Assembly: GCA_021734255.1 (NCBI GenBank)
Contig: JAIPJM010000011.1
Coordinates: forward strand, 1 to 64,000
Direction: 5' to 3'
Length of the DNA stretch: 64,000 nt
DNA from: Fidelibacterota bacterium
Lineage (GTDB): Bacteria > Fidelibacterota > UBA8477 > JABMPR01
This document shows, piece by piece, positions 1-64,000 of the stretch (positions are counted from its first letter, which is position 1; each line of letters opens with the position of its first letter). A program made the position numbers and the translations under genes. The notes beneath the pieces are model-generated. The model had not been told where the DNA came from and did not search any database. It was given only the letters and a program-made list of their open reading frames with translations.

Positions 1-169
1 GAAGCTTCTCCGAACTCACAGGATCATCATTACCCACACCAGGGAGATCCTTATCTCCATAACGATCGTCATCGTCTTCATTCACTCTGTCGATCTCTTT
101 GAACAAGGCTTTTACATCCCGCTGTAATCTGGCTTTGAAACTGACTTTGGAATGTAATGGCTTATTCAT
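1..169 (-). CDS. N-terminal fragment of an unidentified acidic protein (runs off the left edge)
   Basis: An ATG at 169 opens a frame of 56 codons that stays open to the window edge. The visible product starts MNKPLHSKVSFKARLQRDVK and continues with a very acidic stretch (several Asp/Glu around residues 30-36, then YGDKDLP). A run of this type resembles the charged linker in the middle of IS1182-type transposases, but no catalytic residue is visible, so this is only a weak impression. No good ribosome-binding site is seen. It lies downstream of the terminator that closes the nusB operon, so it probably has its own promoter in 170-235. Confidence 0.4.
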   Translation of the reverse strand, partial: MNKPLHSKVSFKARLQRDVKALFKEIDRVNEDDDDRYGDKDLPGVGNDDPVSSEKL

Positions 170-234
170 GCACAACTATATTATTAACAGTATTATATGC
201 AAGCGCTTTCTGCTAATAATGGCATAGATTTAAC

Positions 235-273
235 AAAAAAAGAGGCCTCCCTTTTGGGACAGCCTCTTCTTTT
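235..273 (-). terminator. Rho-independent terminator after nusB
   Basis: The stem AAGAGGC (240-246) pairs with GCCTCTT (262-268), with an inner TCCC/GGGA pairing. On the minus strand it is followed by a run of seven T. It lies about 40 bases past the nusB stop codon and would end the nusB operon. Confidence 0.85.
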
Positions 274-311
274 CATTGTATGAAACGGGTAGCGTTTCAA
301 TCTCTAACAGC

Positions 312-740
312 TTAGATCATGGATAGTTTTCCATCGGCAAGGGCGTCATTGAGGATGGCATCCAGAATACCATTCACAAAACTACTGCTCTCCTCCGTGC
401 TGAAGACCTTGGCGATCTCGATCGCTTCAGAAATAGACACCTTGGGTGGAATATCCTTGAAATAAAAGAATTCTGTCAGCGCCATCCTCAGGATCAATCG
501 ATCAATAAGGGCGATACGGGTCAGGTCCCAGTTCCGGGACTTCCCTGAGATAAGTTCATCGAATTCCTTACGATGAGCAACTATCCCATGCACCAACTCC
601 CGGGCAAACTTTAACAGATCCTCTGAAAGTTCACTGGTCTCAGCCAACAGGTTAAAGGTCTGATCCAGATCATCATCCTGGATCTCATGGGCATAGGAAA
701 CCTGTACCACAAATTCCCGTGCTCTACGCCTTTCCTGCAT
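312..740 (-). CDS. nusB: Transcription antitermination factor NusB
   Basis: The 142-residue all-helical protein has the family hallmarks: an N-terminal RRRAREFVVQ segment corresponding to the RNA-binding arginine-rich part, a central NWDLTRIALIDRLILRMA helix, and the C-terminal signature PPKVSISEAIEIAKVF followed by FVNGILDAI. NusB binds boxA RNA with NusE (ribosomal protein S10) during rRNA antitermination. Length is typical (about 140). It is the last gene of a minus-strand run, 28 bases after the leucine dehydrogenase gene, and is followed by a strong terminator. The pairing with an amino-acid dehydrogenase looks like operon convenience rather than shared function. Confidence 0.95.
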   Translation of the reverse strand: MQERRRAREFVVQVSYAHEIQDDDLDQTFNLLAETSELSEDLLKFARELVHGIVAHRKEFDELISGKSRNWDLTRIALIDRLILRMALTEFFYFKDIPPKVSISEAIEIAKVFSTEESSSFVNGILDAILNDALADGKLSMI

Positions 741-768
741 GACTTAACTCAGAGCCTTCATACTATGA

Positions 769-1863
769 TCAGATCTTGGAAAAGAGACGTTTACCCGAAC
801 GTCTCATTTGTTTCAGGCGACCGATCTTCTTTATGCGCTCTTCCGCCAGAATGTCGGCTGCATCCATGGTTGGAATATTCTCTTGTGCTGATCGATCAAA
901 AATATCCTGAAGGATCGCATAAATATGATTTACACGGTCGTAGGATCGTTTTTCATTATAGCCTTCGAACTCCCCATAAACATTGATCACACCACCAGCA
1001 TTGATGGCATAATCAGGTGCATACAGGATGCCCTTCTCAAGAAGAATTTTACCGTGTTTATCATAGTCTGACAGAACATTATTGGCAGCACCAGCAATCA
1101 CCTGACACTTGAGCCGATCGATGGTCTTATCATTCACAACTGAACCCAGGGCACAGGGAGCGAAAACATCCATCTCAGCATCATAGATATCATCCGGGGC
1201 GATGGCTGAAACATTTTTGAATTTCAGCATCTCCCTCACCCGGTTTTCCTTGATGTCGGTAACCAGGATCTTCGCACCCGCTTTGGAAAGATGCTCGACG
1301 AGGTACATACCCACATGTCCCAAGCCCTGGACCGCCACTGTTTTACCTTCCAGATCGTCGGATCCCCAGGCCTTATTGGCAGCTGACTTAATCCCAACAA
1401 AGGTTCCCCAGGCAGTAAAGGGTGATGGGTCCCCGGATCCGCCAAGTTCAGGACTCAATCCGGCGACATAATCTGTCTCTTCATAGACCCACTCCATCAT
1501 CTGGGGTGAGGTATTTACATCTTCAGCAGTCACGTAGCGACCACCAAGACTATCCACAAGACGACCAAAGGCGCGAAATGCTGCTTCATTTCCAAGCTCC
1601 TGGACGTTACCAAGTATCACTGACTTACCCCCACCGAGGTTTAATCCAGCCAGCGCAGACTTATAGGTCATACCTTCCGAAAGTCTAAGTACATCCCGCA
1701 ATGCCTCATCTTCCGACTCATAGTTCCAAACACGACAACCACCCAGGGCTGGCCCCAGACTGGTATTATGAATCGCAATGATCGCTTTCAGACCTGTCTC
1801 TTCGTCATACCCAAACACAACCTGTTCGTGATGATTCAATTCAGGTGCATCAAAAAACCCCAT
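769..1863 (-). CDS. ldh: Leucine dehydrogenase (Glu/Leu/Phe/Val dehydrogenase family)
   Basis: The 364-residue protein matches the small hexameric/octameric amino-acid dehydrogenases. The substrate-binding loop ALGGCRVW (about 38-46) and catalytic-lysine motif GLNLGGGKSVI (about 73-83) are in the N-terminal domain. VAVQGLGHVGMYL (about 181-193) is the dinucleotide-binding loop, and AGAANNVL follows. The family deaminates leucine, isoleucine and valine to branched 2-oxo acids with NAD. The gene lies 29 bases after an acyl-CoA dehydrogenase gene in a run with 3-hydroxyacyl-CoA dehydrogenase and thiolase, which fits branched-chain amino-acid oxidation. Phenylalanine or valine preference cannot be excluded from sequence. 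Confidence 0.9.
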   Translation of the reverse strand: MGFFDAPELNHHEQVVFGYDEETGLKAIIAIHNTSLGPALGGCRVWNYESEDEALRDVLRLSEGMTYKSALAGLNLGGGKSVILGNVQELGNEAAFRAFGRLVDSLGGRYVTAEDVNTSPQMMEWVYEETDYVAGLSPELGGSGDPSPFTAWGTFVGIKSAANKAWGSDDLEGKTVAVQGLGHVGMYLVEHLSKAGAKILVTDIKENRVREMLKFKNVSAIAPDDIYDAEMDVFAPCALGSVVNDKTIDRLKCQVIAGAANNVLSDYDKHGKILLEKGILYAPDYAINAGGVINVYGEFEGYNEKRSYDRVNHIYAILQDIFDRSAQENIPTMDAADILAEERIKKIGRLKQMRRSGKRLFSKI

Positions 1864-1892
1864 ATTCCAGTTCTCCTTTTCAGTTCAAATAT

Positions 1893-3035
1893 CTAATCGG
1901 CCAGCAGATGGCGACTGATCACCAGACGCTGAATCTCGTTCGTTCCTTCATAGATCTGGGTGATCTTGGCATCCCGCATCATGCGCTCAACCTCGAACTC
2001 CCGGACATATCCATAGCCACCATGAACCTGGATGGCTTCGTTTGTCACAAACATTGCCGTATCACTGGCATACATTTTTGCCATGGAGGCTTTTTCCCCT
2101 ATGGGTTTGCCCTGGTCCTTCAACCAGGCAGCACGGTAGACCATCAATCGACTCGCGTCCACCCGGGTAGCCATATCTGCAAGTTTGAAGCCAACTCCCT
2201 GAAACATACCGATGGGTTTACCAAATTGTTCTCTTTCCCTGGCATACTGAAGCGCTCGTTCCAGCGCACCCTGGGCAATCCCCAGGGCCTGTGATGCGAT
2301 GCCGATTCGTCCGACGTCCAGGGTCGCCAGTGCGATCTTGAATCCCTGACCTTCCTCGCCTATGAGATTTTCAGCAGGAACCCGGCAATTCTCAAACATG
2401 AGTTCGCAGGTGTCAGACCCCCTGATTCCCAACTTATCCTCTTTCTTGGCCGTAGTGAATCCTTCCCAGCCTTTCTCCACGACAAATGCAGATATTCCCT
2501 TATGCCCTGCATCTTTGTCTGTTTTGGCGAACACAACGACAAAATCAGAACTGATCCCGTTGGTAACCCAATTCTTCACCCCTTTCAGGATGTAGGAGTC
2601 ACCATCTTTGGTGGCCGTGGTCAGCATGGCTTTGGCATCGGAACCTGAGACAGGTTCGCTAAGCGAGTATGCACCCAGTTTTTCTCCAGAAGCCGTCTGC
2701 GATAAATATTTCTCTTTGAGATGATCAGAACCGAATTTGAGAATGGGATTGGAGAAAAGAGAATTGTTCACTGACATGATCACACAGGTGGAAGCATCCA
2801 CACGAGCGACCTCCTCCAGAGTAATGGCATAGCTGAGAGTGTCCATCTCGGTACCGCCGTACTGCTCTGGTACCTGCATACCCATAAAGCCTAATTCCCC
2901 CAATTTCTGGATGACCTCAGTGGGAAACTCAGCATTTTTGTCCCTCTCGATCACACCCGGCTTGATCTCAGCTTCAGCGAAATCCCGAATGGTTTCCCTT
3001 ACCATTTTTTGTTCTTCTGTCAACTCAAAATTCAT
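1893..3035 (-). CDS. Acyl-CoA dehydrogenase (short/branched-chain type)
   Basis: The 380-residue protein is a full-length FAD-dependent acyl-CoA dehydrogenase. It begins MNFELTEEQKMVRETIRDFA, carries the FAD/substrate motif GAYSLSEPVSGSDA (about 136-149) and VTNGISSDF, and ends with the catalytic-base segment TQIYEGTNEIQR (about 358-369), where the Glu of YEG abstracts the alpha proton. It makes the trans-2-enoyl-CoA and passes electrons to ETF. Neighbouring leucine dehydrogenase, hydroxyacyl-CoA dehydrogenase and thiolase suggest a role in branched-chain or butyryl-type acyl-CoA oxidation. Exact chain-length preference is not readable. Confidence 0.93.
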   Translation of the reverse strand: MNFELTEEQKMVRETIRDFAEAEIKPGVIERDKNAEFPTEVIQKLGELGFMGMQVPEQYGGTEMDTLSYAITLEEVARVDASTCVIMSVNNSLFSNPILKFGSDHLKEKYLSQTASGEKLGAYSLSEPVSGSDAKAMLTTATKDGDSYILKGVKNWVTNGISSDFVVVFAKTDKDAGHKGISAFVVEKGWEGFTTAKKEDKLGIRGSDTCELMFENCRVPAENLIGEEGQGFKIALATLDVGRIGIASQALGIAQGALERALQYAREREQFGKPIGMFQGVGFKLADMATRVDASRLMVYRAAWLKDQGKPIGEKASMAKMYASDTAMFVTNEAIQVHGGYGYVREFEVERMMRDAKITQIYEGTNEIQRLVISRHLLAD

Positions 3036-3060
3036 ATGGGTTGTTTCCTTAATTTAAAAT

Positions 3061-3170
3061 TGTCTTACTGAGCCCGTCGAAGTACGACAATTTTTAACCT
3101 GATGTATCCTTCGACAAGCTCCAGCCTACGCTGCCAGCTATGGCCAGGCACGCAGGATGACACATCAGGT
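3061..3170. repeat. REP-like inverted-repeat element between acyl-CoA dehydrogenase and hbd
   Basis: A 9-base arm ACCTGATGT (3097-3105) is repeated inverted as ACATCAGGT (3162-3170). Just outside and inside lie GAGCCCGTCGAAG (3070-3082) and CCTTCGACAAGCTC (3108-3121), which are inverted relatives of each other and of a short palindrome scattered in many bacterial genomes. No coding potential is apparent. It interrupts an otherwise compact operon. Confidence 0.6.
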
Positions 3171-3171
3171 A

Positions 3172-4023
3172 CTAATTATAATTATAAAATCCTCTGCCGG
3201 TCTTGCGCCCCAGATCACCGGCTGCCACCATGCGTTTCAATAATGGACAGGGGCGATACTTGGGATCACCTAACCCATCATGGAGAACGTCCAGAATTGA
3301 CAAACACACATCCAGACCAATAAGGTCGGCCAGGGTCAGTGGACCCATGGGATGGGCCAAACCCAGATGCATGATCTCATCGATGGCTTCTTTGGTAGCG
3401 ACTCCTTCCATGAGCGCGAACACAGCTTCATTGATCATGGGCATGATGATGCGATTGGCAACAAATCCAGGATAGTCATTCGCTTCCACCGGCACTTTGG
3501 ATAAATTTTTCGCCAGTTCTACCGTCGTTGCTACTGTGGCATCGCTACAGGCATGTCCCCGGATCACCTCCACCAGCTTCATCATGGGTACGGGATTCAT
3601 AAAATGCATTCCGATGACCTTCTCAGGTCTTGCCGTCTGTGCAGCGATCTCAGTGATGGAGATGGAGGAGGTGTTCGTAGCAAGTATCACCTCATCCTCC
3701 ATAAGTGCATCAAGCTCCCTGAATATCTGGAATTTAATGTCTTTGTTCTCGCTGGCAGCTTCTACAACAAAATCAGTATCGACGATATCTTTCATATCGG
3801 TGGTCGTTTTGATTCGACCCATGATCTCATGCTTTTTCTTCTCATCGATCAGATCCTTCCGAACCTGTCGATCCAGATTTTTGCTGATCTTTGACAAGCC
3901 TTGCTCCAGGAGATCTCGATTGACATCCAGCAGGACAACCTCGAAATCATGCTGAGCAAATACGTGGGCAATGCCATTTCCCATGGTGCCAGAACCGATG
4001 ACGGCTACCTCTTTCACTTCCAT
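3172..4023 (-). CDS. hbd: 3-hydroxybutyryl-CoA / 3-hydroxyacyl-CoA dehydrogenase
   Basis: The 283-residue single-function enzyme has the N-terminal Rossmann motif [19 protein letters not shown] (about 6-24). The catalytic histidine is in [19 protein letters not shown] (about 136-154), followed by YPGFVANRI, and the C-terminal dimer domain ends in [13 protein letters not shown]. It oxidises (S)-3-hydroxyacyl-CoA with NAD(P), or reduces acetoacetyl-CoA in fermentative hosts. It lies 8 bases downstream of the thiolase stop, so the two are co-transcribed and act in successive steps. Confidence 0.94.
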
Positions 4024-4031
4024 AGACCCCC

Positions 4032-5228
4032 CTATACCCTTTCAACGATCAATGCAGCAGCTTCACCACCACCAATGCAGAGCGACGCCATTCCAAAATG
4101 GGCATCCCTGTCTTCCATGGCATGCAGCAGCGTAGTTAATATTCTGGCGCCCGATGCTCCGATGGGATGACCCAATGAGACAGCACCCCCATTTACGTTC
4201 ACCTTGGTATGGGGAATATTCAATTCATCCATGGCAACCATGGTAACGACAGAGAAGGCTTCGTTTATCTCGAACAGGTCGATCTCACCCAGCGTCATGC
4301 CAGCCTTTTTCAATACTTTATTCATTGCTTTAGCCGGTGCAGTCGTAAACCATTCCGGCTCGTGAGCAGCTGAAGCCTGGGCGATGATGCGTGCCATGGG
4401 TTTCATTCCCCGTCTTTCGGCTTCACCCTCACGCATGAGGAGCAGCGCAGCCGCGCCATCATTGATCTTGGAGGCATTGGCTGCAGTAATGGTACCGTCT
4501 TTATTGAAAGCCGGGCGCAATTTGACCATTTTCTCAAAATTTCCACGACCTGGCTCGTCATCGGTGTCAACCAGGATAGGATCACCTTTTCTTTGAGGGA
4601 TCTCCACGGGTGTGATCTCATTGGTGAATAAGCCCTTTTCCTGGGCATTCAAGGCCCTGGTATAACTTTCTTTGGCAAACGCATCCTGGGCTTCTCGAGA
4701 ATAATTATGCTCAGAGGCACACAACTCGCCGCTGACTCCCATATGAACGTCATCATAGGCATTGAGCAAGCCGTCCCTGAGAATTCCGTCGATCATTTGA
4801 CCATGCCCCAGCCGCTGGCCTGAGCGTGCAGCAGGGAGATAATAGGGAATATTGGACATACTTTCCATACCTCCGGCAACAATCATATTGGCGTCTCCTA
4901 CCTGGATTGCCTGCGTCGCCAGCATAACGGATTTAAGTCCTGAACCGCAAACTTTATTGATCGTCAGACATTCTACCGAATTGGGAAGGCCGGCATACAG
5001 GGCTGCCTGTCTGGCAGGTGCCTGACCGATGTTGGCACTGATCACATTGCCCATGATGACCTCATCCACATCCTCTGGAACTACATTGTGTGTCTCTAGA
5101 ACACTTTTGATGGCAGTGGCACCTAATTGGGGGGCTGTTACGGATGCAAGACTTCCCTGGAAGGCGCCGATGGGCGTGCGTTTTGCCCCAACAATGGCAA
5201 CTTGACGAATGGCTCTGAATTTACTCAT
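4032..5228 (-). CDS. thl: Acetyl-CoA acetyltransferase (thiolase)
   Basis: A 398-residue thiolase. I place the start at ATG 5228 ([19 protein letters not shown]), because AAGGAAG lies just upstream, rather than at an in-frame ATG 16 codons earlier. The nucleophilic cysteine is in [11 protein letters not shown] (about 92-102), the histidine in [11 protein letters not shown] near the C-terminus, and the second cysteine in [12 protein letters not shown]. It condenses two acetyl-CoA or cleaves 3-ketoacyl-CoA. Together with the hbd and acyl-CoA dehydrogenase genes downstream it supplies a beta-oxidation or ketoacid degradation module. Confidence 0.94.
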
Positions 5229-5384
5229 AGGTCTTCCTTCGTAGCTGTCGAGTGAAGCATGACTTACACGCTTCAACTGATTTTAATGATCACCTGCGCT
5301 AAAATGTTTGTTCACGAAATTTGACATGTGCACAATTAAGAGGTCAAAAATCGTTCCAATCCGACACTCCTGAAGGGACTTTGA

Positions 5385-6368
5385 TCAGGAGACGGTGTTC
5401 TTGCTGGTAGACTGCTCGTAAGCGTCCAGAATTCTTCTGACTAATTTGTGTCTAACAATATCACCCTCATCAAAATCAACGAAGGCCATTCCCTCTACTC
5501 CCCTGAGAATCCGAACCGCTTCCAGCAAGCCAGATTCACCGTGGTTGGGCAGATCGATCTGAGAGGGGTCACCAGTGATAATGATCTTCGAGTTTACTCC
5601 CATGCGGGTCAGAAACATTTTCATTTGCATGGGTGTGGTATTCTGAGCTTCATCAAGAATGATATAGGCATTATCCAGGGTGCGGCCACGCATGTAGGCT
5701 AGTGGAATGATCTCAATGGTCTTCTGATCCAGCAAAAGGTTCACCTTGTCATGGGGCATCATGTCGTAAAGTGCATCGTAAAGTGGTGCCAGGTAGGGAT
5801 CCACTTTTTCCTTCAGGTCCCCAGGTAAAAAACCAAGTCGTTCACCAGCTTCTACAGCAGGACGGGTTAAAATGATCTTCTTCACTTCCCGGTTTTTTAA
5901 GGCTGAGGCAGCGAATGCAACGGCCATGTAAGTCTTTCCGGTTCCAGCAGGGCCTAAACCAAACACCATATCATAATCCATGGCAGCTGCAAAGTAGCGT
6001 TCCTGGCCAGGCGTTCTCGGTTTGATGACATCAGAACGGGTGAAGAGCACCACAGAATCCAGTCCAGTCTCGCCCAGGGCGGACTGGCCACTCTGAGACA
6101 GGCGAATGATCGTATGCACATCATCTTTATCGATGAATTTCTTGCGATTGAGTACGGCGATCATCTCTATGATGACATTCTCAACGATGGCCACTTTATC
6201 GGCCGCACCGCGCACCACCAGTTCATCCCCGCGGACAAATAATTTGACCTCCAGGTTGTTTTCGATGAGTTTTAAATTGGTATCATTGGCTCCGTAGAGT
6301 TCAACGGGGCTCACTTCCCTGATGGGAAGTCGTTTTTCAGTGGCAGATTTCGCAGTTGTCAATCCCAT
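5385..6368 (-). CDS. phoH: PhoH-like P-loop ATPase
   Basis: A 327-residue protein with an N-terminal KH-like segment (about 20-80: LKLIENNLEVKLFVRGDELVV style) and a PhoH ATPase domain. Walker A is GPAGTGKTYMAVAFA (about 139-153), Walker B is AYIILDEAQN (about 235-244), and sensor-like TGDPSQIDLP follows. The YbeZ/PhoL subgroup usually sits next to ybeY and is linked to RNA and ribosome quality control. Here ybeY is not adjacent. A 7-base inverted repeat (CTCCTGA...TCAGGAG, 5367-5391) overlaps the stop codon but has no T tract. Confidence 0.92.
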   Translation of the reverse strand: MGLTTAKSATEKRLPIREVSPVELYGANDTNLKLIENNLEVKLFVRGDELVVRGAADKVAIVENVIIEMIAVLNRKKFIDKDDVHTIIRLSQSGQSALGETGLDSVVLFTRSDVIKPRTPGQERYFAAAMDYDMVFGLGPAGTGKTYMAVAFAASALKNREVKKIILTRPAVEAGERLGFLPGDLKEKVDPYLAPLYDALYDMMPHDKVNLLLDQKTIEIIPLAYMRGRTLDNAYIILDEAQNTTPMQMKMFLTRMGVNSKIIITGDPSQIDLPNHGESGLLEAVRILRGVEGMAFVDFDEGDIVRHKLVRRILDAYEQSTSKNTVS

Positions 6369-6435
6369 AAAGCGGGGTGAGGTTAATCCAGGACGTTAAT
6401 TTTTGCAAATTAAAAAACACCTCTGGGTGAATTGA

Positions 6436-6607
6436 AACCGTTGAAACGGTTCTCTTGTTTTTAGATTCATTAGCACCCGACTGAAGTCGGGTGCTAATAG
6501 AAGTGTGCCGTTGCACTTATTCTCAGGACAGGCACATTTTTTATAGCCCCTGGTTTCAACCAGGGGTTAAAACGAATATAATATGAGGGGTAACCGGTTT
6601 AACGGTT
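6436..6607. repeat. Cluster of four REP-like hairpins
   Basis: This 245-base space between phoH and trhP holds no gene. It has four inverted repeats: AACCGTT/AACGGTT (6436-6451); a perfect 13-base stem starting TTAGCACCCGACT at 6470 and closing at 6497; CCCCTGGTT/AACCAGGGG with a TC loop (6547-6566); and AACCG/CGGTT (6592-6607). The short-loop GC-rich stems resemble REP sequences mobilised by IS200-like (RAYT) transposases. Confidence 0.65.
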
Positions 6608-6613
6608 TATGGA

Positions 6614-7930
6614 TTATTCTCTCAGCACCTTCCGCATGATCGCGAATTCACCAGGGTCATGGTCATATGGGATGAAGGCATTCCCGGTCCCCCCGTGAAT
6701 GACATCCACTGGCCGCTGCTTGCTATTCAACAAACTCTTAATTGTGATCTCAACCGTATTTTCTGGTGAGATGATCTCCACAGTATCTCCGACCCGGATC
6801 TGATTCTTCACTTCAAATTCCAGCAGCTTCTTGGCAGCATGCCAGCCCATGACCATACCAGCATTCTGGTGTGTGAAATCAAGGCTTGAGGGATCATCAT
6901 AATTCTGACCATATTCCCGGGGATCTTTGGTATAAAATCCTGAAATATAGCGGCGATGAGCGATCCCGATAAGGTCTTCCAGATTGCGTTGATCGAAGGG
7001 CCGGTCTGCCAGCATGTCATCAATAGCTTTCCGGTAGGAGCGGGCAGTCATAGCGGCATAGTAAACGGATTTGGTGCGTCCCTCCACCTTATAGCTGACA
7101 ATACCCGCATCGCGCATCTGTCCCAGAAGTTCTATGGAGCACAGGTCCTTGGCGTTCATCATATAGGTACCATGTTCATCTTCCAGCATGTTGAAGTGCT
7201 GACCCGGTCGTTTGGGTTCTTCCAGGAAAAAGCCATCGCCAGGGGATTCATATTCACCCACGGGCTGTTTGATGTCCTGGGCTTCCAGCGTGAGGAGGCT
7301 AGGGGTCTTCTGACCAAAATTATATCCCCAGCGACAGGAGTTCGTACAGGTCCCCTGATTGGCATCCATGTTATTCATATAATTGGTGATCAGGCAGCGT
7401 CCCGAATAGGCAATACAGATGGCACCATGGACAAACGCCTCCAGTTCCACATCAGGCACCTGCTCATGGATCTCAGTGATCTCCTTTAAGCTGAGTTCAC
7501 GGGACAGGATGATCCTGGAAACCCCCTGGTCGCGCCAGAAAGCAGCACTGGACCAATTGGTGCAATTAGCCTGGGTGGATAGATGGATCTCCAGGTCAGG
7601 GAATTCTTTCCTAGTCAGACCGATAAGGCCAGGATCGGACATGATCATGGCATCTGGTTTATACTGCAGCATACGCTCCAGCTCCTCCATGAAGCCCTTG
7701 ATCTTGGTATTATGGGCATAGATGTTCATGGTAAGATAGATCTTCTTACCACGCTCGTGGGTATAGTGAATCGCTTCTACCAGGGATTCTTTTCGAAAAT
7801 CATTTTCTCTGGTCCGGAGTGAGAAACGGGGAACCCCTGCATACACTGCATCAGCACCGTAGGCGAAAGCATATTTCAGTTTCTCAAAATTCCCCGCCGG
7901 CAGCAACAGCTCAGATCTGGTGTCTTTCAA
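6614..7930 (-). CDS. trhP: U32-family protein TrhP (YegQ-like), tRNA U34 hydroxylation
   Basis: The protein has the U32 signature: ELLLPAGNFEKLKYAFAYGADAVYAG near the start and the Cys-rich block with CIAYSGRCLITNYMNNMDANQGTCTNSCRW style residues (about 195-225), which probably binds an iron-sulfur cluster. The E. coli relative uses prephenate-derived chemistry in 5-hydroxyuridine formation at tRNA position 34. I choose TTG at 7930 as the start because AAGGAG lies six bases upstream. This gives 438 residues starting right before the conserved region, whereas the ATG at 8008 adds 26 unconserved residues and has no ribosome-binding site. Confidence 0.85.
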   Translation of the reverse strand: MKDTRSELLLPAGNFEKLKYAFAYGADAVYAGVPRFSLRTRENDFRKESLVEAIHYTHERGKKIYLTMNIYAHNTKIKGFMEELERMLQYKPDAMIMSDPGLIGLTRKEFPDLEIHLSTQANCTNWSSAAFWRDQGVSRIILSRELSLKEITEIHEQVPDVELEAFVHGAICIAYSGRCLITNYMNNMDANQGTCTNSCRWGYNFGQKTPSLLTLEAQDIKQPVGEYESPGDGFFLEEPKRPGQHFNMLEDEHGTYMMNAKDLCSIELLGQMRDAGIVSYKVEGRTKSVYYAAMTARSYRKAIDDMLADRPFDQRNLEDLIGIAHRRYISGFYTKDPREYGQNYDDPSSLDFTHQNAGMVMGWHAAKKLLEFEVKNQIRVGDTVEIISPENTVEITIKSLLNSKQRPVDVIHGGTGNAFIPYDHDPGEFAIMRKVLRE

Positions 7931-8151
7931 GACGCACTCCTTATACAATTCCTCATACAATTCCTCCCCGATCACAGACAATAAGGCAATTATACTGGAG
8001 GAATGCAATTCTTTATTTGTTCTAGTCTGCTGCTACAGTTACCAATGGCAAATACCAGCACTTAAAAAGGTGACAAAATTTTGCTCAATTTGACCTGTTT
8101 TAAAGGATGATGTTAAAGCAAAAAATAGGGTCTTTCTGCTAAGCGCCTTAT

Positions 8152-8167
8152 ATACAACATGTTGTAT
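8152..8167. promoter_or_regulatory. 16-base perfect palindrome, possible operator
   Basis: ATACAACATGTTGTAT is a perfect palindrome in the 400-base space between the divergent trhP and TonB-receptor genes. It lies about 80 bases upstream of the receptor's predicted -35 box. Its size and symmetry suit a dimeric repressor or activator, but the protein that would bind it is unknown. The rest of 7931-8245 shows no gene. Confidence 0.45.
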
Positions 8168-8245
8168 CTTTATGCCTGACAAACACAAAAAGTTGTGCAA
8201 TTTTTGCCCGACTGAATATCACACATTTTTCTCACAATTTGGTGG

Positions 8246-8274
8246 TTGACAGTCAAAAATCGCCAGTCTATCTT
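8246..8274 (+). promoter_or_regulatory. Sigma-70-type promoter of the TonB-dependent receptor gene
   Basis: TTGACA (8246-8251), a 17-base spacer, then TATCTT (8269-8274). Transcription would begin near 8281, leaving a leader of about 130 bases before the ATG at 8414. The leader shows no obvious riboswitch. Confidence 0.6.
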
Positions 8275-8413
8275 GCGTCGCAATGATAGGAGAAATTTAG
8301 GAAATTGATGACACTCACCTGGGTAAATAATCCCCATGAGTCAGTTCCTTTTGTGTTCTCTGTCACAGCAATTGTCGTTTCATATGTATCCAATAAAGGA
8401 GGAGAACAAGAAA

Positions 8414-11182
8414 ATGAGTAAACGTTACTTATTTGCTGTGTTGCTCGTAGCTATCGTTCCTGCATTGGCCCTTGCACAGGGTACAATATCAGGTACAGTT
8501 ACAGATGCTGGCACAGGCGACGCCCTACCCGGAGCTAATGTGATCGTGGTTGGTCAGGCTTATGGTGGTGCATCAGACCTTTCAGGTGCTTTTGTTATTG
8601 AAGGTGTACCTGCAGGTAATTACGAGGTGACCGCATCAGTTATCGGTTATGAGACCGTTTCCCTAAGTGCTCAGGTTGCTAATGGTGTAGTTACAACTTT
8701 GAATTTTGCTCTTGGTAGCCAGGCCCTCGAAATGAGTGCTTTGGAAGTACTTGCTTCACGTGCTGGCGAAAATACACCTGTTGCCTACACAAACGTTTCC
8801 AAAGAGGAAATGGAGGTGCGTCTGGGATCACAGGATATCCCCTTGGTTTTGAATACTACACCTTCTGTTTATTCAACGAATCAAGGTGGTGGTGCTGGTG
8901 ATGCTCGTCTCAACGTTCGTGGTTTCAACCAGCGTAATGTTGCCATCATGATCAATGGTGTGCCCCAGAATGATATGGAAAACGGTTGGGTCTACTGGTC
9001 AAACTGGGACGGTGTTGGTGACGCAACCAGCTCGATCCAGATGCAGCGTGGACTGAGTGCCGTTAACCTTGCTACCCCCTCTATTGGTGGTACAATGAAC
9101 ATCATCACAGATCCAACCAAGCTTGAATCTGGTGGTAGTTTCAAGCAAGAACTTGGTTCTGGCAACTTCTTGAAATCTACTGTTAACTATAACACCGGTC
9201 TTATTGCTGACAAGTTCGCCCTGAGTGGAACTATTGTCCGTAAAACGGGTGATGGAATTTATAAGGGTACCTGGACTGATGCCTGGGCATACTACTTCGG
9301 TGCTGCCTACGCTCTGAACTCTAACAACCGTTTCGAGCTGTATGCCATTGGTGCTCCCCAGCGCCATGGTCAGAACCTGTACAGGCAGAATATTGCTGCT
9401 TATGACAGTGCCTACGCAAAGACCGTTGAAGGCTATGATGAAGACGCTATTGACGCATTTGTGGAACATGAAGACGGTCGACTCTATAATGAGAACGTAA
9501 GTCCTGTTTCTTCCAGTTATACCGGCAAGCAATACTGGTACATGTACGGTGAAGGTGGACTATTCGGTGGCGGTCTTCAGGACCGATATGACCCTGACTT
9601 CTTAAACGAACGTGAAAATTACTTCCACAAACCACTGGTTAACCTCAACCATTATCTGCAGCTTTCAGATAAGATGAGATTATCCTCTGTCCTTTATTGG
9701 TCAGGTGGTTCAGGTGGTGGTACCGGTACCTATGGTTCAGTAAAATGGAACTATCATGAAGGTATCTCAAGTCCTTCCCGTTGGGTTCATTATGATGCAA
9801 CTATCGCAAACAATTCCAATGTGGATTCCACATGGTCAAATACCGAAAAAAGATCATATGGTATCTTGCGCAACAGCATCAACCGTCAGAACACCTATGG
9901 TCTGATCTCCAAGCTGAACTATGATATGAGCGATATGCTCAAGCTGCAGGTTGGTATCGACTGGCGTACTGCAGGTATCGAACATACCCGTGAAGTCCGT
10001 GATCTTCTGGGTGGTGACTACCTTATAGATGACTCGGATCCCAACGTAGCTAATGGTGGTGAGTATATGGTCGGACTCGGTGACAATATCGATTATTACA
10101 ACCAAACTACTGTCGACTGGATCGGTGGATTTGTGCAAGGTTCATACTCAGCAGGCGCACTTAATGCCTACGGTATGGCCGGATTCTCATCCATCAAATA
10201 CTCCTATCAGGACCTCTTCACAGTTGCACAGGAAGTTATAGAATCTGAAGCTATTGGAGCCATGCAGTTCAAGGGTGGCGGTATGTACCATCTAGCTGAA
10301 AATTTCAACGTCTTTGCTAACATTGGATATGTTGAGAAGCCACCGATCATGGACAATGTGATCTATTTTGACGGATCTGTTGCTGCTGATCCTGCCAATG
10401 AGAAGTTCACAAGCACAGAGCTTGGTCTGAATTTCAATGCACAGATGTTTGCCCTAACAGCAAACGTCTACAACACTGACTGGATCGATCGTAACCTGAC
10501 CAAGGCTGTTACAAGTGGCCAGGGTTCAAGTGGTGATACGGATGTGATCTTCCTGACAGGTGTCAACCAGAACCATAAGGGTCTTGAGATCGAAGCTACT
10601 ATTCAGCCCATGAAGATGCTCCGTCTTGATGCATCGTTGAGTTTTGGTAACTGGGCATTTGTTGGTGATGCCGAAGGTGACTACCAGAATGAAGCCGGTG
10701 AGCTCTTAGGTGAATACACCTACGCTCTGAAAGACCTCAAAGTTGGTGATATGCCTCAGACCGCCTATATCTTGGGTGCAACTGTCACGCCTATCCCTGG
10801 CTTAAGGGTCCAGGCTCTGTATAGTATTTATGATAACAACTATGCAGATTGGAGTCCAGATAGTCGTCAAGTCGATGATGCTGACAATGATGGTGTGATC
10901 AGTGATGCTGAATTAGCCGCTGCTGATCGTGAGCAGGTCTGGGCAGCTCCGGGTTATGCGAAAATGGATCTCCACCTTGGCTATGATCTTCCAAGGATCG
11001 CTGGTATCAATGCTCAGCTGTTTGCCCATGTTTTCAATGCTCTGGATGCTACTTACGTTCAGGATGCACTTGATAACAGCCCATACAATAGCTATGGAAC
11101 CAAAGAGCACATGGCGCATAATGCCGAAGTATTCCTCGGAACGCCTCGCTATATGAATGTTGGATTAAAACTTTGGTTCTAA
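8414..11182 (+). CDS. TonB-dependent outer-membrane receptor with carboxypeptidase-regulatory-like domain
   Basis: I take ATG 8414 as the start because AAAGGAGGAG lies directly upstream. The product is 922 residues. A signal peptide (MSKRYLFAVLLVAIVPALALA) is followed by a CarboxypepD_reg-like beta domain (about 23-100; GTVTDAGTGDALPGANV), a plug domain with LNVRGFNQRNVAIMINGVPQND, and a 22-strand-type barrel ending in a terminal aromatic (LKLWF). Near residue 820 a loop contains a textbook EF-hand calcium loop, DADNDGVISDAEL. The class imports bulky substrates with energy from TonB-ExbBD. No SusD partner is adjacent, so the substrate is unknown. Confidence 0.9.
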   Translation: MSKRYLFAVLLVAIVPALALAQGTISGTVTDAGTGDALPGANVIVVGQAYGGASDLSGAFVIEGVPAGNYEVTASVIGYETVSLSAQVANGVVTTLNFALGSQALEMSALEVLASRAGENTPVAYTNVSKEEMEVRLGSQDIPLVLNTTPSVYSTNQGGGAGDARLNVRGFNQRNVAIMINGVPQNDMENGWVYWSNWDGVGDATSSIQMQRGLSAVNLATPSIGGTMNIITDPTKLESGGSFKQELGSGNFLKSTVNYNTGLIADKFALSGTIVRKTGDGIYKGTWTDAWAYYFGAAYALNSNNRFELYAIGAPQRHGQNLYRQNIAAYDSAYAKTVEGYDEDAIDAFVEHEDGRLYNENVSPVSSSYTGKQYWYMYGEGGLFGGGLQDRYDPDFLNERENYFHKPLVNLNHYLQLSDKMRLSSVLYWSGGSGGGTGTYGSVKWNYHEGISSPSRWVHYDATIANNSNVDSTWSNTEKRSYGILRNSINRQNTYGLISKLNYDMSDMLKLQVGIDWRTAGIEHTREVRDLLGGDYLIDDSDPNVANGGEYMVGLGDNIDYYNQTTVDWIGGFVQGSYSAGALNAYGMAGFSSIKYSYQDLFTVAQEVIESEAIGAMQFKGGGMYHLAENFNVFANIGYVEKPPIMDNVIYFDGSVAADPANEKFTSTELGLNFNAQMFALTANVYNTDWIDRNLTKAVTSGQGSSGDTDVIFLTGVNQNHKGLEIEATIQPMKMLRLDASLSFGNWAFVGDAEGDYQNEAGELLGEYTYALKDLKVGDMPQTAYILGATVTPIPGLRVQALYSIYDNNYADWSPDSRQVDDADNDGVISDAELAAADREQVWAAPGYAKMDLHLGYDLPRIAGINAQLFAHVFNALDATYVQDALDNSPYNSYGTKEHMAHNAEVFLGTPRYMNVGLKLWF

Positions 11183-11201
11183 ACCTAGTTTAAATACCTA
11201 T

Positions 11202-11231
11202 AAAAAACCCGGGCATGTCCCGGGTTTTTTT
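11202..11231 (+). terminator. Rho-independent terminator after the TonB-dependent receptor
   Basis: AACCCGGG and CCCGGGTT pair around a CATGT loop, flanked by A and T runs. It begins 20 bases after the stop codon. Confidence 0.92.
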
Positions 11232-11280
11232 ATCTTTACCACCTGATAAAATCCAATTAGCTAGACACCAAAGTGATCGA

Positions 11281-11332
11281 ATGGTAGGTTGGAAGGAACG
11301 TAGCATGCTACGTTCCTATCGACCAAACCATC
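11281..11332. repeat. Large palindromic element
   Basis: A perfect 24-base palindrome centred on GTAGCATGCTAC (11294-11317) is extended by imperfect arms (ATGGT...ACCAT) to about 50 bases. There is no T tract, so it is more like a REP element than a terminator. It touches the 3' end of the neighbouring membrane-protein gene. Confidence 0.65.
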
Positions 11333-11756
11333 ACCCCAATTTATTGCATATCAGGTAGTAAAGCCCAAAGATAGCGCCGATCACGATCCCTGCTGGGGAA
11401 ATAAATACAGCAGCCAGGAAAAAGATCACTGAGAAACCAAAGAGCAACTGGTCCAAAACAGGGACGCCGCCAGTTTTTTCAATCAGGATCTTAAATATGT
11501 TGTGCAGCAGAACGAATACCGGAAAACTAACGACTGATATAGCCAGGAGCGTACCGTAGGCACTTGCTTCTCTCCAGTGATGCACAAAAGCAACAGTGAT
11601 AAAGCATACACCTGTATAGCTAAGGACAATTCCAGGTGGATTATCAGCGATACCAATTAGGATTGCCAGCACTAACAGAATCAAACCGATACCTAGGAGT
11701 TACTTCGTCCTGGAGCGTTTAAGTTGTTCTTTTATGAATGAAATTATTATATCCAT
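11331..11756 (-). pseudogene. Small membrane protein gene interrupted by an in-frame TAA
   Basis: An ATG at 11756 opens MDIIISFIKEQLKRSRTK and hits TAA at 11702-11700. The same frame then continues, without a shift, for over 120 codons. The downstream part is a hydrophobic protein with three or four membrane segments (ILLVLAILIGIADNPPG; VLSYTGVCFITVAFVHH; LLFGFSVIFFLAAVFISPAGIVIG). The region straight after the stop already looks like the first membrane helix and has only TTG or GTG as possible starts. A single AAA-to-TAA change would explain it. The family is not recognised. It could still be expressed by reinitiation. Confidence 0.6.
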
Positions 11757-11774
11757 GCAGTCCCCCGTGTCTCC

Positions 11775-12242
11775 CTAATGGTTAAGGGTCCCCTCCTTGG
11801 AGGGGCCAGGGGTGGGTTGGTTACCCACCAAATCATCCTGATGCTCCTCAATCCAGAGTTCAATTGCTATCAAAATGTCACCCATGTTCTTTTTCAAATC
11901 AATATCTTCAAATCGCAAAAATCTAACACCCGACTTTTCCAGTCGTCTTTGTCTATATAAATCGTATTTCTGCACATCTGAATGATCATGACTCTCACCA
12001 TCAATTTCGATAACAAGCATCAGATCTTTGCAATAGAAATCAACGATGTAATTGTCAAGTGGACGCTGTCTATTGAATTGAAACCCCATCATGCGCCGCC
12101 CTTTGAGTTTATCCCAGAGAAGAATCTCGGATAAAGTCATATTTTGTCGAAGCTTCTTAGCCTTTTCCTTTAGGTGAGGATTATAAGGTATGATGGTTCT
12201 TTTTGCTGTCAATTGCCCACCCCGACTCCCTTCAGGAGCCAC
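11775..12242 (-). CDS. DUF559 / Vsr-like endonuclease-fold protein
   Basis: The core (about residues 20-140) is the small PD-(D/E)XK-like DUF559 domain: NMTLSEILLWDKLKGRRMMG, then NYIVDFYCKDLMLVIEIDGESH with the acidic Glu/Asp pair, and LEKSGVRFLRFEDIDL. The family resembles very-short-patch-repair endonucleases. Its biochemical role is unknown. The frame opens with GTG inside a repeat; a TTG ten codons later (12212) may be the true start. The last 15 codons (PTPGPSKEGTLNH) read into the other flanking repeat. The gene thus seems carried by, or grown into, a repeat element. Confidence 0.75.
   Translation of the reverse strand: MAPEGSRGGQLTAKRTIIPYNPHLKEKAKKLRQNMTLSEILLWDKLKGRRMMGFQFNRQRPLDNYIVDFYCKDLMLVIEIDGESHDHSDVQKYDLYRQRRLEKSGVRFLRFEDIDLKKNMGDILIAIELWIEEHQDDLVGNQPTPGPSKEGTLNH
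11790..11805. repeat. Left copy of inverted repeat flanking the DUF559 gene
   Basis: CCCCTCCTTGGAGGGG is a hairpin-forming 16-mer. Its inverted copy lies at 12242-12257. GGGGTGGG follows in both copies after different spacers. Confidence 0.75.
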
Positions 12243-12257
12243 CCCTCCAAGGAGGGG
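12242..12257. repeat. Right copy of inverted repeat flanking the DUF559 gene
   Basis: CCCCTCCAAGGAGGGG is the reverse complement of the copy at 11790. Together they bracket the DUF559 coding region, like the ends of a small mobile or miniature element. Confidence 0.75.
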
Positions 12258-12308
12258 ACTTCCCTAACGAAGACTTGACATTTTCGGGAAATTTGAGTTC
12301 AGCGAATA

Positions 12309-14678
12309 TTATCCCTCAGTCTTTGCTGCTTTCGCCGCCTTTTTTGGTTCCTCTGGTTCCAGAGCCAGATCTATAACATCACAGATCTCTTCAACAAACT
12401 CGAAATTCATTTCCTTCTTGACCTTATCCGGTAGATCCATGAGATCTGATTCGTTCTTCTTCGGTAAGATCACTGTGGTCAGACCAGCACGGTTTGCGGC
12501 CATGACCTTTTCCCTGATACCCCCAATGGGCAGAACAGCACCACGCAGGGTGATCTCCCCTGTCATACCCAGGTTGCTCTTCACCAGACGCTCCGTTAGC
12601 AGGGAGATCATAGCTGTAAACAGGGTAATACCGGCAGACGGACCGTCCTTGGGAACAGCCCCTGCAGGAATATGGATATGCATATCATATTTCTTATAAA
12701 AATCGGGGTCAACATTCAACTTCTCAGCATTGGCGCGGATGTAGGAGAAGACAGCTTGTGCCGATTCCTTCATTACATCGCCCAATTTACCGGTGAGTTT
12801 AAGGTTCCCCTTACCTGGCATTTTCATGGCCTCAATAAAAAGGATATCCCCGCCAACTGCTGTATAAGCGAGTCCGATGACAATACCAGGGTTTGACATG
12901 CGTTCGGCTATCTCATTATGACGTTTGGGTGGTCCCAGGATCTTGGTAATACTGCCTTTGGTGATCCTGCGCTGTTTCTCGTTACCCTCGGCTCGCTCAC
13001 GGGCCACCTTGCGGCAGACATTGGCGATCTGTCGCTCCAGGTTACGAACACCGGCCTCATAGGTATAGCGACTGATAAGCTCAGAAATAGCAGTGTCCAT
13101 GAAAGTGATCTGATCTTCTCCCAGAGCGTGCTCTGATACCTGTTTGGGGATGAGGTATGATTTGGCGATCTGAATCTTTTCTTCCTCGATATACCCGGGG
13201 AAGTCGATCATCTCCATACGATCACGAAGCGGTCCCGGTATAGGATCCAGCCAGTTTGCAGTGGCAATGAACATGACCTTGGAGAGGTCGAAGGTCACTT
13301 CCAGATAATGATCACTGAATGAATGATTCTGCTCGGGGTCCAATACTTCAAGCAGGGCGGAACTAGGGTCACCCCTGAAGTCGGTACCTAACTTATCAAC
13401 CTCATCGAGCATGAATACAGGATTACGGGTTTTGGCCTTTTTCAATCCCTGAATGATACGGCCTGGCAGAGCACCTATATAGGTTCTTCTGTGCCCCCTG
13501 ATCTCAGCTTCATCACGGACGCCACCCAGTGAAATGCGGACAAATTCACGTCCCAGCGCATCGGCAATGGATTTACCCAATGATGTCTTTCCAGTTCCTG
13601 GAGGACCCTGGAAACAAAGGATGGGTCCCTTGATAGGCGCGTCCGGGCTCTGTTCCAGCTTAAGTTTTCTCACAGCCAGGAATTCCAGTACACGATTTTT
13701 AACACGTTTCAGGCCGTAGTGATCACGATCCAGGATCTTCAGCGCTTCATGGACATCCACTCTGTCCTCGGTTTCATTACTCCAGGGCAATTCGACCAAC
13801 CAGTCCAGGTAGGTACGGGAGACTGTATATTCAGGTGATGACGGAGGAATTCTCTGGAGTCGGTCGATCTCTTTATTGGCAACCTTTAACGCCTCCTCCG
13901 GCATTCCCACTTTCAGAATCTTTTCTTCCAATTCCTTGATCTCAAGGGTCTGATCGTCTTCGCCCAGTTCCTTTTTAATCGCTTTCATCTGTTCCCGAAG
14001 AAAATATTCGCGCTGGCTCTTCGAGATCTCTTCCTGAACTTCGGTCTGGATTTTTTCACCGATCTCCTGCCTCTGAATCTCGCGATTGATAAGGACGGTG
14101 GCCTTCTTCAGACGTTCATCAACGTTTGTTTCTTCCAGGATGTCCTGCTTCTCAGAGTTGGATAGCTGCATCATGGAGATCGCCCTGTCCACCAGGCGAG
14201 CAGGATGTTGTATATTGGATAGCAGGGAAATATGCTCCTGGGTGATGTAGTCCGCCACCTTGGATAATTCCTTGAAATTGGTTCGGATGTTCGCTGCCAT
14301 TGCATCGGTTTCCAGATCAGCATCATAGATCTCGTCAATACTCTCGATGTGCGCCTTGAAATATGGGTCTGACTGTGTGTAGTCAGAGATCTTTACCCGT
14401 TCTCCGCCCTGCACAATAGCGCTCTGACTTCCATCCGGCATATCCAGGATCTTCATGACTGAAGCTGTTGTTCCGATCGTAAAGAGATCAGAGATTTCCG
14501 GATTCTCGACCGAGCCTTCTTTCTGAGCAACCACGACGATCGTTTTCTTTCCCGAGGGTAACTCTCTCAAGAGCTTCAATGATCGTTCTCTACCGATGTA
14601 GAGCGGAATGACCTGCTGCGGAAACAGCACCGTATTTCTCAGTGGCATGACTGGTAGTGCGTTTGTTGTATTTGACAT
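12309..14678 (-). CDS. lon: ATP-dependent protease Lon
   Basis: The 789-residue protein has all Lon domains in order. The N-terminal substrate-recognition domain begins with LPVMPLRNTVLFPQQVIPL, a coiled-coil middle region follows, then the AAA+ module with Walker A GPPGTGKTSLGKSIA (about 356-370) and Walker B VFMLDEVDK. The C-terminal serine protease domain has the catalytic Ser in PKDGPSAGITL and the Lys further on (IREKVMAANRAG region). It degrades misfolded and regulatory proteins. The tail ends in an Ala/Lys-rich KKAAKAAKTEG. It begins 18 bases after the QW-repeat gene and probably shares its transcript. Confidence 0.97.
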   Translation of the reverse strand: MSNTTNALPVMPLRNTVLFPQQVIPLYIGRERSLKLLRELPSGKKTIVVVAQKEGSVENPEISDLFTIGTTASVMKILDMPDGSQSAIVQGGERVKISDYTQSDPYFKAHIESIDEIYDADLETDAMAANIRTNFKELSKVADYITQEHISLLSNIQHPARLVDRAISMMQLSNSEKQDILEETNVDERLKKATVLINREIQRQEIGEKIQTEVQEEISKSQREYFLREQMKAIKKELGEDDQTLEIKELEEKILKVGMPEEALKVANKEIDRLQRIPPSSPEYTVSRTYLDWLVELPWSNETEDRVDVHEALKILDRDHYGLKRVKNRVLEFLAVRKLKLEQSPDAPIKGPILCFQGPPGTGKTSLGKSIADALGREFVRISLGGVRDEAEIRGHRRTYIGALPGRIIQGLKKAKTRNPVFMLDEVDKLGTDFRGDPSSALLEVLDPEQNHSFSDHYLEVTFDLSKVMFIATANWLDPIPGPLRDRMEMIDFPGYIEEEKIQIAKSYLIPKQVSEHALGEDQITFMDTAISELISRYTYEAGVRNLERQIANVCRKVARERAEGNEKQRRITKGSITKILGPPKRHNEIAERMSNPGIVIGLAYTAVGGDILFIEAMKMPGKGNLKLTGKLGDVMKESAQAVFSYIRANAEKLNVDPDFYKKYDMHIHIPAGAVPKDGPSAGITLFTAMISLLTERLVKSNLGMTGEITLRGAVLPIGGIREKVMAANRAGLTTVILPKKNESDLMDLPDKVKKEMNFEFVEEICDVIDLALEPEEPKKAAKAAKTEG

Positions 14679-14696
14679 ATATTTCTCCGTTAATTC

Positions 14697-15671
14697 TTAT
14701 TCTGTGTATTCAATTGTATCGTTTATTCGTAATCCTTCAAAATGCTTTACTACTTTCAGAGCGCGCAGAGTCACTTCAAAATTTCCACGTTTATCCCGCC
14801 CGACAATGGCTGGCCACAGCCCGTTCTTTAGTTGAACAGAAACGAGCCAGTCCACCAATTTTTCGATCTTTCGATTGCGCTCATTGTCGTTGAACATCTG
14901 ATAGGTTTCCAGATATCTCAAGGTACCCCCATGCAGGACACTCAATCCTGCGTGACCGCTGAGGAGCGTATCCCAAGCCTGCATGCCTGGTAGCAACTTA
15001 CTCTGATCTGGGACCAGGAGGTGATCCTCCAAATATTTTAAACCTTTTCGCAGCGTGCGATTATTCTTGAATTGCTCTGAGTGTCCCATGGTCCACAAAA
15101 AGAACAAGGTGGTCCAGAGGCAGGAATCCTGGTCAGATGGCAAGCTGGACCAACTCCCATCGGAATGCTGGTTTTTGAGGAGATCCCATATGAGGTTTTT
15201 GATGATAGGATTACCATCAAGTTTCAGCGCGATACTCAGATAGATGGCCTGACTCAACTGATGCAAGCGGAGAGGTGGATGATCCTTGTCAAGAAAACGG
15301 ATGACTTCTCTCATTCCCAGAAGTGCTTTCTCCTGCTTTTCTGTGACCATAAGATCGACCAGCGCATGCAATGCTTCAATCTGCTGAATGAATTGGAGGG
15401 TTTGAAGCTGACCTTCATCAAGCCCTTTGGTTTTGCCTGATAGGGGCCAACATCCGTTCTGATCCTGTTTAGCAAAAAGGAGCCGTCGATCTTTTTGCTT
15501 TCTCAAATTCTTCTTCAGATCTTTGAAATCATTTGATTCCCCATCATTCAACACATCGCGTAATAACTGATATCGAATATGCAGGGGTGCTGCATCCATC
15601 AACACGGGGATGGTGTCTATTCGGAGGACTTCAAGCCAGGGAAACGCAGATCTGTCGTAATCAGCAGCCAT
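14697..15671 (-). CDS. QW-repeat protein with terpenoid-cyclase/prenyltransferase-like toroid fold
   Basis: The 324-residue cytosolic protein has no signal peptide. At least three motifs of the QxxxGxW kind recur: QDQNGCWP (about 70), NQHSDGSWSS (about 178) and VQLKNGLWPA (about 287). These typify alpha/alpha toroids such as squalene cyclases and prenyltransferase beta subunits. The cyclase DxDD acid motif and prenyltransferase zinc ligands are not seen, and the protein is half the cyclase length, so a catalytic role is doubtful. It sits 18 bases upstream of lon. I do not recognise a named family. Confidence 0.7.
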   Translation of the reverse strand: MAADYDRSAFPWLEVLRIDTIPVLMDAAPLHIRYQLLRDVLNDGESNDFKDLKKNLRKQKDRRLLFAKQDQNGCWPLSGKTKGLDEGQLQTLQFIQQIEALHALVDLMVTEKQEKALLGMREVIRFLDKDHPPLRLHQLSQAIYLSIALKLDGNPIIKNLIWDLLKNQHSDGSWSSLPSDQDSCLWTTLFFLWTMGHSEQFKNNRTLRKGLKYLEDHLLVPDQSKLLPGMQAWDTLLSGHAGLSVLHGGTLRYLETYQMFNDNERNRKIEKLVDWLVSVQLKNGLWPAIVGRDKRGNFEVTLRALKVVKHFEGLRINDTIEYTE

Positions 15672-15855
15672 AGAGCCGTTATAATAAGCGACAAATCACT
15701 TGTAACCAAGCAAACATGAAGGCTAATTCATTATTATATTAAGCTAAGCGATAATGTAGAACAGTAAAACGGGGTTCGAGTCAGGCTAAAATGCGACACA
15801 AATGGGCAAAACCACTGACAGTCCCGCCTAAATGCTATCGCATTTATGGTTTGAA

Positions 15856-15892
15856 ATAAAAAAAACCCCGGTGATGTACCGGGGCCTTTTTT
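15856..15892. terminator. Bidirectional Rho-independent terminator
   Basis: The stem CCCCGG/CCGGGG with loop TGATGTA has an A run on the left and a T run on the right, so it can act on both strands. It ends the HesB-like gene on the minus strand. The remaining 15672-15855 shows no gene and probably holds the promoter for the QW-repeat/lon unit. Confidence 0.85.
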
Positions 15893-15909
15893 CGAGGAGA
15901 GTAGTAGTG

Positions 15910-16242
15910 TCAGCAGTTATGGCCGCCGCCACCACATCCGCACTGCTGTGCGTGATTGTGGGACTTCTCAATCGTGAAGCCCTCTGTGTTATCATCTTTA
16001 TAGTAATTAACGCTTGCCCCCTCTAACTGGGAAAAGCTTGACGGGTCGACTAGAATTCGTACTCCCTGAGACTCAAATACATTGTCTTCAGGAAACTGCT
16101 TGTTTTCCAAAGTCATCCCGAATGAATTGTTGGAACAGCAACCGGAATTGGCATAAATACGCAAGCCACCTTCCTCTGCCAGGGCTTTTTCATCAATCAG
16201 TCCCTTGATCTTCTCTGCTGCTACGTCACTTAGTTGAATCAT
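15910..16242 (-). CDS. HesB/IscA-like iron-sulfur carrier protein
   Basis: The 110-residue protein has the A-type carrier layout: MIQLSDVAAEKIKGLI, then LRIYANSGCCSNNSFGMTLE with the first cysteine position (about 34-36), then VDPSSFSQLEGASVNYY, and a C-terminal CGCGGGGHNC. The family binds a [2Fe-2S] or iron between three cysteines and hands it to apo-proteins. The doubled cysteine (CC) and the extra terminal Cys/His are deviations from classic IscA, so it may belong to the HesB-like selenoprotein/IscA-related branch. A NifX-like gene lies 103 bases upstream. Confidence 0.85.
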   Translation of the reverse strand: MIQLSDVAAEKIKGLIDEKALAEEGGLRIYANSGCCSNNSFGMTLENKQFPEDNVFESQGVRILVDPSSFSQLEGASVNYYKDDNTEGFTIEKSHNHAQQCGCGGGGHNC

Positions 16243-16345
16243 ATTATAAAACCTTTTGTTAAGAGCTCATTTATTTTCTGGCTAAAGATGATAATAATAG
16301 TATTTAATTGCAAGCATATTTTATTAGGCCTTATATTATTTGTAC

Positions 16346-16723
16346 CTAGTGTTCACAACCCTTCTCAGGGTTATTGTCCAGGTTTCCATTAAGAAAAGCC
16401 TGTAAAGCAGCATCGACTGTAGGGATGGTTGTGATCACCGCCTGGATATTTGCCCCACACAAATCATCATATATCCGGCGTCCCATTCCCCTTGATATAA
16501 CCACTTCACAATCAGAAAGTGCCTTCAGGATGGCAGCGTGTGAATGACCATGTCCCTGGCTGTGATCGTCCCCACCCGTTTTGGCATGCTGAGAAAATGT
16601 ATTTTCGCGGTATTCGTTTTCAGCGATGACCCCATCCTTGATCTCGGAAATGATAAACCCTCGGGTTCTACCAAAATGCTGGGCAATGTTTACATAGTCG
16701 TCTGAAGCAATTCCAATTTTCAT
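16346..16723 (-). CDS. NifX/NifB-C-terminal (dinitrogenase Fe-Mo cofactor) family protein
   Basis: I choose ATG 16723 (MKIGIASDDYVNIAQHFGRT) because CAGGAG precedes it; a longer frame exists but starts in unconserved sequence. The 125 residues match the NifX-type ribonuclease-H-like fold, including FIISEIKDGVIAENEYREN and the SDCEVVISRGMG.RIYDDL block. A histidine-rich loop (HSQGHGHSHAA, about 55-66) may bind metal. Without nif genes nearby, members of this family are generally treated as iron-sulfur or metal-cluster accessory proteins of unknown partner. Confidence 0.88.
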   Translation of the reverse strand: MKIGIASDDYVNIAQHFGRTRGFIISEIKDGVIAENEYRENTFSQHAKTGGDDHSQGHGHSHAAILKALSDCEVVISRGMGRRIYDDLCGANIQAVITTIPTVDAALQAFLNGNLDNNPEKGCEH

Positions 16724-17092
16724 TTTTGATAATTCTCCTGTTATTTTATACCAAGCCATCTTTGGCTTTACTGTTAAGTAACATCTAAATATAAAACCCA
16801 CTTTAATTTATATAAAGCATTATTTGCTATTTAGCATTTTTTTATCTAGCCAAGCTTTTAAGCCCTCGCGGTCGACGCTGTCAGTCGGATTTAAATCTGG
16901 CCTTGAATGAGGAACAGATAAGACTTTCTAAATAGGGCTAAATTCGTCTTATTTTGTTAGTCCTGACCATTTTTTCTATGAATACTTCCCATGATTCCCT
17001 TTTATTTTCTGATGATATTTATTTATATTCGACTTACAACAAGTTGAGGGAAGACATTATTAACTAGTTGAATAGATGCAATCTGCAGATAG

Positions 17093-17108
17093 TATGCCTG
17101 CTGGCATA
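17093..17108. promoter_or_regulatory. Inverted repeat upstream of the cytochrome operon
   Basis: TATGCC-TGCT-GGCATA lies about 80 bases before the first start codon of the plus-strand cytochrome operon. The space 16724-17187 has no gene and is AT-rich. This repeat is its only clear symmetric element and could be a regulator site. Confidence 0.35.
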
Positions 17109-17187
17109 TATTTTGTATTTATAAATACTGTTTTGTGTAGTGTAGATATTAGATAATTTTTTGTTTAACATGAAAAAGGGGGAGTAC

Positions 17188-17745
17188 ATGAAAACTCTAC
17201 AATTCATCTCACTTTTATTAGTAGTAGTTGTTGCCCTGTCAGCCGCTGATTACATCGGCTCTGACAAATGCAAGATCTGTCACAGAAAAGATACGTCAGG
17301 AGAGCAATATCCTATCTGGAGCAGCGGTCCGCACGCCAATTCGTTTGAAACACTGAAAAGCGACCAATCCAAAGCCATCGCAAAAAAGATGGGACTCAAA
17401 GTGGCTCCTGATCAGGCACCAGAATGTCTGAAGTGCCATGTGACCGGTTGGGAAAATGGTGGCTATCAGCTCGAGGTTGATCCTGAAGATAGGCGAGCCA
17501 TGAAAACAAATGATGATCTTGCCCGTGTGGGATGTGAATCCTGTCACGGTCCTGGCTCAGAGTACAAATCCAAGAAGACGATGGTCGGTATCTTTGATGG
17601 AGAGTTAAAGGGTGAAGACTACGGTCTGATTGCGATCAATGAGAAAACGTGCACCAGTTGCCACAATGATGAGTCACCAACTTTCAAAAAATTCGACTTT
17701 GCAGAGAGAGTAAAAGAGATCGCTCACCCCGTACCACCAAGGTAA
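17188..17745 (+). CDS. Tetrahaem cytochrome c (cytochrome c554-like)
   Basis: From ATG 17188, preceded by AAGGGGGAG, the product is 185 residues with a signal peptide ending near LSAADYIG. There are four CXXCH haem-binding motifs: CKICH, CLKCH, CESCH and CTSCH. The framework YIGSDKCKICHRK..., CLKCHVTGW, VGCESCHGPGSEY and a C-terminal CTSCHNDESPTFKKFDF follows the cytochrome c554 family of periplasmic tetrahaem electron carriers. It is the first gene of a three-gene cytochrome operon, 7 bases before the next. An upstream ATG at 17170 is possible but gives a charged N-terminus. Confidence 0.88.
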   Translation: MKTLQFISLLLVVVVALSAADYIGSDKCKICHRKDTSGEQYPIWSSGPHANSFETLKSDQSKAIAKKMGLKVAPDQAPECLKCHVTGWENGGYQLEVDPEDRRAMKTNDDLARVGCESCHGPGSEYKSKKTMVGIFDGELKGEDYGLIAINEKTCTSCHNDESPTFKKFDFAERVKEIAHPVPPR

Positions 17746-17752
17746 AACCATT

Positions 17753-18769
17753 ATGAGACAGACTCTCAACGCATTCTTGATCTGGTCCTTACTGGTTGGG
17801 ATTTCGTTTGCCCAGGATGTGGTAGCTGATATCGATTATCCTGAATTGATCAAGATCGACGAGCTCTCGAATATCTTTCACCCCGTTGATTTTGCCCATG
17901 GCTTGCATGCGCGCATGACAGTCATGGGGGATGGCTGTGCCACTTGCCACCATCACGCTGAAGACGATATCTATGAGCCTTGCTCTGAATGTCACCTGGC
18001 CGAAGATCCAGACGCGTCTATGGCAATGCCCACGCTAAACGGTGCTTACCACCGGAATTGCCTGAATTGCCACCAGGATTGGGTGGATGATGATGTGTGT
18101 CAGACCTGTCACATCAAACGTCGCTTCACCTTTAGTGCAAGGAAGCCACTGGACGAGACGGATATCCTGGCGTACGAACATCAGGAAATCCAAGTTCCGG
18201 AGATCGTCAATTTCGTACCACCTGAAAGTGATGAAAAACCGGTAGTGTTTCATCACAGAGAGCATACAGAGCTTTATCGCTATGATTGCGCAACCTGTCA
18301 CAGAAAGACCAACTGTAGTAAGTGTCATCAATTCGTGCCACATGGAAAAGGTGTGGTTTCATCTTTGGCTCACCACCATGACCCCTGCAGTTCCTGCCAC
18401 GAAACTGAAAAGGAAGACCAGTGTGCGGTCTGCCACACAGACAGTCCTTCTAAAGGATTCGTACACGCGGTTACAGGCTTCCCTTTGAAGTCTTTTCATA
18501 CTGCTCTGGAATGCAGCCAATGTCATGGCAAGCTATCACCGATCAAAGCGTTGGATCCTGACTGTCTGCAATGTCATGATAACTTTGAAGTCGGGATGTT
18601 CGACCATTCTGTGACTGGTCTCACGCTCAATGAATATCATGAAGAGATTGATTGTTATGAGTGCCATATGGACGACAAGTATGATGTGGCGCCTGCCTGT
18701 TGGGAATGTCACGATGAGGACATAAGCTTTCCGGATCAGATCCCGGGAACACGAACAGATAACAACTAA
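17753..18769 (+). CDS. Twelve-haem periplasmic cytochrome c (class III-like modules)
   Basis: The 338-residue protein has a signal peptide (ending near ISFAQDV) and twelve CXXCH motifs: CATCH, CSECH, CLNCH, CQTCH, CATCH, CSKCH, CSSCH, CAVCH, CSQCH, CLQCH, CYECH and CWECH. The N-terminal third has extra histidines placed as in cytochrome c3 (CATCHHHAEDD). The C-terminal third repeats a HxxTGFPLKSFH/ALECSQCH unit. It has no membrane segment and probably shuttles electrons between the membrane-bound partner encoded next and periplasmic acceptors. Confidence 0.9.
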   Translation: MRQTLNAFLIWSLLVGISFAQDVVADIDYPELIKIDELSNIFHPVDFAHGLHARMTVMGDGCATCHHHAEDDIYEPCSECHLAEDPDASMAMPTLNGAYHRNCLNCHQDWVDDDVCQTCHIKRRFTFSARKPLDETDILAYEHQEIQVPEIVNFVPPESDEKPVVFHHREHTELYRYDCATCHRKTNCSKCHQFVPHGKGVVSSLAHHHDPCSSCHETEKEDQCAVCHTDSPSKGFVHAVTGFPLKSFHTALECSQCHGKLSPIKALDPDCLQCHDNFEVGMFDHSVTGLTLNEYHEEIDCYECHMDDKYDVAPACWECHDEDISFPDQIPGTRTDNN

Positions 18770-18797
18770 ATAATTGCAAGGAAGAGGTTCCACTCCT

Positions 18798-20726
18798 ATG
18801 AAACGTTCGATTCAGCAAACCTTTGGTACGGCTCTACTGGTGCTGATAATTCTATTTCCTTTTCAGTTGGCAGCTCAGGACGATTATTACCCCCTCGATA
18901 GCGATATGTGTGTCGATTGCCATGAAGAATCTGAAATGGGGACCATGTTTGAAGACGAGCTTGAGGCCTCGATACATGAAGGGTTTGAATGCCTGGATTG
19001 TCACATAGAGTTTGATACAGATCCGCATACAGATGCTGCCCTTGAATTTGAAGCTGGTTGCGAAGGTTGCCGGAGCTGCCACGAAGAGGCTTCCGATACC
19101 TACCAGGCTCATGGCCGCTCACATCGGGATGACTGCAAGGATATTCCCAGCTGTTCAGCCTGCCATGGGACCCATAAGATCCTGCCCAGTTATGAGGTAG
19201 AGTCATCGGTAAACTCTACAAATCTGGCAGGCACCTGCGGCAATTGTCATGAAAATATCGACCTGGTAAAGCAGTACGATATTCTCCTGAAACACCCTGT
19301 AGAAGTATACGAAACCAGTGTACATGGGAAAGCCACTGGTGGTGGTAATGAAGAGGCAGCCACTTGTAATGACTGTCACTCAACTGGTGGTTCCGCACAT
19401 GAGATCTATCCGCCAAATAATCCAGCGTCTTCTATCAATCACCTGAACATTCCAGAGACATGTGGAAAATGTCATAAAGAAGCCGCCAAGGAGTACTGGG
19501 AAGGTATACATGGGAAATTGGCGAAGCGCGGCATGGCAAACGCACCTGTGTGTACAGACTGTCACGGGGAACATGGTATCATAGCCCCAGACGACCCCCG
19601 ATCTCCAGTGTCAAAGCATCGTGTAGCTGCAGCAACCTGTGAACCCTGTCACGAGTCCACAGCCCTCAACGAAAGGCTAGGCTCCTCCGGTGGTGCTGTT
19701 GGCAACTACATCGATAGTTATCATGGCCTGAAAAGTCAGGCTGGTGATGTTCATGTTGCCAACTGTGAATCCTGTCATGGCGCCCACAGAATTCTGCCAA
19801 GTACAGATTCAACATCTACCATCCACCCGAATAACCTGGCAACCACCTGTGGTGAATGTCATCCTGGTATCAGTGATGAACTGGCCGCAGTGACCATTCA
19901 TGGTACCGGTGATCATGATCCCAGAGCACCCCTGGCCGTACTGATCGAGAAGATCTACATCCTGCTCATCGCTGTGGTGATCGGTGGTATGTTTCTCCAC
20001 ACCTTGCTGGATTATCTGAAGCAGGTGCGGGTCCAGATGAAGCGCCCCTCCATAAAAAGAATGACTACACTTGAGGTCGTCCAACACGCTGGACTGCTAA
20101 TTTCTTTCTTCACACTGGTCATCTCCGGCTTTTCACTGCGCTTCAATGAGTCCTGGATTGCTACCTTCTTTTTCGGTTGGGAGGGCGGTTTTGAATTACG
20201 AGGCGTGATCCATCGATACGCTGCGGTGGTAATGATCATTGTGTCCCTCTGGCACTTTTTCTTCCTCTTTACCAAGCGGGGCAAGCAACTCTTCCAAGAC
20301 ATGTTGCCATCCCTGAGGGATCTCCGTGAAGCTTGGGGTATGATCCTTTATTTCTTCGATAAGCGCAGTCATGAGCCTGCCTTTGGTCGCTTCGCATACG
20401 GCGAAAAGCTTGAGTATTGGGCTGGCCTGTGGGGCAACATTGTCATGATCGCTACAGGATTGTTGCTCTGGTTTGACAATTACGTGATCCATATGTTCTC
20501 ATGGTCCGATGACCTGCTGGACGTTGCCCTGGTGGTACACTACTGGGAAGCCTGGTTGGCTACCCTGGCCATCCTGATCTGGCACTTGTACAATACGGTA
20601 TTCAGACCAAGTTCATCACCGATGAACACCAGTTGGCTGACCGGTAATATGCCCAGAGCCATGTTCGATCACGAGCATGCGGGAACAGTACCGGATCCGG
20701 ATATCAATTCGGAAGATGAAGATTAA
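18798..20726 (+). CDS. CbcL-like fusion: eleven-haem cytochrome c plus b-type membrane domain
   Basis: The 642-residue protein has a signal peptide and a periplasmic part with eleven CXXCH motifs (CVDCH, CLDCH, CRSCH, CSACH, CGNCH, CNDCH, CGKCH, CTDCH, CEPCH, CESCH, CGECH). Five membrane helices follow from about residue 395 (IYILLIAVVIGGMFLHTLLDY first). The membrane part contains His residues suited to bind haem b (VVQHAGLL; HRYAAVVMIIVSLWHFFF; VVHYWEAW; LIWHLYN), as in formate dehydrogenase gamma/HydC subunits. The layout is that of Geobacter CbcL, an inner-membrane quinol oxidase. A split paralogue is encoded at 29679-31384. Confidence 0.88.
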   Translation: MKRSIQQTFGTALLVLIILFPFQLAAQDDYYPLDSDMCVDCHEESEMGTMFEDELEASIHEGFECLDCHIEFDTDPHTDAALEFEAGCEGCRSCHEEASDTYQAHGRSHRDDCKDIPSCSACHGTHKILPSYEVESSVNSTNLAGTCGNCHENIDLVKQYDILLKHPVEVYETSVHGKATGGGNEEAATCNDCHSTGGSAHEIYPPNNPASSINHLNIPETCGKCHKEAAKEYWEGIHGKLAKRGMANAPVCTDCHGEHGIIAPDDPRSPVSKHRVAAATCEPCHESTALNERLGSSGGAVGNYIDSYHGLKSQAGDVHVANCESCHGAHRILPSTDSTSTIHPNNLATTCGECHPGISDELAAVTIHGTGDHDPRAPLAVLIEKIYILLIAVVIGGMFLHTLLDYLKQVRVQMKRPSIKRMTTLEVVQHAGLLISFFTLVISGFSLRFNESWIATFFFGWEGGFELRGVIHRYAAVVMIIVSLWHFFFLFTKRGKQLFQDMLPSLRDLREAWGMILYFFDKRSHEPAFGRFAYGEKLEYWAGLWGNIVMIATGLLLWFDNYVIHMFSWSDDLLDVALVVHYWEAWLATLAILIWHLYNTVFRPSSSPMNTSWLTGNMPRAMFDHEHAGTVPDPDINSEDED

Positions 20727-20752
20727 CAATATTCAAATTTAGTGAAATCAAA

Positions 20753-20779
20753 CCCCCGGTTTTTGGCCGGGGGTTTTTT
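20753..20779 (+). terminator. Rho-independent terminator of the plus-strand cytochrome operon
   Basis: CCCCCGG pairs with CCGGGGG around TTTTTGG and is followed by six T. It starts 26 bases after the stop codon. The following 20780-21069 has no gene or structure that I can support. Confidence 0.92.
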
Positions 20780-21069
20780 ATACAGATTTTCTTAATTGCA
20801 CCGTGTGACCCCCTGCTTGTACAGAAGCGCACCATAAATTTCATCTGAATGATATTATCGTAATTAGGCAATGAGGGATGGAAGGGGAGGCAGCCCGATC
20901 ACAACCTGCCCAACGATCATTATTTAGGAGCATTAGGTTTGGAGTCACATGACTGTGCTGTGCAAATATCTATAGGCCAAAGAATTACAGTAATATAAAT
21001 CAGTCTGAATCCAGAATGGAAGCTAAAATTATTGTGGATTAATTGTCATATAAAAAAGCTGAGAAGGTA

Positions 21070-21477
21070 TTACTTCACCCCTTTGTCATACAGGAAAGCG
21101 GTATAAGCAATATCCATAGTTAGGATATGATTCAGCAACCAACCAGTCAAAAAGCTTGATAATTCTTCAACGTTGACAGATGATTTGGCATCAAGTTCTC
21201 TTTTGAATGTTTCCAATTCCCCGAGCAGTTTCAAGTGTTCTCGGTAGTGGTCATCTAAACCAGGAAAGTTGTGTTTTTTCATAACTTGTTCTTCAGCTCG
21301 AAAATGATCTTTCGTATGATCAATAAGGTTGTTGATTTTGTCTACGATGGTAGCTTGATCCTGGGATTCTTCATTAGCCACAAGAAGATCATTCACCATA
21401 TCAATCAGCAATTTATGATCATCGTCAAATTTCTTTATTCCGACATTAAACTGCTTATTCCAAATAATTTTGTCCAC
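21070..21477 (-). CDS. Bacteriohaemerythrin
   Basis: The 135-residue protein shows the di-iron ligands of haemerythrin: His in FDDDHKLLIDMVN (about 21), His in DHTKDHFRAEEQVM (about 57) with Glu just after (61), the pair in HYREHLKLL (about 76/80), and His plus Asp in LLNHILTMDIAY (about 121-126). The family reversibly binds O2 and may deliver or sense oxygen or iron. It lies alone between two convergent cytochrome operons, each closed by a terminator, which suggests a link to oxygen protection of the respiratory system. Confidence 0.93.
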   Translation of the reverse strand: MDKIIWNKQFNVGIKKFDDDHKLLIDMVNDLLVANEESQDQATIVDKINNLIDHTKDHFRAEEQVMKKHNFPGLDDHYREHLKLLGELETFKRELDAKSSVNVEELSSFLTGWLLNHILTMDIAYTAFLYDKGVK

Positions 21478-21633
21478 TCGTGTGAGCTTCCCATTGTTTT
21501 AGAGGCGTGTAGTTCAATATATCTATTCAATTTGACTTATGCAAACACCTGAGTGACATTTGATTCTGCATCAATTTGAATCACCATCCACGTTAGAGCA
21601 GAGGGTCAATCGTTTATATTTGCATGAGAAAAG

Positions 21634-21662
21634 AAACCCCAGATAAAAATCCGGGGTTCTTC
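21634..21662 (-). terminator. Rho-independent terminator of the 14-kb minus-strand cytochrome operon
   Basis: AACCCC (21635-21640) pairs with GGGGTT (21653-21658). On the minus strand it lies about 26 bases past the last cytochrome gene and is followed by TTTCTTTTCT. Confidence 0.8.
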
Positions 21663-21687
21663 AAAGCTGTCTGCAATAATTTAAAGC

Positions 21688-23301
21688 TTAGTAATACTGA
21701 CCCGGATGCACCTTACCGTGACACATCAAGGTACAGGTACCATGACCCGGCTCGGTCTGTGAAACCTCAAGAATCCCATTCACTGGCTGAATAAATGGTG
21801 CATTCAAGTCCATGAGTCCTGGATACTCCACACTGCCGTGTGGGTTGTGACAGGCAGAACAGGCATAGCCTGCTTCTTCGATATGTAGCTTGTGGTATTT
21901 GAAGCCACTTCCCTGGACCACACGCCCTTGAACGTGACACTGAAAGCACAGCTCGCTTTCCTCAGGTTGGGCAAAGGGCTGCTCTGCATACGCCTGCTTC
22001 AAGATATGTGGTAGATCAGATCCATGTGGCCCCTGCGCTCCCAGGGGATCATCATTCCCGTGACAATCTGTACACTTGATCAGGGATTGTTCGCTCCATT
22101 CAATTTTCAGGCTCTGTACATAGGGATTATTGCCAGGCGCTTCGATGGGATGGAAACTCATATTCGTCTTTGCAAATAGCTGACCTACGTTACGCCCGAA
22201 CATGGCAGATTGATTCATGCCATGACATTTATAACAGGTCTCATACTCGTAATCGACAATAGCCTTGGTGAACCCTTCATTATCTACACCTGAAACGAAG
22301 ACCTGAGACCCGTCCAGGAAGGGACCATTATTCTGATCAGACGCGGCGTGGGGATTATGACAATCACTACAGGTCACGCCTCGTTCAGCCCCCAAACCAC
22401 GACTCCAGGCATCCATGCTCTCCGGCATTTCCCTGCTGGAATTCCAGGAGATGGGATGAATAAATGGTTTCTCAAACACGTTTTCCAGATCTGCATTGCT
22501 GGCAACTTCGTCCATATCGTCTTTACTGCCATCATGGCAGCTCAGACAAACGGTGGTTTCTTCAGCTGCGAGTAAATTTGTAGATGCAGGTACCCCATGA
22601 ATGTCATGACAATGGGCACATCCCAGATTCTTCACATCCCTAAAACGAGGGTCTGCAGGATTACCATGAGCAGATAGCTCCCAGTTTGCCATCTGATGAC
22701 ATTCTACACAAAGGCTGGAGCCCTCGTTGGACATCCGCAAGAAACTCCCCTGCTCGTTATTGTGGGGGTCGTGACAGGTAGCACAGCTGATCCTGGAATT
22801 CTCTTCCAGCCTGAGCTCACTGTCCTCTGAGGGTGCTCGTGTCTCAGTATCGCCGTTTTCAAAAGCAAAGAGGTGCAAATGCAGGTTAGGTACAGATTCA
22901 CTCCCCGCTTCCAGCAGTGAGACCTGCCTGTCCTTCAATTCTTCTTTATGTGGAAATCCCCTGGAGACACTCCCATCGTGGCAGAACAAACAACTTCGGC
23001 TGATATTGTCAGCAGGAAACAGGTGATGCTTTTCGAGTTCAACATGCTTATCGACGTCAAAGACCCTGACAAATTCCTTCCGGTACCACAGGGGTTCAAC
23101 TGCTGTCATCTTTGATGGAATATGACAGACGCGGCAAAGCGTAAAATCCTGAAGCAGGCTGTCCTCACCCACGACAGCGCGAGTGCCGACCAGGTTGTGG
23201 GGTGTAAATGCGATCTTACTCTTGTTCTCCAGGTCAGCACCTGCCTGGGCAAAACAACCAGTAGTGACAACCAGGATCATGAAAAAATGTTTTAGTCTCA
23301 T
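21688..23301 (-). CDS. Twelve-haem secreted cytochrome c
   Basis: The 537-residue protein has a signal peptide (MRLKHFFMILVVTTGCFAQA) and eleven CXXCH motifs plus one CTLMCH (CX3CH) near the C-terminus. Several motifs have the form CATCHDPHN or CSDCHNPHA, typical of doubled-CXXCH cytochromes. It is the last gene of the large operon. Its ATG overlaps the TGA of the barrel gene by four bases, so translation is coupled. By analogy with porin-cytochrome conduits it could be the periplasmic or cell-surface cytochrome lodged in that barrel. Confidence 0.9.
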   Translation of the reverse strand: MRLKHFFMILVVTTGCFAQAGADLENKSKIAFTPHNLVGTRAVVGEDSLLQDFTLCRVCHIPSKMTAVEPLWYRKEFVRVFDVDKHVELEKHHLFPADNISRSCLFCHDGSVSRGFPHKEELKDRQVSLLEAGSESVPNLHLHLFAFENGDTETRAPSEDSELRLEENSRISCATCHDPHNNEQGSFLRMSNEGSSLCVECHQMANWELSAHGNPADPRFRDVKNLGCAHCHDIHGVPASTNLLAAEETTVCLSCHDGSKDDMDEVASNADLENVFEKPFIHPISWNSSREMPESMDAWSRGLGAERGVTCSDCHNPHAASDQNNGPFLDGSQVFVSGVDNEGFTKAIVDYEYETCYKCHGMNQSAMFGRNVGQLFAKTNMSFHPIEAPGNNPYVQSLKIEWSEQSLIKCTDCHGNDDPLGAQGPHGSDLPHILKQAYAEQPFAQPEESELCFQCHVQGRVVQGSGFKYHKLHIEEAGYACSACHNPHGSVEYPGLMDLNAPFIQPVNGILEVSQTEPGHGTCTLMCHGKVHPGQYY

Positions 23302-24902
23302 ATCTGCCTCACAAACCGCAGCCAGACACTTGTACCCTGTTTTCCGATCGAATCCAGTGCTCCATAATTCCTTACCATCAGTGCATAGCTGGCCAGTGTG
23401 GTTTGGTATTTAAAGCTGGCATTTAACCAGAGATAGTCTTCATAAATATCAGATCCGAAACGGTAGGTATTGAAGAAGCTGAAATTAAGGTTTGGTGTGA
23501 GCTGATGATAGATCCTGCTGTTTACATTAAAGTGCAGATCGTTCTCAGGCTCTTCCAGTGCATAGATCGTTCCGAAGAATAAAGCGAGTTGGGTTCTTTG
23601 TCCGTAAGATTTAACAAAGACCTCCTCGATTAAGGCGTTTCTCAGCGTGTCAGTAGAGAAATCAAGGTCGGATCCAAAATGATTGTGTACCCTGATATTA
23701 TTTCCGAGACGCAGGGAACGCCTGGTAGAATATTCTGCAGTTAAGCGAAGCTTGTGACGAATATCGTAACGGGAATCATCTTCTTCATCGAAGCGCTGAA
23801 AGAATTCAGAGCTCAGATCATCCTGAACATAAAGGTCAAAGCGTTTTCCACTGATCAGGGGCATCATCTCGGCTGAATTCAATAAAACATCCAGTCCCTT
23901 GCCATAGCGGTAGGACTCTTTATAACCCACGTCCAAATTTCCGCGGACAAAACCCTTGTCGCTCACTTGCCAATGGGTGCTGGCGCCATACATCCTCCAG
24001 TGGTAGCTGTCCAGAGAATCAACTACACCCACACGGTTTCCCTTTGAAAGCAGGTCAAAACCAAGTGCCTGATTCAGGTAGAAGCGATAGCGGACATCAA
24101 AGTTCTGCCGCAGGAGGACCTGAGAGTTGTAGGCGACGTCACCTCGCTGGTAAGTTGCCCATATCTTCCGTCGCTCAGACAGATCATATCTCATACGATG
24201 AGACATTCGCCAAAAATCGTAGCCGTTTGCTTGAAAATAGGTGTTGCTGGCTGTCCAGTTCAACCGTTTCGACGGTCGACCATACCAATGAACCGAAGCC
24301 ATGGTGGTATTCTGGTCACCACGCGCATCACTACTCCAGGCATCTGTCTCACCTGTTACCCGGAATTGCATGCCTGCCATTTTCTGGTCCAGATGAAAAG
24401 AAACAAACTGCTGACCGATCTCGCTGGTGTCCCGCTGGCTGATCTGCTTGAATTTCATACCGGTGGAAACGGAGAAAGTTGTATTCTTTGAGACCAAAGC
24501 CCGAAGTTTCACACCATGAACATATTCTCGATAAGCCAGAGAATCTGTTCGGATCTGCATGGGGTTTCTCAGCCGTAAATATGAGAACATGGCCAGACCC
24601 AGTTTTGAAGAGGGTCGAATGTTGGTGCGCACCCCATATTCTGGACTTACCGATGTGTAATTGCTGCCTGAATTACCTCTCAGCACACCACCCAGATTCA
24701 GGGTATAGTCAAATTTTTGATGATCGCCTCGAATTCCCCAGGAGATCCTTTCCTGATGAATAAAACGTCCTGATTCTGTACTCAGGGTATCGAATTCGTA
24801 GCCAGCGCTACCCTCTATGAAGCCCGTCTGCTCCACAGGTGTTGCCAGCAGACATGCTGCCAGCATGAGCACCAGGACTATGTGTAATTTTACCCCCATC
24901 AT
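23298..24902 (-). CDS. Outer-membrane beta-barrel protein, candidate conduit porin
   Basis: The 534-residue protein begins with a signal peptide (MMGVKLHIVLVLMLAACLLA). The rest is a succession of amphipathic beta strands with aromatic girdles (for example FDYTLNLGGVL, WIATYQRGDVAYN-like stretches, LNASFKYQTTLASYALMV) and no haem motif. Size and position between two multihaem genes match the porin of MtrB/OmbB-like conduits, but no direct sequence similarity is evident to me. It overlaps its neighbours by 4 bases on both sides. The last residues (WLRFVRQI) lack the usual terminal Phe. Confidence 0.75.
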   Translation of the reverse strand: MMGVKLHIVLVLMLAACLLATPVEQTGFIEGSAGYEFDTLSTESGRFIHQERISWGIRGDHQKFDYTLNLGGVLRGNSGSNYTSVSPEYGVRTNIRPSSKLGLAMFSYLRLRNPMQIRTDSLAYREYVHGVKLRALVSKNTTFSVSTGMKFKQISQRDTSEIGQQFVSFHLDQKMAGMQFRVTGETDAWSSDARGDQNTTMASVHWYGRPSKRLNWTASNTYFQANGYDFWRMSHRMRYDLSERRKIWATYQRGDVAYNSQVLLRQNFDVRYRFYLNQALGFDLLSKGNRVGVVDSLDSYHWRMYGASTHWQVSDKGFVRGNLDVGYKESYRYGKGLDVLLNSAEMMPLISGKRFDLYVQDDLSSEFFQRFDEEDDSRYDIRHKLRLTAEYSTRRSLRLGNNIRVHNHFGSDLDFSTDTLRNALIEEVFVKSYGQRTQLALFFGTIYALEEPENDLHFNVNSRIYHQLTPNLNFSFFNTYRFGSDIYEDYLWLNASFKYQTTLASYALMVRNYGALDSIGKQGTSVWLRFVRQI

Positions 24903-25912
24903 TCCCCCTGTGCGCGATAACGAAATATCTGGACCCGACTATTGAACTGATCCATGATGTATAGCTGGTCTTTGGCATCGAACGTCAGACTTCCGGGTAA
25001 AAGAAACTCACCCTTCGCTTTGCCGATCTCTCCAAAAAAGTACAGGAGAGCCCCATTCTGATCAAATATTTGCACATTCCCGAAAGCGGCGTCCGAAATG
25101 AAGATATAGCCGTCTGAGGAAATAGCCAGACCCTTTGGATTTGAAAAACTGCCCGGTACCCGATCATACCCACCGAAACCTGTTTCATAGGTATAATCCG
25201 AGTTAAATACTTCTACTCTCCTGGACAGACCATCAAGAACAATAATATGCCCATCTGCCGAAAAGTCCACAGCCATTGGAGAACCAAGTAACTGGTCGCC
25301 GGTCCGTTTGTGAACCAGTTTCCCTGTTACCTGCCCCTCAGTATTGATGGACACCACATGATGGTTCGGGGTATCCACAATAAAGAGCTCATTATTAACT
25401 GGATTGACTTTGAGTTGACCGGGACGCCTGACATCTCTGACCTCCAGCACATCCAGATATTCATACGTTTTGCTAAATCGACAGATCGTTCCTGCGACAC
25501 CATCAGATACCAGGATCTCGTCATTCCAGACCACAATCCCGGCTGGAGCCTGTAGCTCTTGACCACCAAAGGATGCGATGTGGTCGTAGCGGTCTCCCTG
25601 CATCTGGAACACCAGCACTTTTCCTGCATCGGCGTCAGCCACATAGAAGCGGCCATCTCCATCTAGTGCCAGGGCCACTGGTCTCATGAGCATGTCAACA
25701 GTACGCGCTCCAAAAAGCATGGTTTTTACTCTGGGAAACAGACCATCGTGCTCTGTGGACCCGCCCCTCAACACTTTTTCAAGGGTCAGAAAGGGTTGAT
25801 TTGCCTCGGCTGGAAAATGCATCTCCTCTTCCAGTAATGCTTTACTGGCACATCCCGTCACCAGGCTTGTGATCAGAATGAGCGCAATCGATTTACTCCA
25901 TAAGGTTTTCAC
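24899..25912 (-). CDS. NHL-repeat beta-propeller lipoprotein
   Basis: The 337-residue protein has a lipoprotein signal with lipobox LVTGC (Cys about 21). About six repeats of the NHL type follow (DGDGRFYVADADAGKVLVFQ; VWNDEILVSDGVAGTICRFS; NPVNNELFIVDTPNHHVVSI; SADGHIIVLDGLSRRVEVFN; SSDGYIFISDAAFGNVQIFD; DAKDQLYIMDQFNSRVQIFR), giving a six-bladed propeller. Such propellers act as protein-interaction scaffolds. It starts exactly at the last base of the upstream 18-haem gene's stop and overlaps the barrel gene by four bases, implying stoichiometric expression with the cytochromes. Confidence 0.88.
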   Translation of the reverse strand: MKTLWSKSIALILITSLVTGCASKALLEEEMHFPAEANQPFLTLEKVLRGGSTEHDGLFPRVKTMLFGARTVDMLMRPVALALDGDGRFYVADADAGKVLVFQMQGDRYDHIASFGGQELQAPAGIVVWNDEILVSDGVAGTICRFSKTYEYLDVLEVRDVRRPGQLKVNPVNNELFIVDTPNHHVVSINTEGQVTGKLVHKRTGDQLLGSPMAVDFSADGHIIVLDGLSRRVEVFNSDYTYETGFGGYDRVPGSFSNPKGLAISSDGYIFISDAAFGNVQIFDQNGALLYFFGEIGKAKGEFLLPGSLTFDAKDQLYIMDQFNSRVQIFRYRAQGE

Positions 25913-27987
25913 TAGTATCGCTTCCGTTTAACTGGGTCATGATAGTAATTGAACTTCCATAGCGTCGCAGGGCCGTGACAGTCGATACATAAGGTTTTAT
26001 GGCTGGGGTTTCTCAGAAATGATGTTAGATAACTTCCCTCATTATTGTCCCCCGATTCTTCTACCAAATTGTCTTCAAAAGACCACTTATGCGGATCATG
26101 ACAGGTGAAACAATCAATAAAGCCAAAAACTTTTTCAGGTTGAGTCTCGCTAAACACTGGAAAATCGATCCAGTCTCCAGTCCCCCGAACATTTTTGGCA
26201 ACAGTGCCATAGTCATGGGGATGATCCCATGCCTCTGGAAGTTTATTTTCTGCACTTTTTCCTTCCTGATGGCAGGAGAAACAGAAATGTTCATTATACG
26301 AGTTGCCCATAGAAGCTTCCCATGACCGCAGTAAGCCATGTTCCGCCCGGGCATTATGGGATGAGTGACAGAATGAGCAGGCACTGTGATTTGCATCGCC
26401 CAGGTCATGATCTGTACCGATCACGTCCTTTTGCTCACTATGACATTCGATACACAGATTCGGTTCTGGCCAATTTTTGATACGTAGGAATGAATTCCGA
26501 TCATTTCCATCCAGGTCTGCCACTCGGGAAGTATTCTCAGCACTTCCCCATAAATGAGGATCATGACAGGTAATACAGGTAATGGTTCCATCGAATCCAT
26601 GAAGTACATCACTGGCAGCTTTGAGGTCGCCACCCATGGGGTGATCAAGACCGCCCACTGTGGTCGGGTAATGCGCTTCTGAATGGCAGAATTCGCATAG
26701 CTCTCTGGTAACATCCTCTCCAACCTCGGCCGTATTTGTCTTATAGCCAAAATCACCATGGGTTTCATGACAGGCAGAACACTGGCCTCTAAATGCGTCG
26801 GTATTTCTGAAATGCTGTTGGAAACCTTCCCTGACCACACTGTGATCAGAAGCGGTGATCTGGGCTTTGGCTGGATGGCATGATGTACAGAGCTGTCCCT
26901 CAGCATCATCGGGAAGTCTCAGAAAGGAGGTGTACTCTGTCCCCTCCTCATTTGCCTCAGTGACGGCATGACGTTTGGAAAATTCCCACTGATGGGGGTC
27001 ATGACAACTCAGACATCTGATCTCTTCACCCGCAGTGATATTCAGTGCTGGTACTGACGCTGGCACTTTCTTTCCATTGACGACATGGCCAGCATGCGGA
27101 TATGCCTTCGCTTGCGCCAGACCTTCTTCGTTGTGGCAACCGAGACAATAACTATTCTCACCATCCTCAGGCGTGAGCTCAACCGCCCACATAAATTTAC
27201 CATTTCCGCCATGGCTGGTATGGCAGGTAGCACAAGCATCCTGCTCGCCGAAGCTTGGTCCCAATGCACCTGATGTACTTTTAAAGCTTGTTGCCAGGTC
27301 ATGGTCGGTCAATTCAATATTGAAATAAGATTCATGGCAGGATGAGCATAATTCACTTCGATCGGATCCTGTTACCCCGATGGTGGACTGCTCCCCGTGA
27401 ATAGGATGGCAGGTCATACACTCAATGGTATTGTTAGCCCCAAAAAAGGTCCCAGCAGGCATTTTGTGATCAGCATTGACTGGTATGTGTATGGGATGGT
27501 TAAAATGCTTTTCAGCCTGATCAGCGTGACAGCTGATACATAGATCGGAGTTCTTGACCTCTTTGCGAATGAAAGGTGCTAAGCCACCAGGGACAATTGG
27601 TTTCAAGGAGTGAGGCGTATGGCAGGTACCGCAATAGATCTTCTTATTCTTATCCAGAGGAAGATCTCTGATCTTGATCTTAGTCATATCCATACCCAGG
27701 GCATGATTATTCGACCTGAAGACCTCTCTGGAATCCATGACAGTACCATCATGACAACTTGCACAGGCTTTCTTCGCAGGAATGTGGGAAGGAATTCCTT
27801 CGATCTGGATCGGTGCATCCAGCTTTGGGATCAATGAATTCTCGGCTTGTGCATTCTCGTGCCAGGTCACATGGCACACCACACAATCAAAACTGATATT
27901 TCTACTCTTACTCCTGGGTTGACCGAACAAGCCCTGAACCAGGACAAGCAGGAAAAGAAAAAAGATTATATGTCTCTGCTTATTCAT
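25912..27987 (-). CDS. Eighteen-haem secreted cytochrome c
   Basis: The 691-residue protein has a signal peptide (ends near VQGLFGQPR) and eighteen CXXCH motifs, starting CVVCHVTWHE and CASCHDGTVM and ending CIDCHGPAT. Many are in paired, doubled-CXXCH arrangement (CGTCHTPHS, CATCHTSHG, CLSCHDPHQ, CITCHDPHL, CFTCHDPHK) with one haem per about 38 residues. No lipobox or membrane helix is seen. It is the haem-richest protein in the window and the best candidate for the outermost, surface-exposed electron carrier. NHL propeller genes flank it on both sides. Confidence 0.92.
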   Translation of the reverse strand: MNKQRHIIFFLFLLVLVQGLFGQPRSKSRNISFDCVVCHVTWHENAQAENSLIPKLDAPIQIEGIPSHIPAKKACASCHDGTVMDSREVFRSNNHALGMDMTKIKIRDLPLDKNKKIYCGTCHTPHSLKPIVPGGLAPFIRKEVKNSDLCISCHADQAEKHFNHPIHIPVNADHKMPAGTFFGANNTIECMTCHPIHGEQSTIGVTGSDRSELCSSCHESYFNIELTDHDLATSFKSTSGALGPSFGEQDACATCHTSHGGNGKFMWAVELTPEDGENSYCLGCHNEEGLAQAKAYPHAGHVVNGKKVPASVPALNITAGEEIRCLSCHDPHQWEFSKRHAVTEANEEGTEYTSFLRLPDDAEGQLCTSCHPAKAQITASDHSVVREGFQQHFRNTDAFRGQCSACHETHGDFGYKTNTAEVGEDVTRELCEFCHSEAHYPTTVGGLDHPMGGDLKAASDVLHGFDGTITCITCHDPHLWGSAENTSRVADLDGNDRNSFLRIKNWPEPNLCIECHSEQKDVIGTDHDLGDANHSACSFCHSSHNARAEHGLLRSWEASMGNSYNEHFCFSCHQEGKSAENKLPEAWDHPHDYGTVAKNVRGTGDWIDFPVFSETQPEKVFGFIDCFTCHDPHKWSFEDNLVEESGDNNEGSYLTSFLRNPSHKTLCIDCHGPATLWKFNYYHDPVKRKRY

Positions 27988-28861
27988 CTCTTAGCCTGTA
28001 GACACTCACCCTATCATTGGATGACTCGACCACCCAGATCCTGTTGTTTTTATCCAGCCAGATGCCCATTGGTGCCTTCAACCTTAATTCTTTACCATCC
28101 ACTGCAGCGATCCCCAGGTATTTACCGGACAGAGAAAACAGTTGAAGCACGCCTGTAAAACTGTCTGAGATCCAGACCTGCTGTTTTGTATTCATTGCCA
28201 CACCCTTGGGTCGAATGATCTGTCCTCTTTGCGCTCCCGGTTTGGCGATCATTTGCGGGAAGCGCCCTGAGGGAGAATACGAGAGTACACGTCGATTAAG
28301 AATATCTGGAATGATCAGGCGGTTTTCTGGTCCCGCCGCTAACAGACCAGGATTGATGAACTCTCCCAAACCGTTGCCCCGGTTTCCCCAGGTCTTGCTG
28401 ATCTTTCCATTTGAGTCTACCAGTATGATCCGATGATTGGCACGGTCACTTACTGCAATTTGATTGTTAATACCAACCAGATCAACGGGTTCGGTCCATG
28501 CTTCCAGGGGAATGACCTGGTTGATCCTGCCATTTTTCCCCAGTTCCAGAATTCGAGACCTTGGTGTATCAGCGATCCATATCTTGTTATCAATACAGGC
28601 GATCCCAACAGCTTTGTAAATGGTCCCGCGATTAGGGCGAATACTTCTTACCTGGCCAGCAGCATTGATCTCAACTACACGGTCATTCATGCCATCCAGG
28701 ACAAAAACATCACCCCGTTCATTTCCACAGATATCAGTGGGATAATAAAAACCCGCCTCAACGCTTCTTTCAAATTGAACAGTGATATTCTGACCAAATG
28801 ATATCTGGACCAGAAAGAGGAGCTGTATTAAAAAGAGGCGTGATCTTATGGCGCTAGTCAA
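27980..28861 (-). CDS. NHL-repeat beta-propeller secreted protein
   Basis: The 293-residue protein has a signal peptide (ends near ISFGQNITV) and about five to six NHL blades: NERGDVFVLDGMNDRVVEIN, CIDNKIWIADTPRSRILELG, INNQIAVSDRANHRIILVD, GPENRLIIPDILNRRVLSYS, NTKQQVWISDSFTGVLQLFS and DKNNRIWVVESSNDRVSVYR. It lacks the lipobox of the companion propeller at 24899-25912. Its stop overlaps the start of the 18-haem gene by 8 bases. The two propellers may form an assembly scaffold around that cytochrome. Confidence 0.87.
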   Translation of the reverse strand: MTSAIRSRLFLIQLLFLVQISFGQNITVQFERSVEAGFYYPTDICGNERGDVFVLDGMNDRVVEINAAGQVRSIRPNRGTIYKAVGIACIDNKIWIADTPRSRILELGKNGRINQVIPLEAWTEPVDLVGINNQIAVSDRANHRIILVDSNGKISKTWGNRGNGLGEFINPGLLAAGPENRLIIPDILNRRVLSYSPSGRFPQMIAKPGAQRGQIIRPKGVAMNTKQQVWISDSFTGVLQLFSLSGKYLGIAAVDGKELRLKAPMGIWLDKNNRIWVVESSNDRVSVYRLRDE

Positions 28862-28884
28862 CTTGAAGGTCCACTCATATCCAA

Positions 28885-29682
28885 TTATTCGAACACGGCT
28901 GGAAAATAAAACAGTTCGTATTTCTCTACCATGCCGACAACAGCTGAATGCTGGAGTTCGTTCAGACGTTCACCTTCAAAACCAAGCGCTGTCATTGGAA
29001 ACTCAGATGATTCGCTGTGACAATCCGAACAGGTCTTAGGATCTTGTCCCACCATTGCTTCAGCTTCCTGTCGGATCTTCTCCTTATTGACTGTTTCGCC
29101 ATTCAGGACCGCTTCACGATAGGCCTCGTACATGGGTGTGTTGTAGGGCGTATATACGCGCGTATTAAGTGAGCCATCCACAACAAGTGGCGTGATCTTG
29201 GAAATGAAATTCTCTGCTCCAGAGACATCATCATCACCGATCTTGACCAGGCCGTAGGGACCGTTCCGTGTCAAGGAATTATCCACACCAAAGTCATACC
29301 AGCGATACGTTAATTTTCGACCAGGTTCCTGCTCCATGTGACACACCATGCAAGTCATGAACCGCGAGTGTTGATTGTAGAATGCCCGGGTACGTTTTTC
29401 TTTTTTGTGGGGCCAGATCGAATGACATGTCAGACAGTTCTCCTGTTCATCCATTGGCAGAAAATGCCGCTCACTGGTCTGATGAAAGTGATCTGATCGA
29501 TTATCAAAATTTGTGTAGTAGTTATTCAGCATTTCAACGTAATCAGGGAATTCGCCAGCATCCATGGCGACCTGTTCAACTTCCGTATCATGGGAGACCG
29601 CATTCCCTACGATCCAAACTGAGAGGACAATGCCAATGACCAGAGCCCCAAGGCCATACAGGTATTTAAAGATATTTTTCAT
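28885..29682 (-). CDS. Membrane-anchored trihaem cytochrome c
   Basis: The 265-residue protein has one uncleaved N-terminal helix (YLYGLGALVIGIVLSVWIVGNAV, about 8-30) and three CXXCH motifs: CLTCHSIWP (about 83), CMVCHMEQE (about 111) and CSDCHSESS (about 219). The anchor and sparse haems recall NapC/NrfH-like quinol oxidases, but the third and fourth haem spacing of that family is absent. It follows the b-type cytochrome gene with a four-base ATGA overlap, so it is probably a subunit of the same inner-membrane complex. Confidence 0.8.
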   Translation of the reverse strand: MKNIFKYLYGLGALVIGIVLSVWIVGNAVSHDTEVEQVAMDAGEFPDYVEMLNNYYTNFDNRSDHFHQTSERHFLPMDEQENCLTCHSIWPHKKEKRTRAFYNQHSRFMTCMVCHMEQEPGRKLTYRWYDFGVDNSLTRNGPYGLVKIGDDDVSGAENFISKITPLVVDGSLNTRVYTPYNTPMYEAYREAVLNGETVNKEKIRQEAEAMVGQDPKTCSDCHSESSEFPMTALGFEGERLNELQHSAVVGMVEKYELFYFPAVFE

Positions 29683-30371
29683 TTCTCGGCCTTCTCCTGC
29701 GCTTTGATCTCTTCTAATTCCAGTGGATGTTCATGCTCCATCTCTTCTTCAGTAAGGGTCCCCTTGTACCAGACCTTATTTGCGGGCCAGACACGGGGGT
29801 TGAAGTGAACATTGTAGAAATGCCAGATAGCGATGGCTAAAAAAGCAAGCAAGGCTTCATCACTGTGGGCAATATATGCGATCTGGATAAAAACACCGGG
29901 CAGCAGCCGGCTGAATTCGACTGGAAACCATAGAATGAGACCACTACCCGCCATAATGAACATACCCCAGAACACAGCCCAATAATCAAATTTCTCGATA
30001 TATGAGAATTTATGGAACTTGGGTCGTTCATCTGAAAGGAAGAGGAAATAGCGCAAGTTTGTCTTGATATCTCTGGCATCCTTCATGGTCGGGAGTAAAT
30101 ACATCTGTGATAATGGTGCTCTCTTCACGATCAGATTATAGAGTACATATAAAACGTGATACACGAAATTGATTATCATAATGGCAGCAGCAATGCGATG
30201 TATAAAGCGGGCATTTTCTATACCGCCCATAAATGCAAAGACCCATCCGCCAAACACACTATCGGGAAATTTGATGGGAAAACCGGTAAACACCAGGATG
30301 ATAAAGGGGACGAACATGAAAACATGCTGCAGCCTCTGATTCAAATTGAATCGTAAAAACTCTCTGCTCAT
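29679..30371 (-). CDS. b-type cytochrome membrane subunit (formate dehydrogenase gamma / HydC-like)
   Basis: The 230-residue integral membrane protein has four to five helices and His residues for haem b: NQRLQHVFMFVPFIILVFTG, RFIHRIAAAIMIINFVYHVLY and AIAIWHFYNVHF. It aligns along its whole length with the membrane part of the 18798-20726 fusion, sharing FIHR/VIHR, DYWAVFWG/EYWAGLWG and IWHFYN/IWHLYN. It overlaps the upstream haem gene by four bases. Together they form the split version of the CbcL-like quinol oxidase. The tail (residues 200-230) is highly charged and cytosolic. Confidence 0.87.
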   Translation of the reverse strand: MSREFLRFNLNQRLQHVFMFVPFIILVFTGFPIKFPDSVFGGWVFAFMGGIENARFIHRIAAAIMIINFVYHVLYVLYNLIVKRAPLSQMYLLPTMKDARDIKTNLRYFLFLSDERPKFHKFSYIEKFDYWAVFWGMFIMAGSGLILWFPVEFSRLLPGVFIQIAYIAHSDEALLAFLAIAIWHFYNVHFNPRVWPANKVWYKGTLTEEEMEHEHPLELEEIKAQEKAEK

Positions 30372-31384
30372 CTTTTCCTCCGGATTGTATAGGCGTCAAC
30401 AGCCCAGCGACCGAAATCAAGGAGTATGTGAGCCAGTAGAAAAGCCATGGTACCTGCTGTCAGGAGTATAAATCCCCATTCTACGAAAAATGGAATTGGA
30501 TTGTCTGCCGGTGTCGGTTCAGAATGGATCGCAGCAGTAGAAAATCTTGCCGTCGCGTTGCTGTGACAATAGGTGTTCGCACTACAAGTCATCTGGATAT
30601 TATTTGCATGAATGCTCGAATTGGGATCAGTGGCCGGTAGATTCAGGTGGTTCCGATGACAATCCACACAGTTCGCAACATTATCAAGTCCTCTTTTCAA
30701 AGCTTTGCCGTGAAAATGATTTTCATATCCAGCCACCTGGGTCAGATTGACATCAAATTCCTGCATCCTGCTCTGATCAGCATGGCAGGAGGAACAGAGT
30801 TCAACGATCCGAATAGAAGCTGACGCCGAGCGGTGCTCTGAATGTGAGCTGACGTGGAGGATCACACCGGCAAGCCCTTCACCCTCATGACAGCGCAGAC
30901 AGTGATCACTATGTTTAGAGAGATCATCCTCCAGAATTTCATTCCTGAACGAATTATCATGGCAATACTTACAATCCGGCTTCTTTGCGTTCTGTTCATC
31001 AGAATGCTTGGGGTTTTGACCATGGGAGCTGATGGCGTGTGAGTCCCGTTGATCAGTGTGGCTATACCCGGTCAATGCGAACGGCTTGGTAATGTGGCAG
31101 GCTTTGCCGCAATCAACCTTCTGCACCTCTTCTGGATGAGGAAATTCGTTTATATCTGTATGGCAGTCCCTACAGATCACATTCCGGTGCGTTGAATGTT
31201 CGTAGTCACCGGCAATAACTTCAAAATTTCGCATTCCCCCATCAGTACTACTGACACCAAGCATGGGCAGGTCATGGCACAGGTAGCAGTTCTCAGCATC
31301 AGCCTGTTGTTGCCCCAAAAGGGTGGTGGTCAGCAGCATGCCAAGCAGGGATAAGCGGGTCGATCTATAGATCATGGCAAGCAT
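30368..31384 (-). CDS. Membrane-anchored multihaem cytochrome c, partner of the b-type subunit
   Basis: The 338-residue protein has a signal peptide, six CXXCH motifs (CYLCH, CRDCH, CKYCH, CLRCH, CSSCH, CVDCH) and two unusual ones: CGKACH (CX3CH) and CSANTYCH (CX5CH). A C-terminal helix (WGFILLTAGTMAFLLAHILLDF, about 302-323) anchors it. The stretch LPATDPNSSIHANNIQMTC...AAIHSE matches LPSTDSTSTIHPNNLATTC...VTIHGT in the 18798-20726 fusion, so the two are homologous and the CX5CH site derives from a normal CXXCH by insertion. Two in-frame ATGs (31384 and 31375) could start it. It overlaps the upstream gene by 20 bases. Confidence 0.85.
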   Translation of the reverse strand: MLAMIYRSTRLSLLGMLLTTTLLGQQQADAENCYLCHDLPMLGVSSTDGGMRNFEVIAGDYEHSTHRNVICRDCHTDINEFPHPEEVQKVDCGKACHITKPFALTGYSHTDQRDSHAISSHGQNPKHSDEQNAKKPDCKYCHDNSFRNEILEDDLSKHSDHCLRCHEGEGLAGVILHVSSHSEHRSASASIRIVELCSSCHADQSRMQEFDVNLTQVAGYENHFHGKALKRGLDNVANCVDCHRNHLNLPATDPNSSIHANNIQMTCSANTYCHSNATARFSTAAIHSEPTPADNPIPFFVEWGFILLTAGTMAFLLAHILLDFGRWAVDAYTIRRKR

Positions 31385-32225
31385 AGCAAAGGTTCTCTTT
31401 TTCTAATCGTAGATAGCGTGAATTTTCTCCCTCTCCAACATAGACCACCTGATCGTCGGCAAGTGTACCACGGTTGTGTGTGTAGTGGCAGGTATTGCAC
31501 TGGATCTGGTTATCCGCAGAGAGTGGTAGGTCGATCTTATACTTCTTTTTGGTCTCTCTAAAGCGTTTGATCGTGACTTTCCTGGACAATTCAATGTTCT
31601 TACCCTGATGGTTCTCCTCATGGTTGTGCAGGAAATGGCATTTGTTACAGGTGGCTGCCACACCCAGATGCATTTCATTGGCGATGGTCGGATGATCTGT
31701 CTTGCTGGGTACCTTGGTATGGCACTGCAGGCACGTCGATTTGTCTGTACTTCCATCAGCCAGGGTCTGGATATGTGGATTGACACCTTTGTAGGTGTTC
31801 TGGTCGTGACATTGGTAACAAAAATCCAATTCTACCTTAAAAGGTCCCCCGCGTAAAAATGTTTGGTTCGCTCTGTCAATGTTGCATGCAACCTGATGAC
31901 AGGTAGTACAGCTGAATTCATGTTGGGAATCCAGCTTAAAATTTTTGGGAATTGAGATATTTGCGCTCGTCAGATCCAAGTTGTCCAATTGATGGATCTT
32001 TGTATTTACCTCAGAACGAGAATGACATTCCGTACATGAGGATGCTAAGAAATTAGAGGTGCTCGGTGCTCCACCGGCCTCATGGCAGACTGTGCAATCG
32101 TCTCCACCGTGGGGATTGATCTTCCCGGGGTAGGTGAACTGGGCACAGCATACGCCTAGCAACAGAAGGGAGCCGAATAAAATTCGGCTCCCCCTCAGAA
32201 TTCTATATGAATAAATATTATTCAT
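31365..32225 (-). CDS. Octahaem secreted cytochrome c
   Basis: The 286-residue protein has a signal peptide (ending near LLLLGVCCAQF) and eight CXXCH motifs: CTVCH, CTECH, CTTCH, CYQCH, CLQCH, CNKCH, CNTCH and CYACH. The last motif sits at the extreme C-terminus (CYACHDL). A lysine-rich stretch between haems 6 and 7 (KVTIKRFRETKKKYKIDL) is unusual and may be a docking surface. No CXXCK active-site haem is present, so it is unlikely to be a nitrite reductase. It is a probable periplasmic carrier between the inner-membrane complex and the outer conduit. Confidence 0.88.
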   Translation of the reverse strand: MNNIYSYRILRGSRILFGSLLLLGVCCAQFTYPGKINPHGGDDCTVCHEAGGAPSTSNFLASSCTECHSRSEVNTKIHQLDNLDLTSANISIPKNFKLDSQHEFSCTTCHQVACNIDRANQTFLRGGPFKVELDFCYQCHDQNTYKGVNPHIQTLADGSTDKSTCLQCHTKVPSKTDHPTIANEMHLGVAATCNKCHFLHNHEENHQGKNIELSRKVTIKRFRETKKKYKIDLPLSADNQIQCNTCHYTHNRGTLADDQVVYVGEGENSRYLRLEKENLCYACHDL

Positions 32226-32244
32226 TTAGTGCTTCTTATCAGCC

Positions 32245-33201
32245 TTACTCCATTGGAAAATCTGAAGTCAATGCAGCCCACTGGTGAGCTTGAAGGTTAT
32301 CATAAATCATGCTGTTTGCACCAAACTTAAGGCTGAGAGCATCATATCCAAGTGCTGTCAACCAGGCTGTCATCATGGATGATGTCTGACCGGTCCAGCA
32401 ATAGGTAACAATCTGCTGTGCAGGATCCAGAATATCAAGACCATCATTGGCAATTGTCAGTGTACCAGGTGTAACCTGATGCGCACCGGCAATATGACCA
32501 TAATCTGAGTTATCTGTAGCACCCCAGTAGTTGATGATCTGATAGTTAGCAGGTGCATCAAGCACGGTAGAAGCTGAAACGCCTTTGAATCCAGCAAGAA
32601 TGGCATCTACCCGCTCTGCTAGAATAGCAGCACCATCGGTGAGATCAGTGTTGATCACAGGATCTTCATTGTCTGAGAGAAGCGCTGCAGGATCTGCAGG
32701 GAATGTCCAATTACTGCTGGTTGTTCCGGCATTGCCAACATTGCCTGACCATGAGTCAAACTGGCCAGCCCAACCGCTCATACCCCATTTAACAGATTTT
32801 GCATCTGTGTAACCGCTAAGACGCAACGCAACAACTGCGTGAGCAGCACTCTGACCTGAATAACAGGCAACGAGCACAGGCAGATCAGATGTGTTCTTAG
32901 CTTCAACGGTTGTAACGACATCAGCATAGGCACAGTTTACTGCACCAGGAATATGACCTTCTGCATACTTCTCAGCAGAACGAATATCCAGAATAAAAAA
33001 GTCGGCTTCGTTTCCACTGATAGCTGAAGCAGTTGTGATCCAATCTGCTACAACGGTGGTTGCATCGTAGTCATTCTCGACCATGTACTTCGACAGGGTC
33101 TCGAATGCTGTTGCATCTTCTTCATCATCAGTACTCTCACAGCTTACCATAAATCCCAGGGCAAGCACCAGTACCAATACTAGTCTCCAATCAAGTTTCA
33201 T
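32245..33201 (-). CDS. Tandem-rhodanese lipoprotein
   Basis: The 318-residue protein has a lipoprotein signal with lipobox near GFMVSC (Cys 21), an acidic linker, and two rhodanese domains. The first has FFILDIRSAEKYAEGHIPGAVN and active-site loop CYSGQSA (about 113-119). The second has YQIINYWGATDNSDYGHIAGAH and loop CWTGQTS (about 263-269). Both cysteines are present, so both domains may be active as sulfur or persulfide carriers. Rhodanese-like lipoproteins also occur in Geobacter ext-type electron-transfer loci (from memory), which supports a functional link. It lies inside the cytochrome operon, 19 bases before the octahaem gene. Confidence 0.88.
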   Translation of the reverse strand: MKLDWRLVLVLVLALGFMVSCESTDDEEDATAFETLSKYMVENDYDATTVVADWITTASAISGNEADFFILDIRSAEKYAEGHIPGAVNCAYADVVTTVEAKNTSDLPVLVACYSGQSAAHAVVALRLSGYTDAKSVKWGMSGWAGQFDSWSGNVGNAGTTSSNWTFPADPAALLSDNEDPVINTDLTDGAAILAERVDAILAGFKGVSASTVLDAPANYQIINYWGATDNSDYGHIAGAHQVTPGTLTIANDGLDILDPAQQIVTYCWTGQTSSMMTAWLTALGYDALSLKFGANSMIYDNLQAHQWAALTSDFPME

Positions 33202-33236
33202 TTCCCCTCCTTTAGGTTGTTTTGAACTTGCATTAC

Positions 33237-34820
33237 TTAGTTATGACTTAAATGACATCCTGAGGAAAAACATGGGTCATCCCCCAGGCTGGTATTCTTG
33301 TTTGCTTCGATCTCAGCACTGAGATCGTCACCGGTGATATCTCTTTCCATATCACTATCTTTTAAATAATAATCGCTATTACCATACCCAGCGTGATAAT
33401 GGCAATTATCAGAACAATTATCGCTGGTATATATCTGACCGGTTGTATCGGCCCAGCTTGCATCCACTAAAGTTCTGTCTGTCCATCTCTGGATGTTATG
33501 GGGGCTGGTGTATTTCCAGGTTTCCATATTGGTGGCACCTGCTGCGAAATTATCAACCGACCATTCAGGAATATTCCAGTTTTTAAAGGCATCAGGTGAG
33601 ACCGGAATATGGCGAATCGCTATCCAGGCTGAGTTGCCATGTGGATTGTCTGTCTCTCCATAGACTGGGTTTCGACCGATCTTGAACTGTGGGTAAACCC
33701 GGTAACCACCAGGCCCATGGGAAGAATAGTCTGCCGCTTCTACATATTCCTCAGTCCACTCACCTGCATGACAGGTATTACAATTATTGTATTGTTGTGA
33801 GTGACAGACATAACAGGCGAGGTCAGCGCCATCCGTTGCATCAGCGTTTGGCCAGTGCTGGGCATGAAAGGCGTTATCATCACTATCAACCTGATGACAG
33901 TCCACGCACTGGGGCAGATCGGTCACATGATAGCGTGAGATGTAATCTGCGTCTGTGGCACCATCGCCATGAAAATCCTCCTGGTGGCAATCCAGGCAGG
34001 TATATCCAAAATCATTATGAACGTCTGGTTTATTTCCCGGTACCCGTTCCTGGTTTGCATTCCAGTCATCACCGACTCGGGATCCATGACAGGCAGTGCA
34101 GACATTCTCTTCACTGGGTGTGGCGATAAATTGATGACTATATCCAACTCGCTGTTCAAGGAAACCTTTACCGGCGGTATGGGGGCGGCTCACATGGCAC
34201 TGTCCACACGTGGTATGGCAACCACTGCAATCCTTGGTAAAACCCTCTTGAATCTCGACAGGGCATTCTTCGAAGGAGTCATACCCGTTTCTCATGGCCA
34301 CATGGGCTTTCTCGCCCCAGAGGTTACTGTGAATGCTGGTCTCATTCCTGCGAACGATATCACCATGGCAAAGACTTCCGCTACAGCCATCTTTACCAAT
34401 AGCTGAGGGATCACGTGTCATTTCAGTGTGCGCTGCTCGATAAGCTGAGATATCATCATCAGCATCGACCTCAGCTAGACCACCATGACATCCAGCACAA
34501 CCGATGCTGGCATGGGTAGGATCAATATCCGAGTAGGACTCTATTCCTCTGGTTGCATTTAATCTGATCAAAACCTTATCTGTAAGCGTCAACGGCGCCG
34601 CTCCACCGCCTCAGCCAGGCGCTGCATGAGATTCTTCCGGAAGTTCGGAGAGCTCATCCAGGGCAGCAATAATTCCAGAGATGGCCGATCTGTTCGTGTG
34701 GCACCCCTCGCAGGTATAATCAACCAGATCACCGTCCTGGGGAGTGATAGAATCACAATTCCAGAAGAAGGAAATGGCAAATACTAAAGCAAGGATCTGA
34801 ATTCGTCTGTTTAATCGCAT
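33237..34820 (-). CDS. Twelve-haem lipoprotein cytochrome c interrupted by an in-frame TGA
   Basis: An ATG at 34820 starts MRLNRRIQILALVFAISFFWNC, a lipoprotein-type signal, then the first haem site CEGCH. The frame stops at TGA 34613-34611 and continues unbroken in the same frame to 33237. The second part (from TTG 34592) has no export signal of its own but carries eleven more haem motifs: eight CXXCH plus CSGSLCH, CSDNCH and CFSSGCH. A secreted cytochrome can only result if the TGA is read through. The stop lies in a Gly-rich linker (APG-stop-GGGAAP), suggesting GGA to TGA. Its start overlaps the merR gene by ten bases. Confidence 0.75.
34611..34613 (-). other. In-frame TGA codon within the multihaem gene
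   Basis: The TGA follows CCT GGC and precedes GGC GGT GGA GCG GCG CCG. CGCCT-GGCTG-AGGCG forms a small hairpin that contains the stop, and GGCG/CGCC just downstream can form another stem with a nine-base loop. It may be a nonsense mutation, a sequencing error or, much less likely, a selenocysteine codon. Confidence 0.7.
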
Positions 34821-35281
34821 TTAAATTTCACCGATAGTATTTCTTTGAGGTTATCTATGTTCAAAACCTGCTGGTAAACCACACAGGTCCTGCAATTATC
34901 TCCATGGTCCCGGCAGGGGGTGTTTTCAAAATCCCAGCAGGGTTTACAGCTTTTCGTCCCAGCAGGACAGGTCGTATAATCCTCCACGCAGCATGGCTTC
35001 ATTTCATGACAGGGCAGAAGTGATAACAGATACCTGATACCTGCAAAATTCAGTTTATTCTCATGGATCTGCTTCTGGATACAGGTGATCCAATCAACAT
35101 CCGATTGTGTGAAGCGTCTATGACCAGAATTTAGTTTGTATGGCACCAATAAGCCCTCACGCTCATACAGGCGTAGGGTCTCCACCGAAAGGTCCAGTTT
35201 CTGGGCAACTTCATGGGGTGTGAACAATGCTTCGTTCGAGAGACATTCGGGTTGTTCGGGACTATGTTGGGTCAATGCCAT
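34811..35281 (-). CDS. MerR-family regulator with cysteine-rich C-terminus
   Basis: The 156-residue protein has a MerR helix-turn-helix (about 19-88: FTPHEVAQKLDLSVETLRLYEREGLLVPYKLNSGHRRFTQSDVDWITCIQ). A C-terminal region holds about ten cysteines (LLPCHEMKPCCVEDYTTC, KSCKPC, TPC, DNCRTC, KFKC). Most MerR proteins carry two or three metal-binding Cys, so this one probably senses metal, redox state or an iron-sulfur cluster. It is the first gene of the twelve-gene minus-strand operon and overlaps the next by ten bases, so it likely controls the whole locus. Confidence 0.88.
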   Translation of the reverse strand: MALTQHSPEQPECLSNEALFTPHEVAQKLDLSVETLRLYEREGLLVPYKLNSGHRRFTQSDVDWITCIQKQIHENKLNFAGIRYLLSLLPCHEMKPCCVEDYTTCPAGTKSCKPCWDFENTPCRDHGDNCRTCVVYQQVLNIDNLKEILSVKFKCD

Positions 35282-35562
35282 TCAGTAATTTTCCGTATTC
35301 TGAAATACTGATATTACAAAGGGCATGCCAAAGCCCCAGTTTATCAAGTCTCATTAAGATAATTTTTACGAGAAAATCAATTTATGTGCGGAAAAACAGA
35401 TAGTTTCGTTCACCAGCTAAAATGGTGACTCCCTAAACCTATCCCCTTTTCCGATATGCGGGAATATGTTCTCCATAGTGAGAGAAACGTCTAAGTGCCT
35501 GAACGATAGGCGTGTTGCTAAAAAAATGTTTTGCTTTCACTTGCTATGATTATCATTGGTAA
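35282..35562. promoter_or_regulatory. Divergent intergenic region between merR operon and mpg
   Basis: 281 bases without a gene separate the divergent units. Close to merR lie GTATTCTGAAATAC (35296-35309), an inverted repeat of the size read by MerR-type dimers, and GGCATGCC (35322-35329). No certain -10/-35 pair could be assigned. Confidence 0.35.
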
Positions 35563-36252
35563 ATGAAAATTCTAAAAGAATTGAACCCTAAATCTATTCC
35601 AGTCTCATTTTTTATGCGGGATGCCCAAATAGTAGCCCAGGCGCTTCTGGGAAAAGTGATCAAACATCACTACGAGGGCCGCTGGCTGATGTGCCGGATC
35701 ATCGAAACCGAAGCCTACTACCTGAAGGATAGAGCGAGCCATGCCTCCCTGGGGTATACTCACTCCCGGCGGGCTCTTTTTGCGAAACCAGGTACCATGT
35801 ATATGTATTATGCCAGAGGGGGAGATTCACTCAATTTTTCCTGCCTGGGCGATGGGAATGCTGTGCTCATCAAATCAGCATATCCTGTTCTGGCAGCCCT
35901 GAAGGATCACTCGAGCCTTGAAGCAATGCAGCAGAATAATCCAGCCCCCGATGGGAGCAGACGTCCTGTAAATAAACTCTGTTCCGGACAGACACTCCTG
36001 TGCAAATCCATGGGTCTGAAAGTGCCTGAGTGGAATAACAAGCAAATGGATCCCCGGCGACTGCATCTGGTTGATGATACCTATGTACCAGCTTCAATTA
36101 TTCGGACGACACGCTTGGGTATCAATCCGGAGCGAGATCCTCATTTGCCCTATCGCTTTATAGATCTTGAATACGCCAATTATTGCACAAGGAATCCACT
36201 CCGAGTTAGAAACTGGCGCATCAACCGAGATTACACTATCTTGAAGCCATGA
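35563..36252 (+). CDS. mpg: 3-methyladenine DNA glycosylase (AAG/MPG type)
   Basis: The 229-residue protein matches the Mpg family over its full length: LLGKVIKHHYEGRWLMCRIIETEAY with the catalytic Glu, DRASHASLGYTHSRRALF, GTMYMYYARGG, FSCLGDGNAVLIKSAYPV and the C-terminal PHLPYRFIDLEYANYCTRN. It removes alkylated and deaminated purines in base-excision repair. Its stop overlaps the start of the VanX-like gene (ATGA), so the two are translationally coupled despite unrelated functions. Confidence 0.92.
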   Translation: MKILKELNPKSIPVSFFMRDAQIVAQALLGKVIKHHYEGRWLMCRIIETEAYYLKDRASHASLGYTHSRRALFAKPGTMYMYYARGGDSLNFSCLGDGNAVLIKSAYPVLAALKDHSSLEAMQQNNPAPDGSRRPVNKLCSGQTLLCKSMGLKVPEWNNKQMDPRRLHLVDDTYVPASIIRTTRLGINPERDPHLPYRFIDLEYANYCTRNPLRVRNWRINRDYTILKP

Positions 36253-36923
36253 AAAATTATAACTATCTATCACGCTTGGTACTGATGCTCCTGCTGGCAG
36301 CCCCCAGTCTCGGGCAGCTGGGCCAGTTGGAACGCAGGATGCTGAGCCAGGGTCTGGTCAATATTCATAGCTTGGCGCCAGACATTCTGGTTGATCTTAA
36401 ATATTCCAGTCACGACAATTTCCTGAATACTGACACCTATGGTGAGCTTGAAACCTGCTATCTGCAACCAAAAGCTGCCAACATGCTCCGGATCGCCCAG
36501 GGATTGCTCAAAGCAGACAATCCCGAGCTGACCCTACTGGTGTATGACGGTGCAAGGCCCAGAAGTGTGCAACGAGAGATGTGGAAACTGGTGGTCAACA
36601 CGCCACAGCAGGGATACGTGGCCAATCCCGATCGTGGCTCGGTTCATAATTATGGCTGTGCCGTAGATCTGACCATCGCCTCCAACGATGGTATCCCACT
36701 GGATATGGGTACACCCTTTGACTTCTTTGGTGACCTTGCTCAACCCAGATATGAGGACAGGTTTGTGGCAAGTGGAAAACTGACCCGCCTACAGATCGCC
36801 AACCGGAAATTATTACGGGATGTTATGATTCGGGCAGGTTTCAAAACCATCTCAAATGAATGGTGGCACTTCAATGCTGTGCCTGTTAAAGTTGCCCGGT
36901 CTACCTACGGTATTGTCGAGTAG
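36249..36923 (+). CDS. VanX-type D-alanyl-D-alanine dipeptidase, exported
   Basis: The 224-residue protein has a signal peptide (about 1-24) and the zinc dipeptidase motifs: VYDGARPRSVQREMW (Arg that polarises the substrate), SVHNYGCAVDL with the His and Asp zinc ligands, and NEWWHFN with the catalytic Glu and third ligand His. The family hydrolyses D-Ala-D-Ala. Outside vancomycin-resistance clusters it serves peptidoglycan dipeptide recycling or scavenging in the periplasm. No vanHA genes are nearby, so resistance is not implied. Confidence 0.92.
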   Translation: MKNYNYLSRLVLMLLLAAPSLGQLGQLERRMLSQGLVNIHSLAPDILVDLKYSSHDNFLNTDTYGELETCYLQPKAANMLRIAQGLLKADNPELTLLVYDGARPRSVQREMWKLVVNTPQQGYVANPDRGSVHNYGCAVDLTIASNDGIPLDMGTPFDFFGDLAQPRYEDRFVASGKLTRLQIANRKLLRDVMIRAGFKTISNEWWHFNAVPVKVARSTYGIVE

Positions 36924-36934
36924 TTGAGGAAATT

Positions 36935-38302
36935 ATGCGGATAAAATTAATAGTCTTGATCGTGATCATCAGCTCCTTTGCCCAGGGAGCCTCCAAGTCG
37001 ATGGAACTTCCCAGGGATGAGTTTGCTCGCAGGCGCGCTCTACTTTTGGAGGAATTAAGAGAATTGGATGCGATCGCCATTCTCCATTCCGCACCTCTGA
37101 TGGAACGAAATCATGATGTGGAATACCCCTATCGCCAGGATTCAGATTTTTTCTACTTAACCGGCTGGAAATTCACTGATGCCATTCTCATCCTGACACC
37201 CCAGCAGGAAGAAGATCAAGCGGAAGTACACCTTTTTGTGGCTCCTCGAGTGCCTAAGAGAGAAGTCTGGACCGGTCCCCGTAAAGGTGTCGAGGAAGCC
37301 CAGAGCCTTCCGGGAATCGATAAGGCATACCCCTATGCTGAGCATCAGGAATTGATACCCAAGTTGACCCGCGGCTACTCCCGCCTCGTCCTGTCCACGG
37401 GAAACAACACCAGATTCCAGGCAGAGCTGGATGAATTATTGCTCGCTTCAGCTTCTCGACCAGAGATCGTTCAAGAGGCTGGATCACTCCTGAAGACCTA
37501 TCGGCTTATCAAATCTGCCGAGGAGATAAAACATATGGAAAAAGCCATAACGATCACTGGTACGTCCCTGGTGGCGGCCTTCAAGCAGATCCCCTCCCTG
37601 AAAAAGGAATATGAGGTGCAAGCTGAGATCGAATATGGTTTCAAACGGCTCGGTGCTGAGCGTCTTGGCTTCCCCAGTATCGTTGGGGCAGGAAAGCATG
37701 CTACCTACCTCCACTATGAAGATAAGTCAGGAGATCTGGTCGATGGTGACCTGATCCTTCTGGATGTAGGTGCTGAGTGGGAATACTATTCTGCAGATAT
37801 TACGCGGACAGTCCCGGTCAATGGTATGTTCAGCACGGAGCAGGCAAAACTTTACCAGTTGGTTTTGGACGCCCAGAAAGCTGCCATTGCCGTTATTAAA
37901 CCTGGTATCCCTGCCCGCACACCACATAAAAAAGCCGTTGAAGTGATAACAACCGGCCTGGTGGAGTTAGGCTTCTTAACAGGTGAGGTTGACGAGCTCA
38001 TCGCCCAGCGGGAATATCGGCGGTATTTCATGCACGGTGCATCCCATTGGCTCGGTTTGGATGTGCATGATGCCGGGGGATACACAGATAAAGAAGGTGA
38101 GCCCCTGAAGCTGCAAACCGGCATGGTTTTGACGGTGGAACCTGGGATCTACATCTCAGAACCAGACGATCTGGATCCAAAATGGTGGAACATAGGAATC
38201 AGGATTGAAGACAATGTCCTAGTCACTAAAAAAGGTTATCGCATCTTGAGTCAGTCTATCCCCAAGGAGATCAGGGAGATAGAGTCCATAATGCAACCAT
38301 GA
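36935..38302 (+). CDS. pepP: Xaa-Pro aminopeptidase (aminopeptidase P), exported
   Basis: The 455-residue protein has an N-terminal signal peptide (MRIKLIVLIVIISSFAQGAS), an AMP_N domain (RRALLLEELRELDAIAILHSA; PYRQDSDFFYLTGW) and the pitta-bread M24 catalytic domain. The five metal ligands are visible: Asp in LLDVGAEWEYYSADITRT (two), His in GASHWLGLDVHD, Glu in VLTVEPGIYI and Glu in GIRIEDNVLV. It removes N-terminal residues preceding proline. Being exported, it probably works with the VanX-like enzyme on external peptides. Confidence 0.93.
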   Translation: MRIKLIVLIVIISSFAQGASKSMELPRDEFARRRALLLEELRELDAIAILHSAPLMERNHDVEYPYRQDSDFFYLTGWKFTDAILILTPQQEEDQAEVHLFVAPRVPKREVWTGPRKGVEEAQSLPGIDKAYPYAEHQELIPKLTRGYSRLVLSTGNNTRFQAELDELLLASASRPEIVQEAGSLLKTYRLIKSAEEIKHMEKAITITGTSLVAAFKQIPSLKKEYEVQAEIEYGFKRLGAERLGFPSIVGAGKHATYLHYEDKSGDLVDGDLILLDVGAEWEYYSADITRTVPVNGMFSTEQAKLYQLVLDAQKAAIAVIKPGIPARTPHKKAVEVITTGLVELGFLTGEVDELIAQREYRRYFMHGASHWLGLDVHDAGGYTDKEGEPLKLQTGMVLTVEPGIYISEPDDLDPKWWNIGIRIEDNVLVTKKGYRILSQSIPKEIREIESIMQP

Positions 38303-38333
38303 TAGACCACTGATTTCACAATAAGTTAAACGT

Positions 38334-38362
38334 TTGACAAGGGAGTAAGCCCCATCTATATT
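38334..38362 (+). promoter_or_regulatory. Consensus promoter of the yceD-rpmF-fab-rnc operon
   Basis: TTGACA (38334-38339), a 17-base spacer and TATATT (38357-38362) form a near-perfect sigma-70 promoter. Transcription should start around 38369, only about eight bases before the ATG at 38377 and next to an in-frame TTG at 38371. Confidence 0.75.
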
Positions 38363-38376
38363 GCGCGGCTTTGACA

Positions 38377-38859
38377 ATGAAGATAAGTTTAAACACACTA
38401 CCGAAAGGTAGATCAGAGCAGATCTTTGACAGCGTAGCGGAGCTACAACACGATGAGTCTATCGAATGGGAAGCGAAAGCACTGACGGTCACCCTCAGCA
38501 TCGATCGCCAGGATCAGTCCACGTATATACACGGCGCGGTTGCCTGTACAGGTACCTTCATCTGCCAATCTGGAATGGAAGCATTTGAAGATACAATAAG
38601 TGGAGATTTTGATCTCATACTGACCACCAACCCCAGACATATGGAAGAGAATGACAGCGAGGAAATTGTCCTGATTCCAGCACAGCAGGTAGAATTCGAT
38701 CTTTATCCCTATGTTCATGACACCGTGTTGCTGTCCATTCCCATCTCTCATGTATGCGGTCCTGATTGCAAAGCGGGTCAGGAGCTGAAGGAAAAATTAA
38801 AGCCTGAGAGTGCTCCGGATGAACGCTGGAACAAGTTGAAAGATCTGTTCAATGAATAG
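38377..38859 (+). CDS. yceD: YceD/DUF177 family protein (23S rRNA accumulation)
   Basis: The 160-residue protein lies directly upstream of rpmF, as yceD does in most bacteria. Typical features are the CTGTFICQSG segment (about 58-67), the acidic ENDSEEIVLIPAQQVEFDLYPYVHDTVLLSIP region and the C-terminal CGPDCKAG with KLKDLFNE. The family supports 23S rRNA processing or accumulation. No Shine-Dalgarno sequence precedes the ATG and the predicted transcript start is only about eight bases away, so translation may be leaderless. Confidence 0.87.
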   Translation: MKISLNTLPKGRSEQIFDSVAELQHDESIEWEAKALTVTLSIDRQDQSTYIHGAVACTGTFICQSGMEAFEDTISGDFDLILTTNPRHMEENDSEEIVLIPAQQVEFDLYPYVHDTVLLSIPISHVCGPDCKAGQELKEKLKPESAPDERWNKLKDLFNE

Positions 38860-38872
38860 GAGATTGTAACTC

Positions 38873-39055
38873 GTGGCTGTACCAAAAAGAAAAACATCAA
38901 AGGCCAGAAGAGACAAGCGTCGTACGCATTGGAAGGCTACTCTAGCCGGTCTTATCACCTGCTCAAATTGCAGTGAACCAAAATTACCACATCGAGTATG
39001 TCCACATTGCGGATACTACAAAGGCAAACAGGTTATCATTCCAAAAGAGGTCTAA
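38873..39055 (+). CDS. rpmF: 50S ribosomal protein L32
   Basis: The 60-residue protein reads [20 protein letters not shown] at the start and carries a zinc ribbon CSNC...[10 protein letters not shown]. It starts with GTG at 38873. It sits between yceD and plsX, the standard arrangement linking ribosome and lipid synthesis. Confidence 0.97.
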
Positions 39056-39064
39056 CTCTTTCAT

Positions 39065-40105
39065 ATGAAAATCGTGGTTGATGCTATGGGGGGCGATAAC
39101 GCCCCTTTTATCAATGTAGCCGGTGCCATTCAGTACTTGAATGATACACGCAGCGTGGGTGAAGTCATCCTGGTGGGTCAGCAAGATGTGATCCAGAAGG
39201 AATTGGCTATCCAATCATTTTCAAGTCCACGATTACATATTCAACATGCGTCAGAAGTTGTTGGTATGGATGAGTCCCCCACTCGTTCATACAAAGAGAA
39301 GAAGGACTCCTCTCTCCGCGTCGGAATAGAAATGGTCAAATCCGGGGAGGCTGATGCCATTATCTCAGCTGGAAATACTGGAGCCACAATGACCTACTCG
39401 CTGCTGTCACTGGGGCGCATACCTGGCGTAGACCGGCCGGCTGTCGGCGCATTTATGCCACACGAAGATGGAGCGACTCTGCTCCTGGATGTTGGGGCAG
39501 TGGCTGAAGCCAAACCCAAGAACCTGCTTCAATTCGGTATCATGGGTAGCATCGTCTACAAGCAGATCATGAAAGCGGAAAACCCCCGGGTCGCCCTCAT
39601 GAGTATTGGTGAAGAGTCTGAAAAGGGCACCCCGCTGGTAAAAGAAGCCAAACGTCTCCTGGAAGCATCCCATATCAACTTCAAGGGCTATGCTGAGGGA
39701 CGCGATATATTCAACGATAAATTTGATGTGATCGTTACAGATGGATTCACTGGAAACGTATCATTAAAACTGGCAGAGAGTACCTTTAAAACGCTGTTCA
39801 GTATGATTAAAAGTCGACTGGATCGACCAAGTCGTATGCTGGGTGCTCGACTGATCCGACCGGTTTTCACTGAACTGGTGGGAATTTTCGATCCAAACAA
39901 TTATGGCGGTTCCCCACTCCTTGGGATCAAGGGGATTTCCCTGATCGCGCACGGGAGCTCAGAAAGTCGCGCCATGAAAAATGCAATATTTGAAGCTCAA
40001 CGTCTGGTAAGGTCAAACCTTATCGCAGCGATTGAGAAGGAAATAACAACATCCCTGTCCGAGATTACATACACGGACCTGGATGAACAAATCATTCATC
40101 ACTAA
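39065..40105 (+). CDS. plsX: Phosphate acyltransferase PlsX
   Basis: The 346-residue protein has the PlsX signatures IVVDAMGGDNAP at the start, ADAIISAGNTGATM, MGSIVYKQIM, ALMSIGEESEKGTPLVKEA and the FDVIVTDGFTGNVSLK block. It converts acyl-ACP to acyl-phosphate for phospholipid synthesis. It lies nine bases after rpmF and twenty before fabH in the fatty-acid operon. Confidence 0.96.
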   Translation: MKIVVDAMGGDNAPFINVAGAIQYLNDTRSVGEVILVGQQDVIQKELAIQSFSSPRLHIQHASEVVGMDESPTRSYKEKKDSSLRVGIEMVKSGEADAIISAGNTGATMTYSLLSLGRIPGVDRPAVGAFMPHEDGATLLLDVGAVAEAKPKNLLQFGIMGSIVYKQIMKAENPRVALMSIGEESEKGTPLVKEAKRLLEASHINFKGYAEGRDIFNDKFDVIVTDGFTGNVSLKLAESTFKTLFSMIKSRLDRPSRMLGARLIRPVFTELVGIFDPNNYGGSPLLGIKGISLIAHGSSESRAMKNAIFEAQRLVRSNLIAAIEKEITTSLSEITYTDLDEQIIHH

Positions 40106-40125
40106 TTAAGTAGGAAATACACAAT

Positions 40126-41124
40126 ATGATCAGAGCTGCAATTACTGGTGTTTCTTCATATGTACCCGAAAAAGTACTGACAAATTTTGACCTGGAAAAA
40201 ATGGTAGACACCAATGACGAATGGATCGTCTCCAGAACGGGTATCCGGGAACGACACATTGCTGCGGAGAATGAGGCAAGCTCAGACATGGCCGTGAAGG
40301 CCATAGAGAAATTGCTGAAGGAGACAGGCACGGCTGCTACAGAGATTGAAGCTATCATTGTTGCCACGGTGACACCGGATATGATGTTTCCATCCACAGC
40401 AGCCTTGATCCAGGAGAAGATCGGCGCCAACCGAGCCTGGGGATATGATCTTTCTGGCGCTTGCTCAGGTTTCCTTTTCGCCCTTAAATCTGGTCGTTCA
40501 CTGATCGAGACCGGTCACAAAAAGGTGATCGTAGTGGGTGTAGACACCATGAGCGCCATCCTTGACTATACCGATCGTAATACCTGCATCCTTTTTGGGG
40601 ATGGGGCCGGTGCTGTATTACTGGAGCCGACCGAAGATGAGAATTTTGGTATCATCGATGAGATCCTGAGAGTGGACGGTACCGGTGCTGAAGCCTTGTT
40701 TCAGAGGGCAGGCGGCAGTCGCAGACCAGCCAGCCATGAAACGGTGGATGCGCGGGAACACTTTATCTATCAGGATGGAAAGACCGTCTTCAAACGAGCC
40801 TCGACCGATATGGCCAACGTGAGTCTGGAAGTTCTTGAGAAGAACCATGTAAAAGGTGAGGATGTCGGTATTTTTATACCCCACCAGGCCAATAAGAGAA
40901 TTATTGATGTCGCTGCCAGAAAAGCTGGATTCCGCGAGGATCAGGTACTTCTGAATATTGACAAATATGGAAATACCACTGCCGCCACCATACCACTTGG
41001 GCTCGATGAAGTGGTTAAGGAAGGTCGCATTAAAGCGGGTGATTTAGTGCTTTTTGCCGCCTTTGGTGCAGGTTACACTTGGGGCAGTACATTGCTTAGA
41101 TATGGACCCGAAAAGAAGGCTTAA
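40126..41124 (+). CDS. fabH: 3-oxoacyl-ACP synthase III (KAS III)
   Basis: The 332-residue protein has the catalytic triad of KAS III: Cys in YDLSGACSGFLFAL (about 113), His in IPHQANKRII (about 250) and Asn in KYGNTTAATIPL (about 284). The N-terminus (ISGVSSYVPEKVLTN-like) and NDEWIVSRTGIRERHI are typical. It starts chain elongation by condensing acetyl- or branched acyl-CoA with malonyl-ACP. The leucine dehydrogenase elsewhere in the window could supply branched primers. Confidence 0.96.
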   Translation: MIRAAITGVSSYVPEKVLTNFDLEKMVDTNDEWIVSRTGIRERHIAAENEASSDMAVKAIEKLLKETGTAATEIEAIIVATVTPDMMFPSTAALIQEKIGANRAWGYDLSGACSGFLFALKSGRSLIETGHKKVIVVGVDTMSAILDYTDRNTCILFGDGAGAVLLEPTEDENFGIIDEILRVDGTGAEALFQRAGGSRRPASHETVDAREHFIYQDGKTVFKRASTDMANVSLEVLEKNHVKGEDVGIFIPHQANKRIIDVAARKAGFREDQVLLNIDKYGNTTAATIPLGLDEVVKEGRIKAGDLVLFAAFGAGYTWGSTLLRYGPEKKA

Positions 41125-41127
41125 CAT

Positions 41128-42042
41128 ATGAAACGCGCGCTCGTATTTCCTGGTCAGGGTTCCCAATTCGTGGGCATGGGGCAGGACATCTTCGATACCA
41201 GTCAAGTCGTTCAGGAGATGTATGCCAAGGCCAGTGACATTTTGGGATATGACATAGCAGATGTCACTTTCAATGGACCCCTGGAAGCACTGACGGAGAC
41301 CCGGGTCACACAACCCGCGCTTTTCATTACCTCAGCTGCATGTTTCTCCCTGATACCAGACGGGTTTGAATTCCAGCTGGTCGCTGGTCATAGCCTGGGA
41401 GAGTATTCCGCTCTGTTCGCAGCTGGTGTGCTCAATTTTGTTGATGCACTTTCCATTGTTAAAGTACGCGCAGAAGGCATGCAGGCTGCCAGTCAAGTCC
41501 AAAAGGGCAGCATGGCGGCGGTACTGAATTTAAGCCGTAAAGACGTGGAAAAGGTCTGCCAGCAGGCTTCTGAAACCGGTATTGTACAAGCAGCAAACTT
41601 TAACTCGCCTGGTCAGATCGTGATCTCGGGTGAAGAAGCTGCAGTACATAAGGCTATGGAGCTGGCAAAAGCACTGGGGGCTCGCAAAGTTGTTGAGCTA
41701 AACGTGAGTGGGGCATTCCACTCTCCCCTCATGGCACCTGCAACAGAAGCGCTGAGAGCCGCCATTGCCAAGGCAACTTTCAATAGCGCCAAAGTACCTG
41801 TGGTCGCCAATGTAGATGCAGCAGCGACGACTGATCCCCAGACCATACAAGCCAACCTGATCCAGCAATTGGAAAGCCCTGTTCTCTGGGAGGATAGTGT
41901 GGAGACCATGTTGAACAATGGCATCACGGAGTTTCTTGAAGTTGGACCAGGTCGCGTTTTACAGGGACTTATAAGAAGAATTGAACGAGGTGCTGGAGTT
42001 GCAGGTATTAGCACCCGAGAACAATTGGAGACACTATTATGA
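41128..42042 (+). CDS. fabD: Malonyl-CoA:ACP transacylase
   Basis: The 304-residue protein has FPGQGSQFVGMG at the start, the active-site serine in VAGHSLGEYSAL (about 90-101), and the catalytic His in NVSGAFHSPLM (about 200). It loads malonyl groups onto ACP. It follows fabH by three bases, and its stop overlaps the ATG of fabG by four bases. Confidence 0.97.
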   Translation: MKRALVFPGQGSQFVGMGQDIFDTSQVVQEMYAKASDILGYDIADVTFNGPLEALTETRVTQPALFITSAACFSLIPDGFEFQLVAGHSLGEYSALFAAGVLNFVDALSIVKVRAEGMQAASQVQKGSMAAVLNLSRKDVEKVCQQASETGIVQAANFNSPGQIVISGEEAAVHKAMELAKALGARKVVELNVSGAFHSPLMAPATEALRAAIAKATFNSAKVPVVANVDAAATTDPQTIQANLIQQLESPVLWEDSVETMLNNGITEFLEVGPGRVLQGLIRRIERGAGVAGISTREQLETLL

Positions 42043-42788
42043 TCGATTACACAGGCAAAGTTGCCATCGTTACGGGATCAACCAGGGGAATTGGTTACCA
42101 GATCGCCTTGAGTTTGGCTGAGTTGGGTGCAAAAGTCGTGGTTAGTAGCCGGAAACCGGAGGATTGTGCTCGTGTACAAGATGAATTCAAATCCAAAGGC
42201 TATGAATGCCTCGGATTTGCCGCTGACGTGTCTTCTGCAGATGATTGTAAAGCGCTGGCGAATGCCGTCATTGAGACCTACGGGCAGGTGGATGTCCTGG
42301 TAAATAATGCCGGGATCACCCAGGATAATTTGATGATGCGCATGAAAGAAGAGCAGTGGGATAATATTATGACCGTGAACCTGAAAAGTGTGTTCAATAT
42401 GTCTCAGGTTCTACTCAGAAATTTCCTAAAACTCAGAGCTGGGAGAATAATAAATATTACTTCAGTTGTCGGCCAAATGGGTAATGCCGGTCAGGCGAAT
42501 TATGCGGCCTCAAAAGCAGGGATAATCGGCTTCACCAAGTCACTGGCAAGGGAAGTAGGCTCTAGAGGAATCACTGTGAATGCAGTTGCACCTGGTTATA
42601 TTGCCACCGATATGACTGACATCATCACTGATGATGCGAAGGAAAAATTGTTTACCCAGATACCTTTGGGTAAGATTGGAGAACCAAAGGATGTTGCCAA
42701 TTTAGTGGCCTTCCTGGGTTCAGATGAAGCAGGATATATTACTGGCCAGGTTTTTAACGTAGACGGTGGCCTGGTCATGCAAGGTTAG
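42039..42788 (+). CDS. fabG: 3-oxoacyl-ACP reductase
   Basis: The 249-residue short-chain dehydrogenase has the NADP loop VTGSTRGIGYQIA (about 11-23), NNAGITQDNLMMRM, the catalytic Ser/Tyr/Lys in ITSVVGQMGNAGQANYAASKAG, and the C-terminal GYITGQVFNVDGGLVM. It reduces 3-ketoacyl-ACP. The overlap with fabD implies coupled translation. Confidence 0.97.
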   Translation: MIDYTGKVAIVTGSTRGIGYQIALSLAELGAKVVVSSRKPEDCARVQDEFKSKGYECLGFAADVSSADDCKALANAVIETYGQVDVLVNNAGITQDNLMMRMKEEQWDNIMTVNLKSVFNMSQVLLRNFLKLRAGRIINITSVVGQMGNAGQANYAASKAGIIGFTKSLAREVGSRGITVNAVAPGYIATDMTDIITDDAKEKLFTQIPLGKIGEPKDVANLVAFLGSDEAGYITGQVFNVDGGLVMQG

Positions 42789-42816
42789 AAAGTGAATAGT
42801 AGGAGGAAAGAATAAT

Positions 42817-43050
42817 ATGTCAACTTTTGAAAAAGTACGTGATGTGATTGTTGAGAAATTGGGTGTTGATGCAGCCAAGATCACCGAAGAAGCATCTTTT
42901 ATTGATGATCTTGGTGCTGATTCTCTCGATACCGTTGAGCTTATCATGCAGTTCGAAGAAGTATTCGATATCGAGATTCCCGATGAAGATGCTGAGACCA
43001 TTACAACAGTCGGAAAAGCTGTCGAATACGTCGAGTCAAAGCTCGGATAA
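42817..43050 (+). CDS. acpP: Acyl carrier protein
   Basis: The 77-residue acidic protein has the phosphopantetheine serine in [15 protein letters not shown] (Ser about 38). AGGAGG precedes the ATG at a good distance (42801-42806), consistent with very high expression. It is followed by a long hairpin before fabF. Confidence 0.97.
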
Positions 43051-43079
43051 ATTCGCTCCAGATAAGTTAGTTTCAAATT

Positions 43080-43137
43080 CTGGATTCACCGAGAGGTCAG
43101 GCATCATGGTCCGGCCCAACGGTGAATCCAGTTTTTT
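43080..43137 (+). terminator. Long intergenic hairpin with T tract between acpP and fabF
   Basis: CTGGATTCACC (43080-43090) pairs with GGTGAATCCAG (43121-43131), an 11-base perfect stem enclosing 30 bases, followed directly by six T. It could act as a partial terminator or mRNA-stabilising 3' end that keeps acpP message above fabF. Confidence 0.65.
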
Positions 43138-43150
43138 ATAAGGGAAAAGC

Positions 43151-44395
43151 ATGGAAAAACGTGTCGTTATTACTGGAATGGGGGTTGTTTCACCACTTGG
43201 GAATAAAGTGGACACATTTTGGGAAAACCTGATTGCTGGGAAGAATGGGATCACAACCCAGGATTGGCTCGTCGATGAGGGATTTAATGCGACGGTCGCA
43301 GCAGCTGTGAAGGACGAGGTCAACATCGACGATGTGGTGGATTTCAAGGAAGCCCGTCGCATGGACCCCTTCACTCGTTATGCTGTATATTCTGCTCGTG
43401 AAGCCATCGATCAAAGTGGGCTGAACCTGGATAATGAGGATCGTTCACGGATCGGGGTGATCATTGGCAGCGGTGTTGGTGGTCTCTATACCTTTGAAGA
43501 GCAGCACACCATGCTTGTGAAGCGCGGACATCGCCGCGTCAGTCCCTTTTTCATTCCGATGATGATCCCAGACATTGCGGCTGGGTTTGTTTCTATTATA
43601 TGGGGATTGCAGGGACCCAATTTTTCTGTGAATTCAGCCTGCGCCACAGCTGCCCATGCCATCGGTCTTGGACTGCGGTCTATCCGCCACGGTGATGCCG
43701 ATGTAGTGGTTTGTGGAGGAGCGGATGCTGCCCTGACCCACATGGGTTTTGCCGGTTTTGCTAACATGAAGGCCTTGACTTTCAATCCGGATCCAGAAAC
43801 TGCCAGCCGACCTTTTGACAAGGAAAGAGATGGGTTTGTCATGGGTGAAGGTGGTGGTATTTTCGTACTTGAAAGCCTGGAGCATGCCCAGGCCCGGGGT
43901 GCCACCATTTTGGGTGAATTAGCCGGGTTTGGGATGACTGCAGATGCCTACCATATCACCAGTCCAGCTCCAGAAGGAGAAGGAGCCCAACGGGCGATGA
44001 AGTTAGCCTTGGACGATGCAGGTCTTGCACCAGAGGATGTTGATTATATCAATGCGCACGGCACATCGACCCCCGCCAATGACAGGAATGAATCCAAAGC
44101 GATCAAAGCGGTCTTCGGAGACCATGCCTATAAACTGGCTATCAGTTCAACTAAATCCATGACCGGGCATCTATTAGGTGCCTCAGGAGGTGTCGAGCTG
44201 GCAGCACTGGTCAATACGATCCGCACCAATACCATCGCTCCCACTATTCATCATCAGAACCCCTGTGATGAGTGCGATCTGGATTACACACCAGGTACAG
44301 CGGCCCAGCGCGACGTGCGTGCGGGAATCAGTAATTCCTTTGGATTCGGTGGACACAATGCTGTATTAGCTGTGAAGGAATTCAAAAGCGAATAG
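43151..44395 (+). CDS. fabF: 3-oxoacyl-ACP synthase II
   Basis: The 414-residue protein starts VVITGMGVVSPLGNKVDTFW and carries the Cys-His-His set of KAS II: Cys in NFSVNSACATAAHAIG (about 164), His in NAHGTSTPANDRNES (about 305) and His in KSMTGHLLGASGG (about 341). GFGGHNAVLAVK ends the protein. It elongates acyl chains with malonyl-ACP. It is the usual partner of acpP. Confidence 0.97.
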   Translation: MEKRVVITGMGVVSPLGNKVDTFWENLIAGKNGITTQDWLVDEGFNATVAAAVKDEVNIDDVVDFKEARRMDPFTRYAVYSAREAIDQSGLNLDNEDRSRIGVIIGSGVGGLYTFEEQHTMLVKRGHRRVSPFFIPMMIPDIAAGFVSIIWGLQGPNFSVNSACATAAHAIGLGLRSIRHGDADVVVCGGADAALTHMGFAGFANMKALTFNPDPETASRPFDKERDGFVMGEGGGIFVLESLEHAQARGATILGELAGFGMTADAYHITSPAPEGEGAQRAMKLALDDAGLAPEDVDYINAHGTSTPANDRNESKAIKAVFGDHAYKLAISSTKSMTGHLLGASGGVELAALVNTIRTNTIAPTIHHQNPCDECDLDYTPGTAAQRDVRAGISNSFGFGGHNAVLAVKEFKSE

Positions 44396-44402
44396 GTGAT
44401 CC

Positions 44403-45164
44403 ATGGGCTTCCTGGGGAAATTCTTTGGAAAAAAAGAGGAAACGATTCCAGTTTCCACTTCCTTATCAAAGGATCTTTCCAATATTCAAAAAGCGCTGAG
44501 ATATACCTTCAAACAACCACATCTGCTGGAACAAGCACTCACCCACAGCTCTTTTGCCAGCCAGAATAATATCCAGTATTCCTATGAACGTCTCGAGTTT
44601 CTTGGAGATGCGGTTTTACAACTGGTGGTCTCAGACTACCTGGTCAAAACCCATGCACACCTGAACGAAGGGACCTTGACCAAGTATCGCACAATTCTGG
44701 TCAATGGTGCTTATTTAAGGGAATGTGCCACACGCCTGCAGTTGTCTCAATGGATCCTGCTTAGTGATTCCAGCAGACAAAGTGGTCAGCGGGATAATGA
44801 ATCCATTCTAGCCGATGTGATCGAATCCCTCATCGCTGCTATCTACATTGATGGCGGTTATCGTCAAGCTGCCCAATGGGTAAAAGAACATGTTATCGAC
44901 GGTAAACCTGACTACGCTGATGAACTCCGCTCGTTTAACTATAAAGGGCAATTAGCTGAAAAATGCCAACGACTCAAGTTGGGCAATCCGGTCTACGAAG
45001 TGACAAAAACCGTGGGTCCGGACCATGATCCTCTCTATATGATCCAGGTGCGCATTGATGAAAAAGTGGTGGGCTTCGGTGAAGGGAAGAATAAGAAAGA
45101 AGCCAGCCAGCACGCCTCCGAGGACACCCTGAAGAATTGGGATATCCAGTTCCCCACTGACTAA
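44403..45164 (+). CDS. rnc: Ribonuclease III
   Basis: The 253-residue protein has the RNase III signature YERLEFLGDAVLQLVVSDYL (about 60-79) with its acidic metal ligands, a second acidic site ADVIESLIAAIYIDGG, and a C-terminal double-stranded RNA-binding domain (FNYKGQLAEKCQ...GEGKNKKEASQHASEDTL). It processes rRNA precursors and structured mRNAs. The N-terminus has about 25 extra basic residues (GKFFGKKEE). It closes the operon; no clear terminator is visible in 45165-45344, which holds only a 6-base stem (GTTCAG/CTGAAC). Confidence 0.96.
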   Translation: MGFLGKFFGKKEETIPVSTSLSKDLSNIQKALRYTFKQPHLLEQALTHSSFASQNNIQYSYERLEFLGDAVLQLVVSDYLVKTHAHLNEGTLTKYRTILVNGAYLRECATRLQLSQWILLSDSSRQSGQRDNESILADVIESLIAAIYIDGGYRQAAQWVKEHVIDGKPDYADELRSFNYKGQLAEKCQRLKLGNPVYEVTKTVGPDHDPLYMIQVRIDEKVVGFGEGKNKKEASQHASEDTLKNWDIQFPTD

Positions 45165-45344
45165 ACGAATTATAAACTTTTCCTGACAATGATTTATCCC
45201 ATTTAAGTTCAGCTATAGACCTGAACCAGGTGACGAGCTATCCAGATAAAGTTGATGATCCGACTCGTCGACTACGGTGATCCGTGTATTAAAGGAGAGA
45301 TTGTTAGAATAATCTCAACCGATGACTCGCTAAGAAGCACAGAT

Positions 45345-46250
45345 TTAGTTTGGGATAAAAGACCAAAGGACCGGGCGATGGTCAGATAAAACTGTTCCGT
45401 AATCCCCAAACACCTCATCAAGACGCAGGACGCGAACACCTGATGGGTCGAACTCATCGAAAAGAGATCGACTGATCAATATATTGTCGATAAGGCTTGA
45501 ATATCCAGGGTAAGATGCATTTTTAAGTGTTCTGGTTTGAGAGAGACTGTCAGTCACAAAATAAAAGTTTTGTGGATCCTGAAGGAATGCCTCAAAACTG
45601 CTTGCTCCTGAACTATCAGGATCATGAATGTCATCGTTCCAATCCCCGGGCACGACAAAATTGCTGTCCCCCGTTGAGATCTGGGCATTCAGATAAGTGT
45701 GCAGCATGCGACTGGCGCTCTGTCTTCTAAGAATACCATCATTACAGCATTTCATGTGAACATCAATCAGGTTCAACACCTGTTCTTCCCCACTGATCTC
45801 ATACTTAAAACTGACCCAAAGCGGTGGGCGACCGGCAAAATTATAATCATCATAAGCATAGACATGGTTCGTATCCACTGGCAGAAAAGAGTCATGTCTG
45901 TACACGATTGCCAGATGCATAAACGATGTCTCATCGGAGATGATGACAGAGTATTGATCAAGCCTGTCGACTATTCCATAGAGCGCATCTTTATCTTTTA
46001 TCTCTTGGAGACAATAAAAGTCTGCATCCAATGAATCGAGCACCAGTTCAACTCTTGAGGTAGTGGCAAGGCCTGACTGTGGAAAGTTTTCGATATTCCA
46101 GGTGATAATGCTAATGCTTGAGCTATCGTCAATCGACGGTATTTCAGGACCAACAGAATCGTCAGGCGGGTCATTTGGTTCAGCACAGGTGCTGAGAACC
46201 AATGAAAAAAGCATCACTAGCAGAATGCTGAATACTATCCGAGAACCCAC
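45345..46250 (-). CDS. EEP-family nuclease/phosphatase lipoprotein
   Basis: I place the start at GTG 46250 because AGGAG lies just upstream and a lipoprotein signal follows at once (VFSILLVMLFSLVLSTC). This gives 301 residues; a longer frame reaches ATG 46355. The DNase I-like motifs are complete: TWNIENFP, LQEIKD, LIDVHMKCCNDG, VPGDWNDD and LSDHRPVLWS. It is a clear paralogue of the C-terminal half of the neighbouring 46383-48317 protein, including the unusual HMKCC pair. Likely a cell-envelope nuclease acting on external nucleic acid. Confidence 0.85.
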   Translation of the reverse strand: MGSRIVFSILLVMLFSLVLSTCAEPNDPPDDSVGPEIPSIDDSSSISIITWNIENFPQSGLATTSRVELVLDSLDADFYCLQEIKDKDALYGIVDRLDQYSVIISDETSFMHLAIVYRHDSFLPVDTNHVYAYDDYNFAGRPPLWVSFKYEISGEEQVLNLIDVHMKCCNDGILRRQSASRMLHTYLNAQISTGDSNFVVPGDWNDDIHDPDSSGASSFEAFLQDPQNFYFVTDSLSQTRTLKNASYPGYSSLIDNILISRSLFDEFDPSGVRVLRLDEVFGDYGTVLSDHRPVLWSFIPN

Positions 46251-46382
46251 TGAGCTCCTGTCACCCTGGATATTAAGGAAGGACGCGGTGGTTTTAGGGA
46301 CTGCTGTTAGCTGGTCAGCTTGGGTCCGAGATTGCTGCGTCACTTCGTTCCTCACAGAGACGTATAAAGAGGGATGTGCAAA

Positions 46383-48317
46383 TTAAGGTGTAAACTTTAG
46401 ACGTAGCAGGACCGGGCGGTGGTCAGAGATGATCGCCTCATAGTTATCCCAGCCACCCAACCATTTTTCAACAGGGAGGGTTTGGACGTAGCCACTTTTT
46501 TCAAATTCATCGAACAGGCCTTTGCCAATGAGAATGTGATCCAGAAAACTGGGCCAAGTGGGATAAGAAGCCTGCTCAGGGTCATTAACGATCTGCATGG
46601 TTGCCCATTGAAAGTTCTCTGTGTCATTCAGGAACACATTAAAACTCTGCTCGATCCCCTTGTCAATGATATCATCATTCCAGTCACCCAGGGCAATGAT
46701 ATTTTCAAAACCGGTCTCAATATGATCGAGAAAATACGCGTGCAATTCATCAGCTGCTTTTTTGCGCCGGGCCAGTCCGTTCCCGCAACACTTCATATGG
46801 AGATCAACCACCGTTATGAGTTCTTCAACATTTTGGTGTTTCCAGATGAAATCCACTTTTAGCGGAGGACGACCGGCAAAATTATAGTCGCTGTCAGCAA
46901 AAGGCTCATCTCTCCACACCGGCGTCAAGTATTCTGTATTATAAATGATGGCCTGATCGAAAAAGGATGACTGCCTGGTGATCTCGAAATTGTAGCCAGG
47001 GAGATAGGACATGAGCCGTGAGAATTCATTTATCTTTCCGATCTCTTGTACGGCGTAAATATCTGCTCCAACGTCAAGCATCAGCTCTGCAACAGCTTGC
47101 AGTGTGGTATCACTGGCTTTGGGGAACCACTCCATATTCCAGGTAACAGCCTCCAGCGTATTGGCTCCACTGTAAGACGCCACGGTATATTGGTCTTCAT
47201 CAACCGGCATCGTGGACCAGGTGATCTCGTGTGATACCACCTTTTCAAGATTTAAGGGATCAGGGGTAGGAGACTGAGCACGATCGGCTGATTTTTTTTT
47301 GATCCAGGTGACCATTTCTTCATCGGGAGGTACATCATCCGCCGTCAGGGTGATCAAGTTCCCGCGGTAAGTTGGCTTCTCAACTTTTAATAATTGCCCT
47401 GAGCGTACATCAAAAGTGAGGATAGCATGGCCGATGTTTGAGCCATTTCCATAGCCTTGATATACCAGGGTATGCGTGACTGGATCCTCCCAGGGTAGAT
47501 TGTACCCGGCATTGGTACCACCTGAGAAGATGACCGATAAGCCATCATATAAGCGGGCGAATTCCAGCGCATTCATATCCTCTTTCCAGGTTTCTGCCTC
47601 ATCACTTTCCTGGAGAAGTTCTGTCGCAAAATCCTCATATTCCTGAGCCCGATCGTAGGGTACGCCCAGATGGCAAAGACCGATGATAATATCGACATCC
47701 TGCTTTGAAAGATCCTCAACGGCAGCCCTGGCGTTTTCAATTTCCGGTAACACGGTGATGCCTTCTGTATTCCAGGGGAGCAGCATATTTTTCAAGGCGC
47801 TGGTTGTAATGCCAACGATCCCGATCCTCACGCCTTGCTGTTCGATAATAGTGTAATCCTCGATCAAAGAAAGATCACCCTCCAGGTTCGCAGCCAGAAA
47901 GGGGAAATCAGCACGTTCGGCCAACTTTTCAATGTTATCTACTCCATAGATGAAATCCTGGATACCAGGTACCAGTGCATCGTAAGCCATTTTGTTCATC
48001 CAGTCCACCATGGTTCGACCGGAGTCGCTCATCCCGATGGATGTACCCTGGAAAAAGTTGCCTCCATCCAATAAGAGTACCGCTTCGTTATTCTCCTCTG
48101 CCAGTTCCCGAGTTTCATTCACATAGGCAGACATGGCGGCACCTCCACCCAGGTCAGGTGGATAACTGGGATTCATAAACCAGGCTTTATCGGCCTTTAT
48201 CGCACCGTGTATATCATTGGTGAAAAGCACATGTAGCTTTAGGGTCTCACCTGCGGAAACAGAAAGCGCTAAGGCAAATAGAATGATACTCTGGAATAAC
48301 TTTGAAGTTTTATTCAT
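46383..48317 (-). CDS. Metallophosphatase (5'-nucleotidase-like) fused to EEP nuclease domain, secreted
   Basis: The 644-residue protein has a signal peptide. Next is a calcineurin-like domain of the UshA/5'-nucleotidase type (about 25-330): LFTNDIHGAI, LLLDGGNFFQGT, AANLEGD and IIGLCHLG. A C-terminal EEP domain (about 385-640) has TWNMEWFP, VQEIGK, VVDLHMKCCGNG, ALGDWNDD and ISDHRPVLLRL. The usual GGHSH metal ligand is replaced by SGGTNAGY, and the normal 5'-nucleotidase substrate domain is missing, its place taken by the EEP domain. It may degrade nucleic acid with the EEP half while the first half is impaired or altered. Confidence 0.87.
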   Translation of the reverse strand: MNKTSKLFQSIILFALALSVSAGETLKLHVLFTNDIHGAIKADKAWFMNPSYPPDLGGGAAMSAYVNETRELAEENNEAVLLLDGGNFFQGTSIGMSDSGRTMVDWMNKMAYDALVPGIQDFIYGVDNIEKLAERADFPFLAANLEGDLSLIEDYTIIEQQGVRIGIVGITTSALKNMLLPWNTEGITVLPEIENARAAVEDLSKQDVDIIIGLCHLGVPYDRAQEYEDFATELLQESDEAETWKEDMNALEFARLYDGLSVIFSGGTNAGYNLPWEDPVTHTLVYQGYGNGSNIGHAILTFDVRSGQLLKVEKPTYRGNLITLTADDVPPDEEMVTWIKKKSADRAQSPTPDPLNLEKVVSHEITWSTMPVDEDQYTVASYSGANTLEAVTWNMEWFPKASDTTLQAVAELMLDVGADIYAVQEIGKINEFSRLMSYLPGYNFEITRQSSFFDQAIIYNTEYLTPVWRDEPFADSDYNFAGRPPLKVDFIWKHQNVEELITVVDLHMKCCGNGLARRKKAADELHAYFLDHIETGFENIIALGDWNDDIIDKGIEQSFNVFLNDTENFQWATMQIVNDPEQASYPTWPSFLDHILIGKGLFDEFEKSGYVQTLPVEKWLGGWDNYEAIISDHRPVLLRLKFTP

Positions 48318-48323
48318 AGCAGG

Positions 48324-49664
48324 CTATGGAAGTTTATAACTGGCAGTGACCAGTAAACTTAAAACTGATTCATTAACAGATTCATTTGTGCCAATGCTGC
48401 TAGTTCCAGCCGGTGGGAAAATGTCAGGGTAGGAATAACCCAGACTCGACACCTGTCCGGACATATCGACCTGGAACGATCCATGGATGAGGGAACCACC
48501 AACTGTGAATTGAGTCATTGACAATGATTTATCCAACGAGGATTCTTCATAGCTGTACCCCATTCGCAGCGGGAGGGTTGCAGAAGCCCAATGCTCAAGG
48601 CCAACGTGATAAATCCGCGTATCTCCCAGATCATAATCAAAGGTTTCTGAACTCTGAAAGGATTCTGAGTAAGTGATCGTCTGCCCCTGGTGCAATTCAA
48701 GCTCAAAAACGGCCAGTGTTCTTTGTTTTTGGCCAGGTGAAAAAGCGATCCCGAAGCGATGTACAGCCGGTTTCTCAAGGGTGTACTGGAGGCTTGAATC
48801 AGCCATTCTATACTCTGGATAGCGGAGAGTTGAGTCAGCATAGGGCACGAAACCATTGCTCAGAAATGTTAGATCACCAGTTTTATCAATGACATAATGC
48901 AAACTGATATCGTCATTCACTTCATAGGAGAGTCCCAGATTCATTCCCAGAGTTGATTCTTCTAATTTATGGGTCGTTTGATAGCGGTAAGATGTATCAG
49001 ATGCCAGGGCATCATCAACGGATATCACTGAGACTGCTTTATCAATCAACAGATCATTCGCAGTATACAAAACAAAACTTCCACCTAGAGACAGGGGTCC
49101 TAACGCTGTAGATACCCCAAGGTAATTTCCCATGACCTGCCCACTCATCTCCAGAATGTGATAACCTGCCAGGGGATCCCGATTATAATAGCTGGAGGAT
49201 AAACTCAAGCGGATCTCCTCCGAATACTTATATCCATAGTCATGAATAGGTACCATAGCATAAGCAACAGCAAAAAGTTCAAACCCATAGCCCAGAGCTG
49301 CGGCATACTTTCGAAACGAATTTGTGTTGGATGCGTAAATATTTTTTGTCACCACATCATTGAACTGATCGATGGCTTCAATGCTTCGCTCTTCACTCAC
49401 CTGGTCGAGTATGATCGATGCTGAGAAACCAAAACCTCCAAGGCCACCAAGCTGAGCTGGATTTCCCGCAACGCTCCAGGGTCCTTGCACTATAGCCGTC
49501 CTGGCCAGCCCCATTCCCCCAGAACGCGCATCCGGTATTGCTGGTGTCAATAATCCCATTCCATTGAAGTATGATTGTCCCGCGACAGTCCCAATCAATA
49601 TTAGTGTAAGGAGTGAAACCCTGACCATTCTCTTTGTGTATATCATTTTCATTTTTTTCATCAC
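48324..49664 (-). CDS. Outer-membrane beta-barrel protein of PorV/FadL-like type
   Basis: The 446-residue protein has a signal peptide ending near IGTVAGQSYF, then the PorV-like opening DARSGGMGLARTAIVQGPWSVAGNPAQLGGLGGFGFSASI, in which conserved N/P and G residues form the hatch and first strands. Amphipathic strands follow to the C-terminus (SLLVTASYKLP). Relatives carry hydrophobic compounds or act as type IX secretion accessory barrels. It lies 6 bases from each neighbour in a tight operon. The start may be GTG 49664 or ATG 49661. Confidence 0.78.
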   Translation of the reverse strand: MMKKMKMIYTKRMVRVSLLTLILIGTVAGQSYFNGMGLLTPAIPDARSGGMGLARTAIVQGPWSVAGNPAQLGGLGGFGFSASIILDQVSEERSIEAIDQFNDVVTKNIYASNTNSFRKYAAALGYGFELFAVAYAMVPIHDYGYKYSEEIRLSLSSSYYNRDPLAGYHILEMSGQVMGNYLGVSTALGPLSLGGSFVLYTANDLLIDKAVSVISVDDALASDTSYRYQTTHKLEESTLGMNLGLSYEVNDDISLHYVIDKTGDLTFLSNGFVPYADSTLRYPEYRMADSSLQYTLEKPAVHRFGIAFSPGQKQRTLAVFELELHQGQTITYSESFQSSETFDYDLGDTRIYHVGLEHWASATLPLRMGYSYEESSLDKSLSMTQFTVGGSLIHGSFQVDMSGQVSSLGYSYPDIFPPAGTSSIGTNESVNESVLSLLVTASYKLP

Positions 49665-49670
49665 ATTCTC

Positions 49671-52136
49671 TTAAAAAGCATAATCCAACTGAAATCTGAA
49701 ATCGGATTGATTTGACCAGCTGATAATGTTGTCTTTAGCTTTCCGCGAACTTTCGGTGGCGGATTGATAAGCATAGTTGCTTGTAGGTAAACTCATATCA
49801 GATGAATACTTCATCCTCATGGACCAGCGATCTCCCAGTCTTGTATAAGTGGAAACCCAATATCTTAAATTACCTTCCAATGAGTTGAAGACGCGAAAAT
49901 CTGTATCTTCAAAGGTCCAAATAAACCCCTTATATGCCGTCACTGCAGTTTTAATTCTAAACCTATCATTCACGTTATGTGTTACTGCAAAGTTTAATGC
50001 TTGACTTGGACTTAAAGCATTCCCGACATCGGAGGAATAATTGACACCTTCATCAAGATCAATGACCAATCGTTTACGTGGGTCAAAAATAGTTTTAGTC
50101 GTTGTATATTGGACACTCAGCTCATTGAACTTGGATAACCTCAACCTGGACCTGATGATCGTTTCAATATTCTCATATCCTGTGGGTGAGAATAAATTAA
50201 ATCTTGATCGCTTTTGCCACTTGTGGCTCAAAGTGATTCTGTAGTTGAACGTTGGTCGGAATTCTAACCTCACCTTGGTTCTGTGGTAATTCGCTCCATC
50301 TGGTACGCGAGTCCACGTGTCAAAATCGGTTGTCACCACGAATCGGCGATGCATCTGATAACGCGATCTCAAATAGACACCTCGTTCAGCCTGTGGCTGA
50401 ACTGCTGAAGAGTAGATATGTGAGTAAATAGGATCGATCAGATAGTATTCATCCTCGAATATCGTACTCTTGAATTTCTGATAATTTGAGAAACTTCTCT
50501 GATAAGGGTTATCGAACGCCAGGTCGGTATCCCGGTATAACATCAATAGATTCAAGTTGTCAAATTGTAGATAGGCTGATAATATTAATGCTTTCGGATC
50601 ATCAGCAGACACCGATAGACTACCATCTTTATCCAAAATTCCCAATTCGCCCTGGAGGGCCAGATTTTGGATCACTGTATTAAATTCCAAGCCCATTACG
50701 CGTCGATGAGCTTTAGCAGCACCCCAGAGTGGTGAAGTGGAGGAGGAAGCATACAATGCCTCTATTTCACTGTCTGCAGCATTCCCGATACTTGACAGAT
50801 ATTGGTAGCGTGAATCAGTGGCAATTACCGATAACAGCGGTTCAGGTCTGAGCTCTTTGTCATAGAGACTCTCATATGATGAAACACCAATAAATGTACC
50901 GGGAGCAAATTCATATCGTAGCAGACCACCATAGGTTACCTCATTGACGACATCCAGCAATGGATTATTTAAATCGTCAAGGAGACCAGTGTTTTGACGT
51001 GGATAAAGTGTTATGAGAGATGTAAAGGATGTTCCATCACTATTTAAAACTGCATCCCGATCATTCTTGGATGCAAACCCCATAAGAACAAGTTTATCAA
51101 AGATTCTCCCCTGAATACCCACGCCGCGAAAAGCAAACTCCTGGGAGCGGGAGAGATCAGTGAAAATACCGGGTACTCGCTTCTGCCAGCCATAGCCGGA
51201 ACGTCTGGGTGCTCGAAAATCAGTATTTTCCATTACCACACCCTGCCCGAAGGTTACATTAAAACTTCCCAGGATGAGACGATCCAGATGGATGGGACCA
51301 AAATCATAATCAGAAAGTGTGAGTGCGGCTTTAATTTCTGGAATATCAGTCCCGGGGAAGTATCTACTTCCCTCTCCCAGTTGCCGGTTATAAGCAAGAC
51401 CGACTTTCCAGTGACGTGAGTTTGAAAAACTCAACTTATGCACCAGATCAGGTGGATACTTTCTTACGATTGGGTTTGCCAACTCTTCATCGGTTGAATT
51501 CGTAGAGGGAATGGTTTTCATGACTGTTGTGTACCATAGATGCCACTGCCCCTGATCTTCATCATCGAAGCGGACAAAGTCTCTCAGATTTCGATATCCG
51601 TAATAGGACAGTCCAATGGCATTTCGTAGAGCACGTTGATATCTCAGTTCCCCCATCTGCTCACGCAATTTCAGGATTGCTACTGCATCAACCGGGGTCA
51701 CATTCTGAAAGGAGATGATGTCCTCATAGGATGCCGTGTTGATGTTGATGGGTTCAGCCAGACGCTCCAGCCACAATTCAATCAGCCCCTCTGAGGCACC
51801 CTCCTGTGAGGTCCACTGCTCGACTCGGCGATAATTATCCCGCAACCTGGAGAGCGAACCTTGGCGTTCAGGATAGATGCTGATCAGGGATTTGAGTGTC
51901 TGCAGGTCTTTGGAATTCAGAGCTGGCACCTCTGACAGGTCATAAAAGCTTTCAATTGGACCGGATTGCTCCAGGTATTCGATCAGAGCAATTTTAGCCT
52001 CATCTCGGATCGCCAGGTCCATGATCTCTGCTTCATCTGCATTGTTGATGTCAAGTGGCTCAGCCAGCAGGTAAACTGGGAGCATCAAGCAGATGAGCCT
52101 GAGCAGAATACTTGTTCTATGCAGCATGGCTGTCAT
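49671..52136 (-). CDS. Helix-hairpin-helix protein fused to an outer-membrane beta-barrel
   Basis: The 821-residue protein has a signal peptide (ends near VYLLAEP). Two ComEA-like HhH modules follow: LDINNADEAEIMDLA...FYDLSEVPALNSKDLQTLKSL (about 28-90) and ININTASYEDIISFQNVTPVDAVAILKLREQMGEL (about 131-165). From about residue 200 to the end it is beta-rich with many aromatic, amphipathic strands, finishing in FRFQLDYAF with the terminal Phe of barrel proteins. HhH modules of this kind bind DNA backbone, so this may be a surface or periplasm-facing DNA receptor. It is conserved in Bacteroidetes-like lineages as an uncharacterised protein. Confidence 0.8.
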   Translation of the reverse strand: MTAMLHRTSILLRLICLMLPVYLLAEPLDINNADEAEIMDLAIRDEAKIALIEYLEQSGPIESFYDLSEVPALNSKDLQTLKSLISIYPERQGSLSRLRDNYRRVEQWTSQEGASEGLIELWLERLAEPININTASYEDIISFQNVTPVDAVAILKLREQMGELRYQRALRNAIGLSYYGYRNLRDFVRFDDEDQGQWHLWYTTVMKTIPSTNSTDEELANPIVRKYPPDLVHKLSFSNSRHWKVGLAYNRQLGEGSRYFPGTDIPEIKAALTLSDYDFGPIHLDRLILGSFNVTFGQGVVMENTDFRAPRRSGYGWQKRVPGIFTDLSRSQEFAFRGVGIQGRIFDKLVLMGFASKNDRDAVLNSDGTSFTSLITLYPRQNTGLLDDLNNPLLDVVNEVTYGGLLRYEFAPGTFIGVSSYESLYDKELRPEPLLSVIATDSRYQYLSSIGNAADSEIEALYASSSTSPLWGAAKAHRRVMGLEFNTVIQNLALQGELGILDKDGSLSVSADDPKALILSAYLQFDNLNLLMLYRDTDLAFDNPYQRSFSNYQKFKSTIFEDEYYLIDPIYSHIYSSAVQPQAERGVYLRSRYQMHRRFVVTTDFDTWTRVPDGANYHRTKVRLEFRPTFNYRITLSHKWQKRSRFNLFSPTGYENIETIIRSRLRLSKFNELSVQYTTTKTIFDPRKRLVIDLDEGVNYSSDVGNALSPSQALNFAVTHNVNDRFRIKTAVTAYKGFIWTFEDTDFRVFNSLEGNLRYWVSTYTRLGDRWSMRMKYSSDMSLPTSNYAYQSATESSRKAKDNIISWSNQSDFRFQLDYAF

Positions 52137-52147
52137 TCCATTCGTCC

Positions 52148-53047
52148 CTAGTTGTCGATATGAAAATTCATGGAAATAGCATGCGTCAGGGGGAGAACAG
52201 GATGTGTGATAACGCCATACTCAATATTGATCCCTACGATCTCCATTTTCAGGCCAGCAGACAAGCGGTTCGGCTGGGATTGCATACCGGAGAGAATGCT
52301 GAATTGTGGATTCAACTTATATTCTAAGCCACCATGAAATTCAACGGGATGACCCGAGGTGTAATTCAAGGAGAAGGTGGTTGTCACTTCATCAACGGGA
52401 GTATAAGCGAAACCACCGATCAGCGTTTGAGGTAAGGCAGTTTTGTACCCGTCTCTTCCCATGGATGGGTTGTTAATATTTCTGACCAAAGCGGCTGCGC
52501 GATGTCGTTTACCCAGCGTCGCCAGAAATCCCACGTCCACCCCGATCATGCTCGCTGATCCCAGACTGCTACCGTCTGTGCCATCACCTGAGGGACCAGC
52601 ACTGAGACCATAGGATATCTGCATGTAGTTGAGCGTCAAACCAATGGCCAATGAAGAGAGGCGATCCTGCATGAGATAATTACCATAGTGTAATCCCATG
52701 GCCGTTTCCTCAGCCAGGTTGACAGAACCACTTCGGGTAGCTAGGGTGGTTGTGGTTGCACCCACATTTCCAAACTTATGATCCGTATCATAGGCAAAGC
52801 CAACCACAGAGTGATTGAGAAACCTTTGGCTGAAGACATTCTGGTAACCAGCAATGAATCCCAAGCCCTCATATTCAGCAAGCAGGGCAGGATTCGTAAA
52901 AAGAAGTTCAGCTGATCCAGATGATGCAACATGACTGGCAGCCAGAGCAGTACTCCGGGCAGTTGTCGTTTCAAGAGTGGATGTCACCTGCGCCAAAACC
53001 ACATTGGCAAGGAGGGAGATGACAAGAATGGTTTTCATTGTTTTCAT
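52148..53047 (-). CDS. PorV/PorQ-like outer-membrane barrel protein
   Basis: I choose ATG 53047 because AAGGAGG lies six bases upstream, giving 299 residues. A signal peptide (MKTMKTILVISLLANVVLAQ) is followed by TTTARSTALAASHVASSGSAELLFTNPALLAEYEGLGFIAGYQN, the usual start of the PorV/PorQ family, and then repeated beta strands. In type IX secretion PorV receives cargo that carries a C-terminal sorting domain, and such cargo is encoded two genes upstream. Terminal residues are MNFHIDN. Confidence 0.8.
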   Translation of the reverse strand: MKTMKTILVISLLANVVLAQVTSTLETTTARSTALAASHVASSGSAELLFTNPALLAEYEGLGFIAGYQNVFSQRFLNHSVVGFAYDTDHKFGNVGATTTTLATRSGSVNLAEETAMGLHYGNYLMQDRLSSLAIGLTLNYMQISYGLSAGPSGDGTDGSSLGSASMIGVDVGFLATLGKRHRAAALVRNINNPSMGRDGYKTALPQTLIGGFAYTPVDEVTTTFSLNYTSGHPVEFHGGLEYKLNPQFSILSGMQSQPNRLSAGLKMEIVGINIEYGVITHPVLPLTHAISMNFHIDN

Positions 53048-53058
53048 GCCCATCCTCC

Positions 53059-55047
53059 TTATCTGGCTCTGATCGCGATGATGACGGGTGCGGTATCATG
53101 AATGGTCTCACCCGTGGTGCGATTTACTGTTTCAAGATGCATGATATAGGTTCCGGGAGGAACAAGTTTATAGGTCTCTGTTCTGCCATCCCAGAGCTTT
53201 TCAACCTCCAGTGCAATATTGCGGTAGCCATCGAAAAGGGTCGTGATAAACCGGCCGGAGAGATCGAACACTCTGACCGTAATATGGGCATTCTCAGGGA
53301 ACGAGAAGAAGTACTTGATCCGTTCGCCTCGCATGGGATCGAATGGAAAGGGTGCCACGGTAAGACGCGTGCCTCCGCTACCATCCTCTCCTTCTTTCAG
53401 AGCTTGGACATCTGTAGCATAAGCCAGCATCATTTGACCCTCACCATTATATTCGTCGGCGATACCCCAGACATCGACCAGGTTCCCCGGTTGCAGCAGA
53501 GAATCTGCAGTCGCATCAGCGAAGAGGTTGGTCGTATCCCAGACACGCAAGGTGACCTGGCCGTAGCCATCCTCGATTACGATATTTGAGCCACCACCAA
53601 CATTATCGGCGCGACTTGACACCACGCCACTGACCTTAACAAAGCGCCCCCCAAACTGAAGTGAGTTTAGATCTTCTGTAGAGATCTCGGCGATATTGGG
53701 TACAGGCCGATCCTGGGCAAGCATTGTATAGTTAAAATCTGTTAGCTGGAGCGCACCCTGATACTCATCTACTGTTCCTGTGACTGAAATGGAGTCCCCC
53801 TGGAGCAAGGGAGGTGAGAGCAGGCCTTGCTGGTTCATATTCAATCCGTAGCCTGAGTTATCTTGAATGTACATATCCGTTCGATCCGTTCTCAAGATTC
53901 CTGAACCAATGCTGACAACCGCACTCAAGGTCACCGTCTGTCCAAGATAGCTTGCTGAATTCTCAATGATCGTCTGAATGGTCAGAGGTGTTGGTGGATC
54001 GATAATATCAGCCCCATAAATGTTGCTGGTTTGAGTTAATCCGTTGGTATTAGTTGCCGTAAGGTAATACGCCAGGGTTCCAGCAGTACCTGTCGCCGGG
54101 ATCGTCACGGACCATATATCGCCAGAAGCGTTGCTCATGGTCAGATCAACAGGCGTTCCGCTGGAAGCTGGAAAGGTGTAGGTCAACAGTACACTGGCCA
54201 GGCCGGTTGTATCGATCACGGTAGCTGTTATTGTCAGGTCGTCTTCCGTTGTTGGGGAGCTTGGACTCAGTGACACATTACTGATCACCGGTTTTACTAT
54301 GGTGAGATCCACAACTGACCAGGTCGCACTCAGATCCTCACTGGTCTCATCATGGCCGGTGATTCCATTCCCACCGGAGGTGGTTTCAACACCTTCATCG
54401 CTATTACGGATCAGCTTAGCGCCATCAAAATGGGTCGGCATATAGGACTGTGAACTGACCGGTGTATCAGCTAGGTATCCACTCACCCCTGATTTATCGA
54501 TCATGTAGGCAGAGGCAGTGCTACTGTCTGTGCCCCAGATCAGATACTCTACATCCTGAACCGTAGCAGCCGATCCATCCCAGTAAAACAGAATCAAGCC
54601 CTCTGCCGTATTCTCTAATTTCACATTGGGTGATCCACCGATGGTGGTGACACCATTAACTGCATCCAGCATGTCGTCTTTCAAGGCCAGATCGGGGTCG
54701 CTTCCATAAGTAGCGCTGTAGTCAGTCGTTCGACCCATTCCCAGGATCAGGCTCGAATCTGCCTTCAGTGTCATGCTGGGAAAGCGGGCAATAAAATCGG
54801 TTGAGCTGGCTGACCAATAATTGGCTCCTGATGGCAGGTTGTAGTAGAACTTACTATTGGCTTTGTCCGTTGCATCAGTCAAGTAATAGTTGCTCAGATC
54901 AATGTCCGAACCAGTAGGGTTTGTGATACGTATGTATTCCCCTGCGGATGGCTGCAGAACCACTTCTGAGATGAGCAAGTGATCCGTTGCCAACAGTGCA
55001 AATGGCAGCACACTCATGACGATGAACTGGATTATTCTGTTCTTCAT
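53059..55047 (-). CDS. Secreted lamin-tail / OB-fold protein with FlgD-like C-terminus
   Basis: The 662-residue protein has a signal peptide. A lamin-tail domain follows (about 22-170: LLISEVVLQPSAGEYIRITNPTGSDIDLSNYYLTDA), then an Ig-like segment (about 250-345) and two OB-fold domains (about 352-455 and 456-555: LGQTVTLSAVVSIGSG, YIQDNSG, GDSISVTGTVDEYQG; KVSGVVSSR, GYGQVTLRVWD). A FlgD-like C-terminal beta domain ends it (RVFDLSGRFITTLFDG). Lamin-tail and OB domains commonly accompany nuclease domains in ExeM-type extracellular nucleases; here the nuclease is encoded separately in the same cluster. Confidence 0.82.
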   Translation of the reverse strand: MKNRIIQFIVMSVLPFALLATDHLLISEVVLQPSAGEYIRITNPTGSDIDLSNYYLTDATDKANSKFYYNLPSGANYWSASSTDFIARFPSMTLKADSSLILGMGRTTDYSATYGSDPDLALKDDMLDAVNGVTTIGGSPNVKLENTAEGLILFYWDGSAATVQDVEYLIWGTDSSTASAYMIDKSGVSGYLADTPVSSQSYMPTHFDGAKLIRNSDEGVETTSGGNGITGHDETSEDLSATWSVVDLTIVKPVISNVSLSPSSPTTEDDLTITATVIDTTGLASVLLTYTFPASSGTPVDLTMSNASGDIWSVTIPATGTAGTLAYYLTATNTNGLTQTSNIYGADIIDPPTPLTIQTIIENSASYLGQTVTLSAVVSIGSGILRTDRTDMYIQDNSGYGLNMNQQGLLSPPLLQGDSISVTGTVDEYQGALQLTDFNYTMLAQDRPVPNIAEISTEDLNSLQFGGRFVKVSGVVSSRADNVGGGSNIVIEDGYGQVTLRVWDTTNLFADATADSLLQPGNLVDVWGIADEYNGEGQMMLAYATDVQALKEGEDGSGGTRLTVAPFPFDPMRGERIKYFFSFPENAHITVRVFDLSGRFITTLFDGYRNIALEVEKLWDGRTETYKLVPPGTYIMHLETVNRTTGETIHDTAPVIIAIRAR

Positions 55048-55092
55048 TCTGTCTCGATTTCTTTAATAGTTACGCCGAACGCCCTGGTTCAA

Positions 55093-57687
55093 TTATTTCA
55101 GGAGCATCACTTTTTGCATCGAACTTCCGGTAGCGGACTTCAACTGCAAGAAGTATACCCCAGAGCTCAAGTGGGAGGCATCCCAATTCATGGAGTAGCT
55201 GCCTGCGTCTGCTGTTCCCTGGGCCAGTTGTTCGATCTCTCGACCCATGACATCAAAAACTGTCAAACTGTAATCTCCGTGTTGATCCATGCGCCAACTG
55301 ATCGTTGTGGATGGATTGAATGGATTGGGATATGCGGGATTTAAACCGAAAGATAAAGGCCGCACATTTTCCCCACCATCAACAGAGGTCGCATTTAAAA
55401 CATCGTCATCATATGCTACAAGCAATTGAAAGATGTTTTGATACTGGCTCTCCACGCCATTAAAGGCCCAATTCTCGCCAATCGTGATCTTAGAGACATC
55501 AACACCAGTCGAACTCCAGATACGAACGGCTGCTGTATCCGCGCCATCGGCAATATCAACTGTAATGCCTCCACCATAGGAGGCCGTATCGGCGACAATT
55601 CCCATTAGCTGGATCCAGGTCCCTTCCCAAAGTGCCTGGTTGGCTACTTCAGGTGTTATCTGAACCGGATCGGGTAAGGCATTTCCCGTTGAGACCAGCT
55701 TGTAGGCAAAATTCTTGATCTCAATGGTTGTATAGTAGATCTCAACTTCTCCAACAACTGTCACTTTGTCACCACGCTCCAATGTGAGTACATCATAATT
55801 GAAAAGATTTATTCCTCTACCAGACCCATCCTGCATGTAGGCGTTTGTAAGTCCAGTTTGGAGCAGACCTGAACCAATGGTAACAACGCCCTCTACCGTG
55901 ACGATATCGCCACTGACGGGATTGTCTTGAATAGTGGATATCCCCGTTAACTGTGTACTTGCTACGGGTAATTCATAGGTATATGAATTGATGGCACTCC
56001 CGCCCCCCGTCACCGCTTCTACCTGATAACTGAGTAGAGAATTGCCGGCCTGGGCAGGTATTATTCCTTGCCAATTATTCCCAGAATCCAACCACATTTC
56101 ACTCGTATTTAACATGGACCCATCGGTACCATATTGAATGCTTGCTGTGCTTATTGTTACGGTGTCGGTTGGCACAATATCAATGGAAATTGTGATCTCA
56201 CTGCTCGATGTAACGAATTCGGGTGCGGCAGATTCATTCTCAAAACTAACAGGTGAACCAAAATCATTGGCATCTCTTGGACAAAGTGCATACTCACTAA
56301 AACCATATTCCACAACACCTGTCAAACTGGGAATCACATCTCCCACAGTAGGTGAATGCTCAAAATATTTATCCTCTACTTCGCAGGCGCCACTGCCATC
56401 ATCGACCCACCACTGACCATACTGATCAGCAGCTGCCGTGACTGTGACATTTGTGACTGTGACCAGAACACCTTCGTAAGCTTCGCCCGTCAGTGAACAA
56501 CCACCCGCCAGATCTCCGGTGCTAATGGAAACTGCTGCTGGTTCCTCATTTTCAGAGCTGGTGACCGTGAATGAGCTAACACCCTTGATCTCTGTCATAC
56601 CATAATATTCATCGACCTCAGCCACCAATGTGACGCTATCACCCCGAGCAACTGAATTCCCACTGTCGTAAACATAGACACCATTCCAGGCCCCACTTCC
56701 ATCCTGAATATAATAATTGCCGGAACCTGAAGCTGTAATGATACCACTGAAGGTGACGGTCTGACCAAAAAGGGGTGAATCATAACACTCACCAGCTGCT
56801 GTACTCGTGTATTGAATATCATAAATGGTCTGTCCAGCAGAACTCATTACCGTATAGCCTGAGCTTAGCTGGGTCGTATTGGAATCATTGTCAGTTGCAG
56901 TAATGGTATATGCTACCACGCTTCCTGCTGGCTGGGCGGGGATCACACCACCCCAGGTATTCTCTCCACAGTAAACCGGTCCAAATGTGACCTCAACAGC
57001 AGAACCTCCATCCACTGTGTAAGAAAGTACCACTGAACTCACGGTTCCGTCTGGATCTGTGACGACTACACAAATATTAGCAGACTCTGTCTCATTGGGT
57101 GTCGCAGGGGTTTGTGTTAATGTGCCAAAGACAGGTGCAGGAACAAACGTCTGACCTGTATTGATAGTGCCAGGTGAATTAGCCCCATAAACCCAGTTGG
57201 AGCCATCAAGGCCTACCCGGTACATGGAGGAGTCTGCTCCGGCATAATCACCGTCGGCACTTTCCATTGGATTTCCATCCGCATCGTTCATGTCACCTTC
57301 ATAGGCAACTGCATCGACAATACTACCACCAACTTTTAGGACGATACCGTCTGGAGCACCATTCTGAATGGCATTCTCATCAGGCCACCCCGAGGGTGTT
57401 GTATCCACGTTGGGAATAGAAGCCCTACCAACAACATAAAAACCATACCCACTGCTTTCATTCGCCAGGGTGATATTCCCCAGGTCAACTGTCCGGTAGC
57501 TTGTACCGCCGTTTCCATTGATCAAATCAACCGTAACGGTATTGTATGTTCCGGCAGGTCCAGCCAACTCAAAATACTCAGCTGCATCCGTTCCCTCCTG
57601 GTCGTAGTCTACCTCGTTGATAAAGAGCTGGCCAAAGGCCAAACTGCTTACTGCTGTGATCAATGCGAATTGTTTCAACATTTTCAT
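55093..57687 (-). CDS. Secreted lamin-tail / multi-OB-fold protein with type IX sorting domain
   Basis: The 864-residue protein starts with a signal peptide and a lamin-tail domain (LFINEVDYDQEGTDAAEYFELAGPAGT). Then come Ig-like units (about 185-280 and 490-580) and about four OB-like domains (FGQTVTFSGIITASGSGNYYIQDGSG; VEGVVTIGSGLLQTGLTNAYMQDGSG and others). The last 80 residues are a type IX sorting tail (NPAYPNPFNPSTTISW, YSLTVFDVMGREIEQL, SSGVYFLQLKSATGSSMQKVMLLK). It is the first gene of the seven-gene minus-strand cluster and shares OB domains with the next gene, pointing to duplication. No catalytic site is visible. Confidence 0.85.
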   Translation of the reverse strand: MKMLKQFALITAVSSLAFGQLFINEVDYDQEGTDAAEYFELAGPAGTYNTVTVDLINGNGGTSYRTVDLGNITLANESSGYGFYVVGRASIPNVDTTPSGWPDENAIQNGAPDGIVLKVGGSIVDAVAYEGDMNDADGNPMESADGDYAGADSSMYRVGLDGSNWVYGANSPGTINTGQTFVPAPVFGTLTQTPATPNETESANICVVVTDPDGTVSSVVLSYTVDGGSAVEVTFGPVYCGENTWGGVIPAQPAGSVVAYTITATDNDSNTTQLSSGYTVMSSAGQTIYDIQYTSTAAGECYDSPLFGQTVTFSGIITASGSGNYYIQDGSGAWNGVYVYDSGNSVARGDSVTLVAEVDEYYGMTEIKGVSSFTVTSSENEEPAAVSISTGDLAGGCSLTGEAYEGVLVTVTNVTVTAAADQYGQWWVDDGSGACEVEDKYFEHSPTVGDVIPSLTGVVEYGFSEYALCPRDANDFGSPVSFENESAAPEFVTSSSEITISIDIVPTDTVTISTASIQYGTDGSMLNTSEMWLDSGNNWQGIIPAQAGNSLLSYQVEAVTGGGSAINSYTYELPVASTQLTGISTIQDNPVSGDIVTVEGVVTIGSGLLQTGLTNAYMQDGSGRGINLFNYDVLTLERGDKVTVVGEVEIYYTTIEIKNFAYKLVSTGNALPDPVQITPEVANQALWEGTWIQLMGIVADTASYGGGITVDIADGADTAAVRIWSSTGVDVSKITIGENWAFNGVESQYQNIFQLLVAYDDDVLNATSVDGGENVRPLSFGLNPAYPNPFNPSTTISWRMDQHGDYSLTVFDVMGREIEQLAQGTADAGSYSMNWDASHLSSGVYFLQLKSATGSSMQKVMLLK

Positions 57688-57917
57688 GGTTTACCTCTAA
57701 TACAAATTTTGGATTGGAAATTTATGATTCTGAACTGGTAAATTTTTTGACATCAGACTTAGATTATAACCGATTGACTCGCCACATCCAAGAAGCTTCA
57801 TGAACCGTGCCAAAATGCTGAATTAATATTGCCCTTTCGCAGCTAAATACAGAAAAAGTCTTCAGCCATTTTCGCAGCAGAGAATGAGCGACACGCAGGG
57901 TGGATTGTAAGGAACGA

Positions 57918-58772
57918 TCAGTCCATTTGCTCCAGATTCCAGCCAAAACGGCAGAACAGGTAAGGGGCACCATAACTGATCCACGCTCCCAGGAGAGCAT
58001 ACCTGATAAACATGGCCATATCGGTGGTGTAACCCATGGAAACAAAGATCTGCTTCAAGCCCATCCAGATCAATAGGATACCAACTAGACCCAGGACCAA
58101 ACGAGAGAGGAGCAGACTCATCCCCGGTTTAAGTCCACACGACAGGTACTTTCTCTCGTGCAGATAGCCGGTAAGGAAGCCAATGAATGCCGCTCCCCCT
58201 TTTATGGATACCTCAGATAAGTCTCTCTGCATCATGAATAGCCCCATCAGCAACACGAAAATTACCATACTCTGCCTCGTTGGCCCTAGAGCGATCCAGC
58301 CTGCTGGTCGTTGTTTTAATAGCCAGGCATAGACACTCAGGGTTACCAGGCCAATGGCAAAGCCACCCAACACATCAACCGGATAGTGAACGCCAAGATA
58401 TATGCGAGAAAAACCAATGAGACCAACGAGAATCCCAGCCAGCAGGTATCCCCTGACATTTTTGAATTCCCAGGCCAGCCAACCCCACAACACCATAGCA
58501 CCCTGGCTATGACCACTGGGGAAGGACCAGTCATCAGCATGGACGAGATGCTCTATTGAATCAGGCCGCGGTACCTGGAAAAAGCCCTTGATCATTGCAT
58601 TCAGCAGGAAGGTGAACAACAGGATCATACCTGCTCGACCCATTATTTCCTTTCGCCAAAGCCAATATGCCAGCGGTAGGAAAAGCAAAAAGAATTCTTC
58701 ATCTCCTAAAAAAGTAAAAAACTTCATGATCGGCGTGAGCCAGTCTGCCCGCATTGATAGTACCCATTCCAT
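57918..58772 (-). CDS. PAP2-family membrane phosphatase
   Basis: The 284-residue polytopic protein has the three PAP2 motifs: KGFFQVPRP (KX6RP, about 63-71), PSGHSQ (about 88-93) and SRIYLGVHYPVDVLGG (SRX5HX3D, about 119-134). I start at ATG 58772, with GGAG five bases upstream. The family dephosphorylates lipid phosphates such as undecaprenyl pyrophosphate or phosphatidate on the outer face of the inner membrane. Which lipid is not readable. The upstream space 57688-57917 between this and the lamin-tail gene shows no gene and should carry the promoter of the latter. Confidence 0.9.
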   Translation of the reverse strand: MEWVLSMRADWLTPIMKFFTFLGDEEFFLLFLPLAYWLWRKEIMGRAGMILLFTFLLNAMIKGFFQVPRPDSIEHLVHADDWSFPSGHSQGAMVLWGWLAWEFKNVRGYLLAGILVGLIGFSRIYLGVHYPVDVLGGFAIGLVTLSVYAWLLKQRPAGWIALGPTRQSMVIFVLLMGLFMMQRDLSEVSIKGGAAFIGFLTGYLHERKYLSCGLKPGMSLLLSRLVLGLVGILLIWMGLKQIFVSMGYTTDMAMFIRYALLGAWISYGAPYLFCRFGWNLEQMD

Positions 58773-58811
58773 AATCACTCCAATCTTACTTTAGAAAGTT
58801 TCATGTCCTAG

Positions 58812-60686
58812 CTACAGGTTCCAGGTGAGTCGCCACCGATAGCGCCATGCCCAGGGCTCCTCTCCCGCCAATGGGTGAGATTGCCAGATAGGAAAAAAGA
58901 GCCCCATGGTAAAGAAAGACTTGTGCTCGAAGCCAAATCCAAATGCATGATGTGGTCGCGATTCATTCAAAGGTAATGTTTCACTATCGAATATCATAGA
59001 ACTGGCGAAAATTTTCACTTGCAGCCCTGAATACCAATACCCACCGTCCACACTGACGCCAATATAATTATTGGTAGGATGTGTCAGCTTGGTTTGCCCC
59101 CTAAAATTTGGAATAGCTGCCAGATTATCCTGCCAGACATAATCGTGAGTAAATTGATATGGGGAAGACGTACCAGGAGACTGGCTACCGGCCACCATCT
59201 GAATTCCAGTGACAATTTTCTTCCAGAACACAGCTGAGAGATCTGCATTGGATTTAATGATAGAGAATGTGCCGCTCTCGCTTTTTCCCAAAGCGGTTTG
59301 TATTGATAAAAGCAGGCGATCACCAAAACGTGTTATGGAGAGGCCTGAGTATCCGGCATTGATCAAATTCACTCGCTGGTTTCTTTCCCAGATGGCCGTG
59401 TCCTGATATGTATCAGATTCAATAGACAGTTTTATCCGATGATATTTTAATCTGGTCCCCTGAACGAGAAAACTCTGGTCACCAAGATATTTGGTTATAC
59501 CTACTGAACCACCTCTCCAGTCAGAATAGCTATGCAATCTTGCAAAAGAAAACAGTCTCTCCTTGCGATTAATTGTGTTAGCATAACTAACTCTCCCACC
59601 CCAATATTTAGGTTCATCCAATTTATCATGAACATTAAACTCCCAGCTCGCTCTATGTCGATAATCACTGGGATAGGCCGGCCAGAGGTCAACACCAAAA
59701 CCAGAAGTGAATTTTAATCCATAGCGCTTGTCCCCGTCCCAATCAGACCAGGATACTGGGCTTACTGTAATGCGATAGTGCTCCCAATCCGGAAGCGCAG
59801 CGAATGGTTGAATATACACCTTTTTCTTATACTGAGGCCATTCGTTGTTGTATCTGAAATACTCTGCAAGTTTGTGGGTCGGGTCAAGGATGATGCGATC
59901 AACACCCTTCGAGGGTATACGCAGTGCTGAGCGTCCCTCAGGCATATACTGGACCAGTGTGCTATCATTGGACTTAGTAATTACCAATACATCGACAGGG
60001 AAAGCCCAACTGCCGTTGAAGTCCACCGATACCACGAGCGAGTCATCTTTTCGTCTTACGTGACCAATCTCAGCATCCAACCATTCTCCAGAACTTAATA
60101 CTTGCATAAATTGGTGGCTGACCCAAGGGTCATAATGCGTAGATATACTGTGAACCAAGCTTTGTTCAATATCCTCGAATGATGTATTCGATGCTGTAGC
60201 CGTCCTTACGATCTTAGTAAAAAGGCTGTCCCCTACCGTCCCCTGCAGCATGCGCAAATAACTATAGCCACTGACAACGAGAATAAATTGCTCTTCTGCT
60301 CTTTTGTCACTGAAGGTTTCCACGCCACCAACGCTCATCACATCGCCAAAGGCAAGTGCCCCACCGGCAAGTTCGATCAAATAGCGTGGATTCAGGTTTT
60401 TAAAGTCACTCCAGAGCGGTGGGACGATTCTCTCCATGGTCGGAAATGGATTGAGATCACCGGCACCATAATTTTGCATAATGAGCATGGCATAAGAACT
60501 AAAGAACCAGGATTCCAAAACCTGATCTTCCCCTTTCCACCTACAGAGCGTGCGCCCCATTTCATCCAGCTCTGTTAGGTACTCTTCAATAGGACTGGTG
60601 TTCTCATGTGATTTCGCCGCAAGGGATAAGGCAAACACTAAAAATACAATAACAAGTAGGTAGATAGGTTTAATAGGGTGATCCAC
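58812..60686 (-). CDS. Degenerate M1-peptidase-like protein with C-terminal beta-barrel
   Basis: The 624-residue protein has a signal peptide (ends near ALSLAAKSH). Residues about 70-300 resemble the C-terminal half of M1 aminopeptidases: YSYLRMLQGTVGDSLFTKIV, HYDPWVSHQFMQVLSSGEW, and WAFPVDVLVITKSNDSTLVQ...GVDRIILDPTHKLAEY. No HEXXH zinc site is present. From about residue 320 the chain is beta-rich and aromatic and ends in WRYRWRLTWNL, suggesting a barrel. It looks like a peptidase remnant recruited as an outer-membrane protein. The family is not recognised by name. Confidence 0.6.
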   Translation of the reverse strand: MDHPIKPIYLLVIVFLVFALSLAAKSHENTSPIEEYLTELDEMGRTLCRWKGEDQVLESWFFSSYAMLIMQNYGAGDLNPFPTMERIVPPLWSDFKNLNPRYLIELAGGALAFGDVMSVGGVETFSDKRAEEQFILVVSGYSYLRMLQGTVGDSLFTKIVRTATASNTSFEDIEQSLVHSISTHYDPWVSHQFMQVLSSGEWLDAEIGHVRRKDDSLVVSVDFNGSWAFPVDVLVITKSNDSTLVQYMPEGRSALRIPSKGVDRIILDPTHKLAEYFRYNNEWPQYKKKVYIQPFAALPDWEHYRITVSPVSWSDWDGDKRYGLKFTSGFGVDLWPAYPSDYRHRASWEFNVHDKLDEPKYWGGRVSYANTINRKERLFSFARLHSYSDWRGGSVGITKYLGDQSFLVQGTRLKYHRIKLSIESDTYQDTAIWERNQRVNLINAGYSGLSITRFGDRLLLSIQTALGKSESGTFSIIKSNADLSAVFWKKIVTGIQMVAGSQSPGTSSPYQFTHDYVWQDNLAAIPNFRGQTKLTHPTNNYIGVSVDGGYWYSGLQVKIFASSMIFDSETLPLNESRPHHAFGFGFEHKSFFTMGLFFPIWQSHPLAGEEPWAWRYRWRLTWNL

Positions 60687-60696
60687 TGATTAAGTT

Positions 60697-61500
60697 TTAA
60701 TAAGCCAGTAAATTAAATCTAAGCACCTCAAAGAAATCGGCAGTTTTATATTGAACAATAAGTGGAGATAACTTTTTTGCACCAGGATAGAAAGAGGCTC
60801 TATAGGTATCTTGATGTTTTTTAAACTCTATTCGAAAATCATATTTATCTGGCAGAGCCAAAAGACATTTTGAAACATCCTTATTTAAAGCTTTCGTCAC
60901 GCCATCACGTATCTGTATCAGCGATTTCTCTGGATGCTGGGAAATTATCGAATTCCCCTCGCCTCGAATGGTAGCAACTGTTTCAATATTCTCATTGTGT
61001 TCAGCAACTTCGTCACACAAACCTTGATCACCTGACACAAAAATTGAGGGGACCCCGTAATAACTGGCAGCTAGTCCGTGCAGGTAAAACTCAGACATAT
61101 CTTTACCGTTCAAACTCATCCGGGCGATTCGGGCAGAGGACATGGTGTGTGCCAGTGGATTCGTATCCTGGCCTGCACGTGAATGATAACCGATGAACAT
61201 AACAGCATCAAAACTGGTGTCTAGTTCCTGCACCATAGAGAGGGGGTGCCCTGCCCATCCACGTATCAATTCAACCGCTTCCGGCAACTCCTCCAGCAAG
61301 AGATTTCGACCACTATCATGAGCATCTTTTATTACAATACGAGTTGCGCCTGCCGCAAGAGCACTTTGAGCAGCTGCGGCCACTTCTCGGGTCATCTGCT
61401 TCTGAAACCATTGATACTCACTTTGTGTACGCTTGCTTGTTTCGTCCCAATGACCAATTCCCGTTACACCTTCGATATCAGCAGATATGTATACTTTCAT
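60697..61500 (-). CDS. dppA: M55-family D-aminopeptidase (DppA-like)
   Basis: I choose ATG 61500 (MKVYISADIEGVTGIGHWDE), which has GGGAG five bases upstream; a longer frame starts at 61548. The 267-residue protein keeps the M55 metal ligands: SADIEG (Asp/Glu), IKDAHDSG (His), MFIGYHSRAG (His) and the SEFYLHG Glu. The family cleaves D-Ala-D-Ala and other D-amino-acyl peptides. With the VanX-like and Xaa-Pro enzymes it points to use of wall-derived peptides. Confidence 0.92.
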   Translation of the reverse strand: MKVYISADIEGVTGIGHWDETSKRTQSEYQWFQKQMTREVAAAAQSALAAGATRIVIKDAHDSGRNLLLEELPEAVELIRGWAGHPLSMVQELDTSFDAVMFIGYHSRAGQDTNPLAHTMSSARIARMSLNGKDMSEFYLHGLAASYYGVPSIFVSGDQGLCDEVAEHNENIETVATIRGEGNSIISQHPEKSLIQIRDGVTKALNKDVSKCLLALPDKYDFRIEFKKHQDTYRASFYPGAKKLSPLIVQYKTADFFEVLRFNLLAY

Positions 61501-61630
61501 AATTGCTCCCATTTCAAACTTTTGATTGCTCAATTTAAACTGTAACAAACAAGAAGCACTACAATGACTGATAAAATAACCACCAAATCAGCGGTAAATT
61601 CTCAAAATGAAGAATCTTTTTTTATTGCAT

Positions 61631-62242
61631 TTATTTTGGAATGAGAGACCCGGGTACTCTTTTGCAGTACTCAGCATAGGCAACAGGGTAAGCCTGATCC
61701 AGTTGATTTTCTTCTTCAGGTATCAACTTGATGATAAGCATCCACATGACAACAAACATGACTGCCAGCAGAGCTGAGATCAACACCAGTGCTAAGCCAA
61801 GGAGTACCAAAAGCGCAGCGAGATACATAGGATGCCTCATGAGCTTGTACGGTCCATGAAGTGTCAGATAGTCAGACTGGCTTGGTTTGACCCCTGCCAG
61901 GCGGAAGCTACGACGTAGCGATACCCTGCTCCATAAGAGTAGTGAGCTCCCTGCCAGAAAGATCAGAAGTCCTAATGACCTACCGATAACCACAAGAGTA
62001 GAATTCATCGTTGGAAGGCATACATAGCTAGCTGGATGGGTGTCCACGATCATCATAACCCCACACAGTGGGATAAGGATTATAAAAAAAGCGAGATTCA
62101 GAATATTGAATAACCAGCCAGGCCATCCACAATCGGGACGCTGCAAGCGGATGGAGCCTGGAGAAAAGATCAAAATACCACCAGTGATCGCTGAGACGAT
62201 CAGTATAATAAGACCTAGGCTGAACCTAATATGTTCTGACAT
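61631..62242 (-). CDS. Isoprenylcysteine methyltransferase-like membrane protein
   Basis: The 203-residue protein has five to six membrane helices and the C-terminal signature of the ICMT/phospholipid methyltransferase family: LTLHGPYKLMRHPMYLAALLVLLG (about 128-151), followed by EEENQLDQAYPVAYAEYCKRVP. This SAM-binding region is shared by bacterial relatives of unknown substrate, so lipid or small-molecule methylation is a guess. Confidence 0.85.
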   Translation of the reverse strand: MSEHIRFSLGLIILIVSAITGGILIFSPGSIRLQRPDCGWPGWLFNILNLAFFIILIPLCGVMMIVDTHPASYVCLPTMNSTLVVIGRSLGLLIFLAGSSLLLWSRVSLRRSFRLAGVKPSQSDYLTLHGPYKLMRHPMYLAALLVLLGLALVLISALLAVMFVVMWMLIIKLIPEEENQLDQAYPVAYAEYCKRVPGSLIPK

Positions 62243-62340
62243 TGATTTTTCTATTTATCCTCTGTCCTAATAAGTGGCAAAAAATATGCCGATGACAATA
62301 AGCTCAAATCGCTACTTCCCATTCCATGCAAGTAGGGATA

Positions 62341-62367
62341 AAAAAAGGGAGCATCCCCTGCTCCCTT
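62341..62367 (-). terminator. Rho-independent terminator after the small secreted protein gene
   Basis: AAGGGAGCA and TGCTCCCTT pair around TCCCC. On the minus strand the stem is followed by a run of T, about 24 bases past the stop codon at 62391. Confidence 0.9.
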
Positions 62368-62390
62368 CTAAATAGTTTTAATAATGTGAC

Positions 62391-62933
62391 TTAATAAAGA
62401 AATTCAACCTCATCATCAGTCGCTTCAAAAGGGATGGGGCTGAACAAACTGACACGATAAATGCTTGTACCTAACTTGTCCGGTGCAGGTTCTTTTACTG
62501 TTCGCAGTAAAACGGTTGCTCCTCCCGTTACCTGAAAGATCTCTGGCTCAGATTGAAACTCCTTACCATATTTCTCCAGATATGCTGCTTTAAACCTTTG
62601 TGCATCATAAGGGTAGTCAAACTGGTAAATAACTTCAACAGAGTGAATGGAAACCTTTTCTTCTCCTATCGAATTGTACCAGACATAAATCTTTGAGATA
62701 CCTTTATCTTCTATCAGATAGGAGTGACCCGAGTACACGGACTGCTCACCACTATCAGCATAGTTCGTCTGGGTTGCTATCTTTTTGACCTTGGAAACAG
62801 GCAGGAGTACAGAATCGACAGCTGTTGGCGACAGGGACCATTCAAGCCCCCAATAAACCGCAAGGGTTTGCGCATGAGCAGCTCCAAATGATAGGAGTGC
62901 GATCATACCCAATCTCAGACTCATCTTTTTCAT
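62391..62933 (-). CDS. Small secreted protein of unknown function
   Basis: The 180-residue protein has a signal peptide (MKKMSLRLGMIALLSFGAAHA) and no membrane helix or cysteine. It has mixed alpha/beta character (KGISKIYVWYNSIGEEKVSIHSVEVIYQF; AAYLEKYGKEFQ; GATVLLRTV), reminiscent of small lipoprotein-like folds that measure a difference between values, but no family is recognised. GGAGG lies 7-8 bases before the ATG, and it has its own terminator, so it is probably monocistronic. Confidence 0.75.
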   Translation of the reverse strand: MKKMSLRLGMIALLSFGAAHAQTLAVYWGLEWSLSPTAVDSVLLPVSKVKKIATQTNYADSGEQSVYSGHSYLIEDKGISKIYVWYNSIGEEKVSIHSVEVIYQFDYPYDAQRFKAAYLEKYGKEFQSEPEIFQVTGGATVLLRTVKEPAPDKLGTSIYRVSLFSPIPFEATDDEVEFLY

Positions 62934-63039
62934 AGCAACCTCCTGTTAGTAAACAAGGTACGCGATTTGAAGTTGTTCAGGATATGAAGGTATAACATTC
63001 TTGTATTTCCGCAAGCACTCATTCATTTCAGGGCAGGGC

Positions 63040-63840
63040 TTAGAGGCGATGTGCACGCCCTACGTGCTGGTCAAGTACCCAGGTGACTGACCAGTTATGT
63101 CCCAGTCGATGACCATCCATCGTAGGAGGAAGTGTATACACCTCATGGAAAGGCAGGTCGATCTCTTGAGGGTCATCTTCCAATTCTCGAAAAGCGCCGT
63201 CCTGCGCTTTCACAGTTCTATGCTGGAGAACATTGACCGACTTCGACCACTCATCATACTGGAGCTCATCGCAATTGTCAGTTAAGCCCTGAAAACCTGC
63301 CAGTGGTGCCGCGATCACATGTACATCAGCACGCACAGCTCCTATTTGAGATGCTGCCTGGGCGACGACAACGCCACCATAGGAATGACCGAAAAGAATT
63401 ACACGCTTATAGGGTGCGGTTTGCTTTTCATTCAGGATCAGTGAGGCGAGTTCCTCAGCAATGGATTCAGGGCATCGATTCCAGTCATATCTGTAAAAAT
63501 AGAGTGAACCGTAGTGTGCACCGAGATGTTTGAGCCCTGTGATCCATTCATACCCACTGGACTGGTATCCATGAACTGCCACTATCAATACACTGTCATT
63601 GCGACCAGCGTCCGTTGTAAGTTCAACCAGGCCCAGCGGTTGTTCCATAAGCTGTAGGCCGGAAACCTTTATCTCACTACCTTCGGCAAGGTGATCCAGA
63701 TTCTGTGCCGGCCATTGGTTTGAAGTTTTAAGCGATTGGGATGTGATGGCTTTCTCTTCAATACCGTTCCCTGCACAGGCACTGAGCACAATCAATGCAA
63801 TTAGAATAGTGCTCCGTCGAATCAATTTTCTTCGTCTCAT
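63040..63840 (-). CDS. Alpha/beta-hydrolase lipoprotein (lipase/esterase-like)
   Basis: The 266-residue protein has a lipoprotein signal (IVLSAC, Cys about 22). It carries an alpha/beta hydrolase core: VLIVAVHGYQSSG oxyanion strand, nucleophile elbow ILFGHSYGG (Ser about 152), a candidate Asp in the NCDELQYDEW region and His near the C-terminus (GHRLGHNW). Short-chain esters or phospholipids are the likely substrates at the cell envelope. Its ATG follows the stop of the next upstream gene directly (TAAATG). Confidence 0.83.
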   Translation of the reverse strand: MRRRKLIRRSTILIALIVLSACAGNGIEEKAITSQSLKTSNQWPAQNLDHLAEGSEIKVSGLQLMEQPLGLVELTTDAGRNDSVLIVAVHGYQSSGYEWITGLKHLGAHYGSLYFYRYDWNRCPESIAEELASLILNEKQTAPYKRVILFGHSYGGVVVAQAASQIGAVRADVHVIAAPLAGFQGLTDNCDELQYDEWSKSVNVLQHRTVKAQDGAFRELEDDPQEIDLPFHEVYTLPPTMDGHRLGHNWSVTWVLDQHVGRAHRL

Positions 63841-64000
63841 TTATTCCTCGCTATTTTTAAGATGCAGACCTGCCCTGAGTATGGCCAATCCTGGCAGAAA
63901 GATAATTAAGATAAAGACAGCGGCTATACTCAAGCTCCTTCCAATCATGAAGAGGATACCCGTGAGCATCAAAACAGATCCCAGTAGCAGAAAACTGAAT
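63841..64000 (-). CDS. C-terminal fragment of a membrane protein (runs off the right edge)
   Basis: The last 52 codons of a minus-strand frame end at TAA 63843-63841. They encode FSFLLLGSVLMLTGILFMIG and RSLSIAAVFILIIFLPG, two hydrophobic helices, then the hydrophilic tail LHLKNSEE. It is adjacent to the hydrolase gene and co-transcribed with it. The family cannot be told from this piece. Confidence 0.6.
   Translation of the reverse strand, partial: FSFLLLGSVLMLTGILFMIGRSLSIAAVFILIIFLPGLAILRAGLHLKNSEE

What the first reader, a model, noticed from the sequence alone, without database searches (positions are those of the whole stretch)
21688..35281. Twelve-gene operon predicted to wire the quinone pool to the cell exterior
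A MerR-type regulator gene is followed by eleven genes that overlap or nearly touch: six multihaem cytochromes with about 61 haem sites, a b-type subunit, a tandem rhodanese, two NHL propellers and an outer-membrane barrel. The order (inner-membrane complex, periplasmic carriers, then barrel flanked by 18- and 12-haem cytochromes) follows the expected electron path. The set does not match a conduit I can name from Geobacter or Shewanella.
Basis: partly seen in the sequence, partly recalled or inferred. Interest (0 to 1): 0.75.

Follow-up and report, generated by a model that had tools for sequence, protein, structure and literature searches.

The report
Selenocysteine cytochrome paired with a rhodanese
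The operon's first cytochrome gene contains a 'stop' codon that relatives in several bacterial phyla keep at the same place and that almost certainly encodes selenium-containing selenocysteine, beside a sulfur-handling rhodanese gene, which points to a selenium-dependent outer-membrane electron-transfer system that probably handles sulfur.

Summary
The twelve-gene operon is real and placed as stated, with about 60 haem motifs. That UGA is kept at the same column in 61 of 81 aligned rows; 11 have Cys, 8 another residue, 1 is truncated. A SECIS-like hairpin follows it in 57 of 60 UGA loci, against 2 of 11 Cys, 0 of 8 other and 3.7% of background codons. The genome has tRNA-Sec, SelA, SelB and SelD. 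A rhodanese gene lies within 250 bases of all 68 testable Sec/Cys cytochromes (58 Sec, 10 Cys; several copies damaged) and of 0 of 6 with another residue. The nearest known system is the Geobacter ext cluster, but this cytochrome matches ExtKL nowhere in our scans. Best explanation: a new selenoprotein cytochrome family that exchanges electrons with sulfane sulfur on the rhodanese, wired through an outer-membrane conduit. Sec is strongly supported, the partnership well supported, the conduit plausible, the substrate inferred. No structure could be predicted.

The parts
34811..35281 (-). MerR-family regulator with a Cys-rich C-terminus
   Evidence: PF13411. Six C-terminal Cys kept in 29-30 of 30 aligned sequences. 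The ORF directly upstream of the cytochrome is this family in 28 of 76 loci that have an upstream ORF.
33237..34820 (-). Selenocysteine-containing multihaem cytochrome lipoprotein (527 aa, 12 haem motifs, 11 of them conserved)
   Evidence: Both sides of the UGA evolve as coding sequence.
34611..34613 (-). In-frame UGA read as selenocysteine (U70, motif PG-U-GGG)
   Evidence: Column state in 81 rows: U 61 (window included), C 11, other 8, truncated 1 (recounted).
34585..34599 (-). SECIS-like hairpin 11 nt after the UGA (stem GGCGCC, loop GTT, stem GACGCT; 5 of 6 pairs)
   Evidence: family-wide.
32245..33201 (-). Tandem rhodanese lipoprotein with an acidic run after the lipobox Cys
   Evidence: PF00581 twice. 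Within 250 bases of all 68 testable U/C cytochromes. Acidic run in 33 of the 43 rhodanese ORFs in which a lipobox was found.
31365..32225 (-). 8-haem cytochrome with an N-terminal signal
   Evidence: 8 CXXCH; PF14537, PF14522.
30368..31384 (-). 7-haem cytochrome with a C-terminal TM helix
   Evidence: In some relatives one longer ORF matches both this and the b-type model.
29679..30371 (-). b-type (b561/FdhC-like) subunit, probably quinone-linked
   Evidence: PF01292 50.7 bits. His16, 58, 72, 169 and 184 kept in 29-32 of 32.
28885..29682 (-). 3-haem cytochrome with an N-terminal TM helix
   Evidence: weak NapC/NirT match below cut-off.
27980..28861 (-). NHL propeller 1
   Evidence: PF01436.
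25912..27987 (-). 18-haem cytochrome
   Evidence: 18 CXXCH; PF09699 115 bits.
24899..25912 (-). NHL propeller 2, with a lipobox-like N-terminus
   Evidence: PF01436; N-terminus.
23298..24902 (-). Putative outer-membrane beta-barrel
   Evidence: No Pfam or NCBIfam match. 24-31 candidate strands by a crude script. Homologues in 12 of 80 loci.
21688..23301 (-). 12-haem cytochrome, DmsE/MtrA- and GSU2203-like
   Evidence: TIGR03508 83 bits (cut-off 192.2), GSU2203 family 61 bits (cut-off 325).

Best explanation
The operon encodes an electron-transfer chain whose working end is a selenocysteine-bearing multihaem cytochrome lipoprotein paired with a tandem-rhodanese lipoprotein. UGA at codon 70 is decoded as Sec (strongly supported, about 0.93). 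The Sec sits on a Gly-rich loop between haems 1 and 2, and its use depends on the rhodanese (well supported, about 0.85). The b-type subunit and membrane-anchored cytochromes would link the quinone pool to periplasmic carriers, and the barrel with the 18- and 12-haem cytochromes would carry electrons across the outer membrane (plausible, about 0.65). Most likely chemistry (inferred, about 0.4): the rhodanese captures sulfane sulfur (polysulfide, S0 or thiosulfate) as a persulfide, the Sec selenolate takes it as a selenosulfide, and two electrons through the haems release sulfide, or the reverse for sulfide oxidation.
For: One in-frame UGA, same column, in 61 of 81 rows, Cys in 11; no second in-frame UGA in any of the cytochrome cores. 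The haem site 5' of the UGA is kept in 80 of 81 and both sides evolve as coding sequence. Hairpin score at least 11 in 57 of 60 UGA loci, 2 of 11 Cys, 0 of 8 other, 3.7% of 32,624 background codons; at 13 or more 48 of 60, 2 of 11, 0 of 8 and 1.4%. At a fixed position 17 of 20 UGA rows have 5-6 of 6 pairs; 2000 synonymous-codon randomisations gave a mean of 2.5 and a maximum of 8 such rows. tRNA-Sec with TCA anticodon, SelA, SelB, and a SelD with its own in-frame TGA. Rhodanese next to 58 of 58 UGA and 10 of 10 Cys cytochromes, and 0 of 6 with another residue. Three Cys forms whose nearest kin carry UGA (L064, L108, L111) have damaged rhodanese genes. Tree: 4 of 4 independent contrasts on well-supported branches agree. 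MtrA-family decahaem gene upstream of the pair in L117.
Against: No protein-level proof of Sec. The sulfur chemistry is inferred from the rhodanese alone. The phylogenetically corrected contrast is small (sign test p 0.125). Damaged rhodanese genes are not confined to Cys forms: L090 (UGA) changes frame and L079 (UGA) has an ORF shorter than its matched span. Several Ignavibacteria-type loci have the pair without other multihaem genes nearby. G043 has a rhodanese homologue without the cytochrome. The window hairpin has one mismatched pair. G005 (UGA only in its second copy) and G011 have no tRNA-Sec match (87% and 72% complete). A KSB1 study reports selABD but no selC in its genomes (passage of PMC9012183), although L128, titled KSB1, has the UGA form. 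Barrel identity and width are not established.
Confidence: 0.6

Rival explanations
1. The operon is a selenite/tellurite (or other oxyanion) reduction system like that proposed for the Geobacter ext cluster; the Sec-cytochrome and rhodanese act on selenium or tellurium species.
For: The Geobacter ext cluster combines a rhodanese lipoprotein, a barrel and a predicted Sec-cytochrome, and loss of ExtI impairs selenite/tellurite reduction (passages of PMC5877670 and PMC6148476). 13 of 45 family members match the ExtM model weakly (best E 6.3e-7).
Against: None of 45 members matches the NCBIfam ExtKL model at E<=0.001. The ExtM scores shown are 20.5-26.2 bits against a cut-off of 800. No Rieske domain among the window operon's proteins scanned with Pfam.
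Confidence: 0.2
2. A metal-oxide or electrode conduit, in which Sec and rhodanese are accessory (for example protection or maturation).
For: Putative barrel plus 18- and 12-haem cytochromes in one operon; MtrA-family neighbour in L117.
Against: The pair is kept across phyla while the conduit parts differ or are absent; Sec/Cys and rhodanese are absent together in 6 of 6 testable loci.
Confidence: 0.25
3. Sec acts as a haem ligand or tunes electron transfer, and the rhodanese link is only operonic.
For: The Sec lies between two haem sites.
Against: Rhodanese absent in all 6 testable loci that lack Sec/Cys at this site; Gly-rich context.
Confidence: 0.08
4. The UGA is a real stop, a sequencing error or a pseudogene.
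For: A stop codon by table 11; single-MAG data for the window.
Against: Same UGA in 61 of 81 rows, hairpin, Cys homologues, Sec machinery.
Confidence: 0.02

Closest known systems
Geobacter extHIJKLMNOPQS cluster (ExtH rhodanese lipoprotein, ExtI barrel, ExtKL predicted Sec-cytochrome, ExtM 12-haem)
   Same: Rhodanese lipoprotein, outer-membrane barrel, predicted Sec-containing multihaem cytochrome, further multihaem cytochromes and a b-type subunit in one cluster (passages read).
   Different: Sec lies in another protein (11-12 haems, Sec at residue 70) that does not match ExtKL. Regulator is MerR here (TetR in L117), LysR in most ext clusters. NHL proteins and an 18-haem cytochrome are present, no Rieske domain found. 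Named hosts are mainly of the FCB group (FCB grouping recalled) rather than Desulfuromonadales.
MtrAB-type porin-cytochrome conduits
   Same: The 12-haem protein resembles the DmsE/MtrA family (83 bits); in L117 the decahaem neighbour passes the curated cut-off (209.8 versus 192.2).
   Different: In the window the match is below cut-off, the barrel matches no NCBIfam or Pfam model, and a Sec-cytochrome and a rhodanese stand where MtrC would be expected (MtrC role recalled).
CbcL-type and related inner-membrane quinone-cytochrome modules (recalled)
   Same: b561-type domain next to multihaem cytochromes.
   Different: In the window separate 7-haem, b-type and 3-haem genes.
Sud/Psr polysulfide respiration (recalled)
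   Same: A rhodanese-type carrier hands sulfur to a reductase; the proposed mechanism is analogous.
   Different: No molybdenum reductase among the operon's proteins; the proposed acceptor is Sec on a multihaem cytochrome.

Membership tests
Bacterial selenoprotein | In-frame UGA conserved with coding sequence on both sides | tested here: met
Bacterial selenoprotein | Cys in homologues at the Sec position | tested here: met
   11 of 81 rows.
Bacterial selenoprotein | SECIS-like hairpin shortly 3' of the UGA | tested here: met
   57 of 60 UGA loci; randomisation control. Threshold chosen after one search's scores had been seen.
Bacterial selenoprotein | Sec machinery in the genome | tested here: met
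   tRNA-Sec, SelA, SelB, SelD over curated cut-offs.
Bacterial selenoprotein | Selenium in the protein | not testable with these tools
   Needs mass spectrometry or labelling.
ExtKL (NF040886) | Match to the curated model | tested here: not met
   No match for the window protein at E<=1; not among the 11 families matched at E<=0.001 by 45 members.
ExtM (NF040943) | Match above the curated cut-off | tested here: not met
   Window protein: none. 13 of 45 members match weakly, best E 6.3e-7; scores shown 20.5-26.2 bits versus 800. Distant homology stays possible.
Geobacter-type ext conduit | Rhodanese lipoprotein plus Sec-cytochrome in one cluster | tested here: met
Geobacter-type ext conduit | ExtI-type barrel | tested here: inconclusive
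   The barrel has no family match; ExtI itself was not at hand.
MtrA/DmsE-family conduit | Decahaem protein over the TIGR03508 cut-off | tested here: not met
   Window 83 bits versus 192.2; met in L117.
Quinone-linked b561-type module | PF01292 domain with conserved His | tested here: met
   Quinone binding itself was not tested.

The most novel reading that the evidence does not exclude
A new, widespread class of sulfur-respiring (or sulfur-oxidising) outer-membrane electron conduit in which a selenocysteine on a multihaem cytochrome takes sulfane sulfur directly from a surface rhodanese, so that insoluble or polymeric sulfur can be used outside the cell without a molybdenum enzyme.
Probability: 0.3. 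Interest if true: 0.9.

Novelty: new variant of a known kind. Interest (0 to 1): 0.74.

Why it matters
Selenocysteine-containing multihaem cytochromes seem rare in print: in the passages that I saw, a 2026 review's table names ExtKL and a tetrathionate-reductase-family octahaem, plus the GSU2204 barrel-type protein (PMC13188914). This family is found in MAGs of several phyla, and its UGA hides the start of the gene from a standard ORF search. Its Sec/Cys residue and a rhodanese are present or absent together, which gives a direct, testable lead on how electron conduits might use extracellular sulfur or selenium, and makes the Sec/rhodanese pairing of the Geobacter ext cluster look like a general principle rather than an oddity.

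Tried and rejected
Tried without result: solved structures (four matches with E 0.048-0.98, none convincing), PHROGs, plasmid records. Geobacter's own ExtM, ExtKL and ExtH sequences could not be reached. A barrel strand count is too crude to set a pore width.

Literature searches (open-licence library only): 6 papers; 2; 4; 1; 15; 281 with two of three terms, 20 listed; 3; 65 with two of five terms, 15 listed; 4. Of ten papers I saw passages found by term, not whole texts: PMC5877670, PMC6148476, PMC13188914, PMC11976967, PMC10553843, PMC5317091, PMC6143742, PMC9012183, PMC12545173, PMC11475568 (no term found in the last). The others I saw as listings. In none of this did I see the family described.

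Rejected: stop codon, pseudogene or sequencing error (same UGA across phyla, hairpin, Cys homologues). Changed code: the four-base ATGA overlaps inside this operon use TGA as a stop. The TTG start at 34592: it overlaps the hairpin's loop.

Limits: the 80 public loci are the best 80 of 259 stretches, ranked by likeness to a UGA-bearing query, so UGA forms may be over-represented. L067 (5' end missing, state unknown, rhodanese present) was left out of the tree and of the rhodanese count. Five loci with under 600 bases downstream (L084, L095, L102, L118, L120) were left out of the rhodanese count. Three loci that the script scored as lacking an adjacent rhodanese have one by tblastn (L071 and L100 downstream, L132 upstream); the tree used that correction before it had been checked. 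The hairpin thresholds were set after one search's scores had been seen. In one search the three failures are the second copies L042-L044, whose hairpin is shifted. L132 has one TAA/TAG in its matched core. L099, L100 and L102 are near-identical proteins under three different phylum names, so some titles must be wrong. Of 18 stretches fetched, 14 lie on contigs of the same length as loci already examined; I analysed the other 4, of which L144 and L154 resemble L121 and L074. In one search some cytochrome 'lipoboxes' are false hits, so that count is only rough.
Full report
Observation. The window lies in G000:C16 of a 2.87-Mb, 59-contig genome. Its closest named relatives for the cytochrome are Candidatus Neomarinimicrobiota MAGs. 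The twelve genes stand as described, minus strand, 35281 to 21688, tightly packed, with 60 haem motifs. Families by Pfam: rhodanese twice, b561-type subunit, two NHL proteins, multihaem cytochromes, MerR. The barrel and the first cytochrome match no NCBIfam model at E<=1.

The ORF finder starts the first cytochrome at a TTG (34592), but the same frame continues upstream to an ATG at 34820, through a lipobox-like stretch, a first CXXCH and a single TGA. This ATG overlaps the MerR gene by 10 bases. Homologues occur in 23 of 60 genomes searched, the window's own included. Of 29 matched rows, 26 cover the position: 20 have UGA there (the window among them), one Cys, one His, one Asp, and three have a shortened loop.

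Wider set. A scan of public genomes found 259 stretches that encode relatives; the best 80 became loci. In an alignment with the window protein the column is U in 61 rows (window included), C in 11, another residue in 8 and a gap in one truncated row; no second in-frame UGA occurs in the matched cores. Eleven haem Cys columns are kept in at least 80 of 81 rows, including the haem 5' of the UGA. Record titles place UGA forms in Neomarinimicrobiota, Calditrichota, Krumholzibacteriota, Eiseniibacteriota and KSB1 bins and in bins without a phylum name or with doubtful ones (L099, L100 and L102 are near-identical under three phylum names); eight of the 11 Cys forms are one clade of Ignavibacteriota/Bacteroidota/Chlorobiota bins. 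A draw of 159 genomes of the phylum, own genus included, gave matches in 39; 34 of the 46 matched rows contain a TGA. One new row (L160) keeps the UGA in a different sequence context (GSTUGDAG), again beside a rhodanese.

Selenocysteine. The best hairpin starts 11-12 nt after the UGA in 44 of 60 loci; its loop is GTT in 33 and GGA in 16. With one scoring rule, 57 of 60 UGA loci reach 11, against 2 of 11 Cys forms (L064, L108, both with UGA-bearing kin nearby in the tree), 0 of 8 others and 3.7% of 32,624 background codons; at 13 the counts are 48, 2, 0 and 1.4%. At a fixed position, 17 of 20 UGA rows have 5 or 6 of 6 pairs; 2000 synonymous-codon randomisations gave a mean of 2.5 and a maximum of 8 such rows. 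Both sides of the UGA show purifying selection: median dN/dS 0.16 on the 5' side (66 of 78 pairs usable) and 0.07 on the 3' side (28 of 78 usable). The genome has tRNA-Sec with anticodon TCA, SelA (519.5 bits) and SelB (353 bits) with one gene between them, and SelD (374.5 bits) with its own in-frame TGA. TGA is an ordinary stop in the same operon (four-base ATGA overlaps), so this is not a changed code. tRNA-Sec was found at E<=1e-7 in 44 of 60 genomes, own included, and over the curated cut-off in 41; G005 (UGA only in its second copy) and G011 lack it in incomplete assemblies.

The rhodanese link. By simple ORF calling the next ORF downstream is a rhodanese in 59 of 76 loci; antisense ORFs hid others. 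A tblastn recount over all 80 loci finds a rhodanese gene on the same strand within 250 bases of 58 of 58 testable UGA forms (57 downstream, L132 upstream) and 10 of 10 Cys forms, and in 0 of 6 forms with another residue. Three Cys forms whose nearest kin carry UGA have damaged rhodanese genes: short remnants in L064 and L111, two frames in L108. Damage is not confined to them: L090 (UGA) changes frame and L079 (UGA) has an ORF shorter than its matched span. L091 and L092 are cut by the contig end. On a tree made without the Sec columns, U/C versus other needs at least 7 changes, and all four independent contrasts on well-supported branches agree, too few for significance (sign test p 0.125). 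Of the 60 genomes, 22 hold a rhodanese match; G043 has one but no cytochrome match. Most rhodaneses have two active-site-like Cys loops (CYSGQS/T, CWTGQT/H), some four or five. Of rhodanese ORFs with a lipobox, 33 of 43 have four or more acidic residues in the ten after the Cys, against 8 of 86 other ORFs. That such a stretch marks surface export in Bacteroidota is recalled, not tested.

Conduit. In the genus, MerR, Sec-cytochrome, rhodanese, 7-haem, b-type, 3-haem, NHL, 18-haem and barrel genes recur in order, with some genes missed by the ORF calling. In other Neomarinimicrobiota and Calditrichota loci the pair is often followed by a gene of about 400 aa without a clear family, possibly a barrel, and an 11/12-haem gene. 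In L117 it follows a decahaem gene of the DmsE/MtrA family (209.8 bits, cut-off 192.2), a gene of about 630 aa and a TetR regulator; L101, L103 and L119 have the same order, and the 630-aa gene has weak barrel-type matches in L101 and L119 but none in L117 and L103. Several Ignavibacteria-type loci have the pair without other multihaem genes nearby. So the pair is the shared core and conduits are recurrent partners.

Known systems. Geobacter's ext cluster encodes a rhodanese lipoprotein, a barrel and a predicted Sec-cytochrome, and loss of the barrel ExtI impairs selenite and tellurite reduction (passages of PMC5877670 and PMC6148476). A 2026 review lists ExtKL, the GSU2204 family and a tetrathionate-reductase-family octahaem among selenoproteins (passages of PMC13188914). 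The present family does not match ExtKL and matches ExtM only weakly in 13 of 45 members. It is therefore filed as a new selenoprotein family in a variant of that kind of system.

Mechanism. Shown at protein level: nothing. Strongly supported: Sec. Well supported: functional pairing with rhodanese. Plausible: quinone-to-surface wiring. Inferred: sulfane sulfur as substrate, from rhodanese chemistry and the Gly-rich loop.

Noticed in passing
window 17161-20726 (+): A c554-type cytochrome, a c3-type cytochrome and a fusion of 11 haem sites with a b561-type domain (CbcL-like arrangement, name recalled) lie on the other strand just beyond the operon's 3' end: a second quinone-cytochrome module.
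   Followed up: partly
window 21070-21477 (-): Hemerythrin-domain protein between the two cytochrome modules.
   Followed up: no
window 34811-35281 (-): MerR-type regulator with six near-invariant Cys in its C-terminal part, a possible metal or Fe-S sensor.
   Followed up: partly
L137 (G000:C35:44038-44961): SelD of the same genome has an in-frame TGA, so it is probably itself a selenoprotein.
   Followed up: no
L042, L043, L044 (also L132): A second, divergent Sec-cytochrome copy in three genomes of the genus (motif EGUGGS) with a shifted hairpin; rhodanese matches lie on the same contigs close by.
   Followed up: partly
L040, L041: A 7-haem paralogue without the Sec residue lies after the Sec-cytochrome and rhodanese in two genomes of the order.
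   Followed up: no
L070, L099, L101, L103, L104, L107, L114, L117, L119, L124, L126, L127, L129: Rhodanese genes with four or five active-site-like loops in one ORF instead of two.
   Followed up: partly
L134 (G043:C152): Rhodanese homologue without the cytochrome beside it.
   Followed up: partly
L090, L079: Rhodanese gene that changes frame (L090) or is interrupted relative to its matched span (L079) beside an intact UGA-form cytochrome; decay or sequencing error not distinguished.
   Followed up: no
window 55093-57687 (-): Large protein with a Por secretion-system C-terminal sorting domain.
   Followed up: no
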